Shown one piece after another: positions 1-64,000 of a stretch of 64,000 nucleotides of DNA. Position numbers and translations under genes: made by a program. The notes beneath the pieces are model-generated. The model made no database searches and was not told the DNA's origin. It saw only the letters and a list, made by a program, of their open reading frames with translations. Source of the DNA: Ruminiclostridium papyrosolvens DSM 2782 (GTDB taxonomy: Bacteria; Bacillota; Clostridia; Acetivibrionales; DSM-1351); contig NZ_CP119677.1 of assembly GCF_029318685.1 (NCBI RefSeq), positions 3,215,001 to 3,279,000 on the forward strand, in the 5' to 3' direction. The number at the start of each line of letters is the position of its first letter. The first letter of the stretch is position 1.

Positions 1-1396
1 GGGATTAGAATCCATCCCTGTAAAACTGTCCGTAGCCGAACCTAAGATTGTGACAGTATTAGTTGTAGTTGATACTGTCACTGCACCCATGACCGGATAA
101 GATTTATCCAAATTAAAACTGACTGTTTTAGTAACCGGTGTAGTTATTCCAATATCATCTGCCTCAAATCTGATTGTATGAGTTCCTTCGCTTAGTGTAC
201 TCATATCCAGAGAATTGAAATTCACAGTTTGTGCCGCCAAAGTATTTGTGAGTGTCTTTGTATCCCTTGGAGTAGTTTCAGAATCTATGTAATATCTGCA
301 TGACAGAGTATCATTATCTATATCTGAGATTGTTATTCGAGGAATAAATCCAGTATCTTTCTCAGAGAATGTCATGTTATCCGAAGGTGAATTTACCGTA
401 TAACTCGGTGGCGTACTGATAGAACATTCCCAGAGTGAATTTGTCATTCCATGACCATTAGCAGAACCAAAAACATATATTTTATTGTTTATGGCTGCTG
501 CTGAATTATTACCGACAACAAATGGTGCATCAGCCATTTGAATCCACTTATTTGTTGCCGGGTCATACTCATGCATGCCTTTTACATACACATCGTTGTA
601 AAGTCCTCCGCAAACATACATCTTTCCGTTTATGACAACGGCACTGTGCTCTCTGCTAGCAGGGCCATATGACTTGGTAGTCCATTTGTTTGTCAGTGGA
701 TCATATTCCATTAAACACCCCGTAATTCTCCAATCCTTATCACCTGTTTGCCCTCCATAAACATACATCTTCCCATTTATGCCCACCGCTGTCTGATTGA
801 CTAATGGCACCGGGCTGTTCGCTTTATTAGTCCATATTGTTGATTGAGGATCATACTCCCATAAGTCACTTGTAATAAAATCTCCACTATAATTACCACC
901 AAATATATAGATTTTACCATTTACAGAGGCCATCGACCGCCCACCGCTAGAGATCTTGGGACAGGCACTTAGTATTGTCCATTTGTCAGTTGCAGGGTCA
1001 TACACGTAAAAATCTCTATATGAATTAACATACATTTTTCCATCTACCACTGCTGCACATGGGCCAACTAGTGTAGCTGGACAAGTTGCTTTCTGTAACC
1101 ACGTATCCGTTACAGGATTATATTCCCATAAGTCATGATTATATTGAAATCCACTATCGCCTCCGAAAACATACATCTTACCATTTATCGCTACGGAAAC
1201 CTGATTATAACGCGGTGTTGCCCCACTTGCCTTCTGAACCCAGGTGGAATACGCAGCAGCCGAAGCTGTGTTATTTTGTCCAAACCTCACTCCCCCCCCC
1301 GCTTTGCGAATCAAAAATAAAACTAACCCCCGACAACACAATAGCCATTGCCAGCAGCAAAGCTATTATCTTCTTACCCCTTCTGTGCAAAAACAT
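1..1396 (-). CDS. Secreted Kelch-repeat protein, 3' end outside window, frame broken at a G9 run
   Basis: The gene reads leftward and leaves the window at base 1. From ATG 1396 the frame gives a signal peptide (basic HRRGKK, then a hydrophobic core of about 15 residues), passes through GGG GGG GGG (C9 on the plus strand, 1292-1300) and stops 8 codons later. In the next frame an uninterrupted reading continues to base 1 with Kelch-type repeats (VAINGKMYVFGG and similar about every 50 residues) and then an Ig/cadherin-like Thr/Ser-rich part. Eight or eleven G would join the two frames. Known: Kelch repeats form beta-propellers. Inferred: an exported or surface protein, either a frameshift mutant, switched by slippage, or a sequencing error. 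Confidence 0.7.
1292..1300 (-). repeat. G9 homopolymer run at the frame break of the Kelch gene
   Basis: There are nine consecutive C on the plus strand (G9 in the coding strand), directly after the signal-peptide codons. Signal-peptide and Kelch frames are offset so that loss of one G or gain of two restores one open frame. Long G runs are rare in such AT-rich DNA and are classical slippage sites. Confidence 0.85.
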
Positions 1397-1517
1397 AACA
1401 TAATCCCCTTTTTTATTGAATTTTGTCAAGCGATGGATTATATAATATTACCATGACATGTAAATTCTATCAATTATGTTCTGTTTTTGATTTACAGCTT
1501 TTATTTACACATTACAA

Positions 1518-1996
1518 TTATTTCAGATTCCTGTACCCCTTCCGCCTCACCGCTTTCAGTAATACATCCTTGATGTATTGTACTGCTCGTTGTACCATGT
1601 ATCTATTCCAACGGTTTCATTGTCCTTGAGGCTGTCATATCTGCCGTCAGATGTAATAACTCGCACCCCATATTCCTCCAGAAAATCAAGGAAAAGCAGA
1701 GTTTTGGCATTGTTTCTTCCCAACCTTGACAAGTCCTTTAAAACAACGAGATTCACATTGCAAGCCATTACGTCTTTTTTCAGTTCTTCAAGGGCATACC
1801 TTTCGAAGCCCGCTCCTGAAACATTGTCATCAACATAAGTTTTATAGATAGTTCCAATGTTATTCTTTTTCACAAAGTCTGCCAGAAGCTTTTTCTGGGT
1901 TTCAATGGTATCAATATTTTCTTCATTCTCGTCTCGGCTTTGCCGTACATATATACCTATATGATAATTGATATCTGGTTTGTTAAATCCAAGCAT
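1518..1996 (-). pseudogene. Serine recombinase remnant (resolvase N-terminal domain only)
   Basis: The first ~140 residues are the catalytic domain of a large serine recombinase: YVRQS with the nucleophile Ser20, the TIETQKKLL segment, and LKDLSRLGRN with the conserved arginines. After WYNEQY the ATG frame reads only NTSRMYY and stops at 1556. A shifted frame continues with IKDVLLKAVRRKGYRNLK and stops at 1518-1520, which fits the start of the recombinase domain after a small indel. The DNA-binding, zinc-ribbon and coiled-coil parts (normally 300 or more residues) are absent. This is inferred to be a dead relic of a mobile element; no element ends were recognised beside it. Confidence 0.75.
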
Positions 1997-2083
1997 GGCA
2001 TCCTCCCCATTTTTACAAATTAAGTCTGGATAAATACTATTCTATTTATATTCAGTAAATTCGAATTATAAAAATTGTCCATG

Positions 2084-2124
2084 AAAAAGGCATACTAACC
2101 GATTAACAGTCAGTATGCCTTTTT
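2084..2124 (-). terminator. Intrinsic terminator after the esterase gene
   Basis: An 8-bp stem GGCATACT/AGTATGCC flanked by A5 and T5 lies 31 bases beyond the esterase stop. Because both flanks are A/T tracts it could also act on the plus strand. Confidence 0.7.
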
Positions 2125-2154
2125 ATGTAAGAAAACTCTTTATACTACAATTTT

Positions 2155-3069
2155 TTATCTGGTAGGAAGCATTTCATCAAGATATTTATTAATTAATTTA
2201 GCAGGTATATGTCCCGGTCTTTCAAATCCAAGTATCATATTACAGTGGGCATAACCTTTTACAATGTGTAACTTTGTATGCTTGGCACCTTTTTCAACAA
2301 GCCTGTCATGCAGTTCAATGGAATTTGTTCTGGGAACGAGCCAGTCATCTCCTCCATGCAAAATAAGACAAGGGGGTTCTTTTCCCGTTATATGTGAAAC
2401 AGGCGAACATTCAACTTTATTATCATCTCCACCCAACATTGCAATTATTGCCGCACCAAGCATAGGTGGCATGTAATTTTCCTGAAGGTTAAAATCATGT
2501 ATCCCACTCAAAGGTATCCAGCATTTAACCTTCTTAATATCTATATCATATTTCTTATGCCATTTAACTCCCGCAACAAGAAGAGCTGCCAAATGTCCTC
2601 CGGCAGAATGTCCCACTACACAAATTCTATTTGGGTCGCCGCCATAATCATGTATATTTTCCTGCACCCATTTAAGAGCTTTAGCACAGTCTTCTATTAT
2701 TGCAGGATGTGTCACATTTGGTGATAACCTGTAGTTTATGGAAACAACCGTATATCCTTTTTTTATCCAGTCATGCGCAACAAATCTTGTATTGCTTTTA
2801 TCTTCATTCGTCCAGCCGCCTCCATGTATATAGAAAATAACCGGTCGTTTCTTTTTTTGTGGAGTTTTTAAATGGTGAATGTCCAGTCTTTGCAGAGGGT
2901 CCTCACTGTAGGGTCTTGCAAAGTAGTCCTGACGCTTGGGATCCGGTGTGGCATAAAAAAACGGATACTCTAGTCCACATTGTCCATAAAATGCCCAGTC
3001 CTTCTCTTGGATTGAGTTTAACGGTTCTTCTGAATCTACAAACTGCCTATAATCAGCCTCATAATTCAT
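2155..3069 (-). CDS. Alpha/beta hydrolase, HSL-type carboxylesterase
   Basis: This 304-residue protein belongs to the hormone-sensitive-lipase-like esterase/lipase family. It has the oxyanion-hole motif HGGGW (82-86), the nucleophile elbow GHSAG (153-157, Ser155), an acid residue in LHGGDDWLVP and a catalytic His in GYAHCNM. No signal peptide is seen, so it should be cytosolic. The family hydrolyses short-chain esters. In a cellulolytic organism, deacetylation of imported xylo-oligosaccharides is possible, but that is inference. It is a single-gene unit with its own terminator. Confidence 0.8.
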   Translation of the reverse strand: MNYEADYRQFVDSEEPLNSIQEKDWAFYGQCGLEYPFFYATPDPKRQDYFARPYSEDPLQRLDIHHLKTPQKKKRPVIFYIHGGGWTNEDKSNTRFVAHDWIKKGYTVVSINYRLSPNVTHPAIIEDCAKALKWVQENIHDYGGDPNRICVVGHSAGGHLAALLVAGVKWHKKYDIDIKKVKCWIPLSGIHDFNLQENYMPPMLGAAIIAMLGGDDNKVECSPVSHITGKEPPCLILHGGDDWLVPRTNSIELHDRLVEKGAKHTKLHIVKGYAHCNMILGFERPGHIPAKLINKYLDEMLPTR

Positions 3070-3187
3070 AATTTCTGCCTCCGTATTTGGTTATGACATT
3101 GATTTTTAATTTCATTTTGTAGATTTCTACAAATATTTACATATTCCTCCTACTAATACAATATTTTAATAAAATTAACAACTAATT

Positions 3188-4003
3188 CTAAACTTTTAAA
3201 TCTCTGCGTCTATAAAATAAATACGTTGCACTCACAAAAACTGTAACAGCAACAATACACAAAACCACTATTGTAATATCAATACCTTTCCCATCAACTA
3301 TATCCTTGTAACTAAAATATTTAAAAGGCGAAAAAACATTAATTATATTTACTTTATCAGTCAGGTCAGTAATCTTTGCTACGATAAAACTTCCCATAAG
3401 TATTCCTGCTGCCGCTGACCCTGAAACCTTTGGTTTTTTAATTACAGCAGCAAGGGCTGCACCTAAAGACAAAAATACAAGTTGGACAATAAACATGCTC
3501 ACAAAAAACACTGCAATATTCTTTGTAATGTCCTCTCCCTTGCTATAAACATCAACCATCATTAACGACGTACCAAAACTTATCAGGTTAATAACCACCA
3601 AATTAGCAAAAGCAGCAAAAAACTTTGAAGTAATTACCTTTGTACGGGATACAGGTTTCACCATTAAAAATTCCGTAGTTTTATCCCTTTCCTCTTTTGC
3701 TATTATTCCGCTTCCAAGCAAAACTGCATGTATGGCCACCGCAAGCTCAATATAGACAAACATCATTCCGAAAAAACCGCCTATAGTTGTAACATCAAAA
3801 GAACCCATTCCCAGTAAAGCCTTCAAGGTATACGGCATTTTTTCAAAAACGTCACTGCCTCCTCCGCCTGAAGAGTAAGCAGTATATTTTCCCATCCCGC
3901 TGAGTATCAACAAAAACATGCAGACACTCCATATAATCAAGGCTTTTCTGTTTGCCTTCAATTCTCTAAAAAAAATATTCATAAATAAAGCCTCCTTTAG
4001 CAA
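3188..4003 (-). CDS. ABC-2 type transporter permease (second)
   Basis: A 271-residue integral membrane protein with about six hydrophobic segments, beginning MNIFFRELKANRKALIIWS, a typical ABC-2 permease opening. An alternative start six codons in (MNIF) is plausible. It follows a paralogous permease by 10 bases and shares the KEERDKTTEFLMVKPVSR loop with it (there SRERTADFLLVKPVSR), which suggests a duplication giving a heterodimeric channel. It is the last gene of the TetR-ABC operon; the likely job is export of a drug, peptide or lipid. Confidence 0.8.
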   Translation of the reverse strand: MLKEALFMNIFFRELKANRKALIIWSVCMFLLILSGMGKYTAYSSGGGGSDVFEKMPYTLKALLGMGSFDVTTIGGFFGMMFVYIELAVAIHAVLLGSGIIAKEERDKTTEFLMVKPVSRTKVITSKFFAAFANLVVINLISFGTSLMMVDVYSKGEDITKNIAVFFVSMFIVQLVFLSLGAALAAVIKKPKVSGSAAAGILMGSFIVAKITDLTDKVNIINVFSPFKYFSYKDIVDGKGIDITIVVLCIVAVTVFVSATYLFYRRRDLKV

Positions 4004-4013
4004 TCCCGAGCAG

Positions 4014-4805
4014 TTAACTTACCGCATGGATATCCTTTCTGATATAAATGATATAGCTTGAAATAATGGCTGCAACTACTATTACAGCAGCCGTAACAAG
4101 ATATGAAGCCTCATAGCCTGCATTATTTATGATATAGGTAATATCAAAATATCTGAAGGGAGAAATATATCGTGTAAAATCCAAAGCCCCCACCATATAA
4201 AGTCCAAAAACCACGCCAAGAGATATTGGAAGAACAGATTTCAGTTTTTTAAAAAATACCGAAATAATCATACCTATCGCCATAAAAATAATCTGCAGGA
4301 ATAATAACGTCAGGTTTATCATAAAGAACAGTTTATTACTATAATTTTCAGTCTTAACAGCGTTTGCTATAAGAAGTGTTACAACATAAAAAGCAATATT
4401 TGTATAAACTATGGTTGCCAATGCAGCCATCAGCTTTGCACTTACTATTGATTTACGGGAAACAGGCTTTACCAGAAGGAAATCTGCAGTACGCTCTCTG
4501 GATTCCCTTGAAAGTATGGAAATTCCAATATTCATACCCTCAATAGCACCTCCAAGTGTAATAAATGAGAATACCATGGAATAAAAGCCTAATAAGGAAG
4601 CAATATTATCAATATTTATTCCAAGCATAGCCCTTATTGCAGGAGGATAGTTGGCAAGGAGTTTTTTGAACTCTTCAGCCTCAGCAGCAACATTAGGATA
4701 TATGGAAAGAAAGAGTGCTGACAAAGCTATCAGGCTTATTGTCCATATAGACGCTGACTTTCTCATGGATTTAAGCTCATGGAGAAACATATTCATAAAA
4801 ATCAA
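4014..4805 (-). CDS. ABC-2 type transporter permease (first)
   Basis: A 263-residue membrane protein with six predicted hydrophobic segments and the cytosolic motif RERTADFLLVKPVSRKSIV, paralogous to the next gene. Its start overlaps the stop of the upstream ATPase by four bases, indicating translational coupling. With the ATPase and the second permease it makes up a complete efflux-type ABC transporter. The substrate cannot be deduced. Confidence 0.8.
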   Translation of the reverse strand: MIFMNMFLHELKSMRKSASIWTISLIALSALFLSIYPNVAAEAEEFKKLLANYPPAIRAMLGINIDNIASLLGFYSMVFSFITLGGAIEGMNIGISILSRESRERTADFLLVKPVSRKSIVSAKLMAALATIVYTNIAFYVVTLLIANAVKTENYSNKLFFMINLTLLFLQIIFMAIGMIISVFFKKLKSVLPISLGVVFGLYMVGALDFTRYISPFRYFDITYIINNAGYEASYLVTAAVIVVAAIISSYIIYIRKDIHAVS

Positions 4806-5683
4806 TCCTCCTTTACGTAATAATGCATAAAGATTTCCTCAAGGTCAGGTTCTTCAATTGAAATATTGCTAAGATTGATATCAGCCATTTTTGCCATAAT
4901 CAAATTGATGTTTCCTTTAAAAATGAAATTAATGCTGTTACCTTTACTTTCCAATTTGCTGACACCCTTTATATCAAATACATCTTTAGAAATAATTTCT
5001 TTAGTTTCAATACCAATCTTCTTATAACTGTTTTCCTGAAGTGTACTCATTTTTTCGAGCTTTATAAGCTTACCATCCTTTATGAAAGCCACTCTGCTGC
5101 ACATTTTCTGAACCTCACTGAGAATATGCGAAGAAAAGAACACTGTTGCTCCCTTACGGTTTTCCTCTGCAATAAGCTCAAAGAATTTCTGCTGCATAAG
5201 AGGGTCAAGTCCACTGGTAGGCTCATCAAGAATAATCAACTTTGGTTCGTGAAGAAGCCCCTGGACAATACCCACCTTTTTCTTATTTCCGAAGGAAAGG
5301 TCTTCTATTTTCTTTTTAAGGTCAAGATTCATTACTTCTGCAAGTTCTTTAATTCTATTTGTACAGTCCTTTTTGTAAAAACTGGCTGAATACTTCAAAA
5401 GGTCTATTACCCTCATATTGTCATAGTAAAAAACCTCTGAAGGAAGGTATCCCAATTCTTTTCTCACCTCAGGATGTTCAGTACAGCTTTTTCCAAATAC
5501 AGTTGCACTCCCCTCAGAGGGATATATAAGGCCAAGGAGGGTTCTGATAGTAGTTGACTTGCCTGCTCCATTAGGACCGATAAAACCGAAAATCTCGCCC
5601 TGCTCTACGCTAAGATTTATATTGCTTATACCTCTTGCTTTACCATAACTTTTTGTAAGATTCTTAATTTCAATGACACTCAT
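4802..5683 (-). CDS. ABC transporter ATP-binding protein
   Basis: A 293-residue ATPase of the drug/antibiotic export type: Walker A GPNGAGKST (36-44), signature-like LSFGN (129-133) and Walker B LIILDEPTSGLD (149-160). The signature is LSFGN rather than LSGGQ, as is common in this subfamily. It overlaps the TetR gene stop and the first permease start by four bases each, so the four genes form one tightly coupled operon. It powers the two ABC-2 permeases. Confidence 0.88.
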   Translation of the reverse strand: MSVIEIKNLTKSYGKARGISNINLSVEQGEIFGFIGPNGAGKSTTIRTLLGLIYPSEGSATVFGKSCTEHPEVRKELGYLPSEVFYYDNMRVIDLLKYSASFYKKDCTNRIKELAEVMNLDLKKKIEDLSFGNKKKVGIVQGLLHEPKLIILDEPTSGLDPLMQQKFFELIAEENRKGATVFFSSHILSEVQKMCSRVAFIKDGKLIKLEKMSTLQENSYKKIGIETKEIISKDVFDIKGVSKLESKGNSINFIFKGNINLIMAKMADINLSNISIEEPDLEEIFMHYYVKED

Positions 5684-6291
5684 AAATACTCCTCCTTATA
5701 AAAATTGTTCCTGAGCAAATCCATACATTCATAAAATTCCTTTAACATAGCGTCAATATCCAGTATAGATGCAGGCAATTGACCGAAGTAACCTTCCGCC
5801 ATCCATATAAGCATTTTTAGTACTGACTTTGGGTCAATACCTTCTTTAAATTTTGAAGTATCCATTCCTTCAAAAGCAATTTTGTCTCTGTAATCATCTC
5901 CAGCGGCAAGCAGAGTTGTAATATCCGACTTTACTTCAGGGTCAGACTCAAAATATACTCCAATCAGAAAAGCTGGAATATAATTATGCTTCTTCATTAC
6001 CGAGGCCTTAAGCTTAGATGATTGCTTTATTCTTTCAAAGAAATCGGTAACCGTGGAATCAAAGCCACTATTTATTTCATTAATAATGATGTCAGTGCAC
6101 ATTCTTATTAAATATAAATACAAATCCTTTTTTGTCCCGAAATAGTGAAATACCATTGCTTTTGAAATATCAGCAGCTTTTGCTATATCGCTGACAGAGG
6201 TTTTCTTGTAGCCATTTGCCCCAAATGATTTAAGAGCTGCATCAACAATTCTTTTTCTTTTATCTTCAGGCAGGTTTAAAAACTTATCCAA
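5680..6291 (-). CDS. TetR-family transcriptional regulator
   Basis: A 203-residue TetR repressor with an N-terminal helix-turn-helix (ALKSFGANGYKKTSVSDIAKAA, then a KAMVFHYFGTKKDLY recognition region) and a ligand-binding helical C-terminus. It is first in an operon with an ABC exporter. Two palindromes just upstream are the likely operators, so it probably represses itself and the exporter until a ligand binds. Confidence 0.87.
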   Translation of the reverse strand: MDKFLNLPEDKRKRIVDAALKSFGANGYKKTSVSDIAKAADISKAMVFHYFGTKKDLYLYLIRMCTDIIINEINSGFDSTVTDFFERIKQSSKLKASVMKKHNYIPAFLIGVYFESDPEVKSDITTLLAAGDDYRDKIAFEGMDTSKFKEGIDPKSVLKMLIWMAEGYFGQLPASILDIDAMLKEFYECMDLLRNNFYKEEYL

Positions 6292-6314
6292 AATATCACC
6301 TCAAAAAACTAATA

Positions 6315-6360
6315 AACCGAATCGGTTGATATAAGAATATCATCATAAACCGATTCGGTC
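6315..6360. promoter_or_regulatory. Pair of TetR operator-like palindromes
   Basis: AACCGAATCGGTT (6315-6327) and AACCGATTCGGTC (6348-6360) are near-perfect palindromes centred 33 bases apart, about three helical turns. They sit 24 to 69 bases upstream of the TetR start codon, the usual place for autoregulatory TetR operators. Confidence 0.7.
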
Positions 6361-6393
6361 AATACATTTAATAAATAAATCAGATTACAAACA

Positions 6394-6462
6394 AAAAAGC
6401 ATAACACCGTATTATAAGAAGCCTTACAGGCTAATCACTTTACGGTTATTATGCTTTTTAAC
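6394..6462. terminator. Long imperfect hairpin between the TetR operon and the esterase gene
   Basis: AAAAAAGCATAACACCGT pairs imperfectly with ACGGTTATTATGCTTTTT across about 33 bases of loop. Both arms end in A/T tracts. It lies directly after the stop of the minus-strand dockerin esterase and can terminate it. Confidence 0.5.
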
Positions 6463-6477
6463 TCATTCAGGCGAAAT

Positions 6478-7791
6478 TTACCATCCTAAATCAGTTTTTA
6501 TAGTTTCAGCAAGCTGGTTTGCCATCAGCTCATGTGTTTTAACGCTGGGATGCCAGTCCTCGCCGTAGCCGTTTGACTCAAGCTGTACAGGAAATTCTAT
6601 TAAATGAATCTTTGAATCTCCTGAAGCTTTTTTCTGGTCGACAACACTGGTTATAGCACCCTTGCACTTTGTCAGTTGATCCCCTGACAGCATTGGCCCT
6701 GCTGCACAATAGATATGGGCATCAGGATACTGTCCCCTTATTTTTGTTACAAAGTTTGAATATGCCGTTGCAAAGGTTGTTTTATCAACAGAACCTGTAC
6801 TAAAGTCGTTGGTACCCAGATTGATTACAACTACTTGAGGAGTCCATTTGCTTGAATCCCAAGTGAGAGTTGTATTGTAAGGAAGTACTCTTGAATAAAC
6901 TGCCGGCATTAAGTCATTAAGATCCCCGCCATAGTTTTGTACTAATCCTTTACCTGACCAGCACACAGTTGTCGGGTCAGCCTTCAGAAGTCTGGCAGTT
7001 ATTGCGCCATACGCCATATATGCATTTTCATTTTTGGTTGTAAACGACTGATACTGGGTTGTTCCTTCGTTACCGTAACCGCATGTAATAGAATCACCTA
7101 TGAACTCAATTCTTCTTGTTGATGGTAAAGGAGCAGGTAACAATTCACCGCCTGTAACATTAAAGCCTAAAAATTGTGCTTCACCAATCCAAGCTTCAGT
7201 TCTTCTGACCAGTTCAACAGTATGTGTAATACCGTCCTTAAGGCCGGAAGCAAGAGTAATCGGAGAAGAAGACCCGGAAGGAATATTAACAGGTGTTTTT
7301 ACAACTCCGTCAATTATAACGTTAAACCAGTTGTCCCCTGAGGATTTAATAGTTGCACTTATTGCAGTTCCTGTAAAACTTGCCTTTATAGTAGAAGTAC
7401 TCCACCCGAATTTAGGTCCGGCAGAATCGCTGGTATCAAACCTACCAACCAGCAGTACTCCGGGTTTTTCAGGTGCAGCGTTAATCGGAAGGGTCTTAAC
7501 CATGCCCAACAGATATTGTTTCAAAATAGCTAAGTCCATTGCATCCAACGCACTATCACTATTTAAATCCATATATTTGTAGTATGTAGTATCCTGCTCA
7601 ATGAAATATTTCTTAAATTTAACAAAATCCAGAGCATCCACATTGTTGTCACCATTGAAGTCACCATACACACCGGCTGGCTCAGTTGCAGAAACGTTTG
7701 TGCTGCCTGCAGCAGCTAAAAATAGTACAAAAAGCATTGAAAACACAATTAGAAATGCCCCTGATTTTCTTGTCACATTAAATTTTTTCAT
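6478..7791 (-). CDS. Cellulosomal CE2-like carbohydrate esterase with N-terminal dockerin
   Basis: A 437-residue secreted enzyme: signal peptide (1-35); type I dockerin (43-98) with two Ca-binding loops (D44-N46-D48-D52-D55 and D75-N77-D79-D83-D86); a jelly-roll domain (about 110-215); and an SGNH hydrolase with GDSITCG (Ser234), GTND (Asn328) and DWH (Asp412, His414). The jelly-roll plus SGNH order is that of family CE2 acetyl-xylan/glucomannan esterases. Dockerin recognition pairs are Ala53-Leu54 and Ala84-Met85, the C. cellulolyticum-type pattern. It should be carried on a cohesin scaffold and remove acetyl groups from hemicellulose. A dockerin placed N-terminally is less usual than C-terminal. 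Confidence 0.88.
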   Translation of the reverse strand: MKKFNVTRKSGAFLIVFSMLFVLFLAAAGSTNVSATEPAGVYGDFNGDNNVDALDFVKFKKYFIEQDTTYYKYMDLNSDSALDAMDLAILKQYLLGMVKTLPINAAPEKPGVLLVGRFDTSDSAGPKFGWSTSTIKASFTGTAISATIKSSGDNWFNVIIDGVVKTPVNIPSGSSSPITLASGLKDGITHTVELVRRTEAWIGEAQFLGFNVTGGELLPAPLPSTRRIEFIGDSITCGYGNEGTTQYQSFTTKNENAYMAYGAITARLLKADPTTVCWSGKGLVQNYGGDLNDLMPAVYSRVLPYNTTLTWDSSKWTPQVVVINLGTNDFSTGSVDKTTFATAYSNFVTKIRGQYPDAHIYCAAGPMLSGDQLTKCKGAITSVVDQKKASGDSKIHLIEFPVQLESNGYGEDWHPSVKTHELMANQLAETIKTDLGW

Positions 7792-8397
7792 AATAAAAAC
7801 TCCTATATTCTTTATTTTTAAAATTATAGAAAACTCAATTTTAAATTGCTTCTCAGCATCCCCCCTTTACAATAGAATCAGGAAATACCGGTAGAATACA
7901 GGAATATTTACAATGGCTAATAAAGAATTCAATTAGAAAGAAATGTATATCGTCGATAAAGAAATAACTTAGTAGTTTATAGAATAAAAACCGGTACTAA
8001 ATTTGATTATAAAAAATATCCCACCTCCCAACTCAAAGTATAATTTCAATTTCCAAGAATACTTTAATATTAACTTATACAAAATTCAATATTAAAAATT
8101 GTACTCCTTTATATGCTAAAAATATACACCCAAAAAATATTACAAATTACGAGTCAATAACTTAATAATAAGCTCCTTAATATCAATTTTACCTTTATAT
8201 ATGCTAACAACTTTTTTCGTTTTTGCTTTTGACATATGAATACACCTATACCCCTGTTAGAAATACTAGTATATTTATATTCAGTTAATGTTAATTTAAA
8301 ATTTGTCCTTTAAAAATCAAAAAGGACACAACAATCTGAAATTACCTGTAACAAGTGTAACTTCGGTGTTATGCCCACAATTTCAAAACCTGATAAT
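7792..8397. other. AT-rich intergenic region, about 600 bases
   Basis: It holds the leader and promoter region of the dockerin esterase, one possible 31-codon gene (8140-8235), and a weak hairpin GTCCTTT/AAAGGAC (8305-8327) that could end the 5-formyl-THF cyclo-ligase transcript. Nothing else was recognised. Confidence 0.6.
8140..8235 (-). CDS. Possible 31-residue basic peptide
   Basis: An ATG frame of 31 codons starts MSKAKTKKVVSIYKG and has a Lys-rich start followed by an amphipathic Ile/Leu-rich helix (IDIKELIIKLL). The ribosome-binding site is weak (TAGGTG about 8 bases upstream). It is not recognised as a family. The amino-acid pattern looks protein-like, but a frame this short can occur by chance. 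Confidence 0.3.
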   Translation of the reverse strand: MSKAKTKKVVSIYKGKIDIKELIIKLLTRNL

Positions 8398-8964
8398 TTA
8401 AATAATTTTATCTTCTGTAATAATAATGTCCATGGGAATGTCAAGTTCATCGCAGGGTATTTCATCCATTACCTGAAAATCAAAAGCAACCCCTACCTTC
8501 AAGCAGTTGTCTGATATTAATTTCAGAAACCTGTCGTAATAACCGGCTCCATACCCCATACGATTTCTGTGTAAATCAAATGCACATCCCGGTACAATCA
8601 CCACATCAATTAAATCAGGACTGACAGTATTATTTTGTCCTGTAGCAGGCTCCAATACACCATAAGTTCCAGGCTCCAGTTCCTGTAGGCTGCTTATTTT
8701 TACTGCCTCCAAGGATTTTCCCTTAGTTTTAACAACCCGGGGAACACATACCTGTTTTCCTTGGGAAAGCCAGTTATTAATAATATCATGAGTATAAACC
8801 TCGCTCCCAAAGCTCACATAACACATCAAGGTCTCTGCATTCTTAACGCAGTCTAACTCATTTAGCCTTTGAGCTAAAATACTTGATTTTTCAAGTAAAC
8901 TATCTGAACTCATACTATCCCTAAAGGAAATGTACTTTTTTCTCATTTCATTCTTTTTACACAA
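8398..8964 (-). CDS. 5-formyltetrahydrofolate cyclo-ligase
   Basis: A 188-residue enzyme of the 5-FCL/MTHFS family, converting 5-formyl-THF to 5,10-methenyl-THF with ATP. The family features are a basic N-terminal helix (EMRKKYISFRD), the LMCYVSFGSEVYT segment and the signature MGYGAGYYDRFL near the C-terminus. It recycles folate needed by the purine genes found later in the window, although it is not in that operon. Confidence 0.9.
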   Translation of the reverse strand: MCKKNEMRKKYISFRDSMSSDSLLEKSSILAQRLNELDCVKNAETLMCYVSFGSEVYTHDIINNWLSQGKQVCVPRVVKTKGKSLEAVKISSLQELEPGTYGVLEPATGQNNTVSPDLIDVVIVPGCAFDLHRNRMGYGAGYYDRFLKLISDNCLKVGVAFDFQVMDEIPCDELDIPMDIIITEDKII

Positions 8965-8965
8965 A

Positions 8966-9298
8966 TTACAGTATTCCTCTCCAATTTAGCCACAATAAAG
9001 CCAACGTACAAAATGTAATAATAGAAACAGCCATTAGTACAAATCCAAACCACCTTTTATCTTTTGCCTCATCAGATACAAATACCATACCCGCAATCAG
9101 ACCTATAAATTGCCCCAGTACGGGAACCAATACGGTAAGGGAGGTTAATACTCCTTTTTTCCAATTACTGATAACCTTATTGTTTATGTAATTAAGATTC
9201 CCCAGTAACATTTCACGTTCAAGGCTGGTTACCTCACTACTGTTCCAAGCCAGGCTGCTGTCGTCATAGCCCTTGTTATTGCTGTGTTCCTGCTTCAT
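8966..9298 (-). CDS. Small membrane protein, unknown
   Basis: 110 residues, not recognised. It has a soluble acidic N-terminus of about 45 residues and two hydrophobic segments (about 50-72 and 84-104) joined by the charged loop SDEAKDKRW. A GGAGG-type site precedes the ATG. The stop is one base before the cyclo-ligase start, so the two genes are probably co-transcribed. Confidence 0.6.
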   Translation of the reverse strand: MKQEHSNNKGYDDSSLAWNSSEVTSLEREMLLGNLNYINNKVISNWKKGVLTSLTVLVPVLGQFIGLIAGMVFVSDEAKDKRWFGFVLMAVSIITFCTLALLWLNWRGIL

Positions 9299-9375
9299 CT
9301 GAATTAACCTCCAAACCTATTATGTTAATATTATAACATAATTTAACAATCATGAAATGAGACCTTGTTATCATT

Positions 9376-9666
9376 TTATACAGGAACATAATACATTTCA
9401 AATAGTCCCTTTACAACGTCTTCATAGTTTAAGCTTGTTATTTTGTATAAATACCCGTTTTCCATATGTAAATACATAGCTACATCGTATTTCTCGCTGT
9501 TGTCCATCAACGCACAAATCATGTCTACTGAATCCAGAGGCCTGTAAAATTCCGTTGCCCATCTTCTAAGTGAACAGTTTACATCCATATCCTTCTCATA
9601 AAAGCTATCTAAAAATCGATTTAATTCTCCATGCTTGGTTGTCCACAAACTAATTGTAATTGCCAT
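9376..9666 (-). CDS. Conserved hypothetical protein, 96 residues
   Basis: Start chosen at ATG 9666 (MAITISLWTTKHGEL) because GGAGGAATAGTC lies just in front; the open frame extends further upstream without a better site. The protein is soluble, with an acidic and aromatic C-terminal half (YDVAMYLHMENGYLYKITSLNYEDVVKGL). Function is not recognised. It lies 100 bases downstream of the amidohydrolase gene on the same strand. Confidence 0.6.
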   Translation of the reverse strand: MAITISLWTTKHGELNRFLDSFYEKDMDVNCSLRRWATEFYRPLDSVDMICALMDNSEKYDVAMYLHMENGYLYKITSLNYEDVVKGLFEMYYVPV

Positions 9667-9767
9667 GACTATTCCTCCATAAAAAAATCTGAATTGCCCA
9701 ACAATATATATTAGACATTCGTTCGGAATAACCTTTATGTAAATAGTGTCAAAAACCAAGGCAAGAA

Positions 9768-11081
9768 TTACCGACCCAGAAGCCTCTTGGATAAAGACTC
9801 TACCTCAAACTTAATTTTTTCTTCATCTATGTGTGTAAATTCACGATTCTTCATCAGAATACTTCCGTCAACAATAACAGTATCAACATCAGCTGCCTGC
9901 GCAGAATATACAATCATTGCCATTGGGTCATTTTTAGGGTAAAAATGAGGTTTGTCAGTGTCAACCAGTATTATGTCTGCTTTCATCCCTTCAGACAATA
10001 CTCCGGTGTCGTCAAAGCCTATGGCTCTTGCACCATTAACAGTCCCCATTTTAAGAACATCCTGAGCCTTCATTAGCTGTGGATTCATAGCTATCCCCTT
10101 GTGCAGTATTGCAGCAAGATTCATTTCCTCAAACATATTAAGGTTATTATTGCTTGCAGCACCATCTGTACCAAGGCATACATTAATTCCCATGTCCATC
10201 ATATCAGGAACCCGTGCAATTCCGCTTCCCAGCTTGAGATTGCTGGTGGGATTGTGAACCACGCTTGCCTTCTTTTCCTGCATAATTCTAAGGTCACTGT
10301 CAGTCAGGTGAACACAGTGTGCCGCCATAACAGGGACGTCAAGTACTCCTGTTTCTCTGCATATCTCTATTGAAGTCATACCATAGTCTTTATTACTGGA
10401 CTCAACCTCTGCTACGGTTTCAAGTAAATGTATATGAATCCCCGTATTCAGCTGTTTAGCCAACTGAGCCGCATTTCTCAGGGTATTTTCATTAAACATA
10501 TAAACTGAATGTATTTCTACAAATACCTTTATTCTTCCGTCTGCCGAATTATGATAGCTGTTGTAATAATCAATTGTTCCCTGACTTTTATCAAGTCTTT
10601 TCAGTTGTCCGTCCTCGAAAAACTGAACCGGGCTTTTGCAAAGGTTTGCCTTTATACCTGTTTCAGTTACAGCCCTTGCAACCTCGTCCATAAACATATA
10701 CATATCAGCAAAAGCAGTAATTCCTGATTTAAGCATTTCAGAGATACCAAGCATAGTACCCCAGTGTACATCTTTATCCGTCAGTTTTGCTTCTACAGGG
10801 AAAATATTATCAAACAACCATTTTTCAAGTGCCATATCATCTGCATAATTTCTCATTAGCGTCATGGCACTGTGACTATGGGCGTTTACCAGACCGGGCA
10901 TTGCAATCTTGTTTCTTCCGTCAATTACCTCTCTAGCTTCTGCATTTTCAGGAAGGCTGTCTGAAATAAAAGCAATACGCCCATCCTTAATTCCTATGTA
11001 TCCGCAGGTAATCAACGGCTTACTTTCATCGTTGGTTATTAATTCGGCATTTTTTATAAGTATGTCAAACATAATATTCAT
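9768..11081 (-). CDS. mtaD: 5-methylthioadenosine/S-adenosylhomocysteine deaminase
   Basis: A 437-residue amidohydrolase of the MTA/SAH deaminase family. The metal-binding HSHSAMTL motif follows GLVNA near residue 67, further ligands lie in IHIHLLETVAE and MAAHCVHL, and the LGTDGAASNNNLNMFEEM segment carries the metal-binding Asp. It deaminates MTA or SAH to the inosine forms. It lies directly downstream of SAH hydrolase, so both genes clear SAH made by methyltransferases. An alternative ATG three codons later (11072) has a similar ribosome-binding site. Confidence 0.87.
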   Translation of the reverse strand: MNIMFDILIKNAELITNDESKPLITCGYIGIKDGRIAFISDSLPENAEAREVIDGRNKIAMPGLVNAHSHSAMTLMRNYADDMALEKWLFDNIFPVEAKLTDKDVHWGTMLGISEMLKSGITAFADMYMFMDEVARAVTETGIKANLCKSPVQFFEDGQLKRLDKSQGTIDYYNSYHNSADGRIKVFVEIHSVYMFNENTLRNAAQLAKQLNTGIHIHLLETVAEVESSNKDYGMTSIEICRETGVLDVPVMAAHCVHLTDSDLRIMQEKKASVVHNPTSNLKLGSGIARVPDMMDMGINVCLGTDGAASNNNLNMFEEMNLAAILHKGIAMNPQLMKAQDVLKMGTVNGARAIGFDDTGVLSEGMKADIILVDTDKPHFYPKNDPMAMIVYSAQAADVDTVIVDGSILMKNREFTHIDEEKIKFEVESLSKRLLGR

Positions 11082-11104
11082 CCTTTCACCTTTTCAATTA
11101 AAAA

Positions 11105-11152
11105 TTAAGCATATTACCGACATTTTATGTAAATATCGATTAATATGCTTAA
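11105..11152. repeat. Perfect 12-bp inverted repeat between SAH hydrolase and deaminase genes
   Basis: TTAAGCATATTA (11105-11116) and TAATATGCTTAA (11141-11152) flank a 24-base loop. On the minus strand the hairpin is followed by TTTTTAATTG, so it may reduce read-through from the upstream gene into the deaminase gene. Confidence 0.55.
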
Positions 11153-11179
11153 TCTTTTCATAATGCAATTTTAATCTTT

Positions 11180-12427
11180 TTACTCTGCCCAACTGTTGAG
11201 ATAATTCTTTTGCTCTTTAGAAAGCTTATCTATTTTTACTCCCCATGATTTTAGTTTCATGGTTGCAACCATTTTATCTAAATCAGCAGGAACGTCAATT
11301 ACCTTGTTCCCAAGTTTACTGTAATTTTTTAACATATATTGTGCTGACAGTGCTTGAAGAGCAAAGCTCATATCCATTATCTCAGCAGGATGTCCGTCGC
11401 CTGCAGCAAGATTTACAAGTCTGCCTTCAGCCAGAAGATTTATCCATCTTCCGTTCTCCATCTTGTAGCCTGTAATATTATGTCTCTGAGTCTGTTTCTC
11501 AACAGCTATTTTCTCTAATTCTTCAACTGAAACCTCAACATCAAAATGTCCTGCATTACAGAGAATAGCTCCGTCTTTCATAAGATTGAAATGTTCTGCT
11601 GTAATAACATCTCTGCATCCGGTTACGGTTATAAAGAAATCTCCAACTTTTGCGGCATCGGACATTTTCATTACCTTGAATCCGTCCATAACTGCTTCTG
11701 CTGCCTTAATAGGGTCAACTTCAGTAACAATAACACTGGCTCCGAAGCCTTTAGCTCTCATGGCAATACCTTTGCCGCACCATCCGTAGCCTGCAACAAC
11801 TACATTCTTTCCGGCTACAATAAGGTTTGTTGTTCTGTTAATACCATCCCACACAGATTGTCCCGTACCATACCTGTTATCAAACAAGTACTTACAGTTT
11901 GCATTATTTACCGCAACCATCGGAAATTTAAGTACACCTTCTTTTTCCATTGCCTTTAAACGAAGTACACCTGTAGTTGTTTCTTCACATCCACCCATAA
12001 TATGCGGAAGAAGCTCTTTTCTCTTGGTATGCAGCAGATTAACCAAATCTCCTCCGTCATCGATGATAATATTTGGCTTATATCCTAAGGCAAGATTCAA
12101 ATGCTCCTCATACTCTTCCTTAGTTGAATTGTACCATGCGTATACATCAAGCCCATCTGCTACGAGGCCGGCTGCTACGTCATCCTGGGTGGATAACGGA
12201 TTACTCCCCGTAACGGAAACCTCTCCTCCTCCAATTGCAAATAACTTTGCAAGATAAGCTGTTTTAGCCTCCAAATGAACTGACACTACAACTCTTACTC
12301 CGTCAAAGGGCTTTGTCTCCCGAAACTCATCCTCAAGACTTCTGAGAAGAGGCATGTTTTTTCTTACCCATTCAATTTTCTGCTTTCCTTTATCTGCCAA
12401 AGATATGTCGCGGATAACGCTTTTCAT
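11180..12427 (-). CDS. ahcY: S-adenosylhomocysteine hydrolase
   Basis: About 415 residues. It splits S-adenosylhomocysteine to adenosine and homocysteine with bound NAD. The NAD fold reads [22 protein letters not shown] and is followed by TGCRDVI; the substrate-site segment is DDGGDLV. The length matches the short bacterial/archaeal form. Start chosen at ATG 12427 ([10 protein letters not shown]), which has GGGGGT about 7 bases upstream; an in-frame ATG five codons earlier lies inside that site. It pairs with the SAH deaminase in methyl-cycle clean-up. Confidence 0.92.
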
Positions 12428-12645
12428 AAACCTAACCCCCATCTTTTAATTATCAGCAGTATGTAACACTCCGGACAAACTACTGTAAACAATCATACTG
12501 TACCTTATCACAATTAATAACATATAAAATATTTTTTCAACACCGGATAATATTATACATATAATTAAAAATAAATATATCCGAATTTACCTATTCGATA
12601 TTAAAATAAAATATCCTGCAAAAATAGCCAAAATGTGATAACTAA

Positions 12646-13017
12646 TCAAAGCTTTAATGCTTTATTTTGCTTTTTTGGCCTTTTTGTCATACTTTTCTTT
12701 CTGACAGTTTTTTGGGATATGGTAAAAACGTAATTTTCACCGGAATTATTATCCCAGTTATCTGCTGCATCCTTAAAACAAATACCGCAGCTCTTACCGT
12801 CTTTTATATCAATTTCGGCCACAAATGAGCTGTTTTCTTTTGTCATAGTGACAAAATACCTATCATCCCAACTTTCTCCGAAACCAACATGAACATATAT
12901 ATCCTCTGCTCCAGCTTGGGAAAGTAACCCGTTATATTTTAGAATTACCTTATCTCCGCTGTACAACTTTTTTTTGGACAAAAATACTCCATTATTATCA
13001 TAAGTCTTCTGTGCCAT
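12646..13017 (-). CDS. Free-standing CBM25-like carbohydrate-binding protein
   Basis: 123 residues made of one starch-binding-type beta sandwich: LYSGDKVILKYNG, YVHVGFGESWDD, then CFKDAADNWDNNSGENYVF, the hallmark of CBM25/CBM53-like modules, ending in a Lys-rich tail (KKSMTKRPKKQNKALKL). There is no signal peptide and no catalytic domain. GGAGGGAG precedes the ATG. Inferred: an intracellular glycogen-binding or regulatory protein; the cationic tail may bind another partner. Confidence 0.65.
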   Translation of the reverse strand: MAQKTYDNNGVFLSKKKLYSGDKVILKYNGLLSQAGAEDIYVHVGFGESWDDRYFVTMTKENSSFVAEIDIKDGKSCGICFKDAADNWDNNSGENYVFTISQKTVRKKSMTKRPKKQNKALKL

Positions 13018-13122
13018 GTAGCTCCCTCCTTAATGTATCTTTAAACACATAACATGAATGATGCTATTTACCAGAATATTATACTATTTGAATTTATTTT
13101 TGTCAAAAATTGCCATATACAG

Positions 13123-14292
13123 TTAAAAATATGGCTGTATGAGCTTTTCAATAGTAGGATGTATTCCCAACGTATCTTTAAGCTTCTTGTATTCATTTAT
13201 AAGTCCGTAGTTTATACCTCCTGCTTTTTCAGCCCTTATCATAAGATTTTTTGGTGTTTCAAGAGGTGATACATATTCCACGATAGATACCTTATATCCA
13301 AGTGCCTCGAGAATCAGCAATCGTATCCCATCAGTAAGTACATCTGCTAAACGTGCTTTCAGAACGCCATGTTTAGTAATGCTTTGAAGCATATCAAAAG
13401 AATACTGACTCAATATTTCCTTTTGGCAGCAGGGTACCATAACCATTGCTTTTGCATTGTTCCTCACAGCCAGACTTATTGCTTCATCTGTAGCAGTATC
13501 ACAAGCGTGAAGACTTATTACAAGATGAGTATCCTTATCGGCAGTATAATCTCTTATATCAGTAATTTTGAAATCCATGTTTTTGTAATCAAGGCTATCA
13601 GCAATTTTATGGGATGCATCAATTACCGTTTTAGAAATGTCCAAACCTGTAAAATAGCAGTTCTTTTTCAGTACATCCTTGATATAATAGTTCAGAACAA
13701 ATGAAAGGTATGACTTCCCGCATCCGCAGTCAATTACATTTAAGCTTCCGTATTTTGAGCATAATGATTTAAGCATACCGTCAACCAACTCAATATAGTG
13801 GTCAATCTGGTTGTACTTCCTAATCATATCGTTTCTGATTTTGCCGTTTTCCCCAAGAATACCAATTGCTTTTAAAACATCATCCGCAGGTCCGACTTTT
13901 ATAAAGTAATCCCTGTTTGCAATCTGTGCGGTTTCATTATGACCTTTTGAGGATTCTATGGTCTCAGTATCTTTTGTCCTCATTTTAACATTTTTGTCAT
14001 CTGCTTCAATTAGTATGGAAGTCCCTCTTTCTTCATAAGTAAGGGTTAAAGCTTCGTAGCTTTCGGCAATCTTTGAGACTCTGGCACTAAGCCATGAAAT
14101 CTCAAGTTTATCGGTTCTGCCATTATAATTTAGAAACAGCTTTTCATCCTTTAGGCTAATATTAGCTTCATACTGTTTTGTACCTGATTTGAGCTTTATA
14201 ACTATGCCCTTAAAAAAGCTTGAATTGTCTATAATTCTTTGCTCAAGTCCTGTCAGGAAAAGCACCAGTTTTTGTACACTCTTTTTATTCAT
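13123..14292 (-). CDS. SAM-dependent methyltransferase
   Basis: 389 residues. An N-terminal part of about 170 residues is of unknown fold. The Rossmann methyltransferase domain that follows has motif I VIDCGCGKSYLSF, an acidic loop FTGLDIS and LVISLHACDTATD, then a cysteine-containing VPCCQKE. This arrangement matches bacterial Methyltransf_32-type proteins, thought to modify RNA. Its neighbours (pseudouridine synthase and m5C methyltransferase) support an RNA target. The gene ends 14 bases from the next gene. Confidence 0.75.
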   Translation of the reverse strand: MNKKSVQKLVLFLTGLEQRIIDNSSFFKGIVIKLKSGTKQYEANISLKDEKLFLNYNGRTDKLEISWLSARVSKIAESYEALTLTYEERGTSILIEADDKNVKMRTKDTETIESSKGHNETAQIANRDYFIKVGPADDVLKAIGILGENGKIRNDMIRKYNQIDHYIELVDGMLKSLCSKYGSLNVIDCGCGKSYLSFVLNYYIKDVLKKNCYFTGLDISKTVIDASHKIADSLDYKNMDFKITDIRDYTADKDTHLVISLHACDTATDEAISLAVRNNAKAMVMVPCCQKEILSQYSFDMLQSITKHGVLKARLADVLTDGIRLLILEALGYKVSIVEYVSPLETPKNLMIRAEKAGGINYGLINEYKKLKDTLGIHPTIEKLIQPYF

Positions 14293-14306
14293 ATCTCTAA
14301 CCTCAA

Positions 14307-15050
14307 CTATTTTTTATTATCTGGAATTACTGCTTGCTTTAGCAGTTCAATATCACTTTCTCCAAGTTCCTTACATTCCCCAAGTTTCAAATTCTCATCC
14401 AGCCTAAGATTTCCCATGCTGAGACGTTTTAAATAAATTACTTTTTTGCCTACAGCCTCAAACATTCTCTTTACCTGATGGAATTTCCCCTCTACAATTG
14501 TAAGCTTTATTTCTGATAATTCATCGGATTTTAATACTTCCAGAACCGCCGGAAGCGTACTATACCCATCATCAAGAGTTACTCCCTGACGAAATGCGTC
14601 TGCATCCTCCTGATTGACCCTTCCAAGAACTTTTGCATAATACTGTTTGGGAACATGCTTTTTGGGTGAAAGTATTTCATGGGACAGCTGTCCGTCATTT
14701 GTCATGAGTACAAGACCTTCTGTATCTATGTCCAGCCTTCCTGCCGGAAAAAGCTCAAAACATTTGTATTCTTCAGGCAGAATATCAAAAACAGTTCTTT
14801 GCTTTCTGTCACTGGTAGCCGAAATAACTCCCTGCGGCTTATTCATCATGATGTATATAAACTTGCGGTAATTCAGCCTTTCTCCGTTTATTTCAATAAT
14901 ACTTGCTTCAGGGTCAACATGAATTCCACTGTCTTTTACTATTGCACCGTCTACTGTAACCAGACCTTTTTTAACTGCACTTTTTATATCATTTCTTGAA
15001 CCAAACCCAAAATTTGAAATAACCTTATCCAACCGTTGCTTCTGTTTCAA
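14307..15050 (-). CDS. RsuA/RluB/RluF-family pseudouridine synthase
   Basis: 247 residues: an S4 RNA-binding domain (RLDKVISNFGFGSRNDIKSAVKKG), then the catalytic domain with the family motif GRLDIDTEGLVLMTNDG holding the catalytic Asp. It isomerises a specific uridine in rRNA (16S or 23S). It lies upstream of the methyltransferase and downstream of the m5C methyltransferase gene, forming an RNA-modification cluster. The exact target base cannot be told from sequence. Confidence 0.88.
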   Translation of the reverse strand: MKQKQRLDKVISNFGFGSRNDIKSAVKKGLVTVDGAIVKDSGIHVDPEASIIEINGERLNYRKFIYIMMNKPQGVISATSDRKQRTVFDILPEEYKCFELFPAGRLDIDTEGLVLMTNDGQLSHEILSPKKHVPKQYYAKVLGRVNQEDADAFRQGVTLDDGYSTLPAVLEVLKSDELSEIKLTIVEGKFHQVKRMFEAVGKKVIYLKRLSMGNLRLDENLKLGECKELGESDIELLKQAVIPDNKK

Positions 15051-15084
15051 AATATACTCTCCTTATTTTTAGGGATTTAATAGC

Positions 15085-16497
15085 TCAGGACATCTTTCTC
15101 CACCCTTTTGGATATAGATTTTTCAGCATATCTCCTGTTTGCTTGGCCCATCCAAGAGGAAAATCATCCACACAAACACCAGTATAACCTTTTTCACCTG
15201 AAACCATTAGCGTTTCACCCTTCAAATAACTGTTAACCTCACGTGAATCAGACCTGAAGTTTGTAATATTCTTTAGTTCTCGTATATTCATTGATACTGC
15301 AAAGGAATGGGAAGGAATAAAACCTTTGTTTCCGCTTTCGCCAAGATACCAGCCAAATTTTGCAACCTTCAGTCCTGATAAATCAGGGCATTCAACGGGT
15401 AAATGATACAGATTGACACCCTTTTGAAATAAATATCCCTCAAGACTCAGGTTAGTGTTATTTTCAAGAAATTCTCCCAACTGAGAGTTATATTCTTTAA
15501 CATCCCTGATATCGTTTATTTTAGCTGCCTGAGACTTATCTGCAGACTTGTATAATGAATCAGCATGACTGCTTGTGTTTTCTTCTGAGTCTTTTTTTCT
15601 CAGCAATGCCGCAAAATGTCCTTCTCCATTAAGTCTATGTGGCCATAAACGGGCAGCCTTACCAAAGTCATAGCCTCCTTTTGACCAATGAGTACGACCT
15701 CCCTCAATGCCTCCTGCTTTAGGTATTTCCACTAGCTCGTAGTTCCCTTTATGCTCGTCCATAAACCTTTCTATCATTAACTCATCCTCTTCAGGCGAGA
15801 AGGTACAGGTTGAATATAATATAATGCCTCCGGGCTTTAACATAGTATCAACCTTCTGCAGAATATCCCACTGCATTGTGCAGCACTTTTCACATTTGTA
15901 CTTTTCCCAGCTTTTTATGGCATCCTCGTCTTTACGAAACATACCTTCACCTGAGCAAGGCGCATCAACCATAATTTTGTCAAAGTAGTTCTCAAAGTTT
16001 ACAGCCAGCTTATTCGGGGTTTCATTGAGAACTATAGCATTTCTCACTCCTGCCAGCTCAACATTCTTTACTAACGCCTTTACTCTCTCTGAATTTATAT
16101 CATTAGCCACAAGCAAACCCTGTCCTTGCATCTGTGTAGCCATTTGCACAGTTTTACCTCCCGGTGCGGCACAAAGGTCTAAAACCTTATCTCCCGGCTT
16201 CACTCCTATAACAGCTCCCGGCAGCATGGCACTAGGCTCCTGAATGTAGTATAGTCCCGCATAATAGTAGGGATGTCTCCCCGGATTATCTCCCTCCTGA
16301 TAATAAAAACCATCTTTGGTCCAGGGAACAGGTTCAAGATGAAAGGGCGCAATTTTTAAGAATTCTTCCACTGAAATCTTCAGAGTATTTACTCTAAGAC
16401 CATAAAATCTTGGTTTTTTATATGATTCAAGGTAGCTGTTGAATTCATCACCCATCAGACCTTCCATTTTCTCAACAAATTCAATCGGTAGCTTCAT
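15085..16497 (-). CDS. RsmF/NOL1-NOP2-Sun family RNA m5C methyltransferase
   Basis: 470 residues. The SAM-binding motif is VLDLCAAPGGKT, the PCSGEGMFRK motif (about 178-187) and YSTCTFSPEEDE hold the two catalytic cysteines, and a C-terminal PUA-like RNA-binding region is present, as in RsmF/YebU-type enzymes. It methylates cytosine-5 in rRNA or tRNA. The start at 16497 follows an AGGAG 13 bases away that lies in an inverted repeat, so translation may be structure-controlled. Confidence 0.87.
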   Translation of the reverse strand: MKLPIEFVEKMEGLMGDEFNSYLESYKKPRFYGLRVNTLKISVEEFLKIAPFHLEPVPWTKDGFYYQEGDNPGRHPYYYAGLYYIQEPSAMLPGAVIGVKPGDKVLDLCAAPGGKTVQMATQMQGQGLLVANDINSERVKALVKNVELAGVRNAIVLNETPNKLAVNFENYFDKIMVDAPCSGEGMFRKDEDAIKSWEKYKCEKCCTMQWDILQKVDTMLKPGGIILYSTCTFSPEEDELMIERFMDEHKGNYELVEIPKAGGIEGGRTHWSKGGYDFGKAARLWPHRLNGEGHFAALLRKKDSEENTSSHADSLYKSADKSQAAKINDIRDVKEYNSQLGEFLENNTNLSLEGYLFQKGVNLYHLPVECPDLSGLKVAKFGWYLGESGNKGFIPSHSFAVSMNIRELKNITNFRSDSREVNSYLKGETLMVSGEKGYTGVCVDDFPLGWAKQTGDMLKNLYPKGWRKMS

Positions 16498-16508
16498 ATA
16501 ATAAATAT

Positions 16509-16538
16509 AACTCCTATATTTAAATTTTTACAGGAGTT
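16509..16538 (-). promoter_or_regulatory. Hairpin covering the Shine-Dalgarno of the m5C methyltransferase gene
   Basis: AACTCCT and AGGAGTT form a 7-bp stem with a 16-base loop in the mRNA leader. The 3' arm contains the only good Shine-Dalgarno sequence upstream of ATG 16497, so pairing would hide it. Confidence 0.45.
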
Positions 16539-16636
16539 ATTATAACACATACTTATAAAAGATTTTATAAAATTTTGTAAACCGCACTTGAAAAATAGAA
16601 ATCACCATGCTATAATAGCTTTTGTCATTGAAAAAT

Positions 16637-16712
16637 GGCCCATTGGTCAAGTGGCCTAAGACACCGCCCTCTCACGGCGGTAACAGGGGTTCGAATCCCC
16701 TATGGGTCACCA
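16637..16712 (+). tRNA. tRNA-Glu, anticodon CTC
   Basis: A full cloverleaf of 76 bases with encoded CCA. The acceptor GGCCCAT pairs with ATGGGTC (one G-T) and is followed by A-CCA; the anticodon stem CCGCC/GGCGG encloses loop CTCTCAC giving CTC; the T arm is AGGGG-TTCGAAT-CCCCT. It reads GAG codons. It is the only plus-strand gene among minus-strand operons. Confidence 0.93.
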
Positions 16713-16715
16713 AAA

Positions 16716-16748
16716 GAAGCTTTGCATATTTGCAAGGTTTCTTTTTTT
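16716..16748 (+). terminator. Terminator of tRNA-Glu
   Basis: GAAGCTTTGC and GCAAGGTTTC make a 10-bp stem (two wobble pairs) with loop ATATTT, followed by a T7 run, starting 3 bases after the CCA end. Confidence 0.8.
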
Positions 16749-16764
16749 ATTTATAAGAAATATT

Positions 16765-16808
16765 ACTATAAAAGCCTTGGAAGGCAACCCTTCCAAGGCT
16801 TTTATAGT
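16765..16808. terminator. Perfect 20-bp hairpin, terminator of the citrate operon
   Basis: Two exactly complementary 20-base arms enclose loop CAAC. The arms contain AAAAGCC/GGCTTTT, so the hairpin can terminate on either strand. It lies 11 bases past the GntR stop and separates that operon from tRNA-Glu. Confidence 0.75.
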
Positions 16809-16819
16809 ATATATAATAT

Positions 16820-17491
16820 CTATTTCTGATGCTTTTCATTGAAAATCCTGCTGGCATTTCTGATATGCTCTACTGTTAGCTTCTCAGCAGTTTTTCCGTC
16901 TTTTCTTATTATTGCCTCAAATATTGCACGGTGCTCATCAAGTGCTTTTGCCGGTCTGCCCGGTGTTTCAAATGAATTGTTTCTGGCATTTTGTATATAG
17001 TGATGAAAAGTACTTAACATATGCATCAAAGGTCTGCTCTTGCAGGCTCTGAAAATAATATCGTGAAATTTGGAGTCGTATCTCATCAGATGCTCCGCGT
17101 CGTTCTTTATCGTATAGAACTCCTCAAACTCAAGAGCTTCTTTGAGTTCAATAATCTCTTCCTCGGTAATCTTTTCAGCAGCCCATCTGGCAGCAAGACC
17201 TTCAATCATTGTTCTGATAGTAAATATGTCTTCAACGTCCTGATCAGTAACGCCCTTTACTACCGCACCTTTGTTTGGTATAGATACTACCAGACCTTCA
17301 AGTTCAAGCTGCCTGATAGCTTCTCGTATAGGTGTCCTGCTAACTCCAAGCTCCTCTGAAAGACGCAGCTCTATCAGACTGTCTCCGGGTTTGTACGCTC
17401 CTGTCAGAATCTGTTTGCGAAGCTGATTGAAAACCCTGCCCCTTAATGAATTTACTAAGTTATCACTTTCATCGTAGTCCAGCCTAGCCAT
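16820..17491 (-). CDS. GntR-family regulator, FCD subfamily
   Basis: 223 residues: a winged helix (VFNQLRKQILTGAYKPGDSL to LGVSRTPIREAIRQLELEGLV) and an all-helical FCD effector domain with the metal/ligand histidines of that fold (SKFHDIIF, HRAIFEAI, HIRNA). FCD regulators commonly sense organic acids. It is the last gene of the Re-citrate synthase/aconitase operon, 29 bases after aconitase. A palindrome over that operon's -10 box is its likely operator, giving autorepression with citrate or a related acid as plausible inducer. Confidence 0.85.
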   Translation of the reverse strand: MARLDYDESDNLVNSLRGRVFNQLRKQILTGAYKPGDSLIELRLSEELGVSRTPIREAIRQLELEGLVVSIPNKGAVVKGVTDQDVEDIFTIRTMIEGLAARWAAEKITEEEIIELKEALEFEEFYTIKNDAEHLMRYDSKFHDIIFRACKSRPLMHMLSTFHHYIQNARNNSFETPGRPAKALDEHRAIFEAIIRKDGKTAEKLTVEHIRNASRIFNEKHQK

Positions 17492-17520
17492 TTTATTTAC
17501 TCCCCTTAGGGCATATTTTT

Positions 17521-19449
17521 TTAACCATTGTTTACTTTGGTATAGTTAAGCAATCCACCTGCAAGAACCATCTGCACCTGTCTGTCTGACAAAGTAACCT
17601 TTGCATTAAACTGTGTATTCTTTGTGAGATTCTTAACAACTATAGTATCGGCATTTTTAACCTGTCCTATAGCATTATCAATTGCAAGTTCATCATTCAT
17701 ATCTATTGTATCGTAATCTGCTTCGTTTTCAAAAGTCATTGGTATGATTCCAGAATTTATAAGGTTAGCCATATGAATTCTGGCAAAGGATTTTGCAATA
17801 ACTCCCTTGATTCCCAGCTGTAATGGTGCAAGAGCCGCATGTTCTCTGCTTGAACCCTGTCCGTAGTTTGAGCCTCCGATTATGAAGCCTCCTCCGTTTT
17901 CCTTTGCTCTTGCAGGGAATTCAGCATCACAAGGGGTCAGACAGAATTCAGCAAGGTAAGGAACATTTGATCTGTAAGGAAGCAATTTTGCATTTGAAGG
18001 CATTATATGGTCAGTAGTTATATTATCTCCAACCTTTATCAGAGCTTTACCCTCAACTTTATCAGAAAGTGCTTTGTTAATAGGGAAAGGCTTGATATTC
18101 GGGCCTCTGACAACCTCAACGTCGCTTCCTTCCGGAGCAGGTTCTACAACCAAATTATCGTTTATAACAAACTCTTTAGGCATTTCAATCTTTGGAGCCT
18201 CTCCGAGTTCTCTCGGGTCGGTTAATACACCTGTAAGAGCGCTTGCAGCAGCAACTTCAGGACTTACCAGATAAACCTTTGCAGAAGTAGTTCCGCTTCT
18301 TCCTTCAAAGTTTCTGTTAAATGTTCTCAGTGAAACTGCATCCGAGCAAGGTGCTTGTCCCATACCGATACATGGGCCGCATGCTGACTCAAGAATTCTG
18401 GCTCCTGCTGAAACCATATCCGCTAAAGCTCCGTTTTGAGCTAGCATAGTCAAAACCTGCTTTGAACCGGGTGCAATTACCAGGCTTACATTTGGATTTA
18501 TAGTCTTGCCCTTTAATATTGCAGCCACCTTCATCATATCCATGTATGAGGAATTTGTACAGCTTCCTATTGCTACCTGATCAACTTTTAATTTTCCGAT
18601 AGTTGATATCTTTTCTACGTTGTCAGGGCTGTGTGGTTTTGCTGCCATTGGCTCAACAGTTGATAAATCAATAACAATATGTTCTTCATATACTGCGTCA
18701 GTATCCGGTAAAAGCTCAACCCAATCCTGCTCTCTGCCCTGAGCCTTCAGGAATTCCAGTGTTACGTCGTCACTTGGGAAAATTGAAGTTGTTGCACCAA
18801 GTTCGGCACCCATATTTGTAATAGTTGCTCTTTCAGGTACAGTAAGAGACTTTATTCCCTCTCCCGCGTATTCAACAACCTTTCCAACTCCGCCCTTAAC
18901 AGACATTACCCTTAAAACTTCCAATATAATATCTTTTGCAGTAGACCATGGATTTAGTTTACCTGTCAACTCAACCTTACAGACTTTAGGCATTGTGAGA
19001 TAGTATGGCCCGCCGCCCATTGCAACGGCAACGTCAAGACCGCCGGCTCCAATTGCAAGCATTCCTATTCCGCCTCCGGTTGGTGTATGACTGTCAGAGC
19101 CCAGCAGTGTCATTCCGGGTACTCCGAAACGTTCTAGTTGTACCTGATGGCATATGCCGTTTCCGGGCTTAGAAAAGTATATACCGTGCTTTGAAGTAAC
19201 TGTCTGTATATACTTGTGGTCATCAGCGTTTTCAAAGCCTGCCTGTAAAGTGTTGTGATCGATATATGCTACTGATTTTTTAGTCTTAACTCTTGGAATT
19301 CCAATAGCTTCAAACTGCAAGTAAGCCATTGTTCCGGTAGAATCCTGTGTAAGAGTCTGGTCAATTTTTATGGAAATTTCACTTCCTGCAACCATATCTC
19401 CGCTAACAAGATGATTCTTTATAATTTTTTGTGCCAAGTTCAAACCCAT
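17521..19449 (-). CDS. acn: Aconitate hydratase
   Basis: 642 residues, the shorter clostridial/archaeal-like aconitase. It converts citrate to isocitrate. The [4Fe-4S] ligands lie in GSCTNSS and ACGPCIGMG, the substrate loop is GSDSHTPTGGG, and the C-terminal swivel domain has SNYGQGSSREHAAL. It follows the Re-citrate synthase gene by about 110 bases, so the two make consecutive steps toward 2-oxoglutarate and glutamate. Isocitrate dehydrogenase is not in the window. Confidence 0.92.
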   Translation of the reverse strand: MGLNLAQKIIKNHLVSGDMVAGSEISIKIDQTLTQDSTGTMAYLQFEAIGIPRVKTKKSVAYIDHNTLQAGFENADDHKYIQTVTSKHGIYFSKPGNGICHQVQLERFGVPGMTLLGSDSHTPTGGGIGMLAIGAGGLDVAVAMGGGPYYLTMPKVCKVELTGKLNPWSTAKDIILEVLRVMSVKGGVGKVVEYAGEGIKSLTVPERATITNMGAELGATTSIFPSDDVTLEFLKAQGREQDWVELLPDTDAVYEEHIVIDLSTVEPMAAKPHSPDNVEKISTIGKLKVDQVAIGSCTNSSYMDMMKVAAILKGKTINPNVSLVIAPGSKQVLTMLAQNGALADMVSAGARILESACGPCIGMGQAPCSDAVSLRTFNRNFEGRSGTTSAKVYLVSPEVAAASALTGVLTDPRELGEAPKIEMPKEFVINDNLVVEPAPEGSDVEVVRGPNIKPFPINKALSDKVEGKALIKVGDNITTDHIMPSNAKLLPYRSNVPYLAEFCLTPCDAEFPARAKENGGGFIIGGSNYGQGSSREHAALAPLQLGIKGVIAKSFARIHMANLINSGIIPMTFENEADYDTIDMNDELAIDNAIGQVKNADTIVVKNLTKNTQFNAKVTLSDRQVQMVLAGGLLNYTKVNNG

Positions 19450-19562
19450 TATGAAAATTACCCCCTAATTCTTATATTAATAAAATCGATTTGCAATATT
19501 TTGTATCCGCTTAATATAATAACATTTTTACGTAAAAAAGCCATATGTTAATTACCATATTT

Positions 19563-20936
19563 TTAAGAAGGAATAATATCCGGTGCTATTTCCCTAATAC
19601 CTTTGAGCATTTCCTTATCGCTGATAGAGGTAATTCTGCCTGCCTGGTACTGGGCATCTACCCACTCTTTTATTTTTCCGACTCTTTCATCTTTTTTGTC
19701 AATTAACTCATTTCCTCTAAACCTGAAATTATTGTTAATCCATAATGCAATACCGGCAAGACCGGAGGTTTGAGTTATTGCAACACCTATAGGTCTGTTA
19801 AGCAGCTTGTCCGTATTAAATATATTATATATCTCTTCATCCTTCAAAAGTCCGTCTGCATGTATACCGGCCTGTGTAACATTGAAGTGCTTTCCTACGA
19901 AAGGTGTTCTCGGCGGAATTTCATAATCAAGCTCTTTTTCGTAGTATTCTGCAATCTCAGTAATAATTCTGGTATCCATACCATCCGTTGTTCCTCTAAG
20001 AGATGCATATTCAAAAACCATAGCTTCAAGAGGAGTGTTGCCGGTCCTCTCTCCAATACCCAGAAGAGAACAATTGACTGATGAACAGCCATATAACCAT
20101 GCTGTTGAAGAATTGCTGACAGCTTTGTAAAAATCATTATGACCGTGCCATTCAAGTAATTCACTTGGGAAACCGGCGTGGTGTCTTAAACCGTAGATTA
20201 TTCCGGGAACACTTCTAGGAAGTGCAGCCCCTGGATAAGCAACACCATATCCCATTGTATCGCAAGCCCTGATTTTTATAGGCACTCCGCTTTCGTCCAT
20301 CAATTTTCTGAGTTCTAATGCAAAAGGAATAACAAATCCGTAGAAATCAGCTCTTGTTATATCTTCAAGATGGCATCTTGGTTTAATACCAACACTTAAT
20401 GCTTCCTTTATAACACTCAGATAACTTTCCATAGCCTGTTTTCTTGTCATTTTGAGTTTTCTGAAAATATGATAATCGGAACAGCTTACCAAAAAGCCGG
20501 TCTCTTTCATTCCCATGTCTTTCGCAAGTTTGAAATCGCTTTTTGAAGCTCTTATCCAACTGGTTATTTCCGGGAAATCATAGCCTAATTCCATACATTT
20601 ATATACAGCTTCCTTATCCTTGTCGCTATAGAGAAAAAACTCAGTCTGACGTATCAAACCCTTTGGTCCTGACAGCTGATGAAGATATTCGTATAGCTTA
20701 ACAATCTGTTCTACGGTATAAGGTGCACGTGACTGCTGTCCGTCTCTGAAAGTTGTATCCGTTATCCAAATCTCATCAGCAGGGTACATAGGTACTCTAC
20801 GGTGATTAAAGGCACACTTTGGAACATCGTCATAGTTATATATCTCTCTATATAAATTTGGCTCTGAAATGTCCTGAAGTGCGTACCTGTACTGGGTTTG
20901 CTCCAATGTATTGGATTTTTTATTAAACTCTATCAT
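19563..20936 (-). CDS. Re-citrate synthase (isopropylmalate/homocitrate synthase family)
   Basis: 457 residues. The HMGL-like TIM barrel has the catalytic DTTFRDGQQSRAP (about 60-72) and metal ligands in EWHGHNDFY, with GIHADGLLKDEEIYN in the C-terminal region. The sequence style (ITDTTFRDGQQSRAPYT, HLEDITRADFYGF) matches the C. kluyveri Re-face-specific citrate synthase rather than LeuA, CimA or NifV, and adjacency to aconitase supports this. It condenses acetyl-CoA with oxaloacetate to citrate in anaerobes lacking the usual GltA. A homocitrate synthase role is less likely because dedicated NifV genes occur in this window. Confidence 0.8.
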   Translation of the reverse strand: MIEFNKKSNTLEQTQYRYALQDISEPNLYREIYNYDDVPKCAFNHRRVPMYPADEIWITDTTFRDGQQSRAPYTVEQIVKLYEYLHQLSGPKGLIRQTEFFLYSDKDKEAVYKCMELGYDFPEITSWIRASKSDFKLAKDMGMKETGFLVSCSDYHIFRKLKMTRKQAMESYLSVIKEALSVGIKPRCHLEDITRADFYGFVIPFALELRKLMDESGVPIKIRACDTMGYGVAYPGAALPRSVPGIIYGLRHHAGFPSELLEWHGHNDFYKAVSNSSTAWLYGCSSVNCSLLGIGERTGNTPLEAMVFEYASLRGTTDGMDTRIITEIAEYYEKELDYEIPPRTPFVGKHFNVTQAGIHADGLLKDEEIYNIFNTDKLLNRPIGVAITQTSGLAGIALWINNNFRFRGNELIDKKDERVGKIKEWVDAQYQAGRITSISDKEMLKGIREIAPDIIPS

Positions 20937-21011
20937 TTATTAAACCTCCTGCAAAAAAATATTAAAATATCATAGGATATTGCTTTTGTGTATTAATGAA
21001 TTTTTGTATGT

Positions 21012-21047
21012 GTGTATAATTGTATACAATGATACACTGGATGTCAA
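21012..21047 (-). promoter_or_regulatory. Citrate-operon promoter overlapped by a 26-bp near-palindrome
   Basis: On the minus strand TTGACA (21042-21047), 17 bases, then TACAAT (21019-21024). A palindrome at 21012-21037 (GTGTAT, A, ATTGTATACAAT, G, ATACAC; one mismatched pair) covers the -10 box. The core ATTGTATACAAT resembles FCD-type GntR sites, and the operon ends with such a regulator. Confidence 0.7.
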
Positions 21048-21182
21048 TCTGTTAATTTTGATAAATTGTAAAGTATTTCTAATATCAGAAGGAATTTAAT
21101 TTTCAATTTCGAATTATTGTTGTATAATGAAGTATATATTTAAAACAAATACATATTTACCTAAATCGGGGGGATTCATGTT

Positions 21183-22433
21183 ATGAAAAAAACTGAGGAA
21201 AGAAGTAGCTCCACCAATTTATATGGTATTGGTGCTATAATTAGTATTGTTTTGTGTATTATCGGAGGTATTATCAGCGGCAAACCGGTATTTGCTGTGT
21301 ATACTTTCTTTGCATGTCTTGTATCTTGTATAACCTTCATAGTTTTGTCAGGATTACAATACAAATCAACTATCAAAACATTCTCTAAAGATATTGATGG
21401 GTTCAAGTCAGGAGATTTTTCACGAATGATTGAGCCTAAGCAATATGGTATTCTGGGCTTTGTAGCTTCTGTAGTAAATATCGTAATCAGTGATATACGT
21501 TCACTGATAGAAAGTTTCTTTAATCTCTCCTTATCTATAACACAAGCATCCAGAAAAGTATCTTCTACAGCAGAAAATGCATCAAATGCTATTGAAGAGA
21601 TTTCAAAGACAATTGATGAAATAGCAAAAGGTGCTTCAGCACAGGCTGCAGAAGCTCAAATGGGTGTACAGGTTGTTGATAAGCTTTCTGATCAGATTAA
21701 TTTTGTATATGAAAGCTACAGTGGAATTACAAACGAAACAAACAAAATTATTGACTTGAATACAGTAGGTCTGAAGGCAGTTACAACACTGAGGGACAAG
21801 TCAAAAGAAACCTATGAAACTTCTGAAAAAATATTTGCGGTTGTTGAAAATCTTACAAACACAACAAAAGATATCGGTCTTTTCGTTGAATCAATTGAAA
21901 ACATAGCTGAACAAACCAATCTCCTTGCTTTAAACGCTGCCATAGAAGCAGCAAGAGCCGGTGAAGCAGGAAAAGGCTTTGCCGTAGTTGCCGACGAAGT
22001 ACGTAAGCTGGCAGACCAGAGCAGAAAGTCCACTGAAGAGATAAACAACATGATGGAAAGTATTCAGGAAGAATCCGCTTTGGCTATTTCTTCAATGGAA
22101 ATAATGAAAAAGGTATCACAGGAACAAAATATTGCTGTTGATAAGACAAACAGCTCTTTCAGCGATATTGCAAATGCTATTGATTTTATAGTTTCAAAAA
22201 TTAATGACGTAAATGAAGCAGTTATTAAGATGCAAACAGACAAGAGCGAAGTTATCAGCGCAATAGAAAATATATCATCTGTATCTCAGCAGACAGCAGC
22301 GTCAAGCGAGGAAGTTGCTGCTACTACCGAAAATCAGCTTAAAATTATTGATGATATGAAGATTGCATCAGAAAGCTTGAATCAGTTGGTTAAGCAGTTG
22401 GATAACAAGCTAAAGAAATATAAGTTGAGATAA
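21183..22433 (+). CDS. Methyl-accepting chemotaxis protein, short transmembrane form
   Basis: 416 residues. Two N-terminal hydrophobic segments (about 14-33 and 37-57) are separated by a very short loop, so there is no periplasmic or extracellular sensor domain. A long coiled coil follows, with the signalling tip [36 protein letters not shown]. It signals to CheA/CheW. Lack of an outer sensor suggests it detects membrane state or works with a partner. It is transcribed alone, opposite to the citrate operon, with its own terminator. Confidence 0.9.
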
Positions 22434-22450
22434 TATTAATAACAAGTTCA

Positions 22451-22495
22451 AAAAGGGAGAATAAAAAGCTAAACGCTTTTTATTCTCCCTTTTTT
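22451..22495. terminator. Bidirectional terminator between chemoreceptor and purD
   Basis: GGGAGAATAAAAAGC and GCTTTTTATTCTCCC form a perfect stem with loop TAAAC, flanked by A and T runs, so it can end the convergent chemoreceptor and purine transcripts. Confidence 0.88.
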
Positions 22496-22521
22496 GTACT
22501 TAACAATCAGTAGCTATAAGA

Positions 22522-23781
22522 CTACTTTCTTCCAATATCTTTTCTGTAATGCATACCCTCAAACTGTATTTTTGCAATTCCTGCGTATGCCTTTTGGATT
22601 GCTTTGTCCATTGTTGACTCAACTGCAGTAACACCAAGTACACGTCCTCCGGCAGTATAATACTTACCGTCTTTGCAGGATGTACCTGCGTGGAACACGA
22701 TAGTCTCGTTGTTTTCTTCGGCCTTGTCAATACCGTTTATTTCGATTCCTGTGGCATACTTGCCCGGATAACCGCCGGAAGCAGCTATTACGCATACAGC
22801 CGAATTGTCATCCCATTCTATGTTTATTTCGCTAAGTTTTTCGTCAATAATTGCTTCAAAAATTTCTAAAAGGTCAGTTTTTAATCTTGGAAGAACAACC
22901 TGTGTTTCAGGGTCTCCAAAACGGGCATTATATTCTAAAACTTTAGGGCCGTCCTTCGTTATCATCAAGCCAAAATAAAGAACTCCCTTGAATTTACGTC
23001 CTTCTTTGTTCATAGCTTCTACTGTAGGCATAAATACTTCCTTCATACAGTAGTCAGCCAGCTTTTTATCATAAAGAGGGCTTGGAGAAAAAGTTCCCAT
23101 TCCGCCCGTATTGGGTCCTTGGTCGTTGTCAAAGGCACGCTTATGGTCCTGTGATGAAACCATAGGGACAATAGTATTTCCGTCTGTAAACGCCAATATA
23201 GAAACCTCTGGCCCCTGAATAAATTCTTCTATTACAACTCTGCTTCCGGCATCACCGAAAACCTTATCCTTCATCATACCGTTTACGGCATCCTTTGCAT
23301 CCTGTATGGTCTGAGCAATTATTACGCCTTTGCCCAAAGCAAGACCGTCAGCCTTTACAACAATAGGAGCCGAGGAAGTATCCAGATATTGTAATGCTTC
23401 TGAGCAGTTGTCAAATACCATATAGCCTGCTGTAGGTATATTGTATTTTTTCATTAAATCCTTTGAAAAAGCCTTGCTGCCTTCTATTATTGCTGCCGCC
23501 ATTACAGGCCCGAAAGCCCTTATACCCGCTTCTGTCAGCTTGTCAACCAACCCGGCAGCAAGAGGGTCGTCAGGTGCAACCACAACCATATCAACTTTGT
23601 TTTCTTTTGAAAAAGTTAATATTCCGTCTAAGTCCATTGCTTTTATGGGAACACATTCTGCAATACCGGAAATACCGCCATTTCCCGGTGCACAGTATAA
23701 TTTAGTTATTTTAGGGCTTTGTGAGAGCTTCCATACAATAGTATGCTCTCTTCCTCCCCCACCGACTACAAGAACCTTCAT
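22522..23781 (-). CDS. purD: Phosphoribosylamine-glycine ligase
   Basis: About 419 residues, ATP-grasp enzyme of purine step 2. Features: MKVLVVGGGGREHTIVWKL, GPEVSILAFTDG, and the metal-site LEYNARFGDPETQVVLPRL. Start taken at ATG 23781 with GGAGG five bases upstream; a GTG four codons earlier lies within that site. It is the last gene of the pur operon, preceded by a hairpin that separates it from purH. Confidence 0.95.
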   Translation of the reverse strand: MKVLVVGGGGREHTIVWKLSQSPKITKLYCAPGNGGISGIAECVPIKAMDLDGILTFSKENKVDMVVVAPDDPLAAGLVDKLTEAGIRAFGPVMAAAIIEGSKAFSKDLMKKYNIPTAGYMVFDNCSEALQYLDTSSAPIVVKADGLALGKGVIIAQTIQDAKDAVNGMMKDKVFGDAGSRVVIEEFIQGPEVSILAFTDGNTIVPMVSSQDHKRAFDNDQGPNTGGMGTFSPSPLYDKKLADYCMKEVFMPTVEAMNKEGRKFKGVLYFGLMITKDGPKVLEYNARFGDPETQVVLPRLKTDLLEIFEAIIDEKLSEINIEWDDNSAVCVIAASGGYPGKYATGIEINGIDKAEENNETIVFHAGTSCKDGKYYTAGGRVLGVTAVESTMDKAIQKAYAGIAKIQFEGMHYRKDIGRK

Positions 23782-23801
23782 ATATACCTCCACGTATCAT
23801 G

Positions 23802-23841
23802 CCTCCTGTGCTACAGGCAATCAATCCTGTAACACAGGAGG
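23802..23841 (-). promoter_or_regulatory. Hairpin between purH and purD
   Basis: CCTCCTGTGTTACAGG pairs with CCTGTAGCACAGGAGG over 16 positions (one wobble) with an 8-base loop. It starts 10 bases after the purH stop and lacks a T run on the minus strand, so mRNA stabilisation or partial attenuation is more likely than full termination. Confidence 0.55.
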
Positions 23842-23850
23842 TAGGCTTTT

Positions 23851-25395
23851 TTAGTGCTTAAAGTGTCTCATTCCTGTAAACACCATTGCGATTCCGTATT
23901 TATTGCATGCGTCAATGGATTCCTGATCTCTTATTGAACCACCGGGCTGTATAATAGCCTTAATACCTGCAGCCGCAGCGGCTTCAACACAATCTGAGAA
24001 CGGGAAGTAAGCGTCAGATGCCATTACAGCACCCTGTGATCTGGTTCCTGCATATTCGATAGCTACCTTTGTAGGTACAATTCTGTTTGTTTGACCCGGG
24101 CCAACACCTATTGTCATTTTGCCCTTTGCAAGAGTTATTGCATTTGACTTTGTATGCTTTACAACCTTCATTGCAAAAATCAGATCTTCCATCTGTTCCT
24201 TGGTTGGCTGTAGATTTGTTACACATTTCAAGTCTTCCTGATTGAAGAGGAGGCTATTATATTTTTGAACCAATAAACCGCCTGCAACCTTTTTCATATC
24301 ATATGAGTCAGGTGAAATCTTCTCCGATATGTCTTCAAGCTTTAGCAATCTGACATTCTTCTTTTGTGTTAAAACAGCCAGTGCCTCTTCTGTAAAAGAA
24401 GGTGCTACAATAATTTCAACAAATATTTTGTTGATTTCTTCAGCAGTTGCCTTGTCAATTTCCCTGTTTGCAGCAATTATTCCGCCATAGATTGAAACTG
24501 GATCGGATTCATATGCCCTTACATAGGCATCGTGTATATTATCAGCACTGCCAACACCACAAGGATTTGTGTGCTTTACTGCAACAACAGTTGGCTCGTC
24601 GAATTCCTTGACAAGCTCAATAGCTCCATTAGTATCATTTATATTATTGAAGGAAAGTTCTTTACCGTGAAGTTGTACTGCACTTGGGAGAAGTCCTCTG
24701 TTTGCTCCGACTTCTTTATAGAATACTGCTTTTTGATGCGGGTTTTCTCCATAACGCATATCCTGAACCTTTTCATAGGTAAGAGATAACGTTTCAGGAA
24801 AATCAATATCTCCAAGAGTGTCTCTCAGATATTTTGCAATTAATGTATCGTAATGACTTGTGTGTTCAAAAACCTTGTAGGCCAGTCTGAACTTAGTCTT
24901 TACACTGACATCTCCTGATTCGTTCATTTCGTTAAGTACATTTTCATAATCAACAGGATCAACAATAACTGCAACATCCTGATAGTTCTTAGCAGCTGCC
25001 CTAAGCATTGTGGGACCGCCTATGTCAATGTTTTCTATAGCTTCTTCCAACTCTACATTACCTTTTAAAATTGTCTGTTTGAAGGGGTAAAGGTTTATTA
25101 TTACCATGTCAATTGTTTCAACACCAAGTTCCTTGATTTGCTTCATGTGTTCTTCGTTGCTTCTTATTGCAAGAAGTCCTGCATGTACTTTTGGATGAAG
25201 AGTTTTTACTCTTCCGTCAAGACATTCCGGGAAACCTGTTATATCAGATATGTTTATAACCTTTAATCCTGCTTCTGTAAGTGTTTTTGCAGTACCTCCG
25301 GTAGAAATTATCTCCACACCCTTTGAAGTCAGGGCAGATGCAAACTCAACAATACCTGTTTTGTCTGAAACACTTATTAATGCGCGCTTAATCAT
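23851..25395 (-). CDS. purH: Bifunctional AICAR transformylase / IMP cyclohydrolase
   Basis: 514 residues, the usual length. The N-terminal MGS-like IMP cyclohydrolase has [15 protein letters not shown] and [11 protein letters not shown], and the formyltransferase domain contains KHTNPCGVG and [16 protein letters not shown]. It performs the last two steps to IMP using 10-formyl-THF. It lies 30 bases after purN. Confidence 0.96.
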
Positions 25396-25425
25396 TTAAA
25401 AAATCCTCCAATCACTTTATTTAAA

Positions 25426-26049
25426 CTAAATTATCTTAACTCGTCTTCCTTCTACTACCAACCTGTTTTCCGCAAAAAGCCGTACTGCCTCAGGTAATAT
25501 TTCCCATTCAGCCTGTTCCATTACTCTCTTTTGCAAAATTTCAGGTGTATCATCCTCCTGCACATAAACTGCTTTTTGAAGTATTATAGGCCCTGCATCA
25601 GCCTCAAGTTCAACAAAATGTACTGTGGCTCCGGTAACTTTGACACCCGTCTCAAGTACCTTCTGATGAGGTATGATTCCATAAAAACCTTTTCCGCAAA
25701 AAGAAGGAATCAAAGCAGGATGAATGTTTATTACCCTGCCTTCATAAGCCCTTGTAAAACGTTCCCCAAGTATAGAAAGGAACCCTGCCATTACAACCAA
25801 ATCAACCTCAAATGCTTTAAAATGACTTATCAGAGCTTCGTCGTATTCCTCTATGTTGTTAAAAGTTTTTCTGGATATACATATGCCTTTGATACCATGC
25901 TGTTTTGCCCTTTCCAGAGCGTAAGCATCAGGTCTGCTGGAAACCACTGTAACTATTTTGACATTTTTAATGTAGCCGCTTTCCACCTTGTCTATAATGG
26001 CTTGGAGATTTGAGCCTCCACCTGATACCAGTATACCTACATTTAACAT
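25426..26049 (-). CDS. purN: Phosphoribosylglycinamide formyltransferase
   Basis: 207 residues, folate-dependent GAR transformylase (step 3). [16 protein letters not shown] starts the fold. The catalytic region reads [18 protein letters not shown], followed by [17 protein letters not shown] with the catalytic Asp. The start overlaps the purM stop by 7 bases, so the pair is translationally coupled. Confidence 0.95.
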
Positions 26050-27065
26050 ATATCCACCCCTGCTTCGCCTTCGGCGATTGAACCGATAAGGTAAGCCTTT
26101 TCACCTTGAGAATCAAGGTAAGTGATGATTTCCTCAGCTTTTTGTGCATCAACAGCCAGAATCATTCCAATTCCCATATTGAAGGTATTAAAAATGTCTT
26201 TATCCGCCATATTGCCAAGGTCCCTGAGTAAATCAAATATAGGAAGCACAGGCCATGTACCTTTTTGGATTTTAACACGCAAACCCTCAGGAATCATTCT
26301 CGGAATATTCTCTATGAATCCTCCGCCTGTAATATGGGATATTCCCTTTATTTCAAATTTTTCAATAAGGTCAAGAATTGTTTTTACATATATTTTTGTT
26401 GGCTTTAGAAGTTCTTCTCCTAAAGTACAACCCAGCTTTTCAACATATTCTTTAAGGTTGTTTTCAGTAGGGTTTATAAGCTTTCTTACAAGAGAGTATC
26501 CGTTACTGTGAATTCCGGATGACGGAAGTCCGATTAATTTATCCCCTGCTTTGATTTTTTTACCGTCTATTATCTTGTTTTTATCAACAATTCCTACAGT
26601 AAAACCTGCTAAATCATATTCGTCAACAGGATAAAACCCCGGCATTTCAGCGGTTTCTCCTCCTATAAGAGAACAGCCTGACATTACGCAGCCATCGGCT
26701 ACCCCTTTTACAATTTGAGCAACCTTTTCAGGATAATTTTTTCCGACTGCAATATAGTCCAGAAAGAACAGAGGCTCCGCACCACTGCATACTATATCGT
26801 TTACACACATTGCAACACAGTCAATACCCACAGTATCATGCTTGTCTGTCAAAAATGCAACTTTAAGCTTTGTTCCTACTCCATCAGTTCCCGAAACCAA
26901 TACCGGCTGTTCATACTTTGATTTATCCAGACTGAAAAGTCCTCCGAAGCCGCCCAGTTCTGTCATAACCTCAGGCCTGAATGTGCGCTTTACATGATTC
27001 TTCATTAATTTGACAGATTCATAACCTGCCTCAACATCTACACCTGCTTCTCTATAAGTGGTCAT
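26043..27065 (-). CDS. purM: Phosphoribosylformylglycinamidine cyclo-ligase
   Basis: About 340 residues, AIR synthetase (step 5). Features are [24 protein letters not shown], a [11 protein letters not shown] motif and [15 protein letters not shown]. Start taken at ATG 27065 ([10 protein letters not shown]) with GGAGG upstream; an in-frame codon five positions earlier is part of that site. Confidence 0.95.
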
Positions 27066-27100
27066 GCAATTTACCTCCAAAGAAATTTGTTAATATCTAT

Positions 27101-28564
27101 TTAACAGCCGCAGCTGAATTTATCTCCTTCTTCAGGAACCTCAATGGGATAATTTCCATCAAGACATGCCGAACAAAAACCTCGTTTAGAGCCAATAGGA
27201 GTTTTTAGTAGCCCTTCCAAACTAAGATACCCCAACGTGTCGGCACATATCATCTCTCTGATTTCTTCAACTGAAAGCTTATCTGCCACAAGTTCCTTTC
27301 TGGAAGATATATCAATTCCAAAATAGCATGGGAATTTTATAGGCGGCGAGCTTACTCTCATGTGAACTTCCTTTGCACCCGCTTTTTTAAGAACCTGAAC
27401 TATCCTTCTGGTGGTTGTTCCTCTTACAATGGAGTCATCAATGATAACAACCCTTTTTCCCTCAACGGATTTTTTTATGGCATTGTGCTTTATCCTAACG
27501 GCTACTTCTCTCATACCCTGACTTGGCTGAATGAAGGTTCTGCCCACATACCTGTTTTTAACAAGCCCTTCACCGTATGGTATCCCGGTCTGATTTGAAA
27601 AACCGATTGCAGCAGAAATACCTGAGTCAGGAACTCCAATTACCACATCAGCTTCTACAGGATGCTCTATTGCCAGACGTTTACCCGCTTCATATCTGGA
27701 TTGCTGAACGCTTGCACAGTCTATAACACTGTCAGGTCTTGCAAAATATACAAATTCAAATATACAGAGTTTTGTATCTTTTTTGTTAAAGGGTCTTACT
27801 GACCTGATTTCATCATTTTCTATTATTACTATTTCTCCAGGTTCAACGTCTCTGATAAATTCAGCATTTACTGCGTCCAATGCGCATGATTCGGAAGCCA
27901 GAACATATGCTCCCGCAGTTTTACCAATGCATAAAGGCCTTATTCCGTACGGGTCCCTCACTCCTAGCATCTTACTGGCAGTCATAAGTATAAGACCGTA
28001 AGAACCCTTTACATCCACCATCATTTTTTCCACAGCTTCTTCCAGAGTTTCTGAAGTAATACTATGTTTAGTTATAAGATTTATAAGTACTTCGGTATCA
28101 TTAGTTGTTTGAAAAATTGTACCATTTTCTTCCATCTGTTCTCTGAGCATAGAAGCATTTACTATATTGCCGTTGTGTGCAAGTGCCAGTTGTCCGTTCC
28201 TTGATCTTACTACTATAGGCTGAGCATTTTCTCTTCTGCTTGCTCCTGTGGTGGAATAACGAACGTGTCCGACTGACATGGTACCTTTTAAGTGGTTTAG
28301 CATTACCTTGTCGAAAATTTCGGGCACCAGTCCCATGTCTTTGTGAAATACTATGGTTTCCCTGTCGCTTACTGCTATTCCGGCACTCTCCTGACCTCTG
28401 TGCTGGAGTGCATAAAGACCGTAGTATGTTAACCCGGCCACATCTACTTCATTGCCGTCCAATGAATATACGCCAAACACGCCGCATTCTTCGTGCATCT
28501 TATCCAATCTTTCATCAAAACAATCGGGATTACTGCACTTCAAACAATCACCAAAATTACACAT
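27101..28564 (-). CDS. purF: Amidophosphoribosyltransferase
   Basis: 487 residues, committing step of purine synthesis. The propeptide-like start MCNFGDCLKCSNPDCFDERLDKMHEECGVFG suggests Cys28 becomes the N-terminal nucleophile after cleavage, as in B. subtilis PurF. The PRPP motif is RVVIIDDSIVRGTTT. C-terminal cysteines (GFCSACLDG, KFSCGC) fit the [4Fe-4S] class. Confidence 0.95.
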   Translation of the reverse strand: MCNFGDCLKCSNPDCFDERLDKMHEECGVFGVYSLDGNEVDVAGLTYYGLYALQHRGQESAGIAVSDRETIVFHKDMGLVPEIFDKVMLNHLKGTMSVGHVRYSTTGASRRENAQPIVVRSRNGQLALAHNGNIVNASMLREQMEENGTIFQTTNDTEVLINLITKHSITSETLEEAVEKMMVDVKGSYGLILMTASKMLGVRDPYGIRPLCIGKTAGAYVLASESCALDAVNAEFIRDVEPGEIVIIENDEIRSVRPFNKKDTKLCIFEFVYFARPDSVIDCASVQQSRYEAGKRLAIEHPVEADVVIGVPDSGISAAIGFSNQTGIPYGEGLVKNRYVGRTFIQPSQGMREVAVRIKHNAIKKSVEGKRVVIIDDSIVRGTTTRRIVQVLKKAGAKEVHMRVSSPPIKFPCYFGIDISSRKELVADKLSVEEIREMICADTLGYLSLEGLLKTPIGSKRGFCSACLDGNYPIEVPEEGDKFSCGC

Positions 28565-28654
28565 GGGTAACTCCTTTATCCAGATATGTGAGCGGCTTTA
28601 CCTGTGAAAAACCGCTTTTCCTATTTTTATTTGCTTATAACTATTATTTAAGAA

Positions 28655-29167
28655 CTATATTTCCAGAAGCTTTTTCTGAAGCTCCGCATTTTTCTTTTCT
28701 ACTTTTTCTTGAAGGGATTTTTTATAATCAATCATTTTATGTCTTAATTCATGATAGGCAACCGAAAGAATCTGTATTGCCAGCAATGCAGCATTATCTG
28801 CACCGTCTATGGCAACAGTTGCAACCGGAATTCCGGAAGGCATCTGAACAATGGAAAGGAGTGAATCCAATCCATCCATAGTGGAGGATTTTATGGGTAC
28901 TCCGATAACAGGAATAGGTGTGTAAGCTGCCAGTACACCCGGAAGATGTGCTGCTTTTCCTGCTGCTGCAATGATAACATCAAAACCGTTAGCCTCTGCA
29001 TTTTTAGCAAACTGTGATGCTTTATCAGGTGTTCTGTGTGCTGAACAAACCATTACCTCACAGTCAATTTCGAAATCCTTTAAAATCTTAATACAGCTTT
29101 TCATAACTGAAAGGTCTGAATCACTGCCCATGATAACAGCTACCTTTGCATCCTTGGAAATACACAT
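28655..29167 (-). CDS. purE: N5-carboxyaminoimidazole ribonucleotide mutase
   Basis: 170 residues: VAVIMGSDSDLSVM, VCSAHRTPDKA and AAAGKAAHLPGVLA are the PurE active-site motifs. It is the first gene of the operon. purC, which normally follows purE in clostridia, is absent: purF starts about 90 bases later. Confidence 0.95.
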   Translation of the reverse strand: MCISKDAKVAVIMGSDSDLSVMKSCIKILKDFEIDCEVMVCSAHRTPDKASQFAKNAEANGFDVIIAAAGKAAHLPGVLAAYTPIPVIGVPIKSSTMDGLDSLLSIVQMPSGIPVATVAIDGADNAALLAIQILSVAYHELRHKMIDYKKSLQEKVEKKNAELQKKLLEI

Positions 29168-29250
29168 AACATATGCCCCCTGTATTTTATTTGTTATTTA
29201 TGAACATTTTTTATAATTTCACAAAAATAATTCGTCTTTTTTATGCTTTT

Positions 29251-29280
29251 ATATTACCAATAAAAAGACTGTATTGTCAA
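29251..29280 (-). promoter_or_regulatory. Promoter of the pur operon
   Basis: On the minus strand TTGACA (29275-29280), 18 bases, TAATAT (29251-29256), about 85 bases upstream of purE. No purine riboswitch aptamer was recognised in the leader. Confidence 0.6.
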
Positions 29281-29290
29281 TTAATCTAAT

Positions 29291-29320
29291 AAAAAAAGCG
29301 AACGTTTTTTTAACGTTCAC
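29291..29320 (-). terminator. Terminator after the AEC carrier gene
   Basis: GTGAACGTT/AACGTTCGC makes a 9-bp stem (one wobble) with loop A5, followed by a T7 run on the minus strand, right after the carrier's stop. Confidence 0.85.
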
Positions 29321-29338
29321 TTTTAATATTCGGAATGA

Positions 29339-30316
29339 TCATCCCAACAAATAAACTATCAATGGAAGTGTAATAATTGAAAGGATAGTTGAAACAAATA
29401 TTCCTTCTGTAGCTGCATTATAATCCGAATCATATTGAAGTGCCAGTGCAGAAACAATTGTTGAAGCAGGCATTGCCAGCTGCAATACAACTATTCTTAC
29501 AACAAAGGGATTGAAAACTCCTTTTGCAAGATTAAAAAACAGTATTGCTGCAAACGGGACTATAAGAAGCTTGAACATAGATAAAACAAAGTATTTGAGC
29601 TTTGATACTATGTCATTAAAATCTGTTATTTTTATACCTGAAAGTATTAATCCGATAAATACCATGGACAAGTAAATAGTAGTGTGTCCCAAGCCGTTGA
29701 AGGCCTCATAGAATACGCTCCAAATCTTTTTGAAGGCATAGGTTTTTTCAATTTTGAATTGAAATTTTAAGAATATCATTGCTATTCCGCCTAAAAAGGC
29801 AAGTGTATTAGGATTTATAAGGTGAAGTAGATTGTCTCTGGAACTTTTGGTATTATGCTTGTTAAACAGGTATATTCCCAGTGTCCAAAGGATTGCGTCG
29901 TTTGCGATATTAAAGAATATGGCATAAACAATTCCTATATCCCCGTACATTGCTTTTAGTAAAGGGTATGCCATGAATATAACATTTCCGAACATTGACT
30001 GGGCGATATATATGCTTTTTGTCTTTTCCTTTATTCGCAGTATTTTACATTGGCCTAAGGCAATCAACCCGGCAATAAGGATAAAAATAACGCCTAGAAT
30101 AAAAATATATAAACCGTTTGTCAGTGTTTCACGGGTAAAAGTATAATTCCCCATGGTTGTAAATATAAGAAACGGCATGGTTATTTTCAGAATCAAAGCT
30201 GATATATATTTGTGAGAATTTTCAGGCAAAAAACCTGTTTTCCCTGCTGCAAAACCTGTCAGTCCCAGTAGTGTAAGAATTATTATCTGGTTGGTTATAA
30301 TGTGTATCTGCTCCAC
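29339..30316 (-). CDS. AEC-family carrier (auxin efflux carrier type)
   Basis: 325 residues with about ten hydrophobic segments in two five-helix halves and a central polar stretch, as in the AEC/MdcF family. The C-terminal LQLAMPASTIVSALALQYDSD is typical. Bacterial members move malonate, malate or other acids; the substrate cannot be assigned. It is a single-gene unit with a strong terminator. Confidence 0.82.
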   Translation of the reverse strand: MEQIHIITNQIIILTLLGLTGFAAGKTGFLPENSHKYISALILKITMPFLIFTTMGNYTFTRETLTNGLYIFILGVIFILIAGLIALGQCKILRIKEKTKSIYIAQSMFGNVIFMAYPLLKAMYGDIGIVYAIFFNIANDAILWTLGIYLFNKHNTKSSRDNLLHLINPNTLAFLGGIAMIFLKFQFKIEKTYAFKKIWSVFYEAFNGLGHTTIYLSMVFIGLILSGIKITDFNDIVSKLKYFVLSMFKLLIVPFAAILFFNLAKGVFNPFVVRIVVLQLAMPASTIVSALALQYDSDYNAATEGIFVSTILSIITLPLIVYLLG

Positions 30317-30346
30317 GGCAATATGCCTCCAAAATTATGATATATA

Positions 30347-30370
30347 AAAGCGACTTATTAAAGCCGCTTT
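30347..30370 (-). terminator. Weak terminator after the zinc-ribbon gene
   Basis: AAAGCGGC/GTCGCTTT (8 bp, one wobble) with an 8-base loop and a short following TTTTATA on the minus strand. Confidence 0.5.
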
Positions 30371-30401
30371 ATGATATCATATAATTTTGTCTTAATATTG
30401 T

Positions 30402-30689
30402 CTACCCGTTTTCACCGTTCAGATTCAATCCACAGGACGGGCAAGTGTTATTATCAAGCTTAACTGTTGCTCCACATGCCGGACAGGTATCATACGGAAC
30501 ATCCATAGCCTCATAATTATTATCCGATGGTATATTCTGCTTTAGTGATTCTCCATATTGCTTTTGCAATATCATTCTTATTTGTCTGATTTCCTCGGCT
30601 GTTTTTGAGCCGTCAATTGCCGACTGAATTATCAAATACAATATACAGAACGACAAAATAGTAAAGAATAAAAATAATATAATCTCCAT
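30402..30689 (-). CDS. Membrane-anchored zinc-ribbon protein
   Basis: 95 residues. The N-terminal hydrophobic segment is IILFLFFTILSFCILYLII, then comes a charged helix, then a C-terminal zinc ribbon CPACGATVKLDNNTCPSCG. Start placed at ATG 30689, where GGGGGT is about 6 bases upstream; the open frame continues 17 codons further up without a good site. Function unknown. It is the gene immediately downstream of modC, but probably independent of nif. Confidence 0.65.
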   Translation of the reverse strand: MEIILFLFFTILSFCILYLIIQSAIDGSKTAEEIRQIRMILQKQYGESLKQNIPSDNNYEAMDVPYDTCPACGATVKLDNNTCPSCGLNLNGENG

Positions 30690-30758
30690 AGCAACCCCCA
30701 AAGCCAAACTATTTTTTTGTATAATATACCATATATTCAAATTAATAACTATATAGAA

Positions 30759-31823
30759 TTATTGGGTAAGAAGCAGAAGACAATCCTCAGGGAAAATCAA
30801 ATTAACGGGCAAAGACTTTTTGCAGATTTCCTCCCATATGTCTTTATTGACCTCCCATCTGACTTGCGAATTATTTTCATTAGAATTTCTGTCTCGATTT
30901 TTAAGCATAATAATATAGGAAAAAGGATTTTCAATAACTTTTACCAATTCGCAAGACATTACATTTGAGCCGTTATTTTTTTCAGAGTACTTGAAATAAT
31001 GAGCTCTCATTCCCACATATTTAGTATTTTCAGGTATATTTCTGTTACAAACCAAAGTTATGTTCCAGTCAATAGCCAATAGGGAATTATCTGATAAACG
31101 CCTTATGGCAGAAATATTTTTACAACCTGTGAGCAGTGCTGCTGAAATGGTTTTCGGATTGTTAAATAAATCCTCCTTCTTATTTACCGTTTCGATTTTT
31201 CCTTCAGAAATTACTGCTATATCATTAGAGAAACGGTATACCTCATTTCTGTTATGGGAAACCAATAACACTGTCCCGTTGAATTTTGTCAGGGTTTCCA
31301 TAAGTTCCTGCTCAAGCTGCCATTTCAAAAAGCTGTCCAGAGCGGAAAATGGCTCATCCAGCATAATTATATCGGGTTCCGAAGCAAGCATCCTTGCCAG
31401 AGCAACCCTTTGCTGCTGCCCCCCGGACAATTGTGACGGACGCTTTTTTTCCATACCTTCGAGAAAAAACATTTTGATTTTTTCCTGTACGTACACTTCT
31501 TTTTCTTTTTTGGGCAGCTTTACTCCTGCACCGATGTTTTCTTCTACTGTCATATTGGGAAAAAGTGCATAGTTCTGAAAGAGATATCCAACCCTTCGAT
31601 TTTGAGGAGGCAGATTTATTTTCTTTTCAGAATCAAATAAAATGCGGTCGTTAAGCACTATCCTTCCTTCATCAGGGGTTTCAATCCCCGCTATACATTT
31701 CAATGTCATGCTTTTACCTGAGCCGGAGGAACCGAGGAGAGACATGATACCCTGCTGTGAGCTAAATTGCACTTCAAGGTTGAATTTTCCAAGCCTTTTT
31801 TTTATGTCTACATAAAGAGCCAT
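30759..31823 (-). CDS. modC: Molybdate ABC transporter ATP-binding protein
   Basis: About 354 residues. Walker A LLGSSGSGKS, signature LSGGQQQR, Walker B DIIMLDEPFSALD and a C-terminal regulatory part. Start set at ATG 31823 (MALYVDIKKRLG), which overlaps the modB stop as TAATG and has GGGAGG upstream; the open frame upstream lies inside modB. It powers uptake of molybdate for the FeMo-cofactor. The last ~110 residues are poorly conserved compared with a typical TOBE domain. Confidence 0.9.
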   Translation of the reverse strand: MALYVDIKKRLGKFNLEVQFSSQQGIMSLLGSSGSGKSMTLKCIAGIETPDEGRIVLNDRILFDSEKKINLPPQNRRVGYLFQNYALFPNMTVEENIGAGVKLPKKEKEVYVQEKIKMFFLEGMEKKRPSQLSGGQQQRVALARMLASEPDIIMLDEPFSALDSFLKWQLEQELMETLTKFNGTVLLVSHNRNEVYRFSNDIAVISEGKIETVNKKEDLFNNPKTISAALLTGCKNISAIRRLSDNSLLAIDWNITLVCNRNIPENTKYVGMRAHYFKYSEKNNGSNVMSCELVKVIENPFSYIIMLKNRDRNSNENNSQVRWEVNKDIWEEICKKSLPVNLIFPEDCLLLLTQ

Positions 31824-32509
31824 TAAAATTCCTCCCCTTCGGCTTTTTTGCCTGATTGTCTTGTATTCCAGAAATTCATAAGAATCATTGACACGAAAGA
31901 CATGGCACATATTATTAAAACCCATTTATACGCCTGCTCCCTATCTCCTGCCTGAACTGCCGTATATACTGCAACGGCCATGGTACGGGTTTTTCCCGGA
32001 ATGTTGCCTGCAAGCATTATGGTAGCTCCGAACTCTCCCAACGCTCTGGCAAAGGCAAGAACCAATCCTGCTATTAAGCCGGGATAAACATTGGGGACAA
32101 TAATTCTCAAGAATATTTTAAGTTCAGTCATTCCAAGGGTTCTTGCAGCATTTACAAGATTCTCATCAAACTGTTCAAATGCTCCTCTTGCAGTACGGTA
32201 CATCAGCGGAAAAGATACTATTGCAGAGGCAATAACTGCTCCCGTCCACGAAAATACAACACTTATGTTAACCTGTCTCAATACCTCTCCAATAAAGCTG
32301 TTCCTTCCAAAAAGGATTAATAAAAAAAAGCCCACAACCGTGGGGGGCAAAACCATGGGTAGAGTAAACAAGCCATCTATTAATCCTTTGAATCTTTTTA
32401 GTTTTAAAATATAGTATGCACAAAGGATTCCCGTAAAAACTGTTATGACTGTTGCAATAACTGCTACTTTAAGTGAAATGTATAGTGGAGATAAATCCAT
32501 GGTTTCCAC
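31823..32509 (-). CDS. modB: Molybdate ABC transporter permease
   Basis: 228 residues with about five to six membrane segments. The EAA loop reads ARTLGMTELKIFLRIIVPNVYPGLIAG, followed by FARALGEFGATIMLAGNIPGKTRT, which is diagnostic for ModB. It sits between modA and modC and is translationally coupled to modC. Confidence 0.93.
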   Translation of the reverse strand: METMDLSPLYISLKVAVIATVITVFTGILCAYYILKLKRFKGLIDGLFTLPMVLPPTVVGFFLLILFGRNSFIGEVLRQVNISVVFSWTGAVIASAIVSFPLMYRTARGAFEQFDENLVNAARTLGMTELKIFLRIIVPNVYPGLIAGLVLAFARALGEFGATIMLAGNIPGKTRTMAVAVYTAVQAGDREQAYKWVLIICAMSFVSMILMNFWNTRQSGKKAEGEEF

Positions 32510-32525
32510 CTCCTTTTAATATAAG

Positions 32526-32545
32526 CAGGCTGATTTTACAGCCTG
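32526..32545 (-). repeat. Intercistronic hairpin between modA and modB
   Basis: CAGGCTG and CAGCCTG form a 7-bp stem with a 6-base loop, 12 bases after the modA stop and without a T run. It could stabilise the modA part of the message, as the binding protein is usually needed in excess. Confidence 0.45.
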
Positions 32546-32557
32546 TTATATACAGTT

Positions 32558-33367
32558 TTATTTTATCTCAAAGCCATACTTTTTAAATACATCGGCAGCC
32601 TGAGCAGTGGTCAGAAAGTCTATAAATTTACCTGCTTCTTCCTGGTTTTTACTGTTTTTTATAACAGCTACCGGGTATATGACAGGTTTATGGGAGTCCT
32701 TTGGAGCCTCACAAGAAACCTTTATTTTTTCAGAAGAAATAGCATCTGTTTTATACACTACTCCGCAGTCCACATCTCCGTTCTCCACCCATGTAAGTAC
32801 CTGTCTGACATCATTTCCAAATACAGCTTTACTTTTTACTTTGTCCCAAATGCCCAAGGTTGTAAATGCCTCCTTTGCATACTGACCTGCCGGAACACTG
32901 TCAGGCTCCCCCAATGCAATCTTAGATACTTTGTCAGATGCAGCGTCTTGGAACTGTGTAAGCTTTATATTACTGTCTTTTGGTGAAATCAGTACTACTT
33001 TGTTAACCAGAAGATCTTTTTTCGAGCCTTCAAGGAGCAACCCTTTTTCCTCAAGTGTTTTCATTTGTTTAAGGGCCGCAGAAATAAATACATCTGACGG
33101 AGCTCCTTCTTCTATTTGGGTTGCCAATGTTCCTGATGACCCCAAGGTAAATTTGATATTTATGTTTGGTTTTTCCTTTTTATATAACTCTGTCAAATCC
33201 TTGGCTACATCCGTCAGACTAGCGGCAGCAGACACAAGAAGCTCTACTTTATTTGTTGTACTCTTTTGTGCAGCATCGTTTACTTCCTGCGTACCACAGC
33301 CTGTGATAATTGATATCATTATGAAAATACTTATAGCAAAACTAAAGATTTTTTTACTCTTTAGCAT
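32558..33367 (-). CDS. modA: Molybdate-binding lipoprotein
   Basis: 269 residues. The lipoprotein signal peptide ends at SIITGC (lipid Cys24). The mature ModA fold starts VELLVSAAASLTDVAKDL, with GSSGTLATQIEEGAPSDVF forming the oxyanion site. It starts one base after the nifV(alpha) stop, so molybdate import is transcribed with nif. Molybdate rather than tungstate is inferred from this context. Confidence 0.93.
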   Translation of the reverse strand: MLKSKKIFSFAISIFIMISIITGCGTQEVNDAAQKSTTNKVELLVSAAASLTDVAKDLTELYKKEKPNINIKFTLGSSGTLATQIEEGAPSDVFISAALKQMKTLEEKGLLLEGSKKDLLVNKVVLISPKDSNIKLTQFQDAASDKVSKIALGEPDSVPAGQYAKEAFTTLGIWDKVKSKAVFGNDVRQVLTWVENGDVDCGVVYKTDAISSEKIKVSCEAPKDSHKPVIYPVAVIKNSKNQEEAGKFIDFLTTAQAADVFKKYGFEIK

Positions 33368-33368
33368 G

Positions 33369-34193
33369 TCAAATCACCTCCGTTTTTTGTAAGTCCGAAA
33401 ACAACAAGTTCTGTGCTTTTTTAATTACATCTACAGCATCTGTATGCTCCGGTTTTATGTTAAAAATCCCTCCGGCAGCTAGTATAAACTGGTATAAGTC
33501 ACAGTTTCCTGCTCTCTCTCCGATACCTCCAATTGTGGTATCTATGTATAAAGCGCCGGCTTTAGCTGCAATCAGAGAATTTGCCAAGGCCATTCCCAAA
33601 TCATTATGAGCGTGTATTCCTACGGGTATATCAACATTTTCCTTTATTTCACGTATACACTGATATGTTCTTGCCGGAGTCAGCACCCCTACCGTATCAG
33701 CAAATCTTACACTTTTTACTCCCATATCAGCCAGCAGGTTTGCCATGCTTATTATAAATGTTATATCAGCCCGTGAAGCATCTTCAAACCCAACTGTTAC
33801 TTCATAGCCTTTGTCTTTTGCCATAAAAACGCATTCCTGCAATGTGTTTCTTAGCCATTTTTTATTTTTGTTAAGCTTTGAGTATATGTGTATATATGAT
33901 ATAGGAGCAGTTATATGAATAATATCCGGATGACAGTCAAAGGAATTATTTATATCATCCCTGCTCATTCTGTTCCATGTGGAAATCAAGGCATTTTTTC
34001 TCTGACTCATGATTTCTGATATTGTTTCTTTTTCATAATTACCCATTGCCGGTATGCCTGCTTCTATCTGATAAATTCCCGCATCATCCATCACCTTTGC
34101 CAGTTCTACCTTCTGAGCTTTGCTAAAGGCATATCCGGGAGTTTGTTCCCCGTCACGGAGAGTTGTGTCGATTATATATTTCTTTTCTTTCAT
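33369..34193 (-). CDS. nifV: Homocitrate synthase, catalytic-barrel subunit
   Basis: About 274 residues, covering only the TIM barrel of homocitrate synthase. IIDTTLRDGEQTPGYAFS holds the catalytic Arg and metal Asp, and GIHAHNDLGMALANS the metal histidines. The C-terminal communication domain is missing and is supplied by the upstream gene, as in the nifV(omega)/nifV(alpha) pair of C. pasteurianum. Start chosen at ATG 34193 after GGAG; an in-frame TTG lies upstream. The product homocitrate is the organic ligand of FeMo-co. Confidence 0.88.
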   Translation of the reverse strand: MKEKKYIIDTTLRDGEQTPGYAFSKAQKVELAKVMDDAGIYQIEAGIPAMGNYEKETISEIMSQRKNALISTWNRMSRDDINNSFDCHPDIIHITAPISYIHIYSKLNKNKKWLRNTLQECVFMAKDKGYEVTVGFEDASRADITFIISMANLLADMGVKSVRFADTVGVLTPARTYQCIREIKENVDIPVGIHAHNDLGMALANSLIAAKAGALYIDTTIGGIGERAGNCDLYQFILAAGGIFNIKPEHTDAVDVIKKAQNLLFSDLQKTEVI

Positions 34194-34213
34194 ATATATC
34201 AACTCCAATTAGT

Positions 34214-35170
34214 TTATGAAAACTTCATTGCAATAGAAATAAATTCACTGTCATTAAGGCCTCTGCCAAGACGTATGCTCTCTTCCCTTATTCGGGTTAA
34301 CAATAATGATATTTTTTCATTCTTGGGAATTACTCCATATTCTTTCAATTTCAGTTCCACAGCGGATTTTCCTGAATGCTTGCCTATTACTATATTTCTT
34401 GACATCCCCACAACTTTAGGCTCAAAAGGCTCATAATTTGAGCTTTTTTTAAGTATACCGTCCACATGTATTCCGGATTCAACATCAAATATATGATCTC
34501 CTATAACAGCCTTGTTTCCGGCAATGTGACATCCGGTTAACTCCTGATATAGTTCTTTTATTTCACGGAAAACCGATAAATCCATATTGGGCTTGTGACG
34601 TTTTGCAATACGCAGTATCATAACTAATTCTTCAAGTGCTGCAAATCCTCCGGCTCCCGAAAAGCTTACAGCTATGTTTTCCCCTTCATTTAAAACCCAT
34701 TCAGCCGCAAGTGCCGTTGCACAATAATACCTGTTCTGGGGGCAGAATTCCAACCTGCCGCTGAATATTTCTTTAATTTTCTCAAAGGTATTAACATAAT
34801 CATGTATTAAAAGGTCATCAAGCCCAATAATTCTGACATTTTTATTTTCTGAGTATTTAGTTATTTGATTTAATTCCCTGATATCATTAACCTGAATTTC
34901 CGATATTAAATTTGGTGGTGTTTCAAAACTTCCTAAACGGCATACATAGCCTGCAAATCCGGGAAATGTACTTATCTGAGTGGGATAATGTATCCTTAGA
35001 ACAGTTTTTGCTTTGTCTACTGTTTCTTTAATTAATTCAAATAAAGGAATATCAATTTCAATATAGCTGATTCCCGTTTGCAATAGCAGACTGTAAAGCT
35101 GAGAAAGCTTTTGTTCCGGGGCAGCTTTATAATTAAACGTACATAATGTTATATCCGTTATTTTTATCAT
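34214..35170 (-). CDS. nifV: Homocitrate synthase, second subunit
   Basis: 318 residues: a degenerate barrel without the RDGEQ catalytic motif, followed by the region of the family's C-terminal part (FDVESGIHVDGILKKSSNYEPFEP, then VIGKHSGKSAVELKLKEYG). It fits nifV(omega) of C. pasteurianum. It is 20 bases upstream of the catalytic-barrel gene, so a heteromeric enzyme is expected. Confidence 0.85.
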   Translation of the reverse strand: MIKITDITLCTFNYKAAPEQKLSQLYSLLLQTGISYIEIDIPLFELIKETVDKAKTVLRIHYPTQISTFPGFAGYVCRLGSFETPPNLISEIQVNDIRELNQITKYSENKNVRIIGLDDLLIHDYVNTFEKIKEIFSGRLEFCPQNRYYCATALAAEWVLNEGENIAVSFSGAGGFAALEELVMILRIAKRHKPNMDLSVFREIKELYQELTGCHIAGNKAVIGDHIFDVESGIHVDGILKKSSNYEPFEPKVVGMSRNIVIGKHSGKSAVELKLKEYGVIPKNEKISLLLTRIREESIRLGRGLNDSEFISIAMKFS

Positions 35171-35204
35171 ATTATGCCCCCCTGATATTTGCTTTACTGC
35201 CGGC

Positions 35205-35513
35205 TTATATAACCAGATCTTTTACCTTCTCTCCCCCAATAAGGTGCTGTTCGACTATTGTTTCAACATCGTCTTCCGTGACATTTCCGTACCAGGTACC
35301 TTCCGGGTAGATTACTACAACAGGCCCCTTGTCGCATATTCCAAAACAACCTGTATTTGTTACCATAACCTCGCCGGTTAAATCATTATCGTCTATTTCT
35401 TCCATAAATTTTTGTATCAGTGCAACACTTCCCTTTGAGTGGCAAAAGCCCTTCTGGGTTCCGTTAATTCTACAGCTTGCACATACAAACACATGATATT
35501 TGGGACTTACCAT
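35205..35513 (-). CDS. Thioredoxin-fold [2Fe-2S] ferredoxin
   Basis: 102 residues, very like the [2Fe-2S] ferredoxin of C. pasteurianum: MVSPKYHVFVCASCRINGTQKGFC, EVMVTNTGCFGICDKGPVVVIYPEGTWYGNV. Cluster cysteines are those in CASC, GFC and the CFGIC loop. The start at 35513 has AGAGAGG upstream and matches the family length; the longer frame runs into nifNB. The C. pasteurianum protein is known to associate with the nitrogenase MoFe protein. An electron-transfer or cofactor-assembly role here is inferred from its place in the nif operon. Confidence 0.9.
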   Translation of the reverse strand: MVSPKYHVFVCASCRINGTQKGFCHSKGSVALIQKFMEEIDDNDLTGEVMVTNTGCFGICDKGPVVVIYPEGTWYGNVTEDDVETIVEQHLIGGEKVKDLVI

Positions 35514-35535
35514 AAAAACCTCTCTTTCTACACGC

Positions 35536-38190
35536 CTACCGGACACATAGCTGTTCGGCCGCCTTTTTTACGGCATCTTCAATCCTGTCATAGGTTGTAA
35601 ATATCTCAATTGATTGCTCCTTGAGCTTTTGTTTAGGTACTTCTCCTATTCTCATTGCCACTACTCCGTTACAATCCTTGACGGCCTCAAGAATGGCATC
35701 CATTTTTCCTTCTTTATTGCCACCACCCATTCCGTCACAGCTTTCGGAGCCATCACAATATTTGGAAACACTCCTTTTTTCTCTGAACCGTATGCTTTTA
35801 TTTAGATATTCATATATATAGAAATCCGTTGCGTGACCAAAATGCTGGTCTACAAGCACTCCGCTCTTTGAGGAAACTGCAAACAGCATACTTTCTTGCT
35901 TCTTTTCTGACGTACATCCTCTGAATTCTATTGACTGGTCATTGTCCAGAGTACCCACTGCATCGGCTCTGCACTGACGGCAATGATACATTTGCGGCAT
36001 TACTTCTCCGCAGATTTTTCGCATCTCCATTATCTCCTTGTTACTTGTAAGGGGCATATTTTCAAACGCACTTCCGGCTACAGGTATCAGTTGCATTATG
36101 TTGGATATATGGCATCCAAGTTCCTTTGCTTTTTTAACTACCTGCCGGACATGGTACTCGTTGATTCCTTTAAGCATAACTACATTTACCTTGCATACAA
36201 CACCCAGAGCCGAAAGCTTTTTAAGTCCTGCCATCTGGTTTGCCATAAGAATTGCTGCTCCAACCTCTCCAAAGTATCTGTTGCCCATATAATCAATGTG
36301 TTTATATATTTTTGCTCCTATTGCTGCATTTACGGCATTCATTGTAACGGTTACATGAGATACTCCCAACCCCGCAAGTTCTTCTGCATACAGTGGAAGC
36401 ATCAGTCCGTTTGTAGACAGGCAAAAGGTTACTTGTGGGTCAAATTCTTTAATGAGTGCCAGTGTCTTTCTGGTATTTGTAAAATTCGCCAGAGAGTCTC
36501 CCGGTCCTGCAATTCCTACTACGGTGAGGTTTGGCATCTTTTGTTTTACGATTTTATATTTTTCCAGAGCTTGTTCAGGTGATAGTATTTCAGTTGTAAC
36601 TCCGGGTCTGCTTTCATTTGGGCAATCATATTTTCTGACACAGTAGTTGCACTGTATGTTGCATTTAGGAGCTATGGGAAGATGTATTCTGGCATATCCG
36701 CTGCCACAGCCGTTAAAACATGGGTGAGTTGCTGATTTTTTTAAATTAATGGCTTTCAGGTCCTCTGAAGTTGTTTCAACAGGTAAAACAGCCTCTTCCA
36801 TATCTGACTTTGTTTCAGGCTCTGCCTTGTAATACTGATTGTATAAAGAGCTGCGGAAGCTGTGTTCTTTTTGTGTCAGCAGAGTGTTTGTAATTTTGTC
36901 AAGCAGGGTGATTGAGCCTTCGTAACCCAGTATTCTTATCCTTTGCCCGCCGATATTGTCATGGATGGGAAATGCACATCTCACAAGGGGGAGTTTGTGT
37001 TTTTCTTCGATTCGCCTGCCGTCAGAGCTTCCTATCATCAGGTTGGCACCTAGTTCTAAAGCATATTTTTCAATTGTATCGAAATCACAGTCATCAATTA
37101 TTTTAAATTTTTCTACAAATGCGTAATCAGATGCTTTTTGTATTTCCTCTGTCAAAAGATTGCTAAGGGAGCTGCATTTTGATCCGGTGGCAACTACTAC
37201 AGGCATAATCCCATTTTCAGTACACAATCTCACTGTGGAGTATACAAAATCCGGTTCTCCGAAAATTACTGCTCGACCCTCACTATTGTACTTATGTGAA
37301 TCAATTATGGAATCCAGATACCTTCCCCGTTCTTTTTTTATCTCAGCAGTCATAGTGCCTCCTGCCTTTACAAGCTGACGGATAAATATATCCGTATCTC
37401 GCAGTCCGACAGGAAGACTGCATCTGACAAATGGTACCCCATAAGCTTCATATAAATATTCCGCCGGGGAGTCTTCTCCGTTTATAAAGCTGGAAAGCTC
37501 TATTGTCAACTTTGCACCGCCCATAAGTGAAATTTCCTCAATAGAGGTTCCACCCTCCGGCAATCGGTTATATACCTTGGCATACTCTCCGTCAAGATTA
37601 TCAGATATATCAGGAAGCAATATATAATCTATTTTCATGGAATCAAGTAATTTTTTTAAATAACGGGTGTCTGCCGGAGAAATAAGACCTGTTATAATAT
37701 TTATCCTGTTATTCTTTTTTACGTTCATTTCTACATTTTCAACAATAGCTCTGAGTGCTTTGAAAAATCCTTCGTATTGTGTTCCTGAATAGCCTGCCGA
37801 AGATACTGGAATTATTCTGACATTTGCCCCGGGATGTTTTTCATAAAATTCATTTATTATTCTCTTGATATCTTCCCCTATGGTTTCTGCCAAACAAGTG
37901 GTTGCTACTCCTATTATTTCAGGTTTGTACAGTGATATCATGTTTTCTAAACCCTTTATAAGATTGCCTTCACCACCAAAAACAGTTCCTTCCTCTGTAA
38001 GTGATGAAGAAGCAATATCTACAGGTTCATTGTAGTGTGTTGCCATATGCCTTCTTATATAGGTACTGCAGCCTTGTGAGCCGTGAAGTATTGTCATACA
38101 TTTCTTTATTCCGCAGAAAGCACTTACACTTCCCATAGGCATACACATTTTACACGGATTTACAGTTAGGTTTACCAGGTTTTTGCTCAT
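35536..38190 (-). CDS. nifB: NifN-NifB fusion, FeMo-cofactor scaffold and radical-SAM enzyme
   Basis: 884 residues in three parts. Residues 1-445 are NifN (NPCKMCMPMG, HGSQGCSTYIRR, ATTCLAETIGED). After a 40-residue linker, 488-760 are the NifB radical-SAM core with Cys510-x3-Cys514-x2-Cys517 binding the SAM cluster and extra cysteines for the K clusters. Residues 768-884 are a NifX-like cofactor-binding domain (SGVLVDQHFGHATDFYIYE). NifB builds the NifB-cofactor that NifEN matures, so the fusion tethers producer and scaffold. The same fusion is known from C. pasteurianum. Confidence 0.95.
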   Translation of the reverse strand: MSKNLVNLTVNPCKMCMPMGSVSAFCGIKKCMTILHGSQGCSTYIRRHMATHYNEPVDIASSSLTEEGTVFGGEGNLIKGLENMISLYKPEIIGVATTCLAETIGEDIKRIINEFYEKHPGANVRIIPVSSAGYSGTQYEGFFKALRAIVENVEMNVKKNNRINIITGLISPADTRYLKKLLDSMKIDYILLPDISDNLDGEYAKVYNRLPEGGTSIEEISLMGGAKLTIELSSFINGEDSPAEYLYEAYGVPFVRCSLPVGLRDTDIFIRQLVKAGGTMTAEIKKERGRYLDSIIDSHKYNSEGRAVIFGEPDFVYSTVRLCTENGIMPVVVATGSKCSSLSNLLTEEIQKASDYAFVEKFKIIDDCDFDTIEKYALELGANLMIGSSDGRRIEEKHKLPLVRCAFPIHDNIGGQRIRILGYEGSITLLDKITNTLLTQKEHSFRSSLYNQYYKAEPETKSDMEEAVLPVETTSEDLKAINLKKSATHPCFNGCGSGYARIHLPIAPKCNIQCNYCVRKYDCPNESRPGVTTEILSPEQALEKYKIVKQKMPNLTVVGIAGPGDSLANFTNTRKTLALIKEFDPQVTFCLSTNGLMLPLYAEELAGLGVSHVTVTMNAVNAAIGAKIYKHIDYMGNRYFGEVGAAILMANQMAGLKKLSALGVVCKVNVVMLKGINEYHVRQVVKKAKELGCHISNIMQLIPVAGSAFENMPLTSNKEIMEMRKICGEVMPQMYHCRQCRADAVGTLDNDQSIEFRGCTSEKKQESMLFAVSSKSGVLVDQHFGHATDFYIYEYLNKSIRFREKRSVSKYCDGSESCDGMGGGNKEGKMDAILEAVKDCNGVVAMRIGEVPKQKLKEQSIEIFTTYDRIEDAVKKAAEQLCVR

Positions 38191-38218
38191 TCTTATTCAC
38201 CCCTTCCCTTTTCAAAAT

Positions 38219-39565
38219 TTAAGTTTCCTGCTTAATGTACTCCCATACCGGACTGTTCATTGACAGATTTATTTCTTTTGTAAAATTAACTACTCCCTCA
38301 TATCCGGCAAGTGCGTGTTTTCTTTCATGGTTGTGGTCGCAAAAAGCAATTCCAAGTTTATAAGCAAGAGGTCTTTCCTTAACACCCCCTACCAGAATAT
38401 CCGCTTCCTTCTCCTTCATAAAGGTTTCCAGCTCAGCAGGGTTTGCATCATCCAGAATTACGGCATTTTGTCCAACCAGATTTGTAATAATCTCATATTC
38501 CTCAGGTTTTCCTGTTTGTGTTCCAACGACAACTGTTTCAATTCCCATCTGATTAAACTGTCTTATTAGAGAAATTGCCTTAAAACCCCCGCCCACGTAA
38601 ATTGCTGCTTTTTTACCTTCAAGTCGGCTTCTGTATTTTTCCAACATTGGCCTAAGTCTCTCGGTTTCTGATTGCGTAAATTGTTTGGCTTTTTGTATAT
38701 TTTCTTCTGTGCCTATTGCTTCTGCTATTCTGATTAATGATTGTGAGGTGTCTTCTACGCCGAAGAAGCTGACCTTTATAAAGGGAATATCCATTTTTTC
38801 TTCCATTTTCTTTGCCAGATAAGTCATTGAACCAGCACACTGAACAAGATTCAGCCTCGCCGAAGGTGCCTTTATAAGATTGTCGTAGCCGGCATCCCCG
38901 GTTATTGTTGAAACTACGGGGATACCTATTTCATTAAGGTAATTTTTAATTATCCACATTTCGCCGGCAAGGTTGAAATCTCCAAGGATATTGACTCCAT
39001 TAGTTTTAGGAATATCGTTATGTGGCTTCAAAAGTTCCAGTATGGCATTACACGCCATTTTGTAACCATAGGATTTGTTACCTGAGAATCCGGGGGACTT
39101 TACGGGGATAACCCTTGTACCGTGTTTCTTTTCTGCATGTCTGCACACGGCTTCCACGTCATCACCTATTACCCCAACAATACATGTGGCATAGACAAAA
39201 ATCACTTTTGGATTATGCTTCTGGACAACCTCGTCAATGGCAGCACTGAGCTTTTTCTCTCCTCCGAAAACAATATCCTGTTCCGTCAAGTCTGTTGAAA
39301 AGCTGTTTCTGTAAAGGTCGCTTCCACTGGTCAGGCTTCCCCGGATATCCCATGTATAACTGGCACATCCTATGGGACCGTGGACAATATGAAATGCGTC
39401 TGTAATTGGGTTCAGCACTACTCTTGCACCGCAGTATACACATGCCCTCTGGCTTACGGCTCCCGATACGCTGTTGCTTTCACATTTGATAGCTGTCTTC
39501 CCGGTTTTTTCAAATCCGAATTTTATAGAGTCTTTTCTTTCTTCCAATATAAGTGATTCTGTCAT
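38219..39565 (-). CDS. nifE: FeMo-cofactor scaffold protein NifE
   Basis: 448 residues. CVYCGARVVLNPITDAFHIVHGPIGCASYTWDIRG and ATCIVGVIGDD hold the cluster cysteines; NLVQCAGSMTYLAKKME lies at the cofactor site. With the NifN half of the next gene it forms the NifEN scaffold on which the NifB-cofactor becomes FeMo-co. It lies 40 bases after nifK. Confidence 0.94.
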   Translation of the reverse strand: MTESLILEERKDSIKFGFEKTGKTAIKCESNSVSGAVSQRACVYCGARVVLNPITDAFHIVHGPIGCASYTWDIRGSLTSGSDLYRNSFSTDLTEQDIVFGGEKKLSAAIDEVVQKHNPKVIFVYATCIVGVIGDDVEAVCRHAEKKHGTRVIPVKSPGFSGNKSYGYKMACNAILELLKPHNDIPKTNGVNILGDFNLAGEMWIIKNYLNEIGIPVVSTITGDAGYDNLIKAPSARLNLVQCAGSMTYLAKKMEEKMDIPFIKVSFFGVEDTSQSLIRIAEAIGTEENIQKAKQFTQSETERLRPMLEKYRSRLEGKKAAIYVGGGFKAISLIRQFNQMGIETVVVGTQTGKPEEYEIITNLVGQNAVILDDANPAELETFMKEKEADILVGGVKERPLAYKLGIAFCDHNHERKHALAGYEGVVNFTKEINLSMNSPVWEYIKQET

Positions 39566-39604
39566 TCTTATGCCCCCTTCTCCAAAGGTTTAGGTTTTCT
39601 TGAT

Positions 39605-40969
39605 TTACATAACTATTTCAAATTCTTCATCACTTGCATCTCTGTCCTGTCTGTCCATCAAGGCTCCCGCAATCATCTCCACCAGTCTTATTGCTCCTTT
39701 GTAGCCTACTATTGGTGCATATGAATGTACATATCTGTCAAGCACAGGAAATCCGGCACGTACAAAGGGTATGTCCTCGGCCTTTGCTATTTGTTTACCA
39801 TAAGATGTTCCAAGAAGCAGGTCAACCTTTTCATTCTTTATCCATTGATGAAGTTCGAACAAGTCTCCTGCTGCTTTTGCAGTGCAACCGGTTACACCAT
39901 ATTGGTCAAAAAGCTTGTTAGCCAGCTTTACAAAAGCTTCTCCGGGGGTTCCTGTCAGAACATATTTAGGAATCATTCCCATTTCCAACGCTAGACGGGT
40001 AAGACCTAGAACTGTGTCGGGATCACCGAATATTGCAACTGTTTTCTCATGAAAATAGAAATGTGCATCTAGAATAATGTCTACCAATTGTCCACGTTCC
40101 TCTTCAAGCTCGTATGGAATTTCCTCGTTTGTTATCTGTGAAAGCTCCATAACAAATTTGTCAGTAGCATCAATTCCTATAGGCAGCTCCATCAGAGAAT
40201 GCGGTACCTTGCACTTTCTTTCCAATACATTTGCAGGCTCCTCACTTGTAAGTTCACCCAGAGCAAGGACCTTATCGCAGTCGCCTAACCCCATTATTTC
40301 AGGTATTGTCGTTCCGCCCTTAGGATACATTGCGTACATTCCTGTCATGGGTGCATCCATTACTCCGCTCTGGTCAGGGAACATTGTAAAAGGTACTTTC
40401 ATAAGATTTAGTATTCTTTTTAATTCCCTGATGTCGCCCGGATTTACAAACCCGGGGAAAATTGCAGTTTTGCCGTTTGATTGACCTGTTGATTCGGCCA
40501 TATAGGTAATAAATCCGGACATCATATTATAAAATCCATTTACGTGTGAGCCTACATAGCTTGGTGTGTTTGTATGAACAACGTATTTTCCTTCGGGTAT
40601 ATCAATATCCTGGATAAAAGCATTCAGGTCATCTCCTATTGTTTCACTCAGACAGGTGGTATGTACTGCAATAATATCAGGGTTGTATATATCGAATACA
40701 TTTTTTACACCTGTTTTGAGATTGCTTCCGCCACCAAATACCGAAGCACCTTCTGTAAATGAACTTGTAGATGACATTGCAGGCTCTTTGAAATGCCTTG
40801 ACAAAAATGTTCTGTGGTAGGAGGCACATCCCTGTGAGCCATGGCTATGAGGCATACAGTTATGTACTCCAAGTGCTGCATACATTGCACCAACAGGCTG
40901 ACAAGTTTTACACGGATTTATTTTTAAGCTGCTGCGTTCTGTTATTTCTTTTGGAGTCATTTTAAGCAT
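39605..40969 (-). CDS. nifK: Mo-nitrogenase MoFe protein beta chain
   Basis: 454 residues. P-cluster cysteines are Cys23 (NPCKTCQPVGA), Cys48 (HGSQGCASY) and Cys106 (HTTCLSETIGDD). It lacks the ~50-residue N-terminal extension of the Azotobacter chain, as does the C. pasteurianum protein. The start overlaps the nifD stop by one base (TAATG) with GGAGGT upstream, giving coupled synthesis of the two chains. Confidence 0.95.
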   Translation of the reverse strand: MLKMTPKEITERSSLKINPCKTCQPVGAMYAALGVHNCMPHSHGSQGCASYHRTFLSRHFKEPAMSSTSSFTEGASVFGGGSNLKTGVKNVFDIYNPDIIAVHTTCLSETIGDDLNAFIQDIDIPEGKYVVHTNTPSYVGSHVNGFYNMMSGFITYMAESTGQSNGKTAIFPGFVNPGDIRELKRILNLMKVPFTMFPDQSGVMDAPMTGMYAMYPKGGTTIPEIMGLGDCDKVLALGELTSEEPANVLERKCKVPHSLMELPIGIDATDKFVMELSQITNEEIPYELEEERGQLVDIILDAHFYFHEKTVAIFGDPDTVLGLTRLALEMGMIPKYVLTGTPGEAFVKLANKLFDQYGVTGCTAKAAGDLFELHQWIKNEKVDLLLGTSYGKQIAKAEDIPFVRAGFPVLDRYVHSYAPIVGYKGAIRLVEMIAGALMDRQDRDASDEEFEIVM

Positions 40970-42561
40970 TATTCTTCACCTCCTGCTAATGAAGCTTTTA
41001 GAGTTGACCTGTTTTTCCACGGTGGTGTAACAAATCCCCAAGCCGGGGTATACAGTCCCATTGTTATATCTCTTGCAAAGTTAACGGAACCTCTGAAGCC
41101 TGAGTACGGGCCGCTGTAATCATAGGAATGCAGCTGTCTTGCCAGAACTCCTGACTTTTGGAGTGAGTATTTATCCTTAATTCCCGAGAAAAATATGTCA
41201 GGTTTCAACAGTTTCAGGAACTCGTCAGTCTCAAACTGATTCAAATCGTCAACTATAATACTGCCGTTTTCCATATGTCTTATCATACCTGTATAGTCTT
41301 CCAGAGGAATTTTTGATTTTAGCATTTCATATTGCTCATCAGTAAGGTATGCATGATATTTTTTGTCGTCTTTTTCTACATTGAGGTGTTCTATATTTTT
41401 GCTGTCGGCATCTTCTTTTATAGTAGGAATTACTTCTCTGCCTTCGTAGTCATCTCTGTGTGCAAATTCGTAACCTGCAAGAACTGTGGAAACACCGAAG
41501 TCTGAAAGTAACAGCTGATAATGATGTGATCTTGACCCGCCTACATAGAGAGCAGCTGTTTTACCTTTAAGCTTTGAATAGTAGTATTCCTTCTCTTCTG
41601 CAATGTTTGCAAGTTCGTCGTCTATTACCTCTTCGGTCCGCTCTGCGAGTTCCTTATCACCAAAGTAAGCTGCCATATCTCTTAAGGATTGTATAGTTGA
41701 TTTTATTCCAATGAAGTTTACCTTAATCCAGTCCACACCGTATTTGGTTTTCATCATTTCAGCAATGTAGTTTATTGAACGGTGACATTGCACCAGATTA
41801 AGATTTGCCATATGTGAATTCTTTATTGCTTCAAAGCTTCCATCTCCGGTAAATACCGATATTACATCGTAGCCGATACGCTTCATGATTCTTTCAACTT
41901 CCCAGCCGTCTCCGCCGATATTATATTCTCCCAGTAGGTTTACAGAGTATTTATTTTTAGGAGGAGTATCATTTGTGCCTATAATTTTTTTCATGATAGT
42001 GTTATTGGCAATATGATGGCCACCACTCTGGCTGACACCCTTGTATCCCTCACAACTGAATGCCATACAGCTAATTCCGTACAACTGTTCAGTTTCTGTC
42101 GCAACTGCATGTATGTCGTCACCTATAAGTCCTACGGGGCAGGTAGAGCATATCATGATACATTTTGGCTTAAAGATTTCTACTGCTTCTTTTATTGCCT
42201 GTCTCAGCTTTTTTTCGCCGCCGAAAACTATATCAGGCTCCTGAAGGTCAGTTGAAAAGCAATATTCAATAAAGTTTCTTCCGTCCTCAGTTTTTGCTTT
42301 GTTTCTTCTGGTTCCCCAGGAATAGAAACCGCATCCTATAGGCCCGTGTGTTAATACCAGAACATCCTTTAAAGGCCCGAGAACAACACCTTTACATCCT
42401 GCATAACAACATCCCCTGTTTGTTATGATTCCCGGAACAGTACGGCTGTTTGCCGCAATGGGCTGTTCTTTAGTTTCCTCAGTCAGCTCCATTATGTGTT
42501 CTTTTCTATTTTTGTATACTTTTGCACTATATTTATCTAATACAATATTTCTTACATTCAT
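40969..42561 (-). CDS. nifD: Mo-nitrogenase MoFe protein alpha chain
   Basis: 530 residues from ATG 42561 (MNVRNIVLDKY). P-cluster ligands are Cys51, Cys77 (HGPIGCGF) and Cys141 (STCPVGLIGDD); FeMo-co ligands are Cys259 (NLVQCHRS) and His478 (RQLHSYDYSG). An insertion at about 385-440 before the cofactor His region is the hallmark of the C. pasteurianum-type alpha chain. This marks a molybdenum rather than V or Fe-only enzyme. It is preceded by GGTGGTGAG and follows nifI2 by 19 bases. Confidence 0.95.
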   Translation of the reverse strand: MNVRNIVLDKYSAKVYKNRKEHIMELTEETKEQPIAANSRTVPGIITNRGCCYAGCKGVVLGPLKDVLVLTHGPIGCGFYSWGTRRNKAKTEDGRNFIEYCFSTDLQEPDIVFGGEKKLRQAIKEAVEIFKPKCIMICSTCPVGLIGDDIHAVATETEQLYGISCMAFSCEGYKGVSQSGGHHIANNTIMKKIIGTNDTPPKNKYSVNLLGEYNIGGDGWEVERIMKRIGYDVISVFTGDGSFEAIKNSHMANLNLVQCHRSINYIAEMMKTKYGVDWIKVNFIGIKSTIQSLRDMAAYFGDKELAERTEEVIDDELANIAEEKEYYYSKLKGKTAALYVGGSRSHHYQLLLSDFGVSTVLAGYEFAHRDDYEGREVIPTIKEDADSKNIEHLNVEKDDKKYHAYLTDEQYEMLKSKIPLEDYTGMIRHMENGSIIVDDLNQFETDEFLKLLKPDIFFSGIKDKYSLQKSGVLARQLHSYDYSGPYSGFRGSVNFARDITMGLYTPAWGFVTPPWKNRSTLKASLAGGEE

Positions 42562-42580
42562 TTGTCTCACCACCTGTCAT

Positions 42581-42955
42581 TTAAAGTATGTTTTCACCTG
42601 TTCTAACCTTATAAGTCTCCTGAACAGGTATTACGAATATTTTTCCGTCTCCGGGATTTCCGGTCTGGTTTACGTTAATAATTGTTTTAACTGCCAAATC
42701 TACCTGTTCGTCATCTAAAACCAATGAAAAAAACCTTTTGGGAATCAATCTGGCCGTCTCTGTAAATGCTTCACCTGCATTGGATACAGGCAATTCTCCG
42801 GCTTCCATGATATAGTTTAAAACGGTTGCATCAAGGCTTTTTTTACCTCTCCCGAGGCAAGGCCTGCAGGAGAAGGCCGGAAATCCGGCATTGGCAAGTG
42901 CTTCCTTGGTTCTGTTAACTTTGTTGGTACGTATAAAAGCCATAACCTCTTTCAT
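42581..42955 (-). CDS. nifI2: Nitrogenase-specific PII-like regulator NifI2
   Basis: 124 residues from ATG 42955 (MKEVMAFIRTNKVNRTKEAL) with GGAGGT upstream. PII fold with a longer T-loop region (RPCLGRGKKSLDA) and GNPGDGKIFVIPVQETYKVRTGE at the C-terminus. Its position between nifH and nifD and its pairing with NifI1 identify it. NifI1-NifI2 complexes are known to inhibit dinitrogenase when ammonium is high and to be released by 2-oxoglutarate. Confidence 0.92.
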   Translation of the reverse strand: MKEVMAFIRTNKVNRTKEALANAGFPAFSCRPCLGRGKKSLDATVLNYIMEAGELPVSNAGEAFTETARLIPKRFFSLVLDDEQVDLAVKTIINVNQTGNPGDGKIFVIPVQETYKVRTGENIL

Positions 42956-42967
42956 AAGCAACACCTC

Positions 42968-43294
42968 CTATAAGCCTTGTTTTGCAGTACTAATGGTATA
43001 TGCATCCATAACTTCACTGATAAATATTCTTCCATCACCAAAGTTTCCTTTTTCCCCTGTACGTGCATTCCTCATAATTATTTTTACAACATCGTCCTTG
43101 TCTTCATCATTTACAACAATCAACAGCATTTCTTTTGGAATCTCATCATACTGGATATCACCTATTACAATTCCCTTTTGCTTTCCTCTTCCATATACAT
43201 CCATTTTAGTTACTGCAGGAAAACCTGCTGACAGCAACTCTGAAAGTACTATACCTGTTCTTTCAGGTCTGATAATTGCTCTTACCAATATCAT
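42968..43294 (-). CDS. nifI1: Nitrogenase-specific PII-like regulator NifI1
   Basis: 108 residues from ATG 43294 (MILVRAIIRPERTGIVLSEL) with GGCGGA upstream; the longer open frame has no comparable site. PII fold with VYGRGKQKGIVIG in the T-loop and NFGDGRIFISEVMDAYTI at the end. The Tyr uridylylated in GlnB is not found in the T-loop. It acts with NifI2 in ammonium switch-off. Confidence 0.92.
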   Translation of the reverse strand: MILVRAIIRPERTGIVLSELLSAGFPAVTKMDVYGRGKQKGIVIGDIQYDEIPKEMLLIVVNDEDKDDVVKIIMRNARTGEKGNFGDGRIFISEVMDAYTISTAKQGL

Positions 43295-43458
43295 AATTTC
43301 ATCCGCCTTTCTTTTTAGTAGGTTTAATTTCATCACTAACATTTCAATGATGTTTTTAAACTTTCCGTAGTGAAGTCTGATTAAAAATATTTTGGAGACG
43401 AACCATGGAAAGATTTAAACTCATCAAGCATATCAAAAATGATGCTGAGTGATTAATA

Positions 43459-44322
<864 letters not shown>

Positions 44323-44336
44323 TCAAACTGTAAAAT

Positions 44337-44379
44337 AAAAAGGTCCCAAAACAGAGTTTCCACTCTATGTTTTAAGACC
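44337..44379 (-). terminator. nifH leader hairpin 2, terminator-like
   Basis: GGTCTTAAAAC (44379 downward) pairs with GTTTTGGGACC, with an inner AGAGT/ACTCT stem, an AT bulge and loop GGAA, followed by T5 on the minus strand. It lies 57 bases before the nifH start codon and is preceded by AGACGATG. Confidence 0.65.
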
Positions 44380-44410
44380 TCATCGTCTGACTTTTTGATG
44401 TAATTCTACT

Positions 44411-44460
44411 AAAAAAGTCCCATTATTCACTCGATGTGAATTAATGAGACTTCGTCGTCG
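44411..44460 (-). terminator. nifH leader hairpin 1, terminator-like, with CGACGA lead-in
   Basis: AGTCTCATTA pairs with TAATGGGACT and TTCAC with GTGAA around loop ATCGA, followed by T6 on the minus strand. It is preceded by CGACGACGA (44452-44460). It repeats the layout of the second hairpin about 72 bases away: a GACGA lead-in, a long stem starting (A/G)GTCT and closing GGGAC(T/C), then T run. It lies between the promoter and nifH, so it should act on nif transcription itself. Confidence 0.65.
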
Positions 44461-44504
44461 TTTTTATTAATTTGTTTAGCTTACTAAGAGTATAAGCCTT
44501 TATA

Positions 44505-44534
44505 TTCATATTAACAATACACGAATTCGTCAAT
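44505..44534 (-). promoter_or_regulatory. Candidate nif promoter with a palindrome at the -35 region
   Basis: On the minus strand TTGACG (44528-44533), 17 bases, TATGAA (44505-44510). The palindrome ACGAATTCGT (44521-44530) overlaps the -35 box. No -24/-12 (sigma-54) promoter was seen. Confidence 0.5.
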
Positions 44535-44603
44535 AAAAGCTACTAATTCTAAAGCCATTTTGTATATTTTTTACAAATACGTATTTATTATTCATTGATA
44601 TGG

Positions 44604-44632
44604 TTGATTATTTCTTTCTCTCCTCATATAAT
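44604..44632 (+). promoter_or_regulatory. Promoter of the anfO-like operon
   Basis: TTGATT (44604-44609), 17 bases, TATAAT (44627-44632). Transcription would begin near 44639-44641, only a few bases before a terminator hairpin. Confidence 0.7.
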
Positions 44633-44645
44633 AATAGTAAGTGCA

Positions 44646-44686
44646 ACGGGGCGAATCAAGCTAAATGCTTGATTGCCCCGTTTTTT
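44646..44686 (+). terminator. Strong intrinsic terminator directly after the promoter
   Basis: ACGGGGC-G-AATCAAGC pairs with GCTTGATTGCCCCGT (15 bp, one bulged G, loop TAAAT) followed by T6. No plus-strand gene lies upstream, so it can only act on the leader of the AnfO-like operon or give a ~45-base RNA. Confidence 0.8.
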
Positions 44687-44724
44687 GTATTTTTAATAAA
44701 GAATATTATATAGGAGGTTAAATT

Positions 44725-45354
44725 ATGTTAAAGAGAATTGCAGTGATAGTAAATGATGAACAAGAGCTTTCACCTTTTGAAAAGGGTTCCTTCATAAATA
44801 TATATAATAAGAATAATACACACTGGGAATTATTTAAGGAAGTCCGTTACTATATTAATACTACCATGTCTCTATCAGACCTTAGGGAAAATATAAAAAG
44901 TCTTATTATGGAACTGGAAGATTGCAAGATTATAGTTGGTAAAGTTATGTCAGGTCTTGCTTACAACATATTTGACAGGAATGGGTTTGCAATATTTGAA
45001 GCAAAGAACATTACAAGCAGTATTCTTGATGATATGTATAATGAAGTCATCAGCTTAAAAGCTGAAGCTGCGAACTCAGAGCAAGTTGCTCTTTCACCTG
45101 TTCAAGTAGAAGAAAACGGAGTTTTTTACATAAACCTGATGGAGCTTCAAGCCAAGCATCCTGAAATTTCTTCTAAAAAAGCTATTAAACCTTTTCTGGA
45201 AACTACCCCTTTTTTCAAGCTTGAGGTTATATGCTCCCATGTACCCCCATGGTTTGACAACATACTTCCGGAATTGAATCTAAGCTATTCAGTAGAAGAA
45301 AACGGAGACAACAGATGCAAGGTTTCAATATTAAATAATGTCTGTTCACATTAA
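44725..45354 (+). CDS. AnfO-like nitrogenase accessory protein
   Basis: 209 residues. The N-terminus IAVIVNDEQELSPFEKGSFINIYNK is followed by W-LFKEVRY, MSLSDLRENIKSLIMELEDCKIIVGKVMSG and a C-terminal LEVICSHVPPWFDNILPEL, the order and motifs of the AnfO family otherwise tied to the Fe-only nitrogenase. GGAGG lies 7 bases before ATG. No anfHDGK genes are in the window, so it probably serves the adjacent Mo system or acts on an alternative nitrogenase elsewhere. Biochemical function of AnfO is not well defined. Conserved Cys and His in the C-terminal motif could bind metal. Confidence 0.75.
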   Translation: MLKRIAVIVNDEQELSPFEKGSFINIYNKNNTHWELFKEVRYYINTTMSLSDLRENIKSLIMELEDCKIIVGKVMSGLAYNIFDRNGFAIFEAKNITSSILDDMYNEVISLKAEAANSEQVALSPVQVEENGVFYINLMELQAKHPEISSKKAIKPFLETTPFFKLEVICSHVPPWFDNILPELNLSYSVEENGDNRCKVSILNNVCSH

Positions 45355-45383
45355 TTTTCCATAATAAAAAGGAGGTTGCCAAT

Positions 45384-46352
45384 ATGTCAGAAAATATTCG
45401 TGAAAATCTATTAGGTATTGTCAGTGCTTTTTGTTTTGAAAGCGGAAGAATTAAAGAATGCATACTCTGCAAAAAAAATGTAATTAAAACTGAATACGGC
45501 GATTTAATTCCTAAATATGGTGAAGATGAAGTACGTAAAAAATACTGTCACTCTATTTCGTTTTATGAAAGCGGAAAAGTTAAAAGTATTTCTTTAGAAT
45601 CCTCAACCTTAATAAAAACAACCTTGGGTACTTTCCCCGCAGAACTTGTTACTTTTTATGAATCCGGCAGTCTGAAAAGGATTTTCCCATTGAATGGAAA
45701 GCTAAGCGGTTATTGGGGCCAAGAGGATGAAGAAAAACTTTGTGACGAATTCAGGTTTCATTTTCCTTTTGGTAGCTTCAAGACAAAAATAATTGGTCTT
45801 TGCTTTTATGAAAGCGGAAACCTAAAATCATTGACCTTGTGGCCGGGTGAAAATATTATCCTTAAAGCTGCCCACGACCTTATCCCGGTTAGGATAGGTT
45901 TTTCATTATATGAAAACGGAAAGCTTAAATCGGTGGAGCCTGCCTATGAAATAACAGTACCTACTCTAATCGGAGAATTAACAGCTTACGATGCAAATGC
46001 TCTTGGTATACATGCCGACTGCAACTCACTGGTCTTCACTGAAAGCGGAAATATACAAGCTCTTTCCACAAGCAGCAGTAAGGTGGCTATATTTGAAAAG
46101 GGCGGCTCCTTTGAAACAATGAAAGCAATAGTTAAGCCCGACCCTTTTGAAGAAGGTGTTGTTTCCCTGGTGCCACTGGAAATTTCTTTTGAAGGGCATT
46201 ATGTAAAATTCAACAGTGATAAAAAACGTATATATGATATTAACACAACAAGATTTACAATAGTAAATGATTCCGCAGCAGCTACAGGTTCCGGTCTTTC
46301 ATGTACGGACTGTTCAAGTTGCAGTCTGTGTAAAAAAAGTAATTACATCTGA
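45384..46352 (+). CDS. YESG-repeat protein with CxxCxxCxxC tail, unknown
   Basis: 322 residues, no signal peptide or membrane segment. Six copies of (F/Y/T)E(S/N)G-x-(I/V/L)-(K/Q) occur at 18, 61, 92, 142, 176 and 219, each followed by a beta-like stretch (KSISLES, KSLTLW and similar), so it is probably a beta-repeat fold somewhat like MORN repeats. The C-terminus has Cys307, Cys310, Cys313 and Cys316 with two residues between each, a ferredoxin-like cluster motif. It follows the AnfO-like gene by 29 bases with AGGAGG, so it is co-transcribed. A metal or Fe-S role in nitrogenase maturation or regulation is a guess from context. Confidence 0.75.
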   Translation: MSENIRENLLGIVSAFCFESGRIKECILCKKNVIKTEYGDLIPKYGEDEVRKKYCHSISFYESGKVKSISLESSTLIKTTLGTFPAELVTFYESGSLKRIFPLNGKLSGYWGQEDEEKLCDEFRFHFPFGSFKTKIIGLCFYESGNLKSLTLWPGENIILKAAHDLIPVRIGFSLYENGKLKSVEPAYEITVPTLIGELTAYDANALGIHADCNSLVFTESGNIQALSTSSSKVAIFEKGGSFETMKAIVKPDPFEEGVVSLVPLEISFEGHYVKFNSDKKRIYDINTTRFTIVNDSAAATGSGLSCTDCSSCSLCKKSNYI

Positions 46353-46689
46353 TTGAAAATGTGAAATTGCAGGGGCTGTTTTGCAGTTGTTTATAGTTGA
46401 ATGCGGGAAGTCACATTTTACTGAATTATATATAAAAAGCTACAAGAAAGTAACCTTTTTGTAATTGTAAAGTAACTTTAATATAATTTTCTATTAAACT
46501 ATGTTAAAATATTAATAATCATTATAAAAGTTGTGTATTATAGGGGCAGAAATAGACTTTACATTTGATACATATATACGGCTGTGCTCTTATGTTTTAC
46601 TCTTTCAGATATTCTTTTGTTTATCTTGATGTTCCTATTTATGCATTTCTTTTTTTTGAAAAAAATACAAAATAGGAATTGGAGAGATT
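46353..46689 (+). promoter_or_regulatory. Intergenic region with NlpC/P60 promoter and long leader
   Basis: A promoter TTGTAA (46459-46464), 17 bases, TATAAT (46482-46487) precedes a leader of about 195 bases. Just before the ribosome-binding site TTCCTATTT (46632-46640) and AAATAGGAA (46670-46678) form an inverted repeat. No cyclic-di-AMP riboswitch motif was recognised. Confidence 0.5.
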
Positions 46690-48336
46690 ATGAGTTTAAA
46701 AAAGATAAAAAGTTTAATAAGTAATATACCAAAGAAAATTAAGAATTATAAAAATAAATATCCATCAAAATATAAATATATAATTGTTTCATGTTCAGGT
46801 GCAGCAGCGTTGGCTCTTACGGCAGCAATCGTTTTAACACTACCGCACTCAAATCCTAAAATCAATGTAACGGATAAACCGGAAAAAACGGTTTCAGTAT
46901 CCGACCAAACACCACAGCAAAAGTATTCTAAACCCGCTACAGAGTCAAATGCTTTAACTAAGACCTCCCGTGGTATTACTCCTATGAATCCTTTACAAGG
47001 GGATGTTATAAAATTAGGAGTAAAAGACAGTACCGTAACAGTTATTCAAAAGAAACTCATGGACTTGGATTATCTTGAAATTGACGAACCAACTGAAGAA
47101 TTTGGAGAGTCTCTTAAATTGGCAACAGAATTATTTCAACGTAAAAACAAGTTACCCATAACAGGTGAAGTTGACGCTAAGACCTATCAGCTTTTGCTTT
47201 CAGATGACGCAAAAGCATATACCGTTTCTCTGGGAGCTGAAGGAACTGATGTACAGCAGCTTCAGGAACGTCTGTATGAATTGGGGTACATGGGCAAGGC
47301 AACAGGTTATTTCGGTACGGATACAGATATTGCTGTAAAGGATTTTCAGAAAAGAAACGGCCTTTTTGATGACGGTAATGTAGGTAAGCAGACAAGAGAA
47401 GTTTTATATTCTGCAAAAGCAGTTCCAATGTCCTTTTATTTAGGAGACGAAAACAAGGAAATACTTCAATATAAACAAAGATTGTATGAACTTGGCTACC
47501 TCACCGCAAAGCCCAGCGGAAAGTATGATAATGATACTGTTCAGGCAGTTAAGCGTTTTCAGGAAAATAACGGTTTGATTGCCGATGGTTTTATAGGGCC
47601 GGTTACAAAAGATTTGCTTATGTCGTCAGATGCTACTGAAAACGCCCTTGATATAGGCGACAGCGGAGATGATGTTACCAAAGTTCAGACATACCTGAAG
47701 AAACTCGGTTATTTGAAAAGTGTAACAGGATATTTTGGCTCCGATACTCATAATGCTGTTCTCAAGTTCCAGTCAAAAAATGGTCTGGGAAAGGACGGAA
47801 AAATAGGCTCTCAAACAATAGCCAAGCTCTTGTCCCCTGATGCAAAGAAATGGACAGGAGGTACGGGTAGCAGTTCAAACGGCAATAATTCAGGAGGGTC
47901 AAATAATTCCGGCAATTCCAGCCAGAACAATAATTCCGGTGGTGATGATGACAACGGCGGAGGCTACGTTAGTCCAAGCGTTGAGCAACTTATATCAGTA
48001 GCTAAATCAAAACTTGGAAGCAGATATATATATGGTGCAAAAGGGCCTAACAGCTTTGATTGCTCGGGATTTGTTTACTGGGTATTAAAAAATTCAGGAG
48101 TCAGACAAGGTTACATGACTTCCGGAGGATGGGCCGGAAATGGCAGGTATAAAAGGATATCCAGTATGAGTAGTATAAAACGTGGAGATATTATTACATA
48201 CAATGGTCACGTGGGTATTGCACTGGGCGGAAATCAGATGATTGATGCATCCTCAAGTCAAGGCAAAGTTCGTATTACAAACATAACTTCTTCCTACTGG
48301 ACAAGGAATTTTGTCTGTGCATTCAGAATATTCTAG
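46690..48336 (+). CDS. Secreted/anchored NlpC/P60 endopeptidase with four peptidoglycan-binding domains
   Basis: 548 residues. A Lys-rich cytosolic start, one membrane segment (about 34-52), then four PG_binding_1 modules (about 103-165, 176-240, 250-315 and 322-383; each LG...V..LQ..L..LGYL...G.F), a Gly/Ser/Asn-rich linker (390-428) and an NlpC/P60 catalytic domain with Cys458 (FDCSGFVYW) and His507 (GHVGIALGGN). It cleaves peptide stems in peptidoglycan. It is a single gene with its own promoter and terminator. Confidence 0.9.
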   Translation: MSLKKIKSLISNIPKKIKNYKNKYPSKYKYIIVSCSGAAALALTAAIVLTLPHSNPKINVTDKPEKTVSVSDQTPQQKYSKPATESNALTKTSRGITPMNPLQGDVIKLGVKDSTVTVIQKKLMDLDYLEIDEPTEEFGESLKLATELFQRKNKLPITGEVDAKTYQLLLSDDAKAYTVSLGAEGTDVQQLQERLYELGYMGKATGYFGTDTDIAVKDFQKRNGLFDDGNVGKQTREVLYSAKAVPMSFYLGDENKEILQYKQRLYELGYLTAKPSGKYDNDTVQAVKRFQENNGLIADGFIGPVTKDLLMSSDATENALDIGDSGDDVTKVQTYLKKLGYLKSVTGYFGSDTHNAVLKFQSKNGLGKDGKIGSQTIAKLLSPDAKKWTGGTGSSSNGNNSGGSNNSGNSSQNNNSGGDDDNGGGYVSPSVEQLISVAKSKLGSRYIYGAKGPNSFDCSGFVYWVLKNSGVRQGYMTSGGWAGNGRYKRISSMSSIKRGDIITYNGHVGIALGGNQMIDASSSQGKVRITNITSSYWTRNFVCAFRIF

Positions 48337-48351
48337 ATTTTTAAATATATT

Positions 48352-48378
48352 AGGACGCTATGCATTTCATAGCGTCTT
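48352..48378 (+). terminator. Terminator of the NlpC/P60 gene
   Basis: GACGCTATG/CATAGCGTC stem with a short loop followed by TTTCTT, 16 bases after the stop. Confidence 0.7.
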
Positions 48379-48396
48379 TCTTATTATGTAGTCAGA

Positions 48397-48430
48397 AAAA
48401 ATCCGTCGGTTTTCGCCGACGGATTTTTTT
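48397..48430. terminator. Terminator of the convergent dehydrogenase gene
   Basis: AAAAATCCGTCGG/CCGACGGATTTTT with loop TTTTCG, perfect and flanked by A and T runs, located downstream of the minus-strand dehydrogenase. Confidence 0.8.
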
Positions 48431-48457
48431 AGGAGTATTATATATGGAAATATAAAA

Positions 48458-49498
48458 TTAGTCTATTTTTATAACTGCCTTAACAACATCCTGCTTGTTG
48501 TTTATTACGTAGTCAAAAGCATGTGCAACATCATCAAAATCAAATTCATGTGTTACTATACCTGTTATATCTATGATTCCTTTAGATATAGCCTTTATAG
48601 CTACCGGATATATGTTTTTGTAACGGAAAACCGATTTAATTGTAGCTTCCTTTGCCATAATCTTTGCAAAGTTAAATTCAATTATATCCTGTGGAGCTAA
48701 ACCTACAAGAACAATAGTACCACCGTTTTTAACAAGGTAAGGAGTTTGTGAAATAGTCCTTGCAGAGCCTGCAGTTTCTATAACAATATCCACACCCCTT
48801 TTATCAGTGAGTTTGTCTATTTCTGCAAACACATCTGTTTCCATGGCATTTATTGTTTTGGTTGCTCCAAGCTTCATTGCATATTCAAGTCTCTTAGGTA
48901 TTACATCGACTACAGTAATATCAGTTGCTCCGTTTGCTTTACATGCAAGCAAAGTAACAAGTCCTATTGTTCCTGCTCCAAGAATAACAACTGAGCTTCC
49001 AAGCTTTACTTCTCCCTGGTTTGCCGCATGCATACCAACAGCCAAAGGTTCAACTAATGCTCCCTCTTTTGTTGTTATATTTTCAGGCAGTTTAAAGCAC
49101 ATATTCTCCGGGAAAGCAATATAATTCATTAATGAACCATGATATGGCGGTGTTGCCAAAAATTCAACATCGGGGCAAAGATTATATCTTCCTGTTTTGC
49201 AGAATTCACATTGTCCGCAAGTTATTCCCGGTTCCAACGCAACCTTGTCTCCCACCTGCAAATTTTGTACTCCGCTGCCAACTTCAACAACAGTTCCGGC
49301 ACATTCATGTCCAAGTATGAAATCTCCGTTTACTATAAAATCACCGATTTTTCCATGCTCAAGATAATGCACATCAGAACCGCAAATTCCCACATACTCA
49401 AGCTTTACAAGTACATCCTTTTCTCTGAGCTTTGGAACCGCTATGTCCCTTATCTCCATTTTGTTTATTCCTGTCATATAAGCCGCTCTGTTTTTCAT
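48458..49498 (-). CDS. Zinc-dependent polyol/sorbitol-type dehydrogenase
   Basis: 346 residues from ATG 49498 with GGAGGT upstream. Catalytic zinc site in GICGSDVHYLEHGKIGDF and GHECAG; structural zinc cysteines in CGQCEFCKTGRYNLC; NAD fold VVILGAGTIGLV. It resembles sorbitol/xylitol dehydrogenases of the medium-chain family. It shares a candidate upstream motif with the neighbouring sugar ABC transporter and ROK genes, so it likely oxidises a sugar alcohol linked to that transporter. Confidence 0.85.
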   Translation of the reverse strand: MKNRAAYMTGINKMEIRDIAVPKLREKDVLVKLEYVGICGSDVHYLEHGKIGDFIVNGDFILGHECAGTVVEVGSGVQNLQVGDKVALEPGITCGQCEFCKTGRYNLCPDVEFLATPPYHGSLMNYIAFPENMCFKLPENITTKEGALVEPLAVGMHAANQGEVKLGSSVVILGAGTIGLVTLLACKANGATDITVVDVIPKRLEYAMKLGATKTINAMETDVFAEIDKLTDKRGVDIVIETAGSARTISQTPYLVKNGGTIVLVGLAPQDIIEFNFAKIMAKEATIKSVFRYKNIYPVAIKAISKGIIDITGIVTHEFDFDDVAHAFDYVINNKQDVVKAVIKID

Positions 49499-49560
49499 AA
49501 TAAAAACCTCCACACGATAGTTTGTCCTTTAAATATATATTTAAACCAACTTTATTATCA

Positions 49561-49585
49561 ACTTTTATAAAACGTTTTAATTAAC
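49561..49585 (-). promoter_or_regulatory. Candidate ROK-regulator site upstream of the dehydrogenase
   Basis: Plus-strand reading ACTTTTATAAAACGTTTTAA. It matches two other sites at 53380 and 54694 in the core ACTTTTATAAA-N3or4-TTTTA. Confidence 0.5.
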
Positions 49586-49628
49586 TTTCATTTTCTATGA
49601 TACACCAAATAATTTAAATATACAATAC

Positions 49629-49665
49629 AAAGATACGTGAATAAAGATTTTTTCACGTACCTTTG
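49629..49665 (-). terminator. Hairpin after the sugar-binding protein gene
   Basis: AAAGGTACGTGAA and TTCACGTATCTTT (one mismatch) pair 21 bases after the stop; only a weak T run follows. Confidence 0.5.
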
Positions 49666-49685
49666 TATATTTAATAGTAGAAATA

Positions 49686-50681
49686 TTACTTAATAGCTCC
49701 GGACTTCTTCAATATATCTATATATTGCTGTACATTATCTTTATTTACAAGTGGGTTACCAATATCTGTATCAATCTGCTTTTCTCCGCCTGTTAAGAGC
49801 TTATTGCCTGATTCAAGCAACTTTGTAGCAAGGTCGTATGCACTCTGCATACAAGTAGAAGTCATTTTTCCTTCCTGTATTAGAAGCAGTGCTTCTGCTG
49901 TTCCATCAACACCATATGCAAGCATGTTTTTGAACTTAGGGTTATCTTTAACAACTTCAATTGCTCCGGCTGCCATGTTGTCATTCATTGAAATAACTGC
50001 ATCAATCTTGTCATTGGACTGTATCCAGTCTTCCATGTACTTCATAGCTTCGTCTTTGTTCCAGTTTGCAATCTGTTCGCCAACTATTTTAACATCAGGA
50101 CGTTTTTCAAAGAATTCCTTCTGCCAGCTCTTACGTCTTTCATCAGCGTGGAAGTTTCCTGAAGGTCCATCTAACACTACAACTTTTGCATTTTGAGGAA
50201 TTTGCTCTATTGCTGCACGAGCATTTACTCCAGCCTGCTCATAAGGATTTGCATCAACCGATGACGCTCCTTCAATTCCTGAAATACGAGCATTAGTTGT
50301 TATTGCATGTATACCTGCCTTAACTACTTTTTCAACATATGGTCTTTGAGCTTCACCGTTATTTGGCTGCACAATAACCAGATCATACTTGTTTGTAATA
50401 GCATTTTCAATCATTGAGTTTTCAGTATCATCATTTGCCTGACCATCGAATACATCCAGCTTAATGTCCGGGTACTTCTTTGCTTCATCCTTTACAGCGT
50501 TTGCAAGCCAAGCCGCAAATGAGTCAGATTGGGCACGAGCTATATATGCTACTTTATAGCCCTTTGAGCTGCTTCCTCCTGAAGCTGTTGAATCGGAAGT
50601 TTTTGGTGTCCCTGCTCCACATGCTGCCAAAAAAGTAATTGCCAGTGACATTGATAGTACGCTAATTAGTCTCTTCTTCAT
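49686..50681 (-). CDS. Ribose-family sugar ABC transporter, substrate-binding lipoprotein
   Basis: About 331 residues from ATG 50681 (MKKRLISVLSM). A lipoprotein signal ends at LAAC. Type I periplasmic-binding fold: YKVAYIARAQSDSFAAWLANAVKDEA, DVFDGQANDDTENSMIENAI, and DAVISMNDNMAAGAIEVV. It captures a pentose, hexose or polyol and is the last gene of the transporter operon (ATPase-permease-binding protein). The ligand is not certain. Confidence 0.87.
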   Translation of the reverse strand: MKKRLISVLSMSLAITFLAACGAGTPKTSDSTASGGSSSKGYKVAYIARAQSDSFAAWLANAVKDEAKKYPDIKLDVFDGQANDDTENSMIENAITNKYDLVIVQPNNGEAQRPYVEKVVKAGIHAITTNARISGIEGASSVDANPYEQAGVNARAAIEQIPQNAKVVVLDGPSGNFHADERRKSWQKEFFEKRPDVKIVGEQIANWNKDEAMKYMEDWIQSNDKIDAVISMNDNMAAGAIEVVKDNPKFKNMLAYGVDGTAEALLLIQEGKMTSTCMQSAYDLATKLLESGNKLLTGGEKQIDTDIGNPLVNKDNVQQYIDILKKSGAIK

Positions 50682-50763
50682 CTGTGTGTCCATCCTTTTA
50701 ATAGATTTTTGGTAGATTTGTTTTTATTATTTAAACAGCATTGCTGTTTAATTTAAATTAAGC

Positions 50764-51780
50764 TTATTTCTTTGCTGCTACTTTCTTGTTTTTTGCATTT
50801 TGCTTGTCTTCTATTCTTCCAAGTGTACTCTTTGTTCTGCGGTTTTTGGACTGAATATCATATATAACCGCAAGAGCGATTATTGCACCTCTTACAATCT
50901 GCTGCATGTAAGAATCCACACTGGTAAGGTTCATAATATTGTCAAGGAATCCTACTATAAATGCACCCGCCAAGGTACCTGTTGCAGTTCCAACACCACC
51001 TGAGAAGCTGGTTCCACCGATGATAGCGGCTGTTAAAGCTGTGAACTCATAACCTACAGCACCATTTGGAAGACCTGCATTAACACGTGACATGAACAAT
51101 ACCCCTGCTAAACCAACGAAAATACCATTTATTATAAACGCAGTGTACTTAACTTTATGAACGTTTATACCTGACGCAACTGATGCTTCTTCATTTCCGC
51201 CCACTGCATAAAGAGAACGTCCGACTCTGGTGTGTTTCAATATATACCATGTTACTATTGCCAATACTACAAGGAATATGATAGGTATTGGAATAACACC
51301 TACAGAACCTTGTCCGAATACTACGAATTTGTCCAACTGTAAAATGTTTTGCCCTTTGGTATAAAGTAGTGCTACACCTCTTGCCATTGTCAGCATTGCC
51401 AAAGTGGCAATAAACGGAGGCGCCTTAAAAGTACTAATCATCAATGCATTAATAAAGTTGCACACAACTCCGGTAATTATACCTACCAACACTGCAATAA
51501 CCAATGATCCGGTTGCTTTATATGCTGATATAGCAAATACACCTGAAAGAGCCAACACGGAGCCTTGAGACAAGTCAAGCATTCCTGAAATTATTAATAT
51601 TGTCTGACCAAAAGCAAGAATTGTTGTAACTGCCAACTGTCTTGAGATATTTGTCAGGTTACTGGTTGTTAAAAAGTTTGGGTTTGCTAATGAACAAATT
51701 ATGAATAATACAAACAGTACCATAAAAATACTGTATTTCTTTTTTGCCGTATTCCATAGGTTATTACTTCTTAAATCCAT
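50764..51780 (-). CDS. Ribose-family sugar ABC transporter permease
   Basis: 338 residues with about eight to ten membrane helices, RbsC/AraH/XylH type. Typical blocks are ILIISGMLDLSQGSVLALSGV, VGRSLYAVGGNEEASVASGINV and FTALTAAIIGGTSFSGGVGT. It starts one base after the ATPase stop. The C-terminal tail is Lys-rich (AKNKKVAAKK). Confidence 0.9.
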   Translation of the reverse strand: MDLRSNNLWNTAKKKYSIFMVLFVLFIICSLANPNFLTTSNLTNISRQLAVTTILAFGQTILIISGMLDLSQGSVLALSGVFAISAYKATGSLVIAVLVGIITGVVCNFINALMISTFKAPPFIATLAMLTMARGVALLYTKGQNILQLDKFVVFGQGSVGVIPIPIIFLVVLAIVTWYILKHTRVGRSLYAVGGNEEASVASGINVHKVKYTAFIINGIFVGLAGVLFMSRVNAGLPNGAVGYEFTALTAAIIGGTSFSGGVGTATGTLAGAFIVGFLDNIMNLTSVDSYMQQIVRGAIIALAVIYDIQSKNRRTKSTLGRIEDKQNAKNKKVAAKK

Positions 51781-51781
51781 T

Positions 51782-53293
51782 TTATCTCACCTCATCTGAT
51801 GTTAAAGTTCCAGTAGCGTATTTCATAATGAGCTCCTGGGAAAAATCTTCTCGTTTTATTTCGCCTGTAACTGCACCCTTTGACATTACATAAATCCTGT
51901 CACACATACCTATAAGCTCAGGAAGCTCGGATGAAACCATTATTACTCCCTTACCTTCCTTTGCTAAATTTGTCATTAGTTTGTATATTTCAAATTTAGC
52001 ACCTACGTCAATACCACGTGTAGGTTCGTCCAGTATAAGAACATCTGGATTTCTTATCATCCACTTTGCCAATAATACTTTCTGCTGGTTTCCACCGCTT
52101 AATGAAGCAATAGGTGTTTCCAAAGTAGGAGTTTTTACCCTCATTTTTTCGAACATATCTGATACAATGCTTTGTTCAACATTCTTGTGATACCGGAATC
52201 TGTAAAATACCTTTTGAAGGAATGCCAATGTTGTATTTTCCCTTACTGATCTGACCGGAATAATACCATATCTTCTTCTGTCTTCTGATAACATTACCAG
52301 GCCTTTTTCAATAATCTGTTGTACATTTTTGACTTTGACTTCTTCTCCCTTGATATTAACTGTTCCTGATGAAATAGGGTCCAGTCCGAAGAGTGATCTC
52401 ATAACTTCAGTTCTTCCTGCTCCCATAAGTCCGGCAAAACCAATGATTTCACCCTTTTTAAGGTGGAAGCTTACGTCATGATAAACATTTCCGTTACTTA
52501 ATTTTTTAACCTCAAGTAACTTTTCTCCGATTTTGATTTCTTCCTTTGGATAGGTGTTGGTTAATTTTCTTCCAACCATTAGTGCGATTACGGTTTCAAT
52601 GTCAAGTTCTTCCTTCGGATGACTCTCAACAACTGTTCCGTCTCTGAAAACTGTTATTTCATCAGCTATCTGGAATATTTCATCCAGTTTGTGAGAAATA
52701 TAGATGATACAAACTCCTCTGGCTTTAAGTTCTTCAATCTTTTTAAAGAGCTTCTCAACTTCTTTTTGGGTGATGGCCGAGGTCGGTTCATCCATGATTA
52801 TAATATCGGAATTGTATGATATTGCCTTCAAAATCTCTAGCATCTGAATATCGGAAACCGTCAGATCCTTTAACAGTGTGGTAGGTAAATAAGGCAGATT
52901 TTCCTTTTTTAATAATTCCTTTGTACGAGTTCTAACTTCTTTCCAGTTTACATTACCAAATTTGTTAACCGGCAGGTTACCTAAAAACAGGTTTTCTTCT
53001 ACCGTCATTTCCGGAACGTAATTCATTTCTTGAAAAATCATTGATATACCAAGATTCCTAGCCTGTATGGGATTATTGATTTTTACAGGTTTCTCATCAA
53101 TGAATATCTCACCACCGTCGGGTTGATAAATCCCGTTAATGATTTTCATCAATGTTGATTTTCCTGCTCCGTTTTCCCCACACAATACATGCACAGTACC
53201 TTTTTTTACAGTAAAATCGATTTTATCAAGAGCTTTTACCCCTGGAAAGGATTTTTCAATTTGCGAAACTCTTAGCTTAATGTTTTTGTCCAT
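51782..53293 (-). CDS. Ribose-family sugar ABC transporter, double ATP-binding protein
   Basis: 503 residues with two ABC domains (RbsA/MglA/XylG type). The first has Walker A CGENGAGKSTLM, DLTVSDIQMLEI in the signature position and DIIIMDEPTSAIT. The second has a degenerate Walker A (GLMGAGRTEVMRSL), LSGGNQQKVLLAKWM and DVLILDEPTRGIDVG, as usual for the family. It is the first gene of the transporter operon; a candidate ROK site lies about 90 bases upstream. Confidence 0.92.
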   Translation of the reverse strand: MDKNIKLRVSQIEKSFPGVKALDKIDFTVKKGTVHVLCGENGAGKSTLMKIINGIYQPDGGEIFIDEKPVKINNPIQARNLGISMIFQEMNYVPEMTVEENLFLGNLPVNKFGNVNWKEVRTRTKELLKKENLPYLPTTLLKDLTVSDIQMLEILKAISYNSDIIIMDEPTSAITQKEVEKLFKKIEELKARGVCIIYISHKLDEIFQIADEITVFRDGTVVESHPKEELDIETVIALMVGRKLTNTYPKEEIKIGEKLLEVKKLSNGNVYHDVSFHLKKGEIIGFAGLMGAGRTEVMRSLFGLDPISSGTVNIKGEEVKVKNVQQIIEKGLVMLSEDRRRYGIIPVRSVRENTTLAFLQKVFYRFRYHKNVEQSIVSDMFEKMRVKTPTLETPIASLSGGNQQKVLLAKWMIRNPDVLILDEPTRGIDVGAKFEIYKLMTNLAKEGKGVIMVSSELPELIGMCDRIYVMSKGAVTGEIKREDFSQELIMKYATGTLTSDEVR

Positions 53294-53379
53294 TTCCTTC
53301 CCCCATAAGTTTTCTTGTATAAAAACCTTATAATACTTATTACCATAATTTTCTTCTTTTATCGACCGATTTATATAAG

Positions 53380-53404
53380 ACTTTTATAAATTACTTTTAA
53401 TAAG
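53380..53404 (-). promoter_or_regulatory. Candidate ROK-regulator site upstream of the sugar transporter
   Basis: Plus-strand reading ACTTTTATAAATTACTTTTA, followed by ATAAG. It shares ACTTTTATAAAT and CTTTTA with the site in front of the ROK gene and, less exactly, with the one in front of the dehydrogenase. Confidence 0.5.
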
Positions 53405-53507
53405 ATTATATCGCATAATTAGTAAAAGTCAACATAAAATTTGAATTATTTTAGTTATATTTAGTGTATTTGTACAAAAGATAGATTTTTGCATCTAAAA
53501 ATGAAAA

Positions 53508-53537
53508 AGCAGTAATATGCTTTTGCATATTACTGCT
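53508..53537 (-). terminator. Terminator of the ROK regulator gene
   Basis: AGCAGTAATATGC/GCATATTACTGCT, a perfect 13-bp stem with loop AAAA, followed by a T5 run on the minus strand. Confidence 0.85.
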
Positions 53538-53553
53538 CCTATGAGAATAGCTT

Positions 53554-54678
53554 TTAAACGTTCTTTATAAATTGGTCAACATGAGCAAGTGCAGCACCTA
53601 CAGCAGTTGCCTCAAGCTTATACTTACATGCATGAAGGTAATTTCCGTCTACTTCAAAAGTATTGTATCTTGCAACCATCTGCCTTAGCTCACCAATATA
53701 CTCGTCCATGTAAGCTCCGGCATATCCGCCTAATATAACTTTACAGTCAAACAACATACGCAAATTATTTATTGCAACTATTAAATGCGATATATATTCA
53801 TTCCATAAGCTTTTCTGAGGCTCCATATTTAGCTTTAATAATCTGAAAAACTCAGCAATATTTCCATTGGTACTGTCTGACAAATGTTTTGCCGAGCAAT
53901 AAGCATCAACACAGCCTTTTTGTCCGCAATAGCACTCTCTTCCGTTTGGTACAATTGTCATGTGCCCAAACTCTCCGCCTCTTTGGTTCTGTCCGTCATA
54001 AATATTTTTGGCTATTATTATAGAGCCTCCGACAGAATTATTTAAAGAAAGATATGCAACATTTTCATCTGAATCTTCACGCCACATTTCGGCAAAACCA
54101 CCTGCATTGGCATCGTTGCTCAAAATAATGGGGTATGGAATAAATTCCTGAAAAGAATTTATGCTGCCACCCTGAAAGTCAATAACCGTTGCGTAACTGA
54201 CAGTCTGACGATCATCGGAAAGTATTGCAGGCAATGCTATACCGACACCAAGTATATTAGCTTCATTGATTTCGGCTTCACTTACCAATTTTGTAACAAA
54301 ATCGCCTACCCCTTTAAAATACTCTTTATGATTCTTAAAAGGGTACTGTATTCTAAAATTCTTTAGTAGCTTCCCGCTAAGGTCTATTATTACAATACTC
54401 ACATGATTGCGTGTTATGTCCAGACCTACTGCATATTTTGCAGAACTATTATAGGAAATAGCCTTAGCCTTTCTGCCTCCCGTGGATTCAAAAAGACCTG
54501 TTTCTATTACCAGCCCACGTTCCTGAAGTTCCTTTATATTTTGAGTTACTGTAGGCAGACTCATATTTAAGGTATAAGCAATCTCCTGAATAGATATCGG
54601 TTCATGTTTGTAAAGAAAGTTATATATGGCATTTCTGTTTATTTTTTTAACCTCAATGCTATTTACCTTAGTTGCCAT
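53554..54678 (-). CDS. ROK-family transcriptional repressor (XylR/NagC type)
   Basis: About 374 residues from ATG 54678 (MATKVNSIEV). An N-terminal winged helix (EPISIQEIAYTLNMSLPTVTQNIKELQERGLV) and a sugar-kinase-like ROK domain: VGLDITRNHVSIVIIDLSG, LSNDANAGGFAEM and the zinc motif GRECYCGQKGCVDAYCS. Such proteins repress sugar operons until a sugar binds. It lies upstream of, and in the same direction as, the sugar transporter; matching motifs at 49561, 53380 and 54694 suggest it controls all three units. Confidence 0.9.
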   Translation of the reverse strand: MATKVNSIEVKKINRNAIYNFLYKHEPISIQEIAYTLNMSLPTVTQNIKELQERGLVIETGLFESTGGRKAKAISYNSSAKYAVGLDITRNHVSIVIIDLSGKLLKNFRIQYPFKNHKEYFKGVGDFVTKLVSEAEINEANILGVGIALPAILSDDRQTVSYATVIDFQGGSINSFQEFIPYPIILSNDANAGGFAEMWREDSDENVAYLSLNNSVGGSIIIAKNIYDGQNQRGGEFGHMTIVPNGRECYCGQKGCVDAYCSAKHLSDSTNGNIAEFFRLLKLNMEPQKSLWNEYISHLIVAINNLRMLFDCKVILGGYAGAYMDEYIGELRQMVARYNTFEVDGNYLHACKYKLEATAVGAALAHVDQFIKNV

Positions 54679-54693
54679 AATTTCAACCACCCA

Positions 54694-54717
54694 ACTTTTA
54701 TAAATGTCTTTTATTAA
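54694..54717 (-). promoter_or_regulatory. Candidate ROK-regulator site upstream of its own gene
   Basis: Plus-strand reading ACTTTTATAAATGTCTTTTA, followed by TTAA. It is 16 bases upstream of the chosen start, suggesting autoregulation. Confidence 0.5.
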
Positions 54718-54953
54718 TGTTAATACTATAACAAATCTTACTTTATTTCAATAGCAATCACCATGATTATAGCATAAAAATTACCATTCTGTATTGGTAA
54801 TTTTCTGTAAACAGTATAAAAAATTTAGAATTTAGTATTTTTATGAGATATTGTATAGATTTTAGTACATTTTATGGTATAATTATTTTAGAAAAATAAA
54901 TAGATTACCGCTGTCAAAAGAATAAAATTTGTCGAAATGCAGAGGTGAGAATT

Positions 54954-55673
54954 ATGTATATTCATAATCGATTGCTCGCATTAATTTTTAGGATTTTGTT
55001 TTTATTTGGTTGTGGAATAGGTTTATACTTGAACTCTGGAATTCCCGATGGAAAATTTGCACCTTATATGCTTATTTTTTATACGATACAGAGTAATGCA
55101 TTGTGCTTTGTGTTCTTTTCTATTCTTGCAGTAAAAAATCTTATTGATATCAAAACTAATGGCATCAAGGGCTCTACCAGCGTCTTTCCCCATTTAAAGG
55201 GTGCAGTTACCATGACAATTTCAATGACCTTTATTATTTACCACTTTGTACTGGTTCCATTATATACTTCTCATGATGCAAACTATAGAGTACTTAACTG
55301 GCAAAATATTCTGGTACATTATTTTGTTCCCATAATGACTGTTCTGGACTGGCTATTATTTGACAAAAAGCAAAATTTCAGATGGTTTGATCCCATGCTT
55401 TGGATTACTGTTCCAATCTCGTATTTTGTATTTCTTATAGTAAGAGCAAAAATCGGAGGAATTATAGCAATAGTTCAAAGCAAATATCCATATTTCTTTG
55501 TTGACGTTGATATTCTCGGCTGGCTTAATGTGCTAAAATATGCAGGTGTTTTTATTCTGGGTTTTCTTGTATTGGGATATGTTATTTATTTAGTTGACAA
55601 AATCTCTCTTGAAAATATCAGATTTGATTTTGTAAAACCAACTAGTTATTATTCAAATACCTATAAAGCTTAA
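54954..55673 (+). CDS. Pr6Pr-family six-helix membrane protein
   Basis: 239 residues from ATG 54954 with AGAGGTGAG upstream. Six to seven membrane helices with conserved aromatic positions: YTIQSNALCFVFFSILAVK, TFIIYHFVLVPLY, LVHYFVPIMTVLDWLLFD and FDPMLWITVPISYFVFLI, matching bacterial Pr6Pr/FAR-17a-like proteins. Function unknown. Its 3' end overlaps the convergent exonuclease gene by 32 bases. Confidence 0.75.
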   Translation: MYIHNRLLALIFRILFLFGCGIGLYLNSGIPDGKFAPYMLIFYTIQSNALCFVFFSILAVKNLIDIKTNGIKGSTSVFPHLKGAVTMTISMTFIIYHFVLVPLYTSHDANYRVLNWQNILVHYFVPIMTVLDWLLFDKKQNFRWFDPMLWITVPISYFVFLIVRAKIGGIIAIVQSKYPYFFVDVDILGWLNVLKYAGVFILGFLVLGYVIYLVDKISLENIRFDFVKPTSYYSNTYKA

Positions 55674-56205
55674 TCATGTTTTCAGCATCATCCACACTTC
55701 TGTGCATTTTGCCGTGGTAGTTTTCTCCGATTATTTGGAGTGCTTTAACAAGATTACAGGAGGAAGAAGGGAGTTTTGTAAATTTCATAAACTGTTCTTG
55801 TAAATTTATTAGTCCTCCTTTATGGATTATGCTCAAAAAATCCTTATTTTTATATTTATGTCTTCTGAGACTTCGTTTAAGGAGAAAAATGTCATAGTCC
55901 CCCCATGTATACAGTACTGTGTTTTCCATATTTTCGTACTTAAGTATCCATTGGTATAAGTGGCTTATTGCTCTATTAAATTCCATGCCGTTTTCTACAT
56001 CAGTTTGGCTAAGGCCTGTAAGCTCTTTGCAGTAATCAGATAAAACCGGTTCTATTTCGGGTCTTATCACAACTGAAAATTTGCTTATCTCTATTAAATC
56101 TTGTCCTGTTACCACAGCCCCTATTTCAATTATTTCAGCATGGGGACGTTTATTTTTCTCATTTTTATCCCAGCAAGTAGCTTCAAGGTCAACAAATATT
56201 AACAT
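55642..56205 (-). CDS. DEDDh-type 3'-5' exonuclease
   Basis: 187 residues: Exo I IFVDLEATCWD (catalytic Asp-Glu), EIIEIGAVV, Exo II TWGDYDIFLLKRSLRR, and Exo III HRSVDDAENMIKLYR with the His and Asp. It resembles KapD/ERI-1-like RNase T family nucleases, which trim RNA or DNA 3' ends. The start overlaps the stop of a short upstream membrane-protein frame. Confidence 0.85.
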   Translation of the reverse strand: MLIFVDLEATCWDKNEKNKRPHAEIIEIGAVVTGQDLIEISKFSVVIRPEIEPVLSDYCKELTGLSQTDVENGMEFNRAISHLYQWILKYENMENTVLYTWGDYDIFLLKRSLRRHKYKNKDFLSIIHKGGLINLQEQFMKFTKLPSSSCNLVKALQIIGENYHGKMHRSVDDAENMIKLYRYLNNN

Positions 56206-56357
56206 ATATTTTTTTCTCTTTTATATACTCTGTGCAGTTTGAAATAAAAATATCCGTAAATGAGTATTAATGAAGGAAATACCAGCCATAAGAAGCCTCT
56301 ACCCATTGCAAACGGTGTTTCAAACATAAAAGCCTTCCAAAATCTTGCACCCGTCAT
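56199..56357 (-). CDS. Short membrane protein or gene remnant, 52 residues
   Basis: A frame from ATG 56357 begins MTGARFWKAFMFETPF, has one clear membrane helix (GFLWLVFPSLILIYGYFYF) and a basic end (KLHRVYKREKNIC). The stop overlaps the exonuclease start by 3 bases, suggesting coupling. There is no good ribosome-binding site, and the frame stays open for three further codons upstream, so it may be the 3' remnant of a longer gene. Family not recognised. Confidence 0.4.
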   Translation of the reverse strand: MTGARFWKAFMFETPFAMGRGFLWLVFPSLILIYGYFYFKLHRVYKREKNIC

Positions 56358-56387
56358 AGATATGACTGAAATTTAGTCAATGTATTA

Positions 56388-57323
56388 TTAATGGCTTAAT
56401 ACCTTCAGTGATACTGTTTCTCCCACAGCTTGGAATTTAACTTTACCTCCTATAGGAAATGTAGCCATTGGCAAAACATGTCCAAAATCAACATTAAATA
56501 CAACAGGTATATTTTTTAATTGTTTTTTTGATGCTATCATCCTTTTTATGGTTTGAACATCCATTTTACAACTTGTATCAAAACTTCCAAATACAACACC
56601 TTTAATCCCTCCACCCTCTACTGTCTGAATAAGGGATTGAAGATTTCTATCAAATTCTAAAGTGAAATAGTCTCCCACAATGTTGTCATCCTCAAGAAAT
56701 AAAACTTTATTTTTCAAGCTGGGCATAAATTGTGTCCCCTGCAATAGGTTTAAGGTGCAAAGGTTTCCTCCTACGATTTCACCCTCACAAAACCCCTCTT
56801 GAATAACATAATATTCTTTTGCTTGTTGAGACGGCTCAATATAATACTCGTCTGAATTTACCAAACATTTCTCAAAATAGTTGTTTGTATACTCAATACC
56901 TTCACTAAATCCAAATGAAGTAAAATTAGTTCCACAATAAGTAACTAATCCTGTTTTAGTATAAATTGCATTACTTAGCGCCGTAATATCAGAAAACCCG
57001 CATAGAATTTTAGGATTTTCTTGTATTATAGAGTAATCTATATATTCTAATATTTGATTGACATTAAAACCGCCAATACAAGCAATTATCGCTTTAACAT
57101 TTTTATCCAGAAAAGCAGTATGTAGGTCTTCAACTCTTGACTGTATGCTAGATGAATTTTCTTCATCAATTTCCCTACTGTTCTTTGAAAATGATATTAT
57201 ATACCCCTTATCTGAAAGGAATTTCAGAGAATTTTCAAAAATGTCCTGTCTTACGACGTTTAAACTCCTGGAAGGAGCAATTACCCTTATTTCATCACCG
57301 AAATTTAGCTTTTTTGCAATCAT
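56388..57323 (-). CDS. Peptidase S66 family, LD-carboxypeptidase/MccF-like
   Basis: 311 residues from ATG 57323 with AGGTG upstream. GDEIRVIAPSRSL at the start, AIIACIGGFNVNQIL, then CGFSDITALSNAIYTKTGLVTYCG with the nucleophile Ser, LFLEDDN with the catalytic Glu and VDFGHVLPMATFPIGGK with the His. S66 enzymes cleave LD bonds of muropeptides or inactivate peptide antibiotics such as microcin C. Cytosolic; isolated gene, so the role is undecided. Confidence 0.85.
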   Translation of the reverse strand: MIAKKLNFGDEIRVIAPSRSLNVVRQDIFENSLKFLSDKGYIISFSKNSREIDEENSSSIQSRVEDLHTAFLDKNVKAIIACIGGFNVNQILEYIDYSIIQENPKILCGFSDITALSNAIYTKTGLVTYCGTNFTSFGFSEGIEYTNNYFEKCLVNSDEYYIEPSQQAKEYYVIQEGFCEGEIVGGNLCTLNLLQGTQFMPSLKNKVLFLEDDNIVGDYFTLEFDRNLQSLIQTVEGGGIKGVVFGSFDTSCKMDVQTIKRMIASKKQLKNIPVVFNVDFGHVLPMATFPIGGKVKFQAVGETVSLKVLSH

Positions 57324-57360
57324 AATATTCACCTCAAATCATATTAAGTTAAAGTTAGAA

Positions 57361-57553
57361 TTAAAATTCAAACAATTCAGTAAATTCCTTTTCGGGCTTA
57401 GTAATTGCCATTTGCCTAAAATGAGTATTTCCTGGTTCAAGTACATATTTACCTGTTTTGTAATTGTGTTCTGCTTTTCCAAGTGCCTCATCACTATCAT
57501 TTGCAAATGCTTCAAACTCCTGCCATTGATTGCTCTTCAGTATCTTCGGTCTT
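57361..57553 (-). pseudogene. Coding remnant without start, unknown
   Basis: An open frame of about 60 codons ends at 57361-57363 and reads protein-like (NQWQEFEAFANDSDEALGKA, YKTGKYVLEPGNTHFRQMAI). It has no ATG start, and a TAA closes it upstream. It looks like the 3' end of a decayed gene; family not recognised. Confidence 0.4.
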
Positions 57554-57619
57554 AATTAATTCGATATGTTGACATTATATTCCACATATTAAGCAAAAGC
57601 AACGCCATGTTTATCTCAA

Positions 57620-58846
57620 TCATTTACTTCTGTATAATGGAATGTCCCTATTCCCTATGCTTAATACAGGTTCACGTGAATAATCAATTGTGGAATCAAA
57701 CATAACGCAGTAATTAGAGCTTTCATCCTTTTGTGATGGTGATGAAATAGTTGCAGCAATTTCTTTTAGTGTTTTTCCGTCCTTATATTTTATTGATATT
57801 GGTTTATTAATCGGTTCACTCAGCTTAACTGTTACGCTCATTTGATAAACATTAATTGACTGTATTAACGCAGAATCAACATATGTTTTTTTAGGGAATA
57901 ATATTTCATTTGGTTTATTATCTAAGTCCAAATCAAAATTTACGCTTAACGGCTCTTTGAAAGTAAATAATTGTGGAGTATTTATTACCAATTCATAATC
58001 ATTTACATTATTACTTTCAAGAGGCCCGAATGTGTAATTATATATTCCCTCTTCTTTATTTTGCGTATTACGAAAGCTTTGTCCAATAGCATAATGGTCT
58101 TGTTTAAAATCTTTATTTCTAATTTTAGGGTTTAGTAATGTGTAGGCATGTGGTTTTTTTATCTTTAAAGAAACACAGGAATTAATAAATTTCAAGTCGG
58201 TAATTCGCATTTTGAAATTTTCATCTAAATCATAATTTTTTATAGTAAGCGGCAATATTTTTTGGCTATCTTTATCAATTAAGCCTATGCTTTCAATGAC
58301 AAACTTAAATTTAGAATTTTTATCTTTCATTATTTCTTTATTTGAATCAAACCTAAAAATAACACAATTTTGCTTCCCATTGTAAATCTCGCCGGAACTG
58401 CGAACAAAATTCCTTACCCCATCAATCTCCAGATAACACTCATTAAATGTTACTTTATTTTTGAATATATGATTTGCTTTATCTGTTAGTTTATAAAACA
58501 ATAATATACCATTATTTTCTACTAATGCTGCATTTACAGTCAGCTGTATACCTTCTTGTTCAGTAGACTTATTTACAAAGTTGCCATTAACCGGGCCTGG
58601 ATTGCTACCAAAAATTTTAACAATGTAATCACGAATATCATAGTTTACCCCCGCAAATGCCGTAACAGAAACTGTTAAAATAAAAACAATACACAGAGTA
58701 ACTGCAACAGGAACGTACCGTAATTTCTTTCTCGTAAATTTATTTTTATCAGGCACTACAGAAATTTTATCCCAAATCCCAGGTGTAATTCGCTTAGCTT
58801 CTGTTAACAAGGCTTTTTTAATTTTTCTTTCTTTTAAATAAAACAT
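57620..58846 (-). CDS. DUF4179-type anti-sigma factor
   Basis: 408 residues. A cytosolic N-terminus (KKALLTEAKRITPGIWDKI), one membrane helix (VPVAVTLCIVFILTVSVTAFA) and a large outer beta-rich part starting GVNYDIRDYIVKIFG, the layout of DUF4179 proteins encoded beside ECF sigma factors. It starts 24 bases after the sigma gene. Inferred: it holds the sigma factor inactive and senses an envelope signal. Confidence 0.78.
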   Translation of the reverse strand: MFYLKERKIKKALLTEAKRITPGIWDKISVVPDKNKFTRKKLRYVPVAVTLCIVFILTVSVTAFAGVNYDIRDYIVKIFGSNPGPVNGNFVNKSTEQEGIQLTVNAALVENNGILLFYKLTDKANHIFKNKVTFNECYLEIDGVRNFVRSSGEIYNGKQNCVIFRFDSNKEIMKDKNSKFKFVIESIGLIDKDSQKILPLTIKNYDLDENFKMRITDLKFINSCVSLKIKKPHAYTLLNPKIRNKDFKQDHYAIGQSFRNTQNKEEGIYNYTFGPLESNNVNDYELVINTPQLFTFKEPLSVNFDLDLDNKPNEILFPKKTYVDSALIQSINVYQMSVTVKLSEPINKPISIKYKDGKTLKEIAATISSPSQKDESSNYCVMFDSTIDYSREPVLSIGNRDIPLYRSK

Positions 58847-58870
58847 AAAATTAAGCTCCTTTCGTTGTTT

Positions 58871-59407
58871 CTATTTCAGCAAATCATACATATTCTTTAT
58901 TGCGGTTCGGTATTTCCAAGTAACAGTGCCCATGGGACGTTCTAGTATATTACTTATTTCTTTAAACTTCAATCCTGCTATAACGTGCATTACTACAATT
59001 TGCTGTTGCTCAAAATCTAACTGTTTAAGTGCTTCAAATACTATTAATTTATTTTCAAAATCTGTTTTTTGCTTAATATCAGAAATGATATTTTCGTAGC
59101 CTGACTCAGAATCAAAACTTGTAACAATCTCCTTTTTCTTTCTAAGTATATCTATAGAAGCATTTCTGGCTATCTGCAACACCCATGCTTTAGGACTAGT
59201 CCCTTTTTTATATGAAGCAGCATTTGCCATTACTTTACAAAACACTTCCTGGGATACATCTTCAGCAAGATACCTATCTTTCAAAATTATATAAGACAGA
59301 GTATAAACAGCCTCATTAAGTTCATCATATAAAAATTTAAAGCATTCATAATCACCATTTGCAATTTTTAAAATACTCTGCTCTAATTTTTTCAATAATA
59401 ATTTCAC
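58871..59407 (-). CDS. ECF-type RNA polymerase sigma factor
   Basis: 178 residues. Region 2 has DRYLAEDVSQEVFCKVMANAASYKKG, PKAWVLQIARNASIDILRKKK; region 4 has LDFEQQQIVVMHVIAGLKFKEISNIL and PMGTVTWKYRTAIK. First gene of a two-gene unit with the DUF4179 anti-sigma protein. Its regulon is not visible here. Confidence 0.88.
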   Translation of the reverse strand: MKLLLKKLEQSILKIANGDYECFKFLYDELNEAVYTLSYIILKDRYLAEDVSQEVFCKVMANAASYKKGTSPKAWVLQIARNASIDILRKKKEIVTSFDSESGYENIISDIKQKTDFENKLIVFEALKQLDFEQQQIVVMHVIAGLKFKEISNILERPMGTVTWKYRTAIKNMYDLLK

Positions 59408-59569
59408 CTCCTATTATTTAAACGTAATGGAGACATTAATTTATGGAATATTTTGAAATGTTGTATCTTTATACGTTCTAATTTACTTATAAGTACTAAA
59501 AGTATTATGATATAGCACCTTTTTATAATATAATAAATCTAACTTAAATGAAAAGGAGAAACCAATACT

Positions 59570-60184
59570 ATGAAAAAACTATTTTTAGCATCCTCTTTTA
59601 GTGATGTGGTAAACATATTTGAAAGCGTTCATGGTGATTTAAAAGGTAAAACAGTTACTTTTATCCCTACTGCAAGTGTAGTGGAAAAAGTTACATCTTA
59701 TGTTCATTCAGCTATGAAAATACTTGAAGATTTAGGGCTTATTGTAGATAATCTTGAAATATCTACTGCCACCAGCGATGAAATAGAAAACAAGTTAAGG
59801 AACAATGACTTTATCTATGTAACAGGAGGAAATACATTTTTCCTATTGCAAGAATTAAAACGCACTGGGGCAGATAAAATAATTGTAGAAGAAGTAAATT
59901 CCGGTAAGCTTTACATTGGCGAATCAGCCGGCGCCATTGTTGCGTCAGCTGATATTGAATACGCTCAAAAAATGGACAGCGTGGAAGAAGCTCCCCATTT
60001 GAAAAATTATAGTGCTTTGGGCTTAGTGGATTTCTACACAGTACCTCATTATAATAGTGTACCATTCGAAAAAGCAGCTCAAAGTATAATAGATAGCTAT
60101 GAAGCTACGCTGAATTTAATCCCAATCAGCAATGATGGTGCAATTTGGGTTCAAGGTGATAAAATACAAATCCATGGTAAATGA
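59570..60184 (+). CDS. Peptidase S51 family (dipeptidase E-like)
   Basis: 204 residues. FIPTASVVEKV, IYVTGGNTFFLLQELKRTG and YIGESAGAIVASADIEYA with the nucleophile Ser in GESAGA, and a His in YTVPHYNSVPF. Family members cleave Asp-X dipeptides or act on cyanophycin products. Somewhat shorter than E. coli PepE (229). Single gene divergent from the sigma unit. Confidence 0.85.
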   Translation: MKKLFLASSFSDVVNIFESVHGDLKGKTVTFIPTASVVEKVTSYVHSAMKILEDLGLIVDNLEISTATSDEIENKLRNNDFIYVTGGNTFFLLQELKRTGADKIIVEEVNSGKLYIGESAGAIVASADIEYAQKMDSVEEAPHLKNYSALGLVDFYTVPHYNSVPFEKAAQSIIDSYEATLNLIPISNDGAIWVQGDKIQIHGK

Positions 60185-60204
60185 CATTGCAAGTAAAAAG
60201 ATAT

Positions 60205-60240
60205 GCGAACTAGGCTTTATCGTAGTTCGCGTATTTTTTT
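60205..60240 (+). terminator. Terminator of the S51 peptidase gene
   Basis: GCGAACTA/TAGTTCGC with a 10-base loop, then GTATTTTTTT. Confidence 0.8.
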
Positions 60241-60265
60241 AGCCCCCCGTAACGGATTAAATATT

Positions 60266-61042
60266 TTAATGTTTGGAATTTGTCACACAATATGTAACAT
60301 ATTCACTTTCAAAGTGATATCCTAATTTTGCAGCCAATTCTGCTGATGCCCTATTGGCAGAATCCCAGCTCGGATAAATGCCATTGTTTAAGCATTCAAG
60401 AATTAGTTTTGAAGCACACGCAAGAGCAAGTCCCTTCCTACGATATTCCTCTTTTGTATCTATTTCAATTTCTATTCCCTTATCATATACCGTATAAGAG
60501 GATGCACCACATACTATATTTGAATTATGTGTTACAACAAAACCTTGCCCTAATCTTTCATAGTGCCTATAACTGGAAAACTGAGAACATAAGTCCTTTG
60601 ACCATTGTTCCATCCTAATATTATTAAAGTGTTCCTCATCTATCTTTTGAATAATATATTCCTCTGGAAGACTACTAACGTAAGTCTTTAATTTTTGTGC
60701 ATCGAATACATCAAGTTCTTTTTTAAAGGAGTACCGCATAAATTTGTTACAATTGTCTTTATACTCCTCCTCAATTAGGATTTCCCATTCGTCACTTCCG
60801 GGAATCATTAAAATACACGGTGAAGTATAATTATCAGGTATGTTTTTTACCAATTCTAAATTGGGGACTCCGGCAAAAAAATAAAAATCACCTATTATAA
60901 TCTGAGCAGATTTTGGATTTTGAATATCATCAGCCCAAGCGTTTCCCATATAGCCTTGTAAACACGACCATATCATTGTTTTGTTCCAACCATTAAAGAT
61001 TGGAGCAATTTTATGCATATCTTGTTTGGTAATAGAATACAT
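60266..61042 (-). CDS. GNAT acetyltransferase, ZmaR-like family
   Basis: About 258 residues from ATG 61042 (MYSITKQDMHKI). The acetyl-CoA site is IEIDTKEEYRRKGLALACASKLILECL near the C-terminus and is followed by PSWDSANRASAELAAKLGY. The long N-terminal domain and this ending fit the GNAT_acetyltr family that includes zwittermicin A self-resistance ZmaR. Substrate unknown. Confidence 0.8.
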   Translation of the reverse strand: MYSITKQDMHKIAPIFNGWNKTMIWSCLQGYMGNAWADDIQNPKSAQIIIGDFYFFAGVPNLELVKNIPDNYTSPCILMIPGSDEWEILIEEEYKDNCNKFMRYSFKKELDVFDAQKLKTYVSSLPEEYIIQKIDEEHFNNIRMEQWSKDLCSQFSSYRHYERLGQGFVVTHNSNIVCGASSYTVYDKGIEIEIDTKEEYRRKGLALACASKLILECLNNGIYPSWDSANRASAELAAKLGYHFESEYVTYCVTNSKH

Positions 61043-61073
61043 TACAGACATTCCTTTCTAATATAAAGTAATC

Positions 61074-61283
61074 TCACTCATCATCAATATATTCAAATAA
61101 ATCAGCCGGCTGACAATGCAGCGCTCTACATATGGCATTCATTGTCTCAAACCGAATACCTTTCATTTTACCGGTTTTTAAATTTGAAAGATTTACATTT
61201 GTCATTTCTACTAATGAAGCTAATTCATTTAAAGATATTTTTCTATCAGCCATTATACGATCCAACCTTATGATAATTGACAT
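61074..61283 (-). CDS. Small Xre-family regulator (YozG-like)
   Basis: 69 residues consisting of one helix-turn-helix: RLDRIMADRKISLNELASLVEMTNVNLSNLKTGKMKGIRFETM, then AICRALHCQPADLFEYI. Such small regulators usually sit next to DUF2975 membrane proteins, as here (29 bases downstream of one). Confidence 0.87.
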   Translation of the reverse strand: MSIIIRLDRIMADRKISLNELASLVEMTNVNLSNLKTGKMKGIRFETMNAICRALHCQPADLFEYIDDE

Positions 61284-61312
61284 AAATCCTCCATTCTGTA
61301 AGTTTCAACAAA

Positions 61313-61936
61313 CTACGCTATTTGGTCCATATCTTCTTGTAAAACATAACCATATTTAAAAATTTCAGATATGATCCCAAATACTACACCAATAGAAATA
61401 ATATAAAAATTCAAAGATGAAAACTCAAAGGCCACGAACTGAAACACAATAATGGAAAAAATTATGTTTACTGCTACAGGTAACAATGCCACAAAAAAAC
61501 TTAATACTGCTATAATTCTTAATCTGAAAACATTCCTCATGGAAAATGGAGTTATTCCATTTCTTACTTCGCTAAGCATACCATATAAGAAAATAAATAT
61601 AATTTCAATTAAAATACTCTTCACAATCCCATTCAAATGATCCAAAATTATATTTGCTTTTACATTAGTTTTTCCGTTTTCATCGAGTCTGCCATAGTCA
61701 TTGTAATCAACGGGATAATATTGTTTACCATCAATATATAAATAATAGTTATACGTATTATTTTTAGTGTCTGTAGGCCCCAGTTTCACTTCAAAAGACG
61801 AATTGTTCATTCGAGAATATTGATTTATCTGATTAATGTGAAATAATATCACTAACCCACAAAGAATGCAAAACCCCCACAAAATTATGTTATCCACCTT
61901 AATCTTTTTTTGTAATACTTTCATATTCACATTCAT
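61313..61936 (-). CDS. DUF2975 membrane protein
   Basis: 207 residues from ATG 61936 (MNVNMKVLQKKIK) with GGAGG upstream. Four membrane helices (about 18-38, 100-120, 138-163 and 172-195) with an extracellular loop containing YYLYIDGKQYYPVDYNDYG. The pair with a YozG-like Xre regulator is a common clostridial module of unknown purpose. Confidence 0.78.
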   Translation of the reverse strand: MNVNMKVLQKKIKVDNIILWGFCILCGLVILFHINQINQYSRMNNSSFEVKLGPTDTKNNTYNYYLYIDGKQYYPVDYNDYGRLDENGKTNVKANIILDHLNGIVKSILIEIIFIFLYGMLSEVRNGITPFSMRNVFRLRIIAVLSFFVALLPVAVNIIFSIIVFQFVAFEFSSLNFYIISIGVVFGIISEIFKYGYVLQEDMDQIA

Positions 61937-62067
61937 AATATAGCCTCCACGTATTAATAAGGTTAAATTCATATATTTGAATTTAACCTTATAATACTAC
62001 TTTTAGAAACCATATTCAATATAAAAATTTAAAGTGCTACTTTAAATTTTTATGCTTTAACTTATAT

Positions 62068-62358
62068 TCACATGTGAATGGTGATGAGGAAAGTAAAATA
62101 GTTAAGACCACATTCGCCTATAAGCCTATTGTTTGATATTAATATTATTGCAAATCGAAGAATTTTTCTTGGTTCTTCTTTTTGAAATTCCAGAAATCGG
62201 TGAACATAATTTAGACTTTGCTCTTTTGTAGTAGCATCCTGCATCATATAGTTTGATACAGCTGGGTCAGATAAGTAAGTATGTATGGCATCTATATCTT
62301 TCAATTCAAACTCTCTAAGAATTAGACGTTCTGTTTCATATGCTGGGAAAATGCTCAT
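62068..62358 (-). pseudogene. Truncated RimJ-type GNAT acetyltransferase
   Basis: From ATG 62358 the frame has the start of a RimJ/RimL-like acetyltransferase (FPAYETERLILREFELKDIDAI, MMQDATTKEQSLNYVHRFLEF, LIGECGLNYF) but stops after about 96 residues. The acetyl-CoA-binding half (normally 70 to 90 more residues) is missing, so it should be inactive. Confidence 0.7.
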
Positions 62359-62496
62359 GTAAACCTCCATAGCTTAGTCAAGGTAACACTTTGTTTTAGC
62401 TTTAATACTTAATAAATATTTCTATCACCTTTTAAAAATTCTCTATTTAGTTATAAAATTCTGCATCATCTATTTTATCAACAATTCCCAGTTTAT

Positions 62497-62640
62497 TTAA
62501 TGAGCCTTATTTTCCACATTTATAATCATCAGAAAACCTCTCTGTGTAATTTTACGCTCACCCGTGTCTGTCACATTGGAATGTTTGCTTCCATAATTGT
62601 TCTTATCAATGTCAAAAAAGTGTGTACGATGTCCTAAATT
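62497..62640 (-). pseudogene. 3' coding remnant, unknown
   Basis: An open frame of about 47 codons without a start reads protein-like (GHRTHFFDIDKNNYGSKHSN, VTDTGERKITQRGFLMIINV) and stops at 62497-62499. Its upstream edge is inside the inverted repeat at 62616-62664, as though an insertion or deletion cut the gene there. Family not recognised. Confidence 0.35.
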
Positions 62641-62664
62641 TTAGTTACCATCATACACACTTTT
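62616..62664. repeat. Inverted repeat AAAAGTGTGTA/TACACACTTTT
   Basis: Eleven-base perfect arms followed inward by CGATG/CATCA, which pair in part, around a loop of 17 to 27 bases. It could be an element end or a terminator. Confidence 0.5.
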
Positions 62665-62701
62665 CATTATGTTTTGGAAAAATTATACTTATATTCTAAC
62701 A

Positions 62702-62829
62702 GGCAGCGCTCGGCATACCTAAAGGTACCCGGCTTGCTGCATAGTCGCTCTGCTCCCCTTAAGGTCGCATTGCTCCTTGCGCTGCGCAATAAACGCCTTC
62801 GCTTCTTCTGCCTTTGGGCAGCGCTCGGC
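62702..62829. repeat. Direct repeat GGCAGCGCTCGGC, two copies 115 bases apart
   Basis: Exact 13-base copies at 62702-62714 and 62817-62829 inside a block much richer in G+C than its surroundings. This suggests foreign DNA. Confidence 0.6.
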
Positions 62830-62831
62830 GT

Positions 62832-62855
62832 TTATTCCCACTCAATCGTAGCAAA
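62832..62855 (-). other. guaA 3'-end-like sequence, possible attachment-site scar
   Basis: On the minus strand it reads F-A-T-I-E-W-E-stop, the C-terminal end of GMP synthetase (usually PPxTIEWE-stop), with no more of guaA upstream. The 3' end of guaA is a known integration site for genomic islands; insertion copies the end to the far border. Confidence 0.45.
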
Positions 62856-63000
62856 GCTTTGCAAGCCCCTTAAATACTGGTGTTTCATATAAAGCATCTT
62901 CATTTGGTGGGGTCTATGGTGGGTATTATATCAAATTGGGGAGTATCTAGAATAGTGTGTTGTTATATGAAGGCATGGTTATTTTCCATATCCTTCTCTT

Positions 63001-63753
63001 TCAAGTTGCTTCTTTCTTAGGCTGACTTTTACTTATCTTTTCCTTAATATTAGGGAATAAAAAAATCAATAACTTTATTAATGGCATTAAAATAAAATAC
63101 TTTATTATTAGATTAAATGTTCCCAAAATAGGCATCGCATAATTATAGAATAATCTTTTTGTATAAACTAACTGAAGTCTTTCTATAAAGAACAGTTCAA
63201 TTTTAATCATTTTAAGACTAAACTTAGAATTAGAAATTTTTATTTTAGAGCATGGGTTAAAAGCAACATCATTAACAAAAAAAGCTAAAGCCTCAACTTG
63301 TGAAACACTATCTAAAAAGTTTAATCCAACTTCCTTTCGTATAGTTCTTAGCATTTCAGCCATTAAATATAGCGATAAACCTTCATCATAGTATTTACAT
63401 TTTTCTACCAACGGATTAGATGAAAATTCTCTAAAAAAAACATATTGTTTATACAATTTTTTGGAACCATACAATAACAGAGAAGATCCTACATCAAAAA
63501 ATGATTTCTTCATTTCTTCAGCATTTTTAAATTGCTTCTTATTCATTTGAGAGAATACATTTTCTAAAAGTTCAATGAATTTTATGTATTGTTGCTTTTT
63601 TGCTTCATACTTTTTCAAATGAAGCTCATTTCTTTTTCCCATTAAATATATTAAAAATGAAACAATTATCGAAAAAAGAGCAACTTGTTCCGCTTTTAGT
63701 TTTGATATTGCCTTTAGTATTTCTATTAATTTATTATTCACCTCTGAAATCAT
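63001..63753 (-). CDS. Hypothetical protein with membrane segments at both ends
   Basis: 250 residues from ATG 63753 (MISEVNNKLIEI) with GGAGAT upstream. One N-terminal helix (QVALFSIIVSFLIYLMG), a long Lys/Glu-rich helical middle with a coiled-coil-like start, then a hydrophobic C-terminal pair (PILGTFNLIIKYFILMPLIKLLIFLF) and a Lys-rich tail. Family not recognised. The very low G+C and lysine-rich composition fit recently acquired DNA. Confidence 0.55.
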   Translation of the reverse strand: MISEVNNKLIEILKAISKLKAEQVALFSIIVSFLIYLMGKRNELHLKKYEAKKQQYIKFIELLENVFSQMNKKQFKNAEEMKKSFFDVGSSLLLYGSKKLYKQYVFFREFSSNPLVEKCKYYDEGLSLYLMAEMLRTIRKEVGLNFLDSVSQVEALAFFVNDVAFNPCSKIKISNSKFSLKMIKIELFFIERLQLVYTKRLFYNYAMPILGTFNLIIKYFILMPLIKLLIFLFPNIKEKISKSQPKKEAT

Positions 63754-63906
63754 TTGTATATCTCCAATCATTACAAATAATCTTAAAAACCCTGCATTAA
63801 TATAATTATTGCTTTTACGAACTACTTCTTAACAGCCAACACCAATATAATACAATTATACATATTCCTGTTAAGACGAACAATAGAGAAGAGTAAAGAT
63901 AGTACA

Positions 63907-64000
63907 CTATTTTTTCAATGATTGATTCCCGTTAAACTTGATTTTTGATTGGTCTGCAGTTTTAATTTCTACATTTCCGGTCATTAACTCAGCAATAGCA
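63907..64000 (-). CDS. C-terminal end of a gene running in from the right, partial
   Basis: An open minus-strand frame enters at base 64000 and ends at 63907-63909. Its 30 residues read AIAELMTGNVEIKTADQSKI to NQSLKK. Too little is present to assign a family. Confidence 0.4.
   Translation of the reverse strand, partial: AIAELMTGNVEIKTADQSKIKFNGNQSLKK

Follow-up and report, generated by a model that had tools for sequence, protein, structure and literature searches.

An AnfO-family gene and a cysteine-tailed MORN_2 repeat gene beside a clostridial Mo-nitrogenase cluster: a candidate cofactor-handling pair

AnfO has so far been studied as a guard of the Fe-only nitrogenase. Cofactor sorting by this protein was shown in Azotobacter vinelandii, where it blocks FeV-co and FeMo-co from the apo-FeFe protein (PMC9310841, PMC11938142). 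There, the N domain of AnfO binds the apo-FeFe protein, its C domain binds FeMo-co and the full-length protein binds FeV-co too; a change of His203 destroyed AnfO function, and Cys159 and Cys201 were dispensable (PMC11938142). The same paper describes NafY and NifX as holding the cofactor or its precursor via a histidine (PMC11938142). The gene next to Azotobacter anfO is anfR, and AnfR inactivation leads to poor diazotrophic growth, a phenotype related to that of AnfO (PMC9310841).

The locus described here lies in the window, i.e. the whole stretch of 64,000 nucleotides from Ruminiclostridium papyrosolvens DSM 2782 that was analysed (Table 1). Two genes on the same strand, 29 bases apart and divergent from the nifH ORF, code for an AnfO-type protein and a repeat protein; their placement opposite nifH in the first-pass annotation agrees with the ORF coordinates and strands. 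Each is preceded by an AGGAGG-type ribosome site. On the minus strand the gene order is nifH, two P-II-type genes, which we take to be nifI1 and nifI2, nifD, nifK, nifE, nifN-nifB, a 2Fe-2S ferredoxin (NF041612), two nifV-type genes and modABC. The second P-II-type gene gave a weak P-II match (47.7 bits of 202) and the first gave none in NCBIfam. NifD scored 651.5 bits with the nifD model, 2 under its cut-off, vs 312 bits with the V model and 295 with the Fe-only one. Names were given to the mod genes and to the second nifV by inspection; the best match of the first nifV is homocitrate synthase, below cut-off. The ORF lists of the window that were examined contain no anfHDGK, as had been noted earlier.

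Table 1. Features of the AnfO/repeat-gene locus and its neighbourhood, in positions of the window.
Feature	Position	Strand	Details and basis
Promoter-like site of the anfO operon, TTGATT-17 nt-TATAAT	44604..44632	+	consensus match only
Terminator-like hairpin in the leader between promoter-like site and anfO	44643..44692	+	folding, comparison
AnfO-family gene	44725..45354	+	209 aa; ORF list, Pfam, alignment, model
YESG/MORN_2 repeat-protein gene	45384..46352	+	322 aa; ORF list, Pfam, model, shuffling
Secreted cell-wall-hydrolase-like protein with peptidoglycan-binding-type repeats, downstream of the pair	46690-48336		inspection only; apparently unrelated
nifH, divergent neighbour	43459..44316	-	TIGR01287, 465.2 bits; longest ORF, true start may be internal
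Two P-II-type genes	42581..43342	-	ORF list; same order in related loci
nifD	40969..42573	-	NCBIfam
nifK	39605..40969	-	best model nifK, 416.1 bits, cut-off 427.3
nifE	38219..39565	-	630.2 bits, cut-off 505.1
nifN-nifB fusion with C-terminal PF02579 domain	35536..38190	-	Pfam, NCBIfam

A similar promoter-like site is found upstream of anfO in three related species. The anfO leader is strongly folded (-28.9 kcal/mol, z -6.7 for the stretch 44639-44692) and its hairpin is present in the window and in three related species; the pattern scan did not list it. Hairpins of different sequence stand upstream of anfO, on its strand, at L069, L070, L033 and L045. The nifH leader carries two tandem terminator-like hairpins of its own on the minus strand (44454-44414 and 44383-44339). 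Tandem hairpins with other loop sequences precede nifH at L068, L069, L070 and L045, and a single one at L033. The nifH-leader hairpins of the window have no Rfam match, and Rfam over 30000-48500 returned a single match, of E 0.076 and far under the gathering score. Transcription attenuation of nif by the nifH-leader hairpins is possible and, since strong hairpins occur in both leaders, the two divergent operons may share leader control.

The first gene had been read as coding for an AnfO-type protein, and its Pfam score (PF09582, AnfO; 181.1 bits) is well over the gathering cut-off of 30.3; all 13 aligned AnfO relatives match the same family. Like the A. vinelandii protein, it is predicted to have two domains and a linker, the model (mean pLDDT 87) showing a NifX-like N domain, a linker at about residues 110-125 and a C domain with the C-x-H motif as C170-x-H172. 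Unlike the Azotobacter protein, it is found in a genome with Mo-nitrogenase only and scores just under the cut-off of TIGR02940, the AnfO equivalog of Fe-only nitrogenase (124.6 bits vs 129.15), the setting of which, an Fe-only nitrogenase in the same genome, is absent here. It counts 209 residues, whereas constructs of the Azotobacter protein extend as far as residue 235 or 245 (PMC11938142). Its gene is paired with the repeat gene, whereas Azotobacter anfO is followed by anfR; anfR and the repeat gene share their position beside anfO.

In Foldseek, the solved structures that best matched the AnfO model were 9ian (E 1.1e-4), where NifX is in complex with NifEN, and 1p90 (E 3.2e-4), the core of NafY. 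The TM-score against 1p90, taken by target, is 0.59, which places the model in the NifX-type core fold. The likeness to NafY and NifX is thus one of solved folds, the comparison for NafY being with its core, whereas no significant sequence match to them was obtained: the window AnfO does not match PF02579, the NafY/NifX sequence family, and one of the 13 relatives does so at E 0.057. Searched by sequence against the PDB, AnfO returned one chain, a sensor histidine kinase (E 0.0035), and the plasmid search with it found nothing. The C170-x-H172 motif is invariant across the 13 aligned copies. When 33 copies were checked, the histidine was present in all 33 and the cysteine in 32. The motif and its invariance are the grounds for equating it with Azotobacter C201-x-H203.

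The second gene codes for a protein previously credited with six (Y/F)ESG repeats. Four of them, at residues 18, 61, 92 and 142, match (Y/F)ESGx(L/I/V)K exactly, and the other two are degenerate (YENGKLK at 176 and TESGNIQ at 219); among 20,000 shuffled versions of the protein, none had more than one repeat copy. The protein had also been assigned to no known family, which needs correcting as to its repeat type: it scores above the cut-off of Pfam MORN_2 (PF07661; 33.2 bits, cut-off 29.6), with no single stretch passing alone, and MORN_2 is matched by 9 of 12 aligned relatives at 0.01. Unlike other MORN_2 proteins, the repeat protein belongs to a distinct full-length family with a cysteine-bearing tail, confined in the class sample described below to nitrogenase genomes. 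It has no match in NCBIfam and, by inspection only, no apparent signal peptide. Plasmid searches with it found nothing, and a defence role was rejected as PADLOC gave no match.

The model of the repeat protein (mean pLDDT 82) is nearly all beta strand, with a body at about residues 11-297 whose sheet we infer to be single-layered. The tail is predicted to be disordered, pLDDT being below 50 over residues 299-322. Among solved structures, the best match by sequence had an E of 0.37, and no structure matched the model at E 0.001 or better in the fold search. A second fold comparison gave Z of at most 6.9, the chains being those of CPAP G-box and OspA, which cover most of the model, and of Hfq, which cover residues 192-302. 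Without a significant fold match, no structural relative is claimed. The cysteines at 307, 310, 313 and 316 (CxxCxxCxxC) are in the sequence as first described. At least one cysteine occurs in the last 10 residues of 70 of 80 repeat proteins, vs about 11% expected from the body, and at least three in the last 40 residues of 47 of 80. The tail is reduced to one or two cysteines in Chlorobaculum and in most Desulfovibrio copies, and five of the 80 proteins have none in the last 40 residues.

The genome (5.03 Mb, one contig) codes for four PF00148 proteins, all located in this cluster and identified by NCBIfam as NifD, NifK, NifE and NifN/NifB. No V or Fe-only nitrogenase was found genome-wide, the best ANFD score being 248.6 bits for a cut-off of 873.8. 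The earlier suggestion that the pair might serve an alternative nitrogenase encoded elsewhere is therefore rejected for this genome. Since only NifD, NifK, NifE and NifN-B are present, the pair can here serve only Mo-nitrogenase, in line with the other option that had been raised, a nitrogenase-linked module acting on this enzyme, which genome content and co-occurrence both support. PF02579 is found in four places of the genome, of which the nif cluster has only the NifN-B tail. The idea that AnfO fills the gap of absent NifX-type proteins is unsupported, PF02579 being present in 26 of 26 nitrogenase genomes, with or without AnfO.

Co-occurrence was assessed in a class sample of 391 genomes, in which the best few candidates per genome were scored for the repeat protein, the nitrogenase alpha subunit and AnfO. 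The draw of species was uneven, with 8 of the 391 genomes from the window's own genus, and for this reason counts were also made by genus. The alpha subunit was found in 26 genomes, the repeat protein in 14 and AnfO in 14; every genome with the repeat protein and every genome with AnfO is one of the 26 (hypergeometric p 5e-19). By genus, the repeat protein occurs in 7 of 222, and the seven are all within the 17 nitrogenase genera (p 4e-9). Both genes are present in 13 of the 26 nitrogenase genomes, the repeat protein alone in one (G186), AnfO alone in one (G003) and neither in 11, so that the module is dispensable to nitrogenase in general. An alternative nitrogenase was detected in only three of the 26 (G004, G098 and G322; ANFD above 700 bits, next best 281). 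Twelve of the 14 AnfO genomes are without one, and G322 has nif plus an alternative nitrogenase yet neither AnfO nor the repeat protein. AnfO is therefore no marker of Fe-only nitrogenase in this class. Within the window's genus, the repeat protein was found in 9 of 11 genomes and AnfO in 10 of 11; G002 has neither, and no nitrogenase alpha subunit. In G003, AnfO is at nif and the repeat protein is absent, and in G009 the repeat protein is on another contig.

Relatives of the repeat protein were sought in a wide scan, which confirmed 128; the counts cover 80 of them. The carriers are Clostridia, other Bacillota, Chlorobaculum, and Desulfovibrio and Desulfobacter relatives, together with Treponema, another spirochaete, Fibrobacterota, Actinomycetota, a Planctomycetaceae bacterium and the archaeon Methanoplasma; presumably, they come mostly from anaerobic groups. 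Nitrogenase-type genes are present in the genomes of 75 of the 80 loci. At 33 loci, a structural or scaffold nitrogenase-type gene scored above 200 bits (L128 and L142 without D or K). Among the 47 genomes searched for the remaining loci, an alpha-type match reaches E 1e-60 in 43 and exceeds the curated cut-off in 38; L142 is counted in both sets and L115 in neither, and some genomes under the curated cut-off have only a NifE-like or partial match. The negatives (L094, L107, L116, L120) are all MAGs, and in three of them AnfO stands next to the repeat gene. Co-occurrence with nitrogenase thus stands at the genome level, in 14 of 14 class-sample genomes and 75 of 80 wide-scan loci. The expectation that the repeat protein would not be found mostly away from nitrogenase genes is borne out at that level, although about half of the copies are physically unlinked: 35 of the 80 loci have no nitrogenase-related gene nearby.

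AnfO was found somewhere in 11 of the 35 genomes with the repeat gene away from nitrogenase genes and was not found in 24. The repeat protein therefore cannot act only through AnfO, and the existence of so large a group with the repeat protein and without AnfO suggests that it has its own contact with nitrogenase. Neighbours of ten stand-alone copies were profiled and are, by name, unrelated to nitrogenase. Some recur within Chlorobaculum, where a DUF2141 protein is seen at 7 loci and a flavoprotein at 8; those of Desulfobacter relatives include ahcY and metK, and no neighbour is common to different lineages. The Desulfovibrio vulgaris mutant-fitness data yielded no link to a homologue (PMC10102598). 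The ORF that precedes the repeat gene of Caproicibacter fermentans (L106:9661-9970) has a weak short AnfO-like match (24 bits), seemingly to part of AnfO. The related genomes of L036, L038 and L043 have a separate nitrogenase-like cluster that codes for NifH-like, two D/E-like, ABC-transporter-type, NifB-like and small PF02579-type proteins. In the genome of L111, a Propionibacterium MAG, a nitrogenase alpha match (G410:C40:132199-133620) is contained in an open frame of 1100 residues, perhaps a fusion or a frame artefact.

AnfO scored above 100 bits in 30 of the 80 loci, on the same strand as the repeat gene and, in 29 of the 30, within 250 bp. Labelled by linked enzyme, the 83 repeat-protein rows divide into 24 nif, 10 anf, 1 vnf and 48 none, the label of L142 having been set to 'none' by hand. 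Profiles confirmed L034 as V type (VNFD 949.2 bits, cut-off 823.1) and, of the anf loci, four that were so tested (L041, L091, L103, L130) as Fe-only type (ANFD 1069 to 1090 bits, cut-off 873.8). The ten anf-linked repeat proteins group with one unlinked copy in a clade of support 100/100 that joins Bacillota, Actinomycetota and Planctomycetota. The nif-linked proteins are spread over several other clades, with the window copy among eight nif-linked rows (98/99). Gene order follows the isozyme as well: AnfO precedes the repeat gene in 14 of 14 nif loci and in the single vnf locus, the order is reversed in 7 of 7 anf loci, and unlinked loci show the former order seven times and the latter once.

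Four genomes have two pairs each, beside different isozymes. In G008, G010 and G098 these stand beside nif and anf. G004 has three isozymes and two pairs (nif and vnf) and, judged by AnfO matches, no pair beside its anf alpha gene. The isozyme types of G004 (V) and G008 (Fe-only) were checked by profile. Over 21 loci, pairwise distances of AnfO and the repeat protein correlate at 0.95, or 0.89 in a partial test given the alpha subunit, and in the 13 nif loci alone the repeat protein correlates at 0.966 with AnfO vs 0.951 with NifD, all by Mantel tests, which ignore phylogeny. Co-variation beyond shared descent is accordingly seen across isozymes and not within nif.

We propose that the two genes form an isozyme-dedicated cofactor-handling module acting on apo-dinitrogenase, a reading for which we see about as much reason to believe as to doubt. 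It draws directly on the association of the pair with nitrogenase, which is strong, the anf-specific clade, the gene pairing, the NifX/NafY-like AnfO model, the invariant histidine and the cysteine enrichment of the tail. The NifX-like N domain of AnfO would dock on immature dinitrogenase that still lacks its cofactor (here apo-NifDK), and the C domain would hold or screen the cofactor through the conserved H172. The repeat protein would be the partner of AnfO, the long beta-sheet body offering a surface on which the isozyme or AnfO could dock, while cysteines of the flexible tail might bind the cofactor, a precursor or an Fe-S cluster during hand-over. We infer the docking, the cofactor binding by the tail and the delivery from these features. 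In a Mo-only organism, the pair would probably play a NafY-like part and deliver FeMo-co or gate its insertion, a job that the lack of a competing isozyme makes likelier than exclusion of a wrong cofactor.

That exclusion is nevertheless the alternative that survives best, although we judge it unlikely. By analogy with the blocking activity reported for Azotobacter AnfO (PMC9310841, PMC11938142), AnfO aided by the repeat protein would bar cofactors that are incomplete or of the wrong kind (Mo-free NifB-co, or forms with V or W) from apo-NifDK. The essential histidine is kept in the window AnfO, but with no second isozyme in the genome the misincorporation problem known for AnfO cannot occur here, and the same is true of the genomes of 12 of the 14 class-sample carriers. 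Less likely again is a role of the repeat protein in Mo or homocitrate supply, in which it would carry Mo or present homocitrate to NifEN. Gene neighbourhoods speak for it, with mod genes, then AnfO, then the repeat gene at L087, L089, L098 and L127, nifV-like, modB-like and repeat genes in the Desulfovibrio relatives L095 and L121, and the repeat gene between two nifV-like genes at L078; as regards Mo, the ten anf-linked copies and the vnf-linked copy nevertheless adjoin enzymes that do not use this metal.

It is improbable, in our view, that the repeat protein protects the nitrogenase of anaerobes from redox or Fe-S stress, or senses such stress, with the cysteine tail as sensor. The enriched cysteines and the presumably mostly anaerobic carriers would fit, but Pfam, NCBIfam and PADLOC returned no known sensor or protection domain, and the anf-specific clade and frequent AnfO pairing point to contact with a specific isozyme. 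That the pair was left behind by an alternative nitrogenase since lost, as the naming of the family after the Fe-only enzyme might suggest, is very improbable, the window copy grouping with nif-linked copies and outside the anf clade, most AnfO genomes of the class sample having no alternative nitrogenase and the histidine being kept in every copy checked.

Compared with these alternatives, we retain the cofactor-handling module. The pair had been put forward as a possible undescribed module for maturation, cofactor sorting or Fe-S protection; sorting by AnfO, however, was already demonstrated in Azotobacter (PMC9310841, PMC11938142), and it is the repeat protein that seems undescribed in the literature searched. 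The open-licence literature, which leaves most subscription journals outside, yielded neither the repeat protein nor AnfO with Mo-nitrogenase alone, and nothing relevant on MORN with nitrogenase. More tentatively, and with the balance tipping against it, we suggest that the repeat protein is the first member of a new family whose proteins carry or insert the cofactor of a specific isozyme. Built from a beta-sheet scaffold and a cysteine-bearing tail and present with the Mo, V and Fe-only nitrogenases of anaerobes, these might hand the finished cofactor or its precursor to the apo-enzyme together with AnfO, or alone where AnfO is absent.

The pair is probably an overlooked helper for building nitrogenase, because relatives of both genes adjoin Mo, V and Fe-only nitrogenases in various anaerobes. 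The presence of AnfO, usually with the same companion, in organisms having only Mo-nitrogenase argues that the AnfO family does something more general in cofactor maturation. As far as the literature searched goes, the repeat protein is an uncharacterised nitrogenase-associated protein of Clostridia, green sulfur bacteria, Desulfovibrio relatives and some archaea. Were it a cofactor carrier, it would bear on how such anaerobes finish their nitrogenase and on which genes to choose when nitrogen fixation is to be transferred to new hosts.
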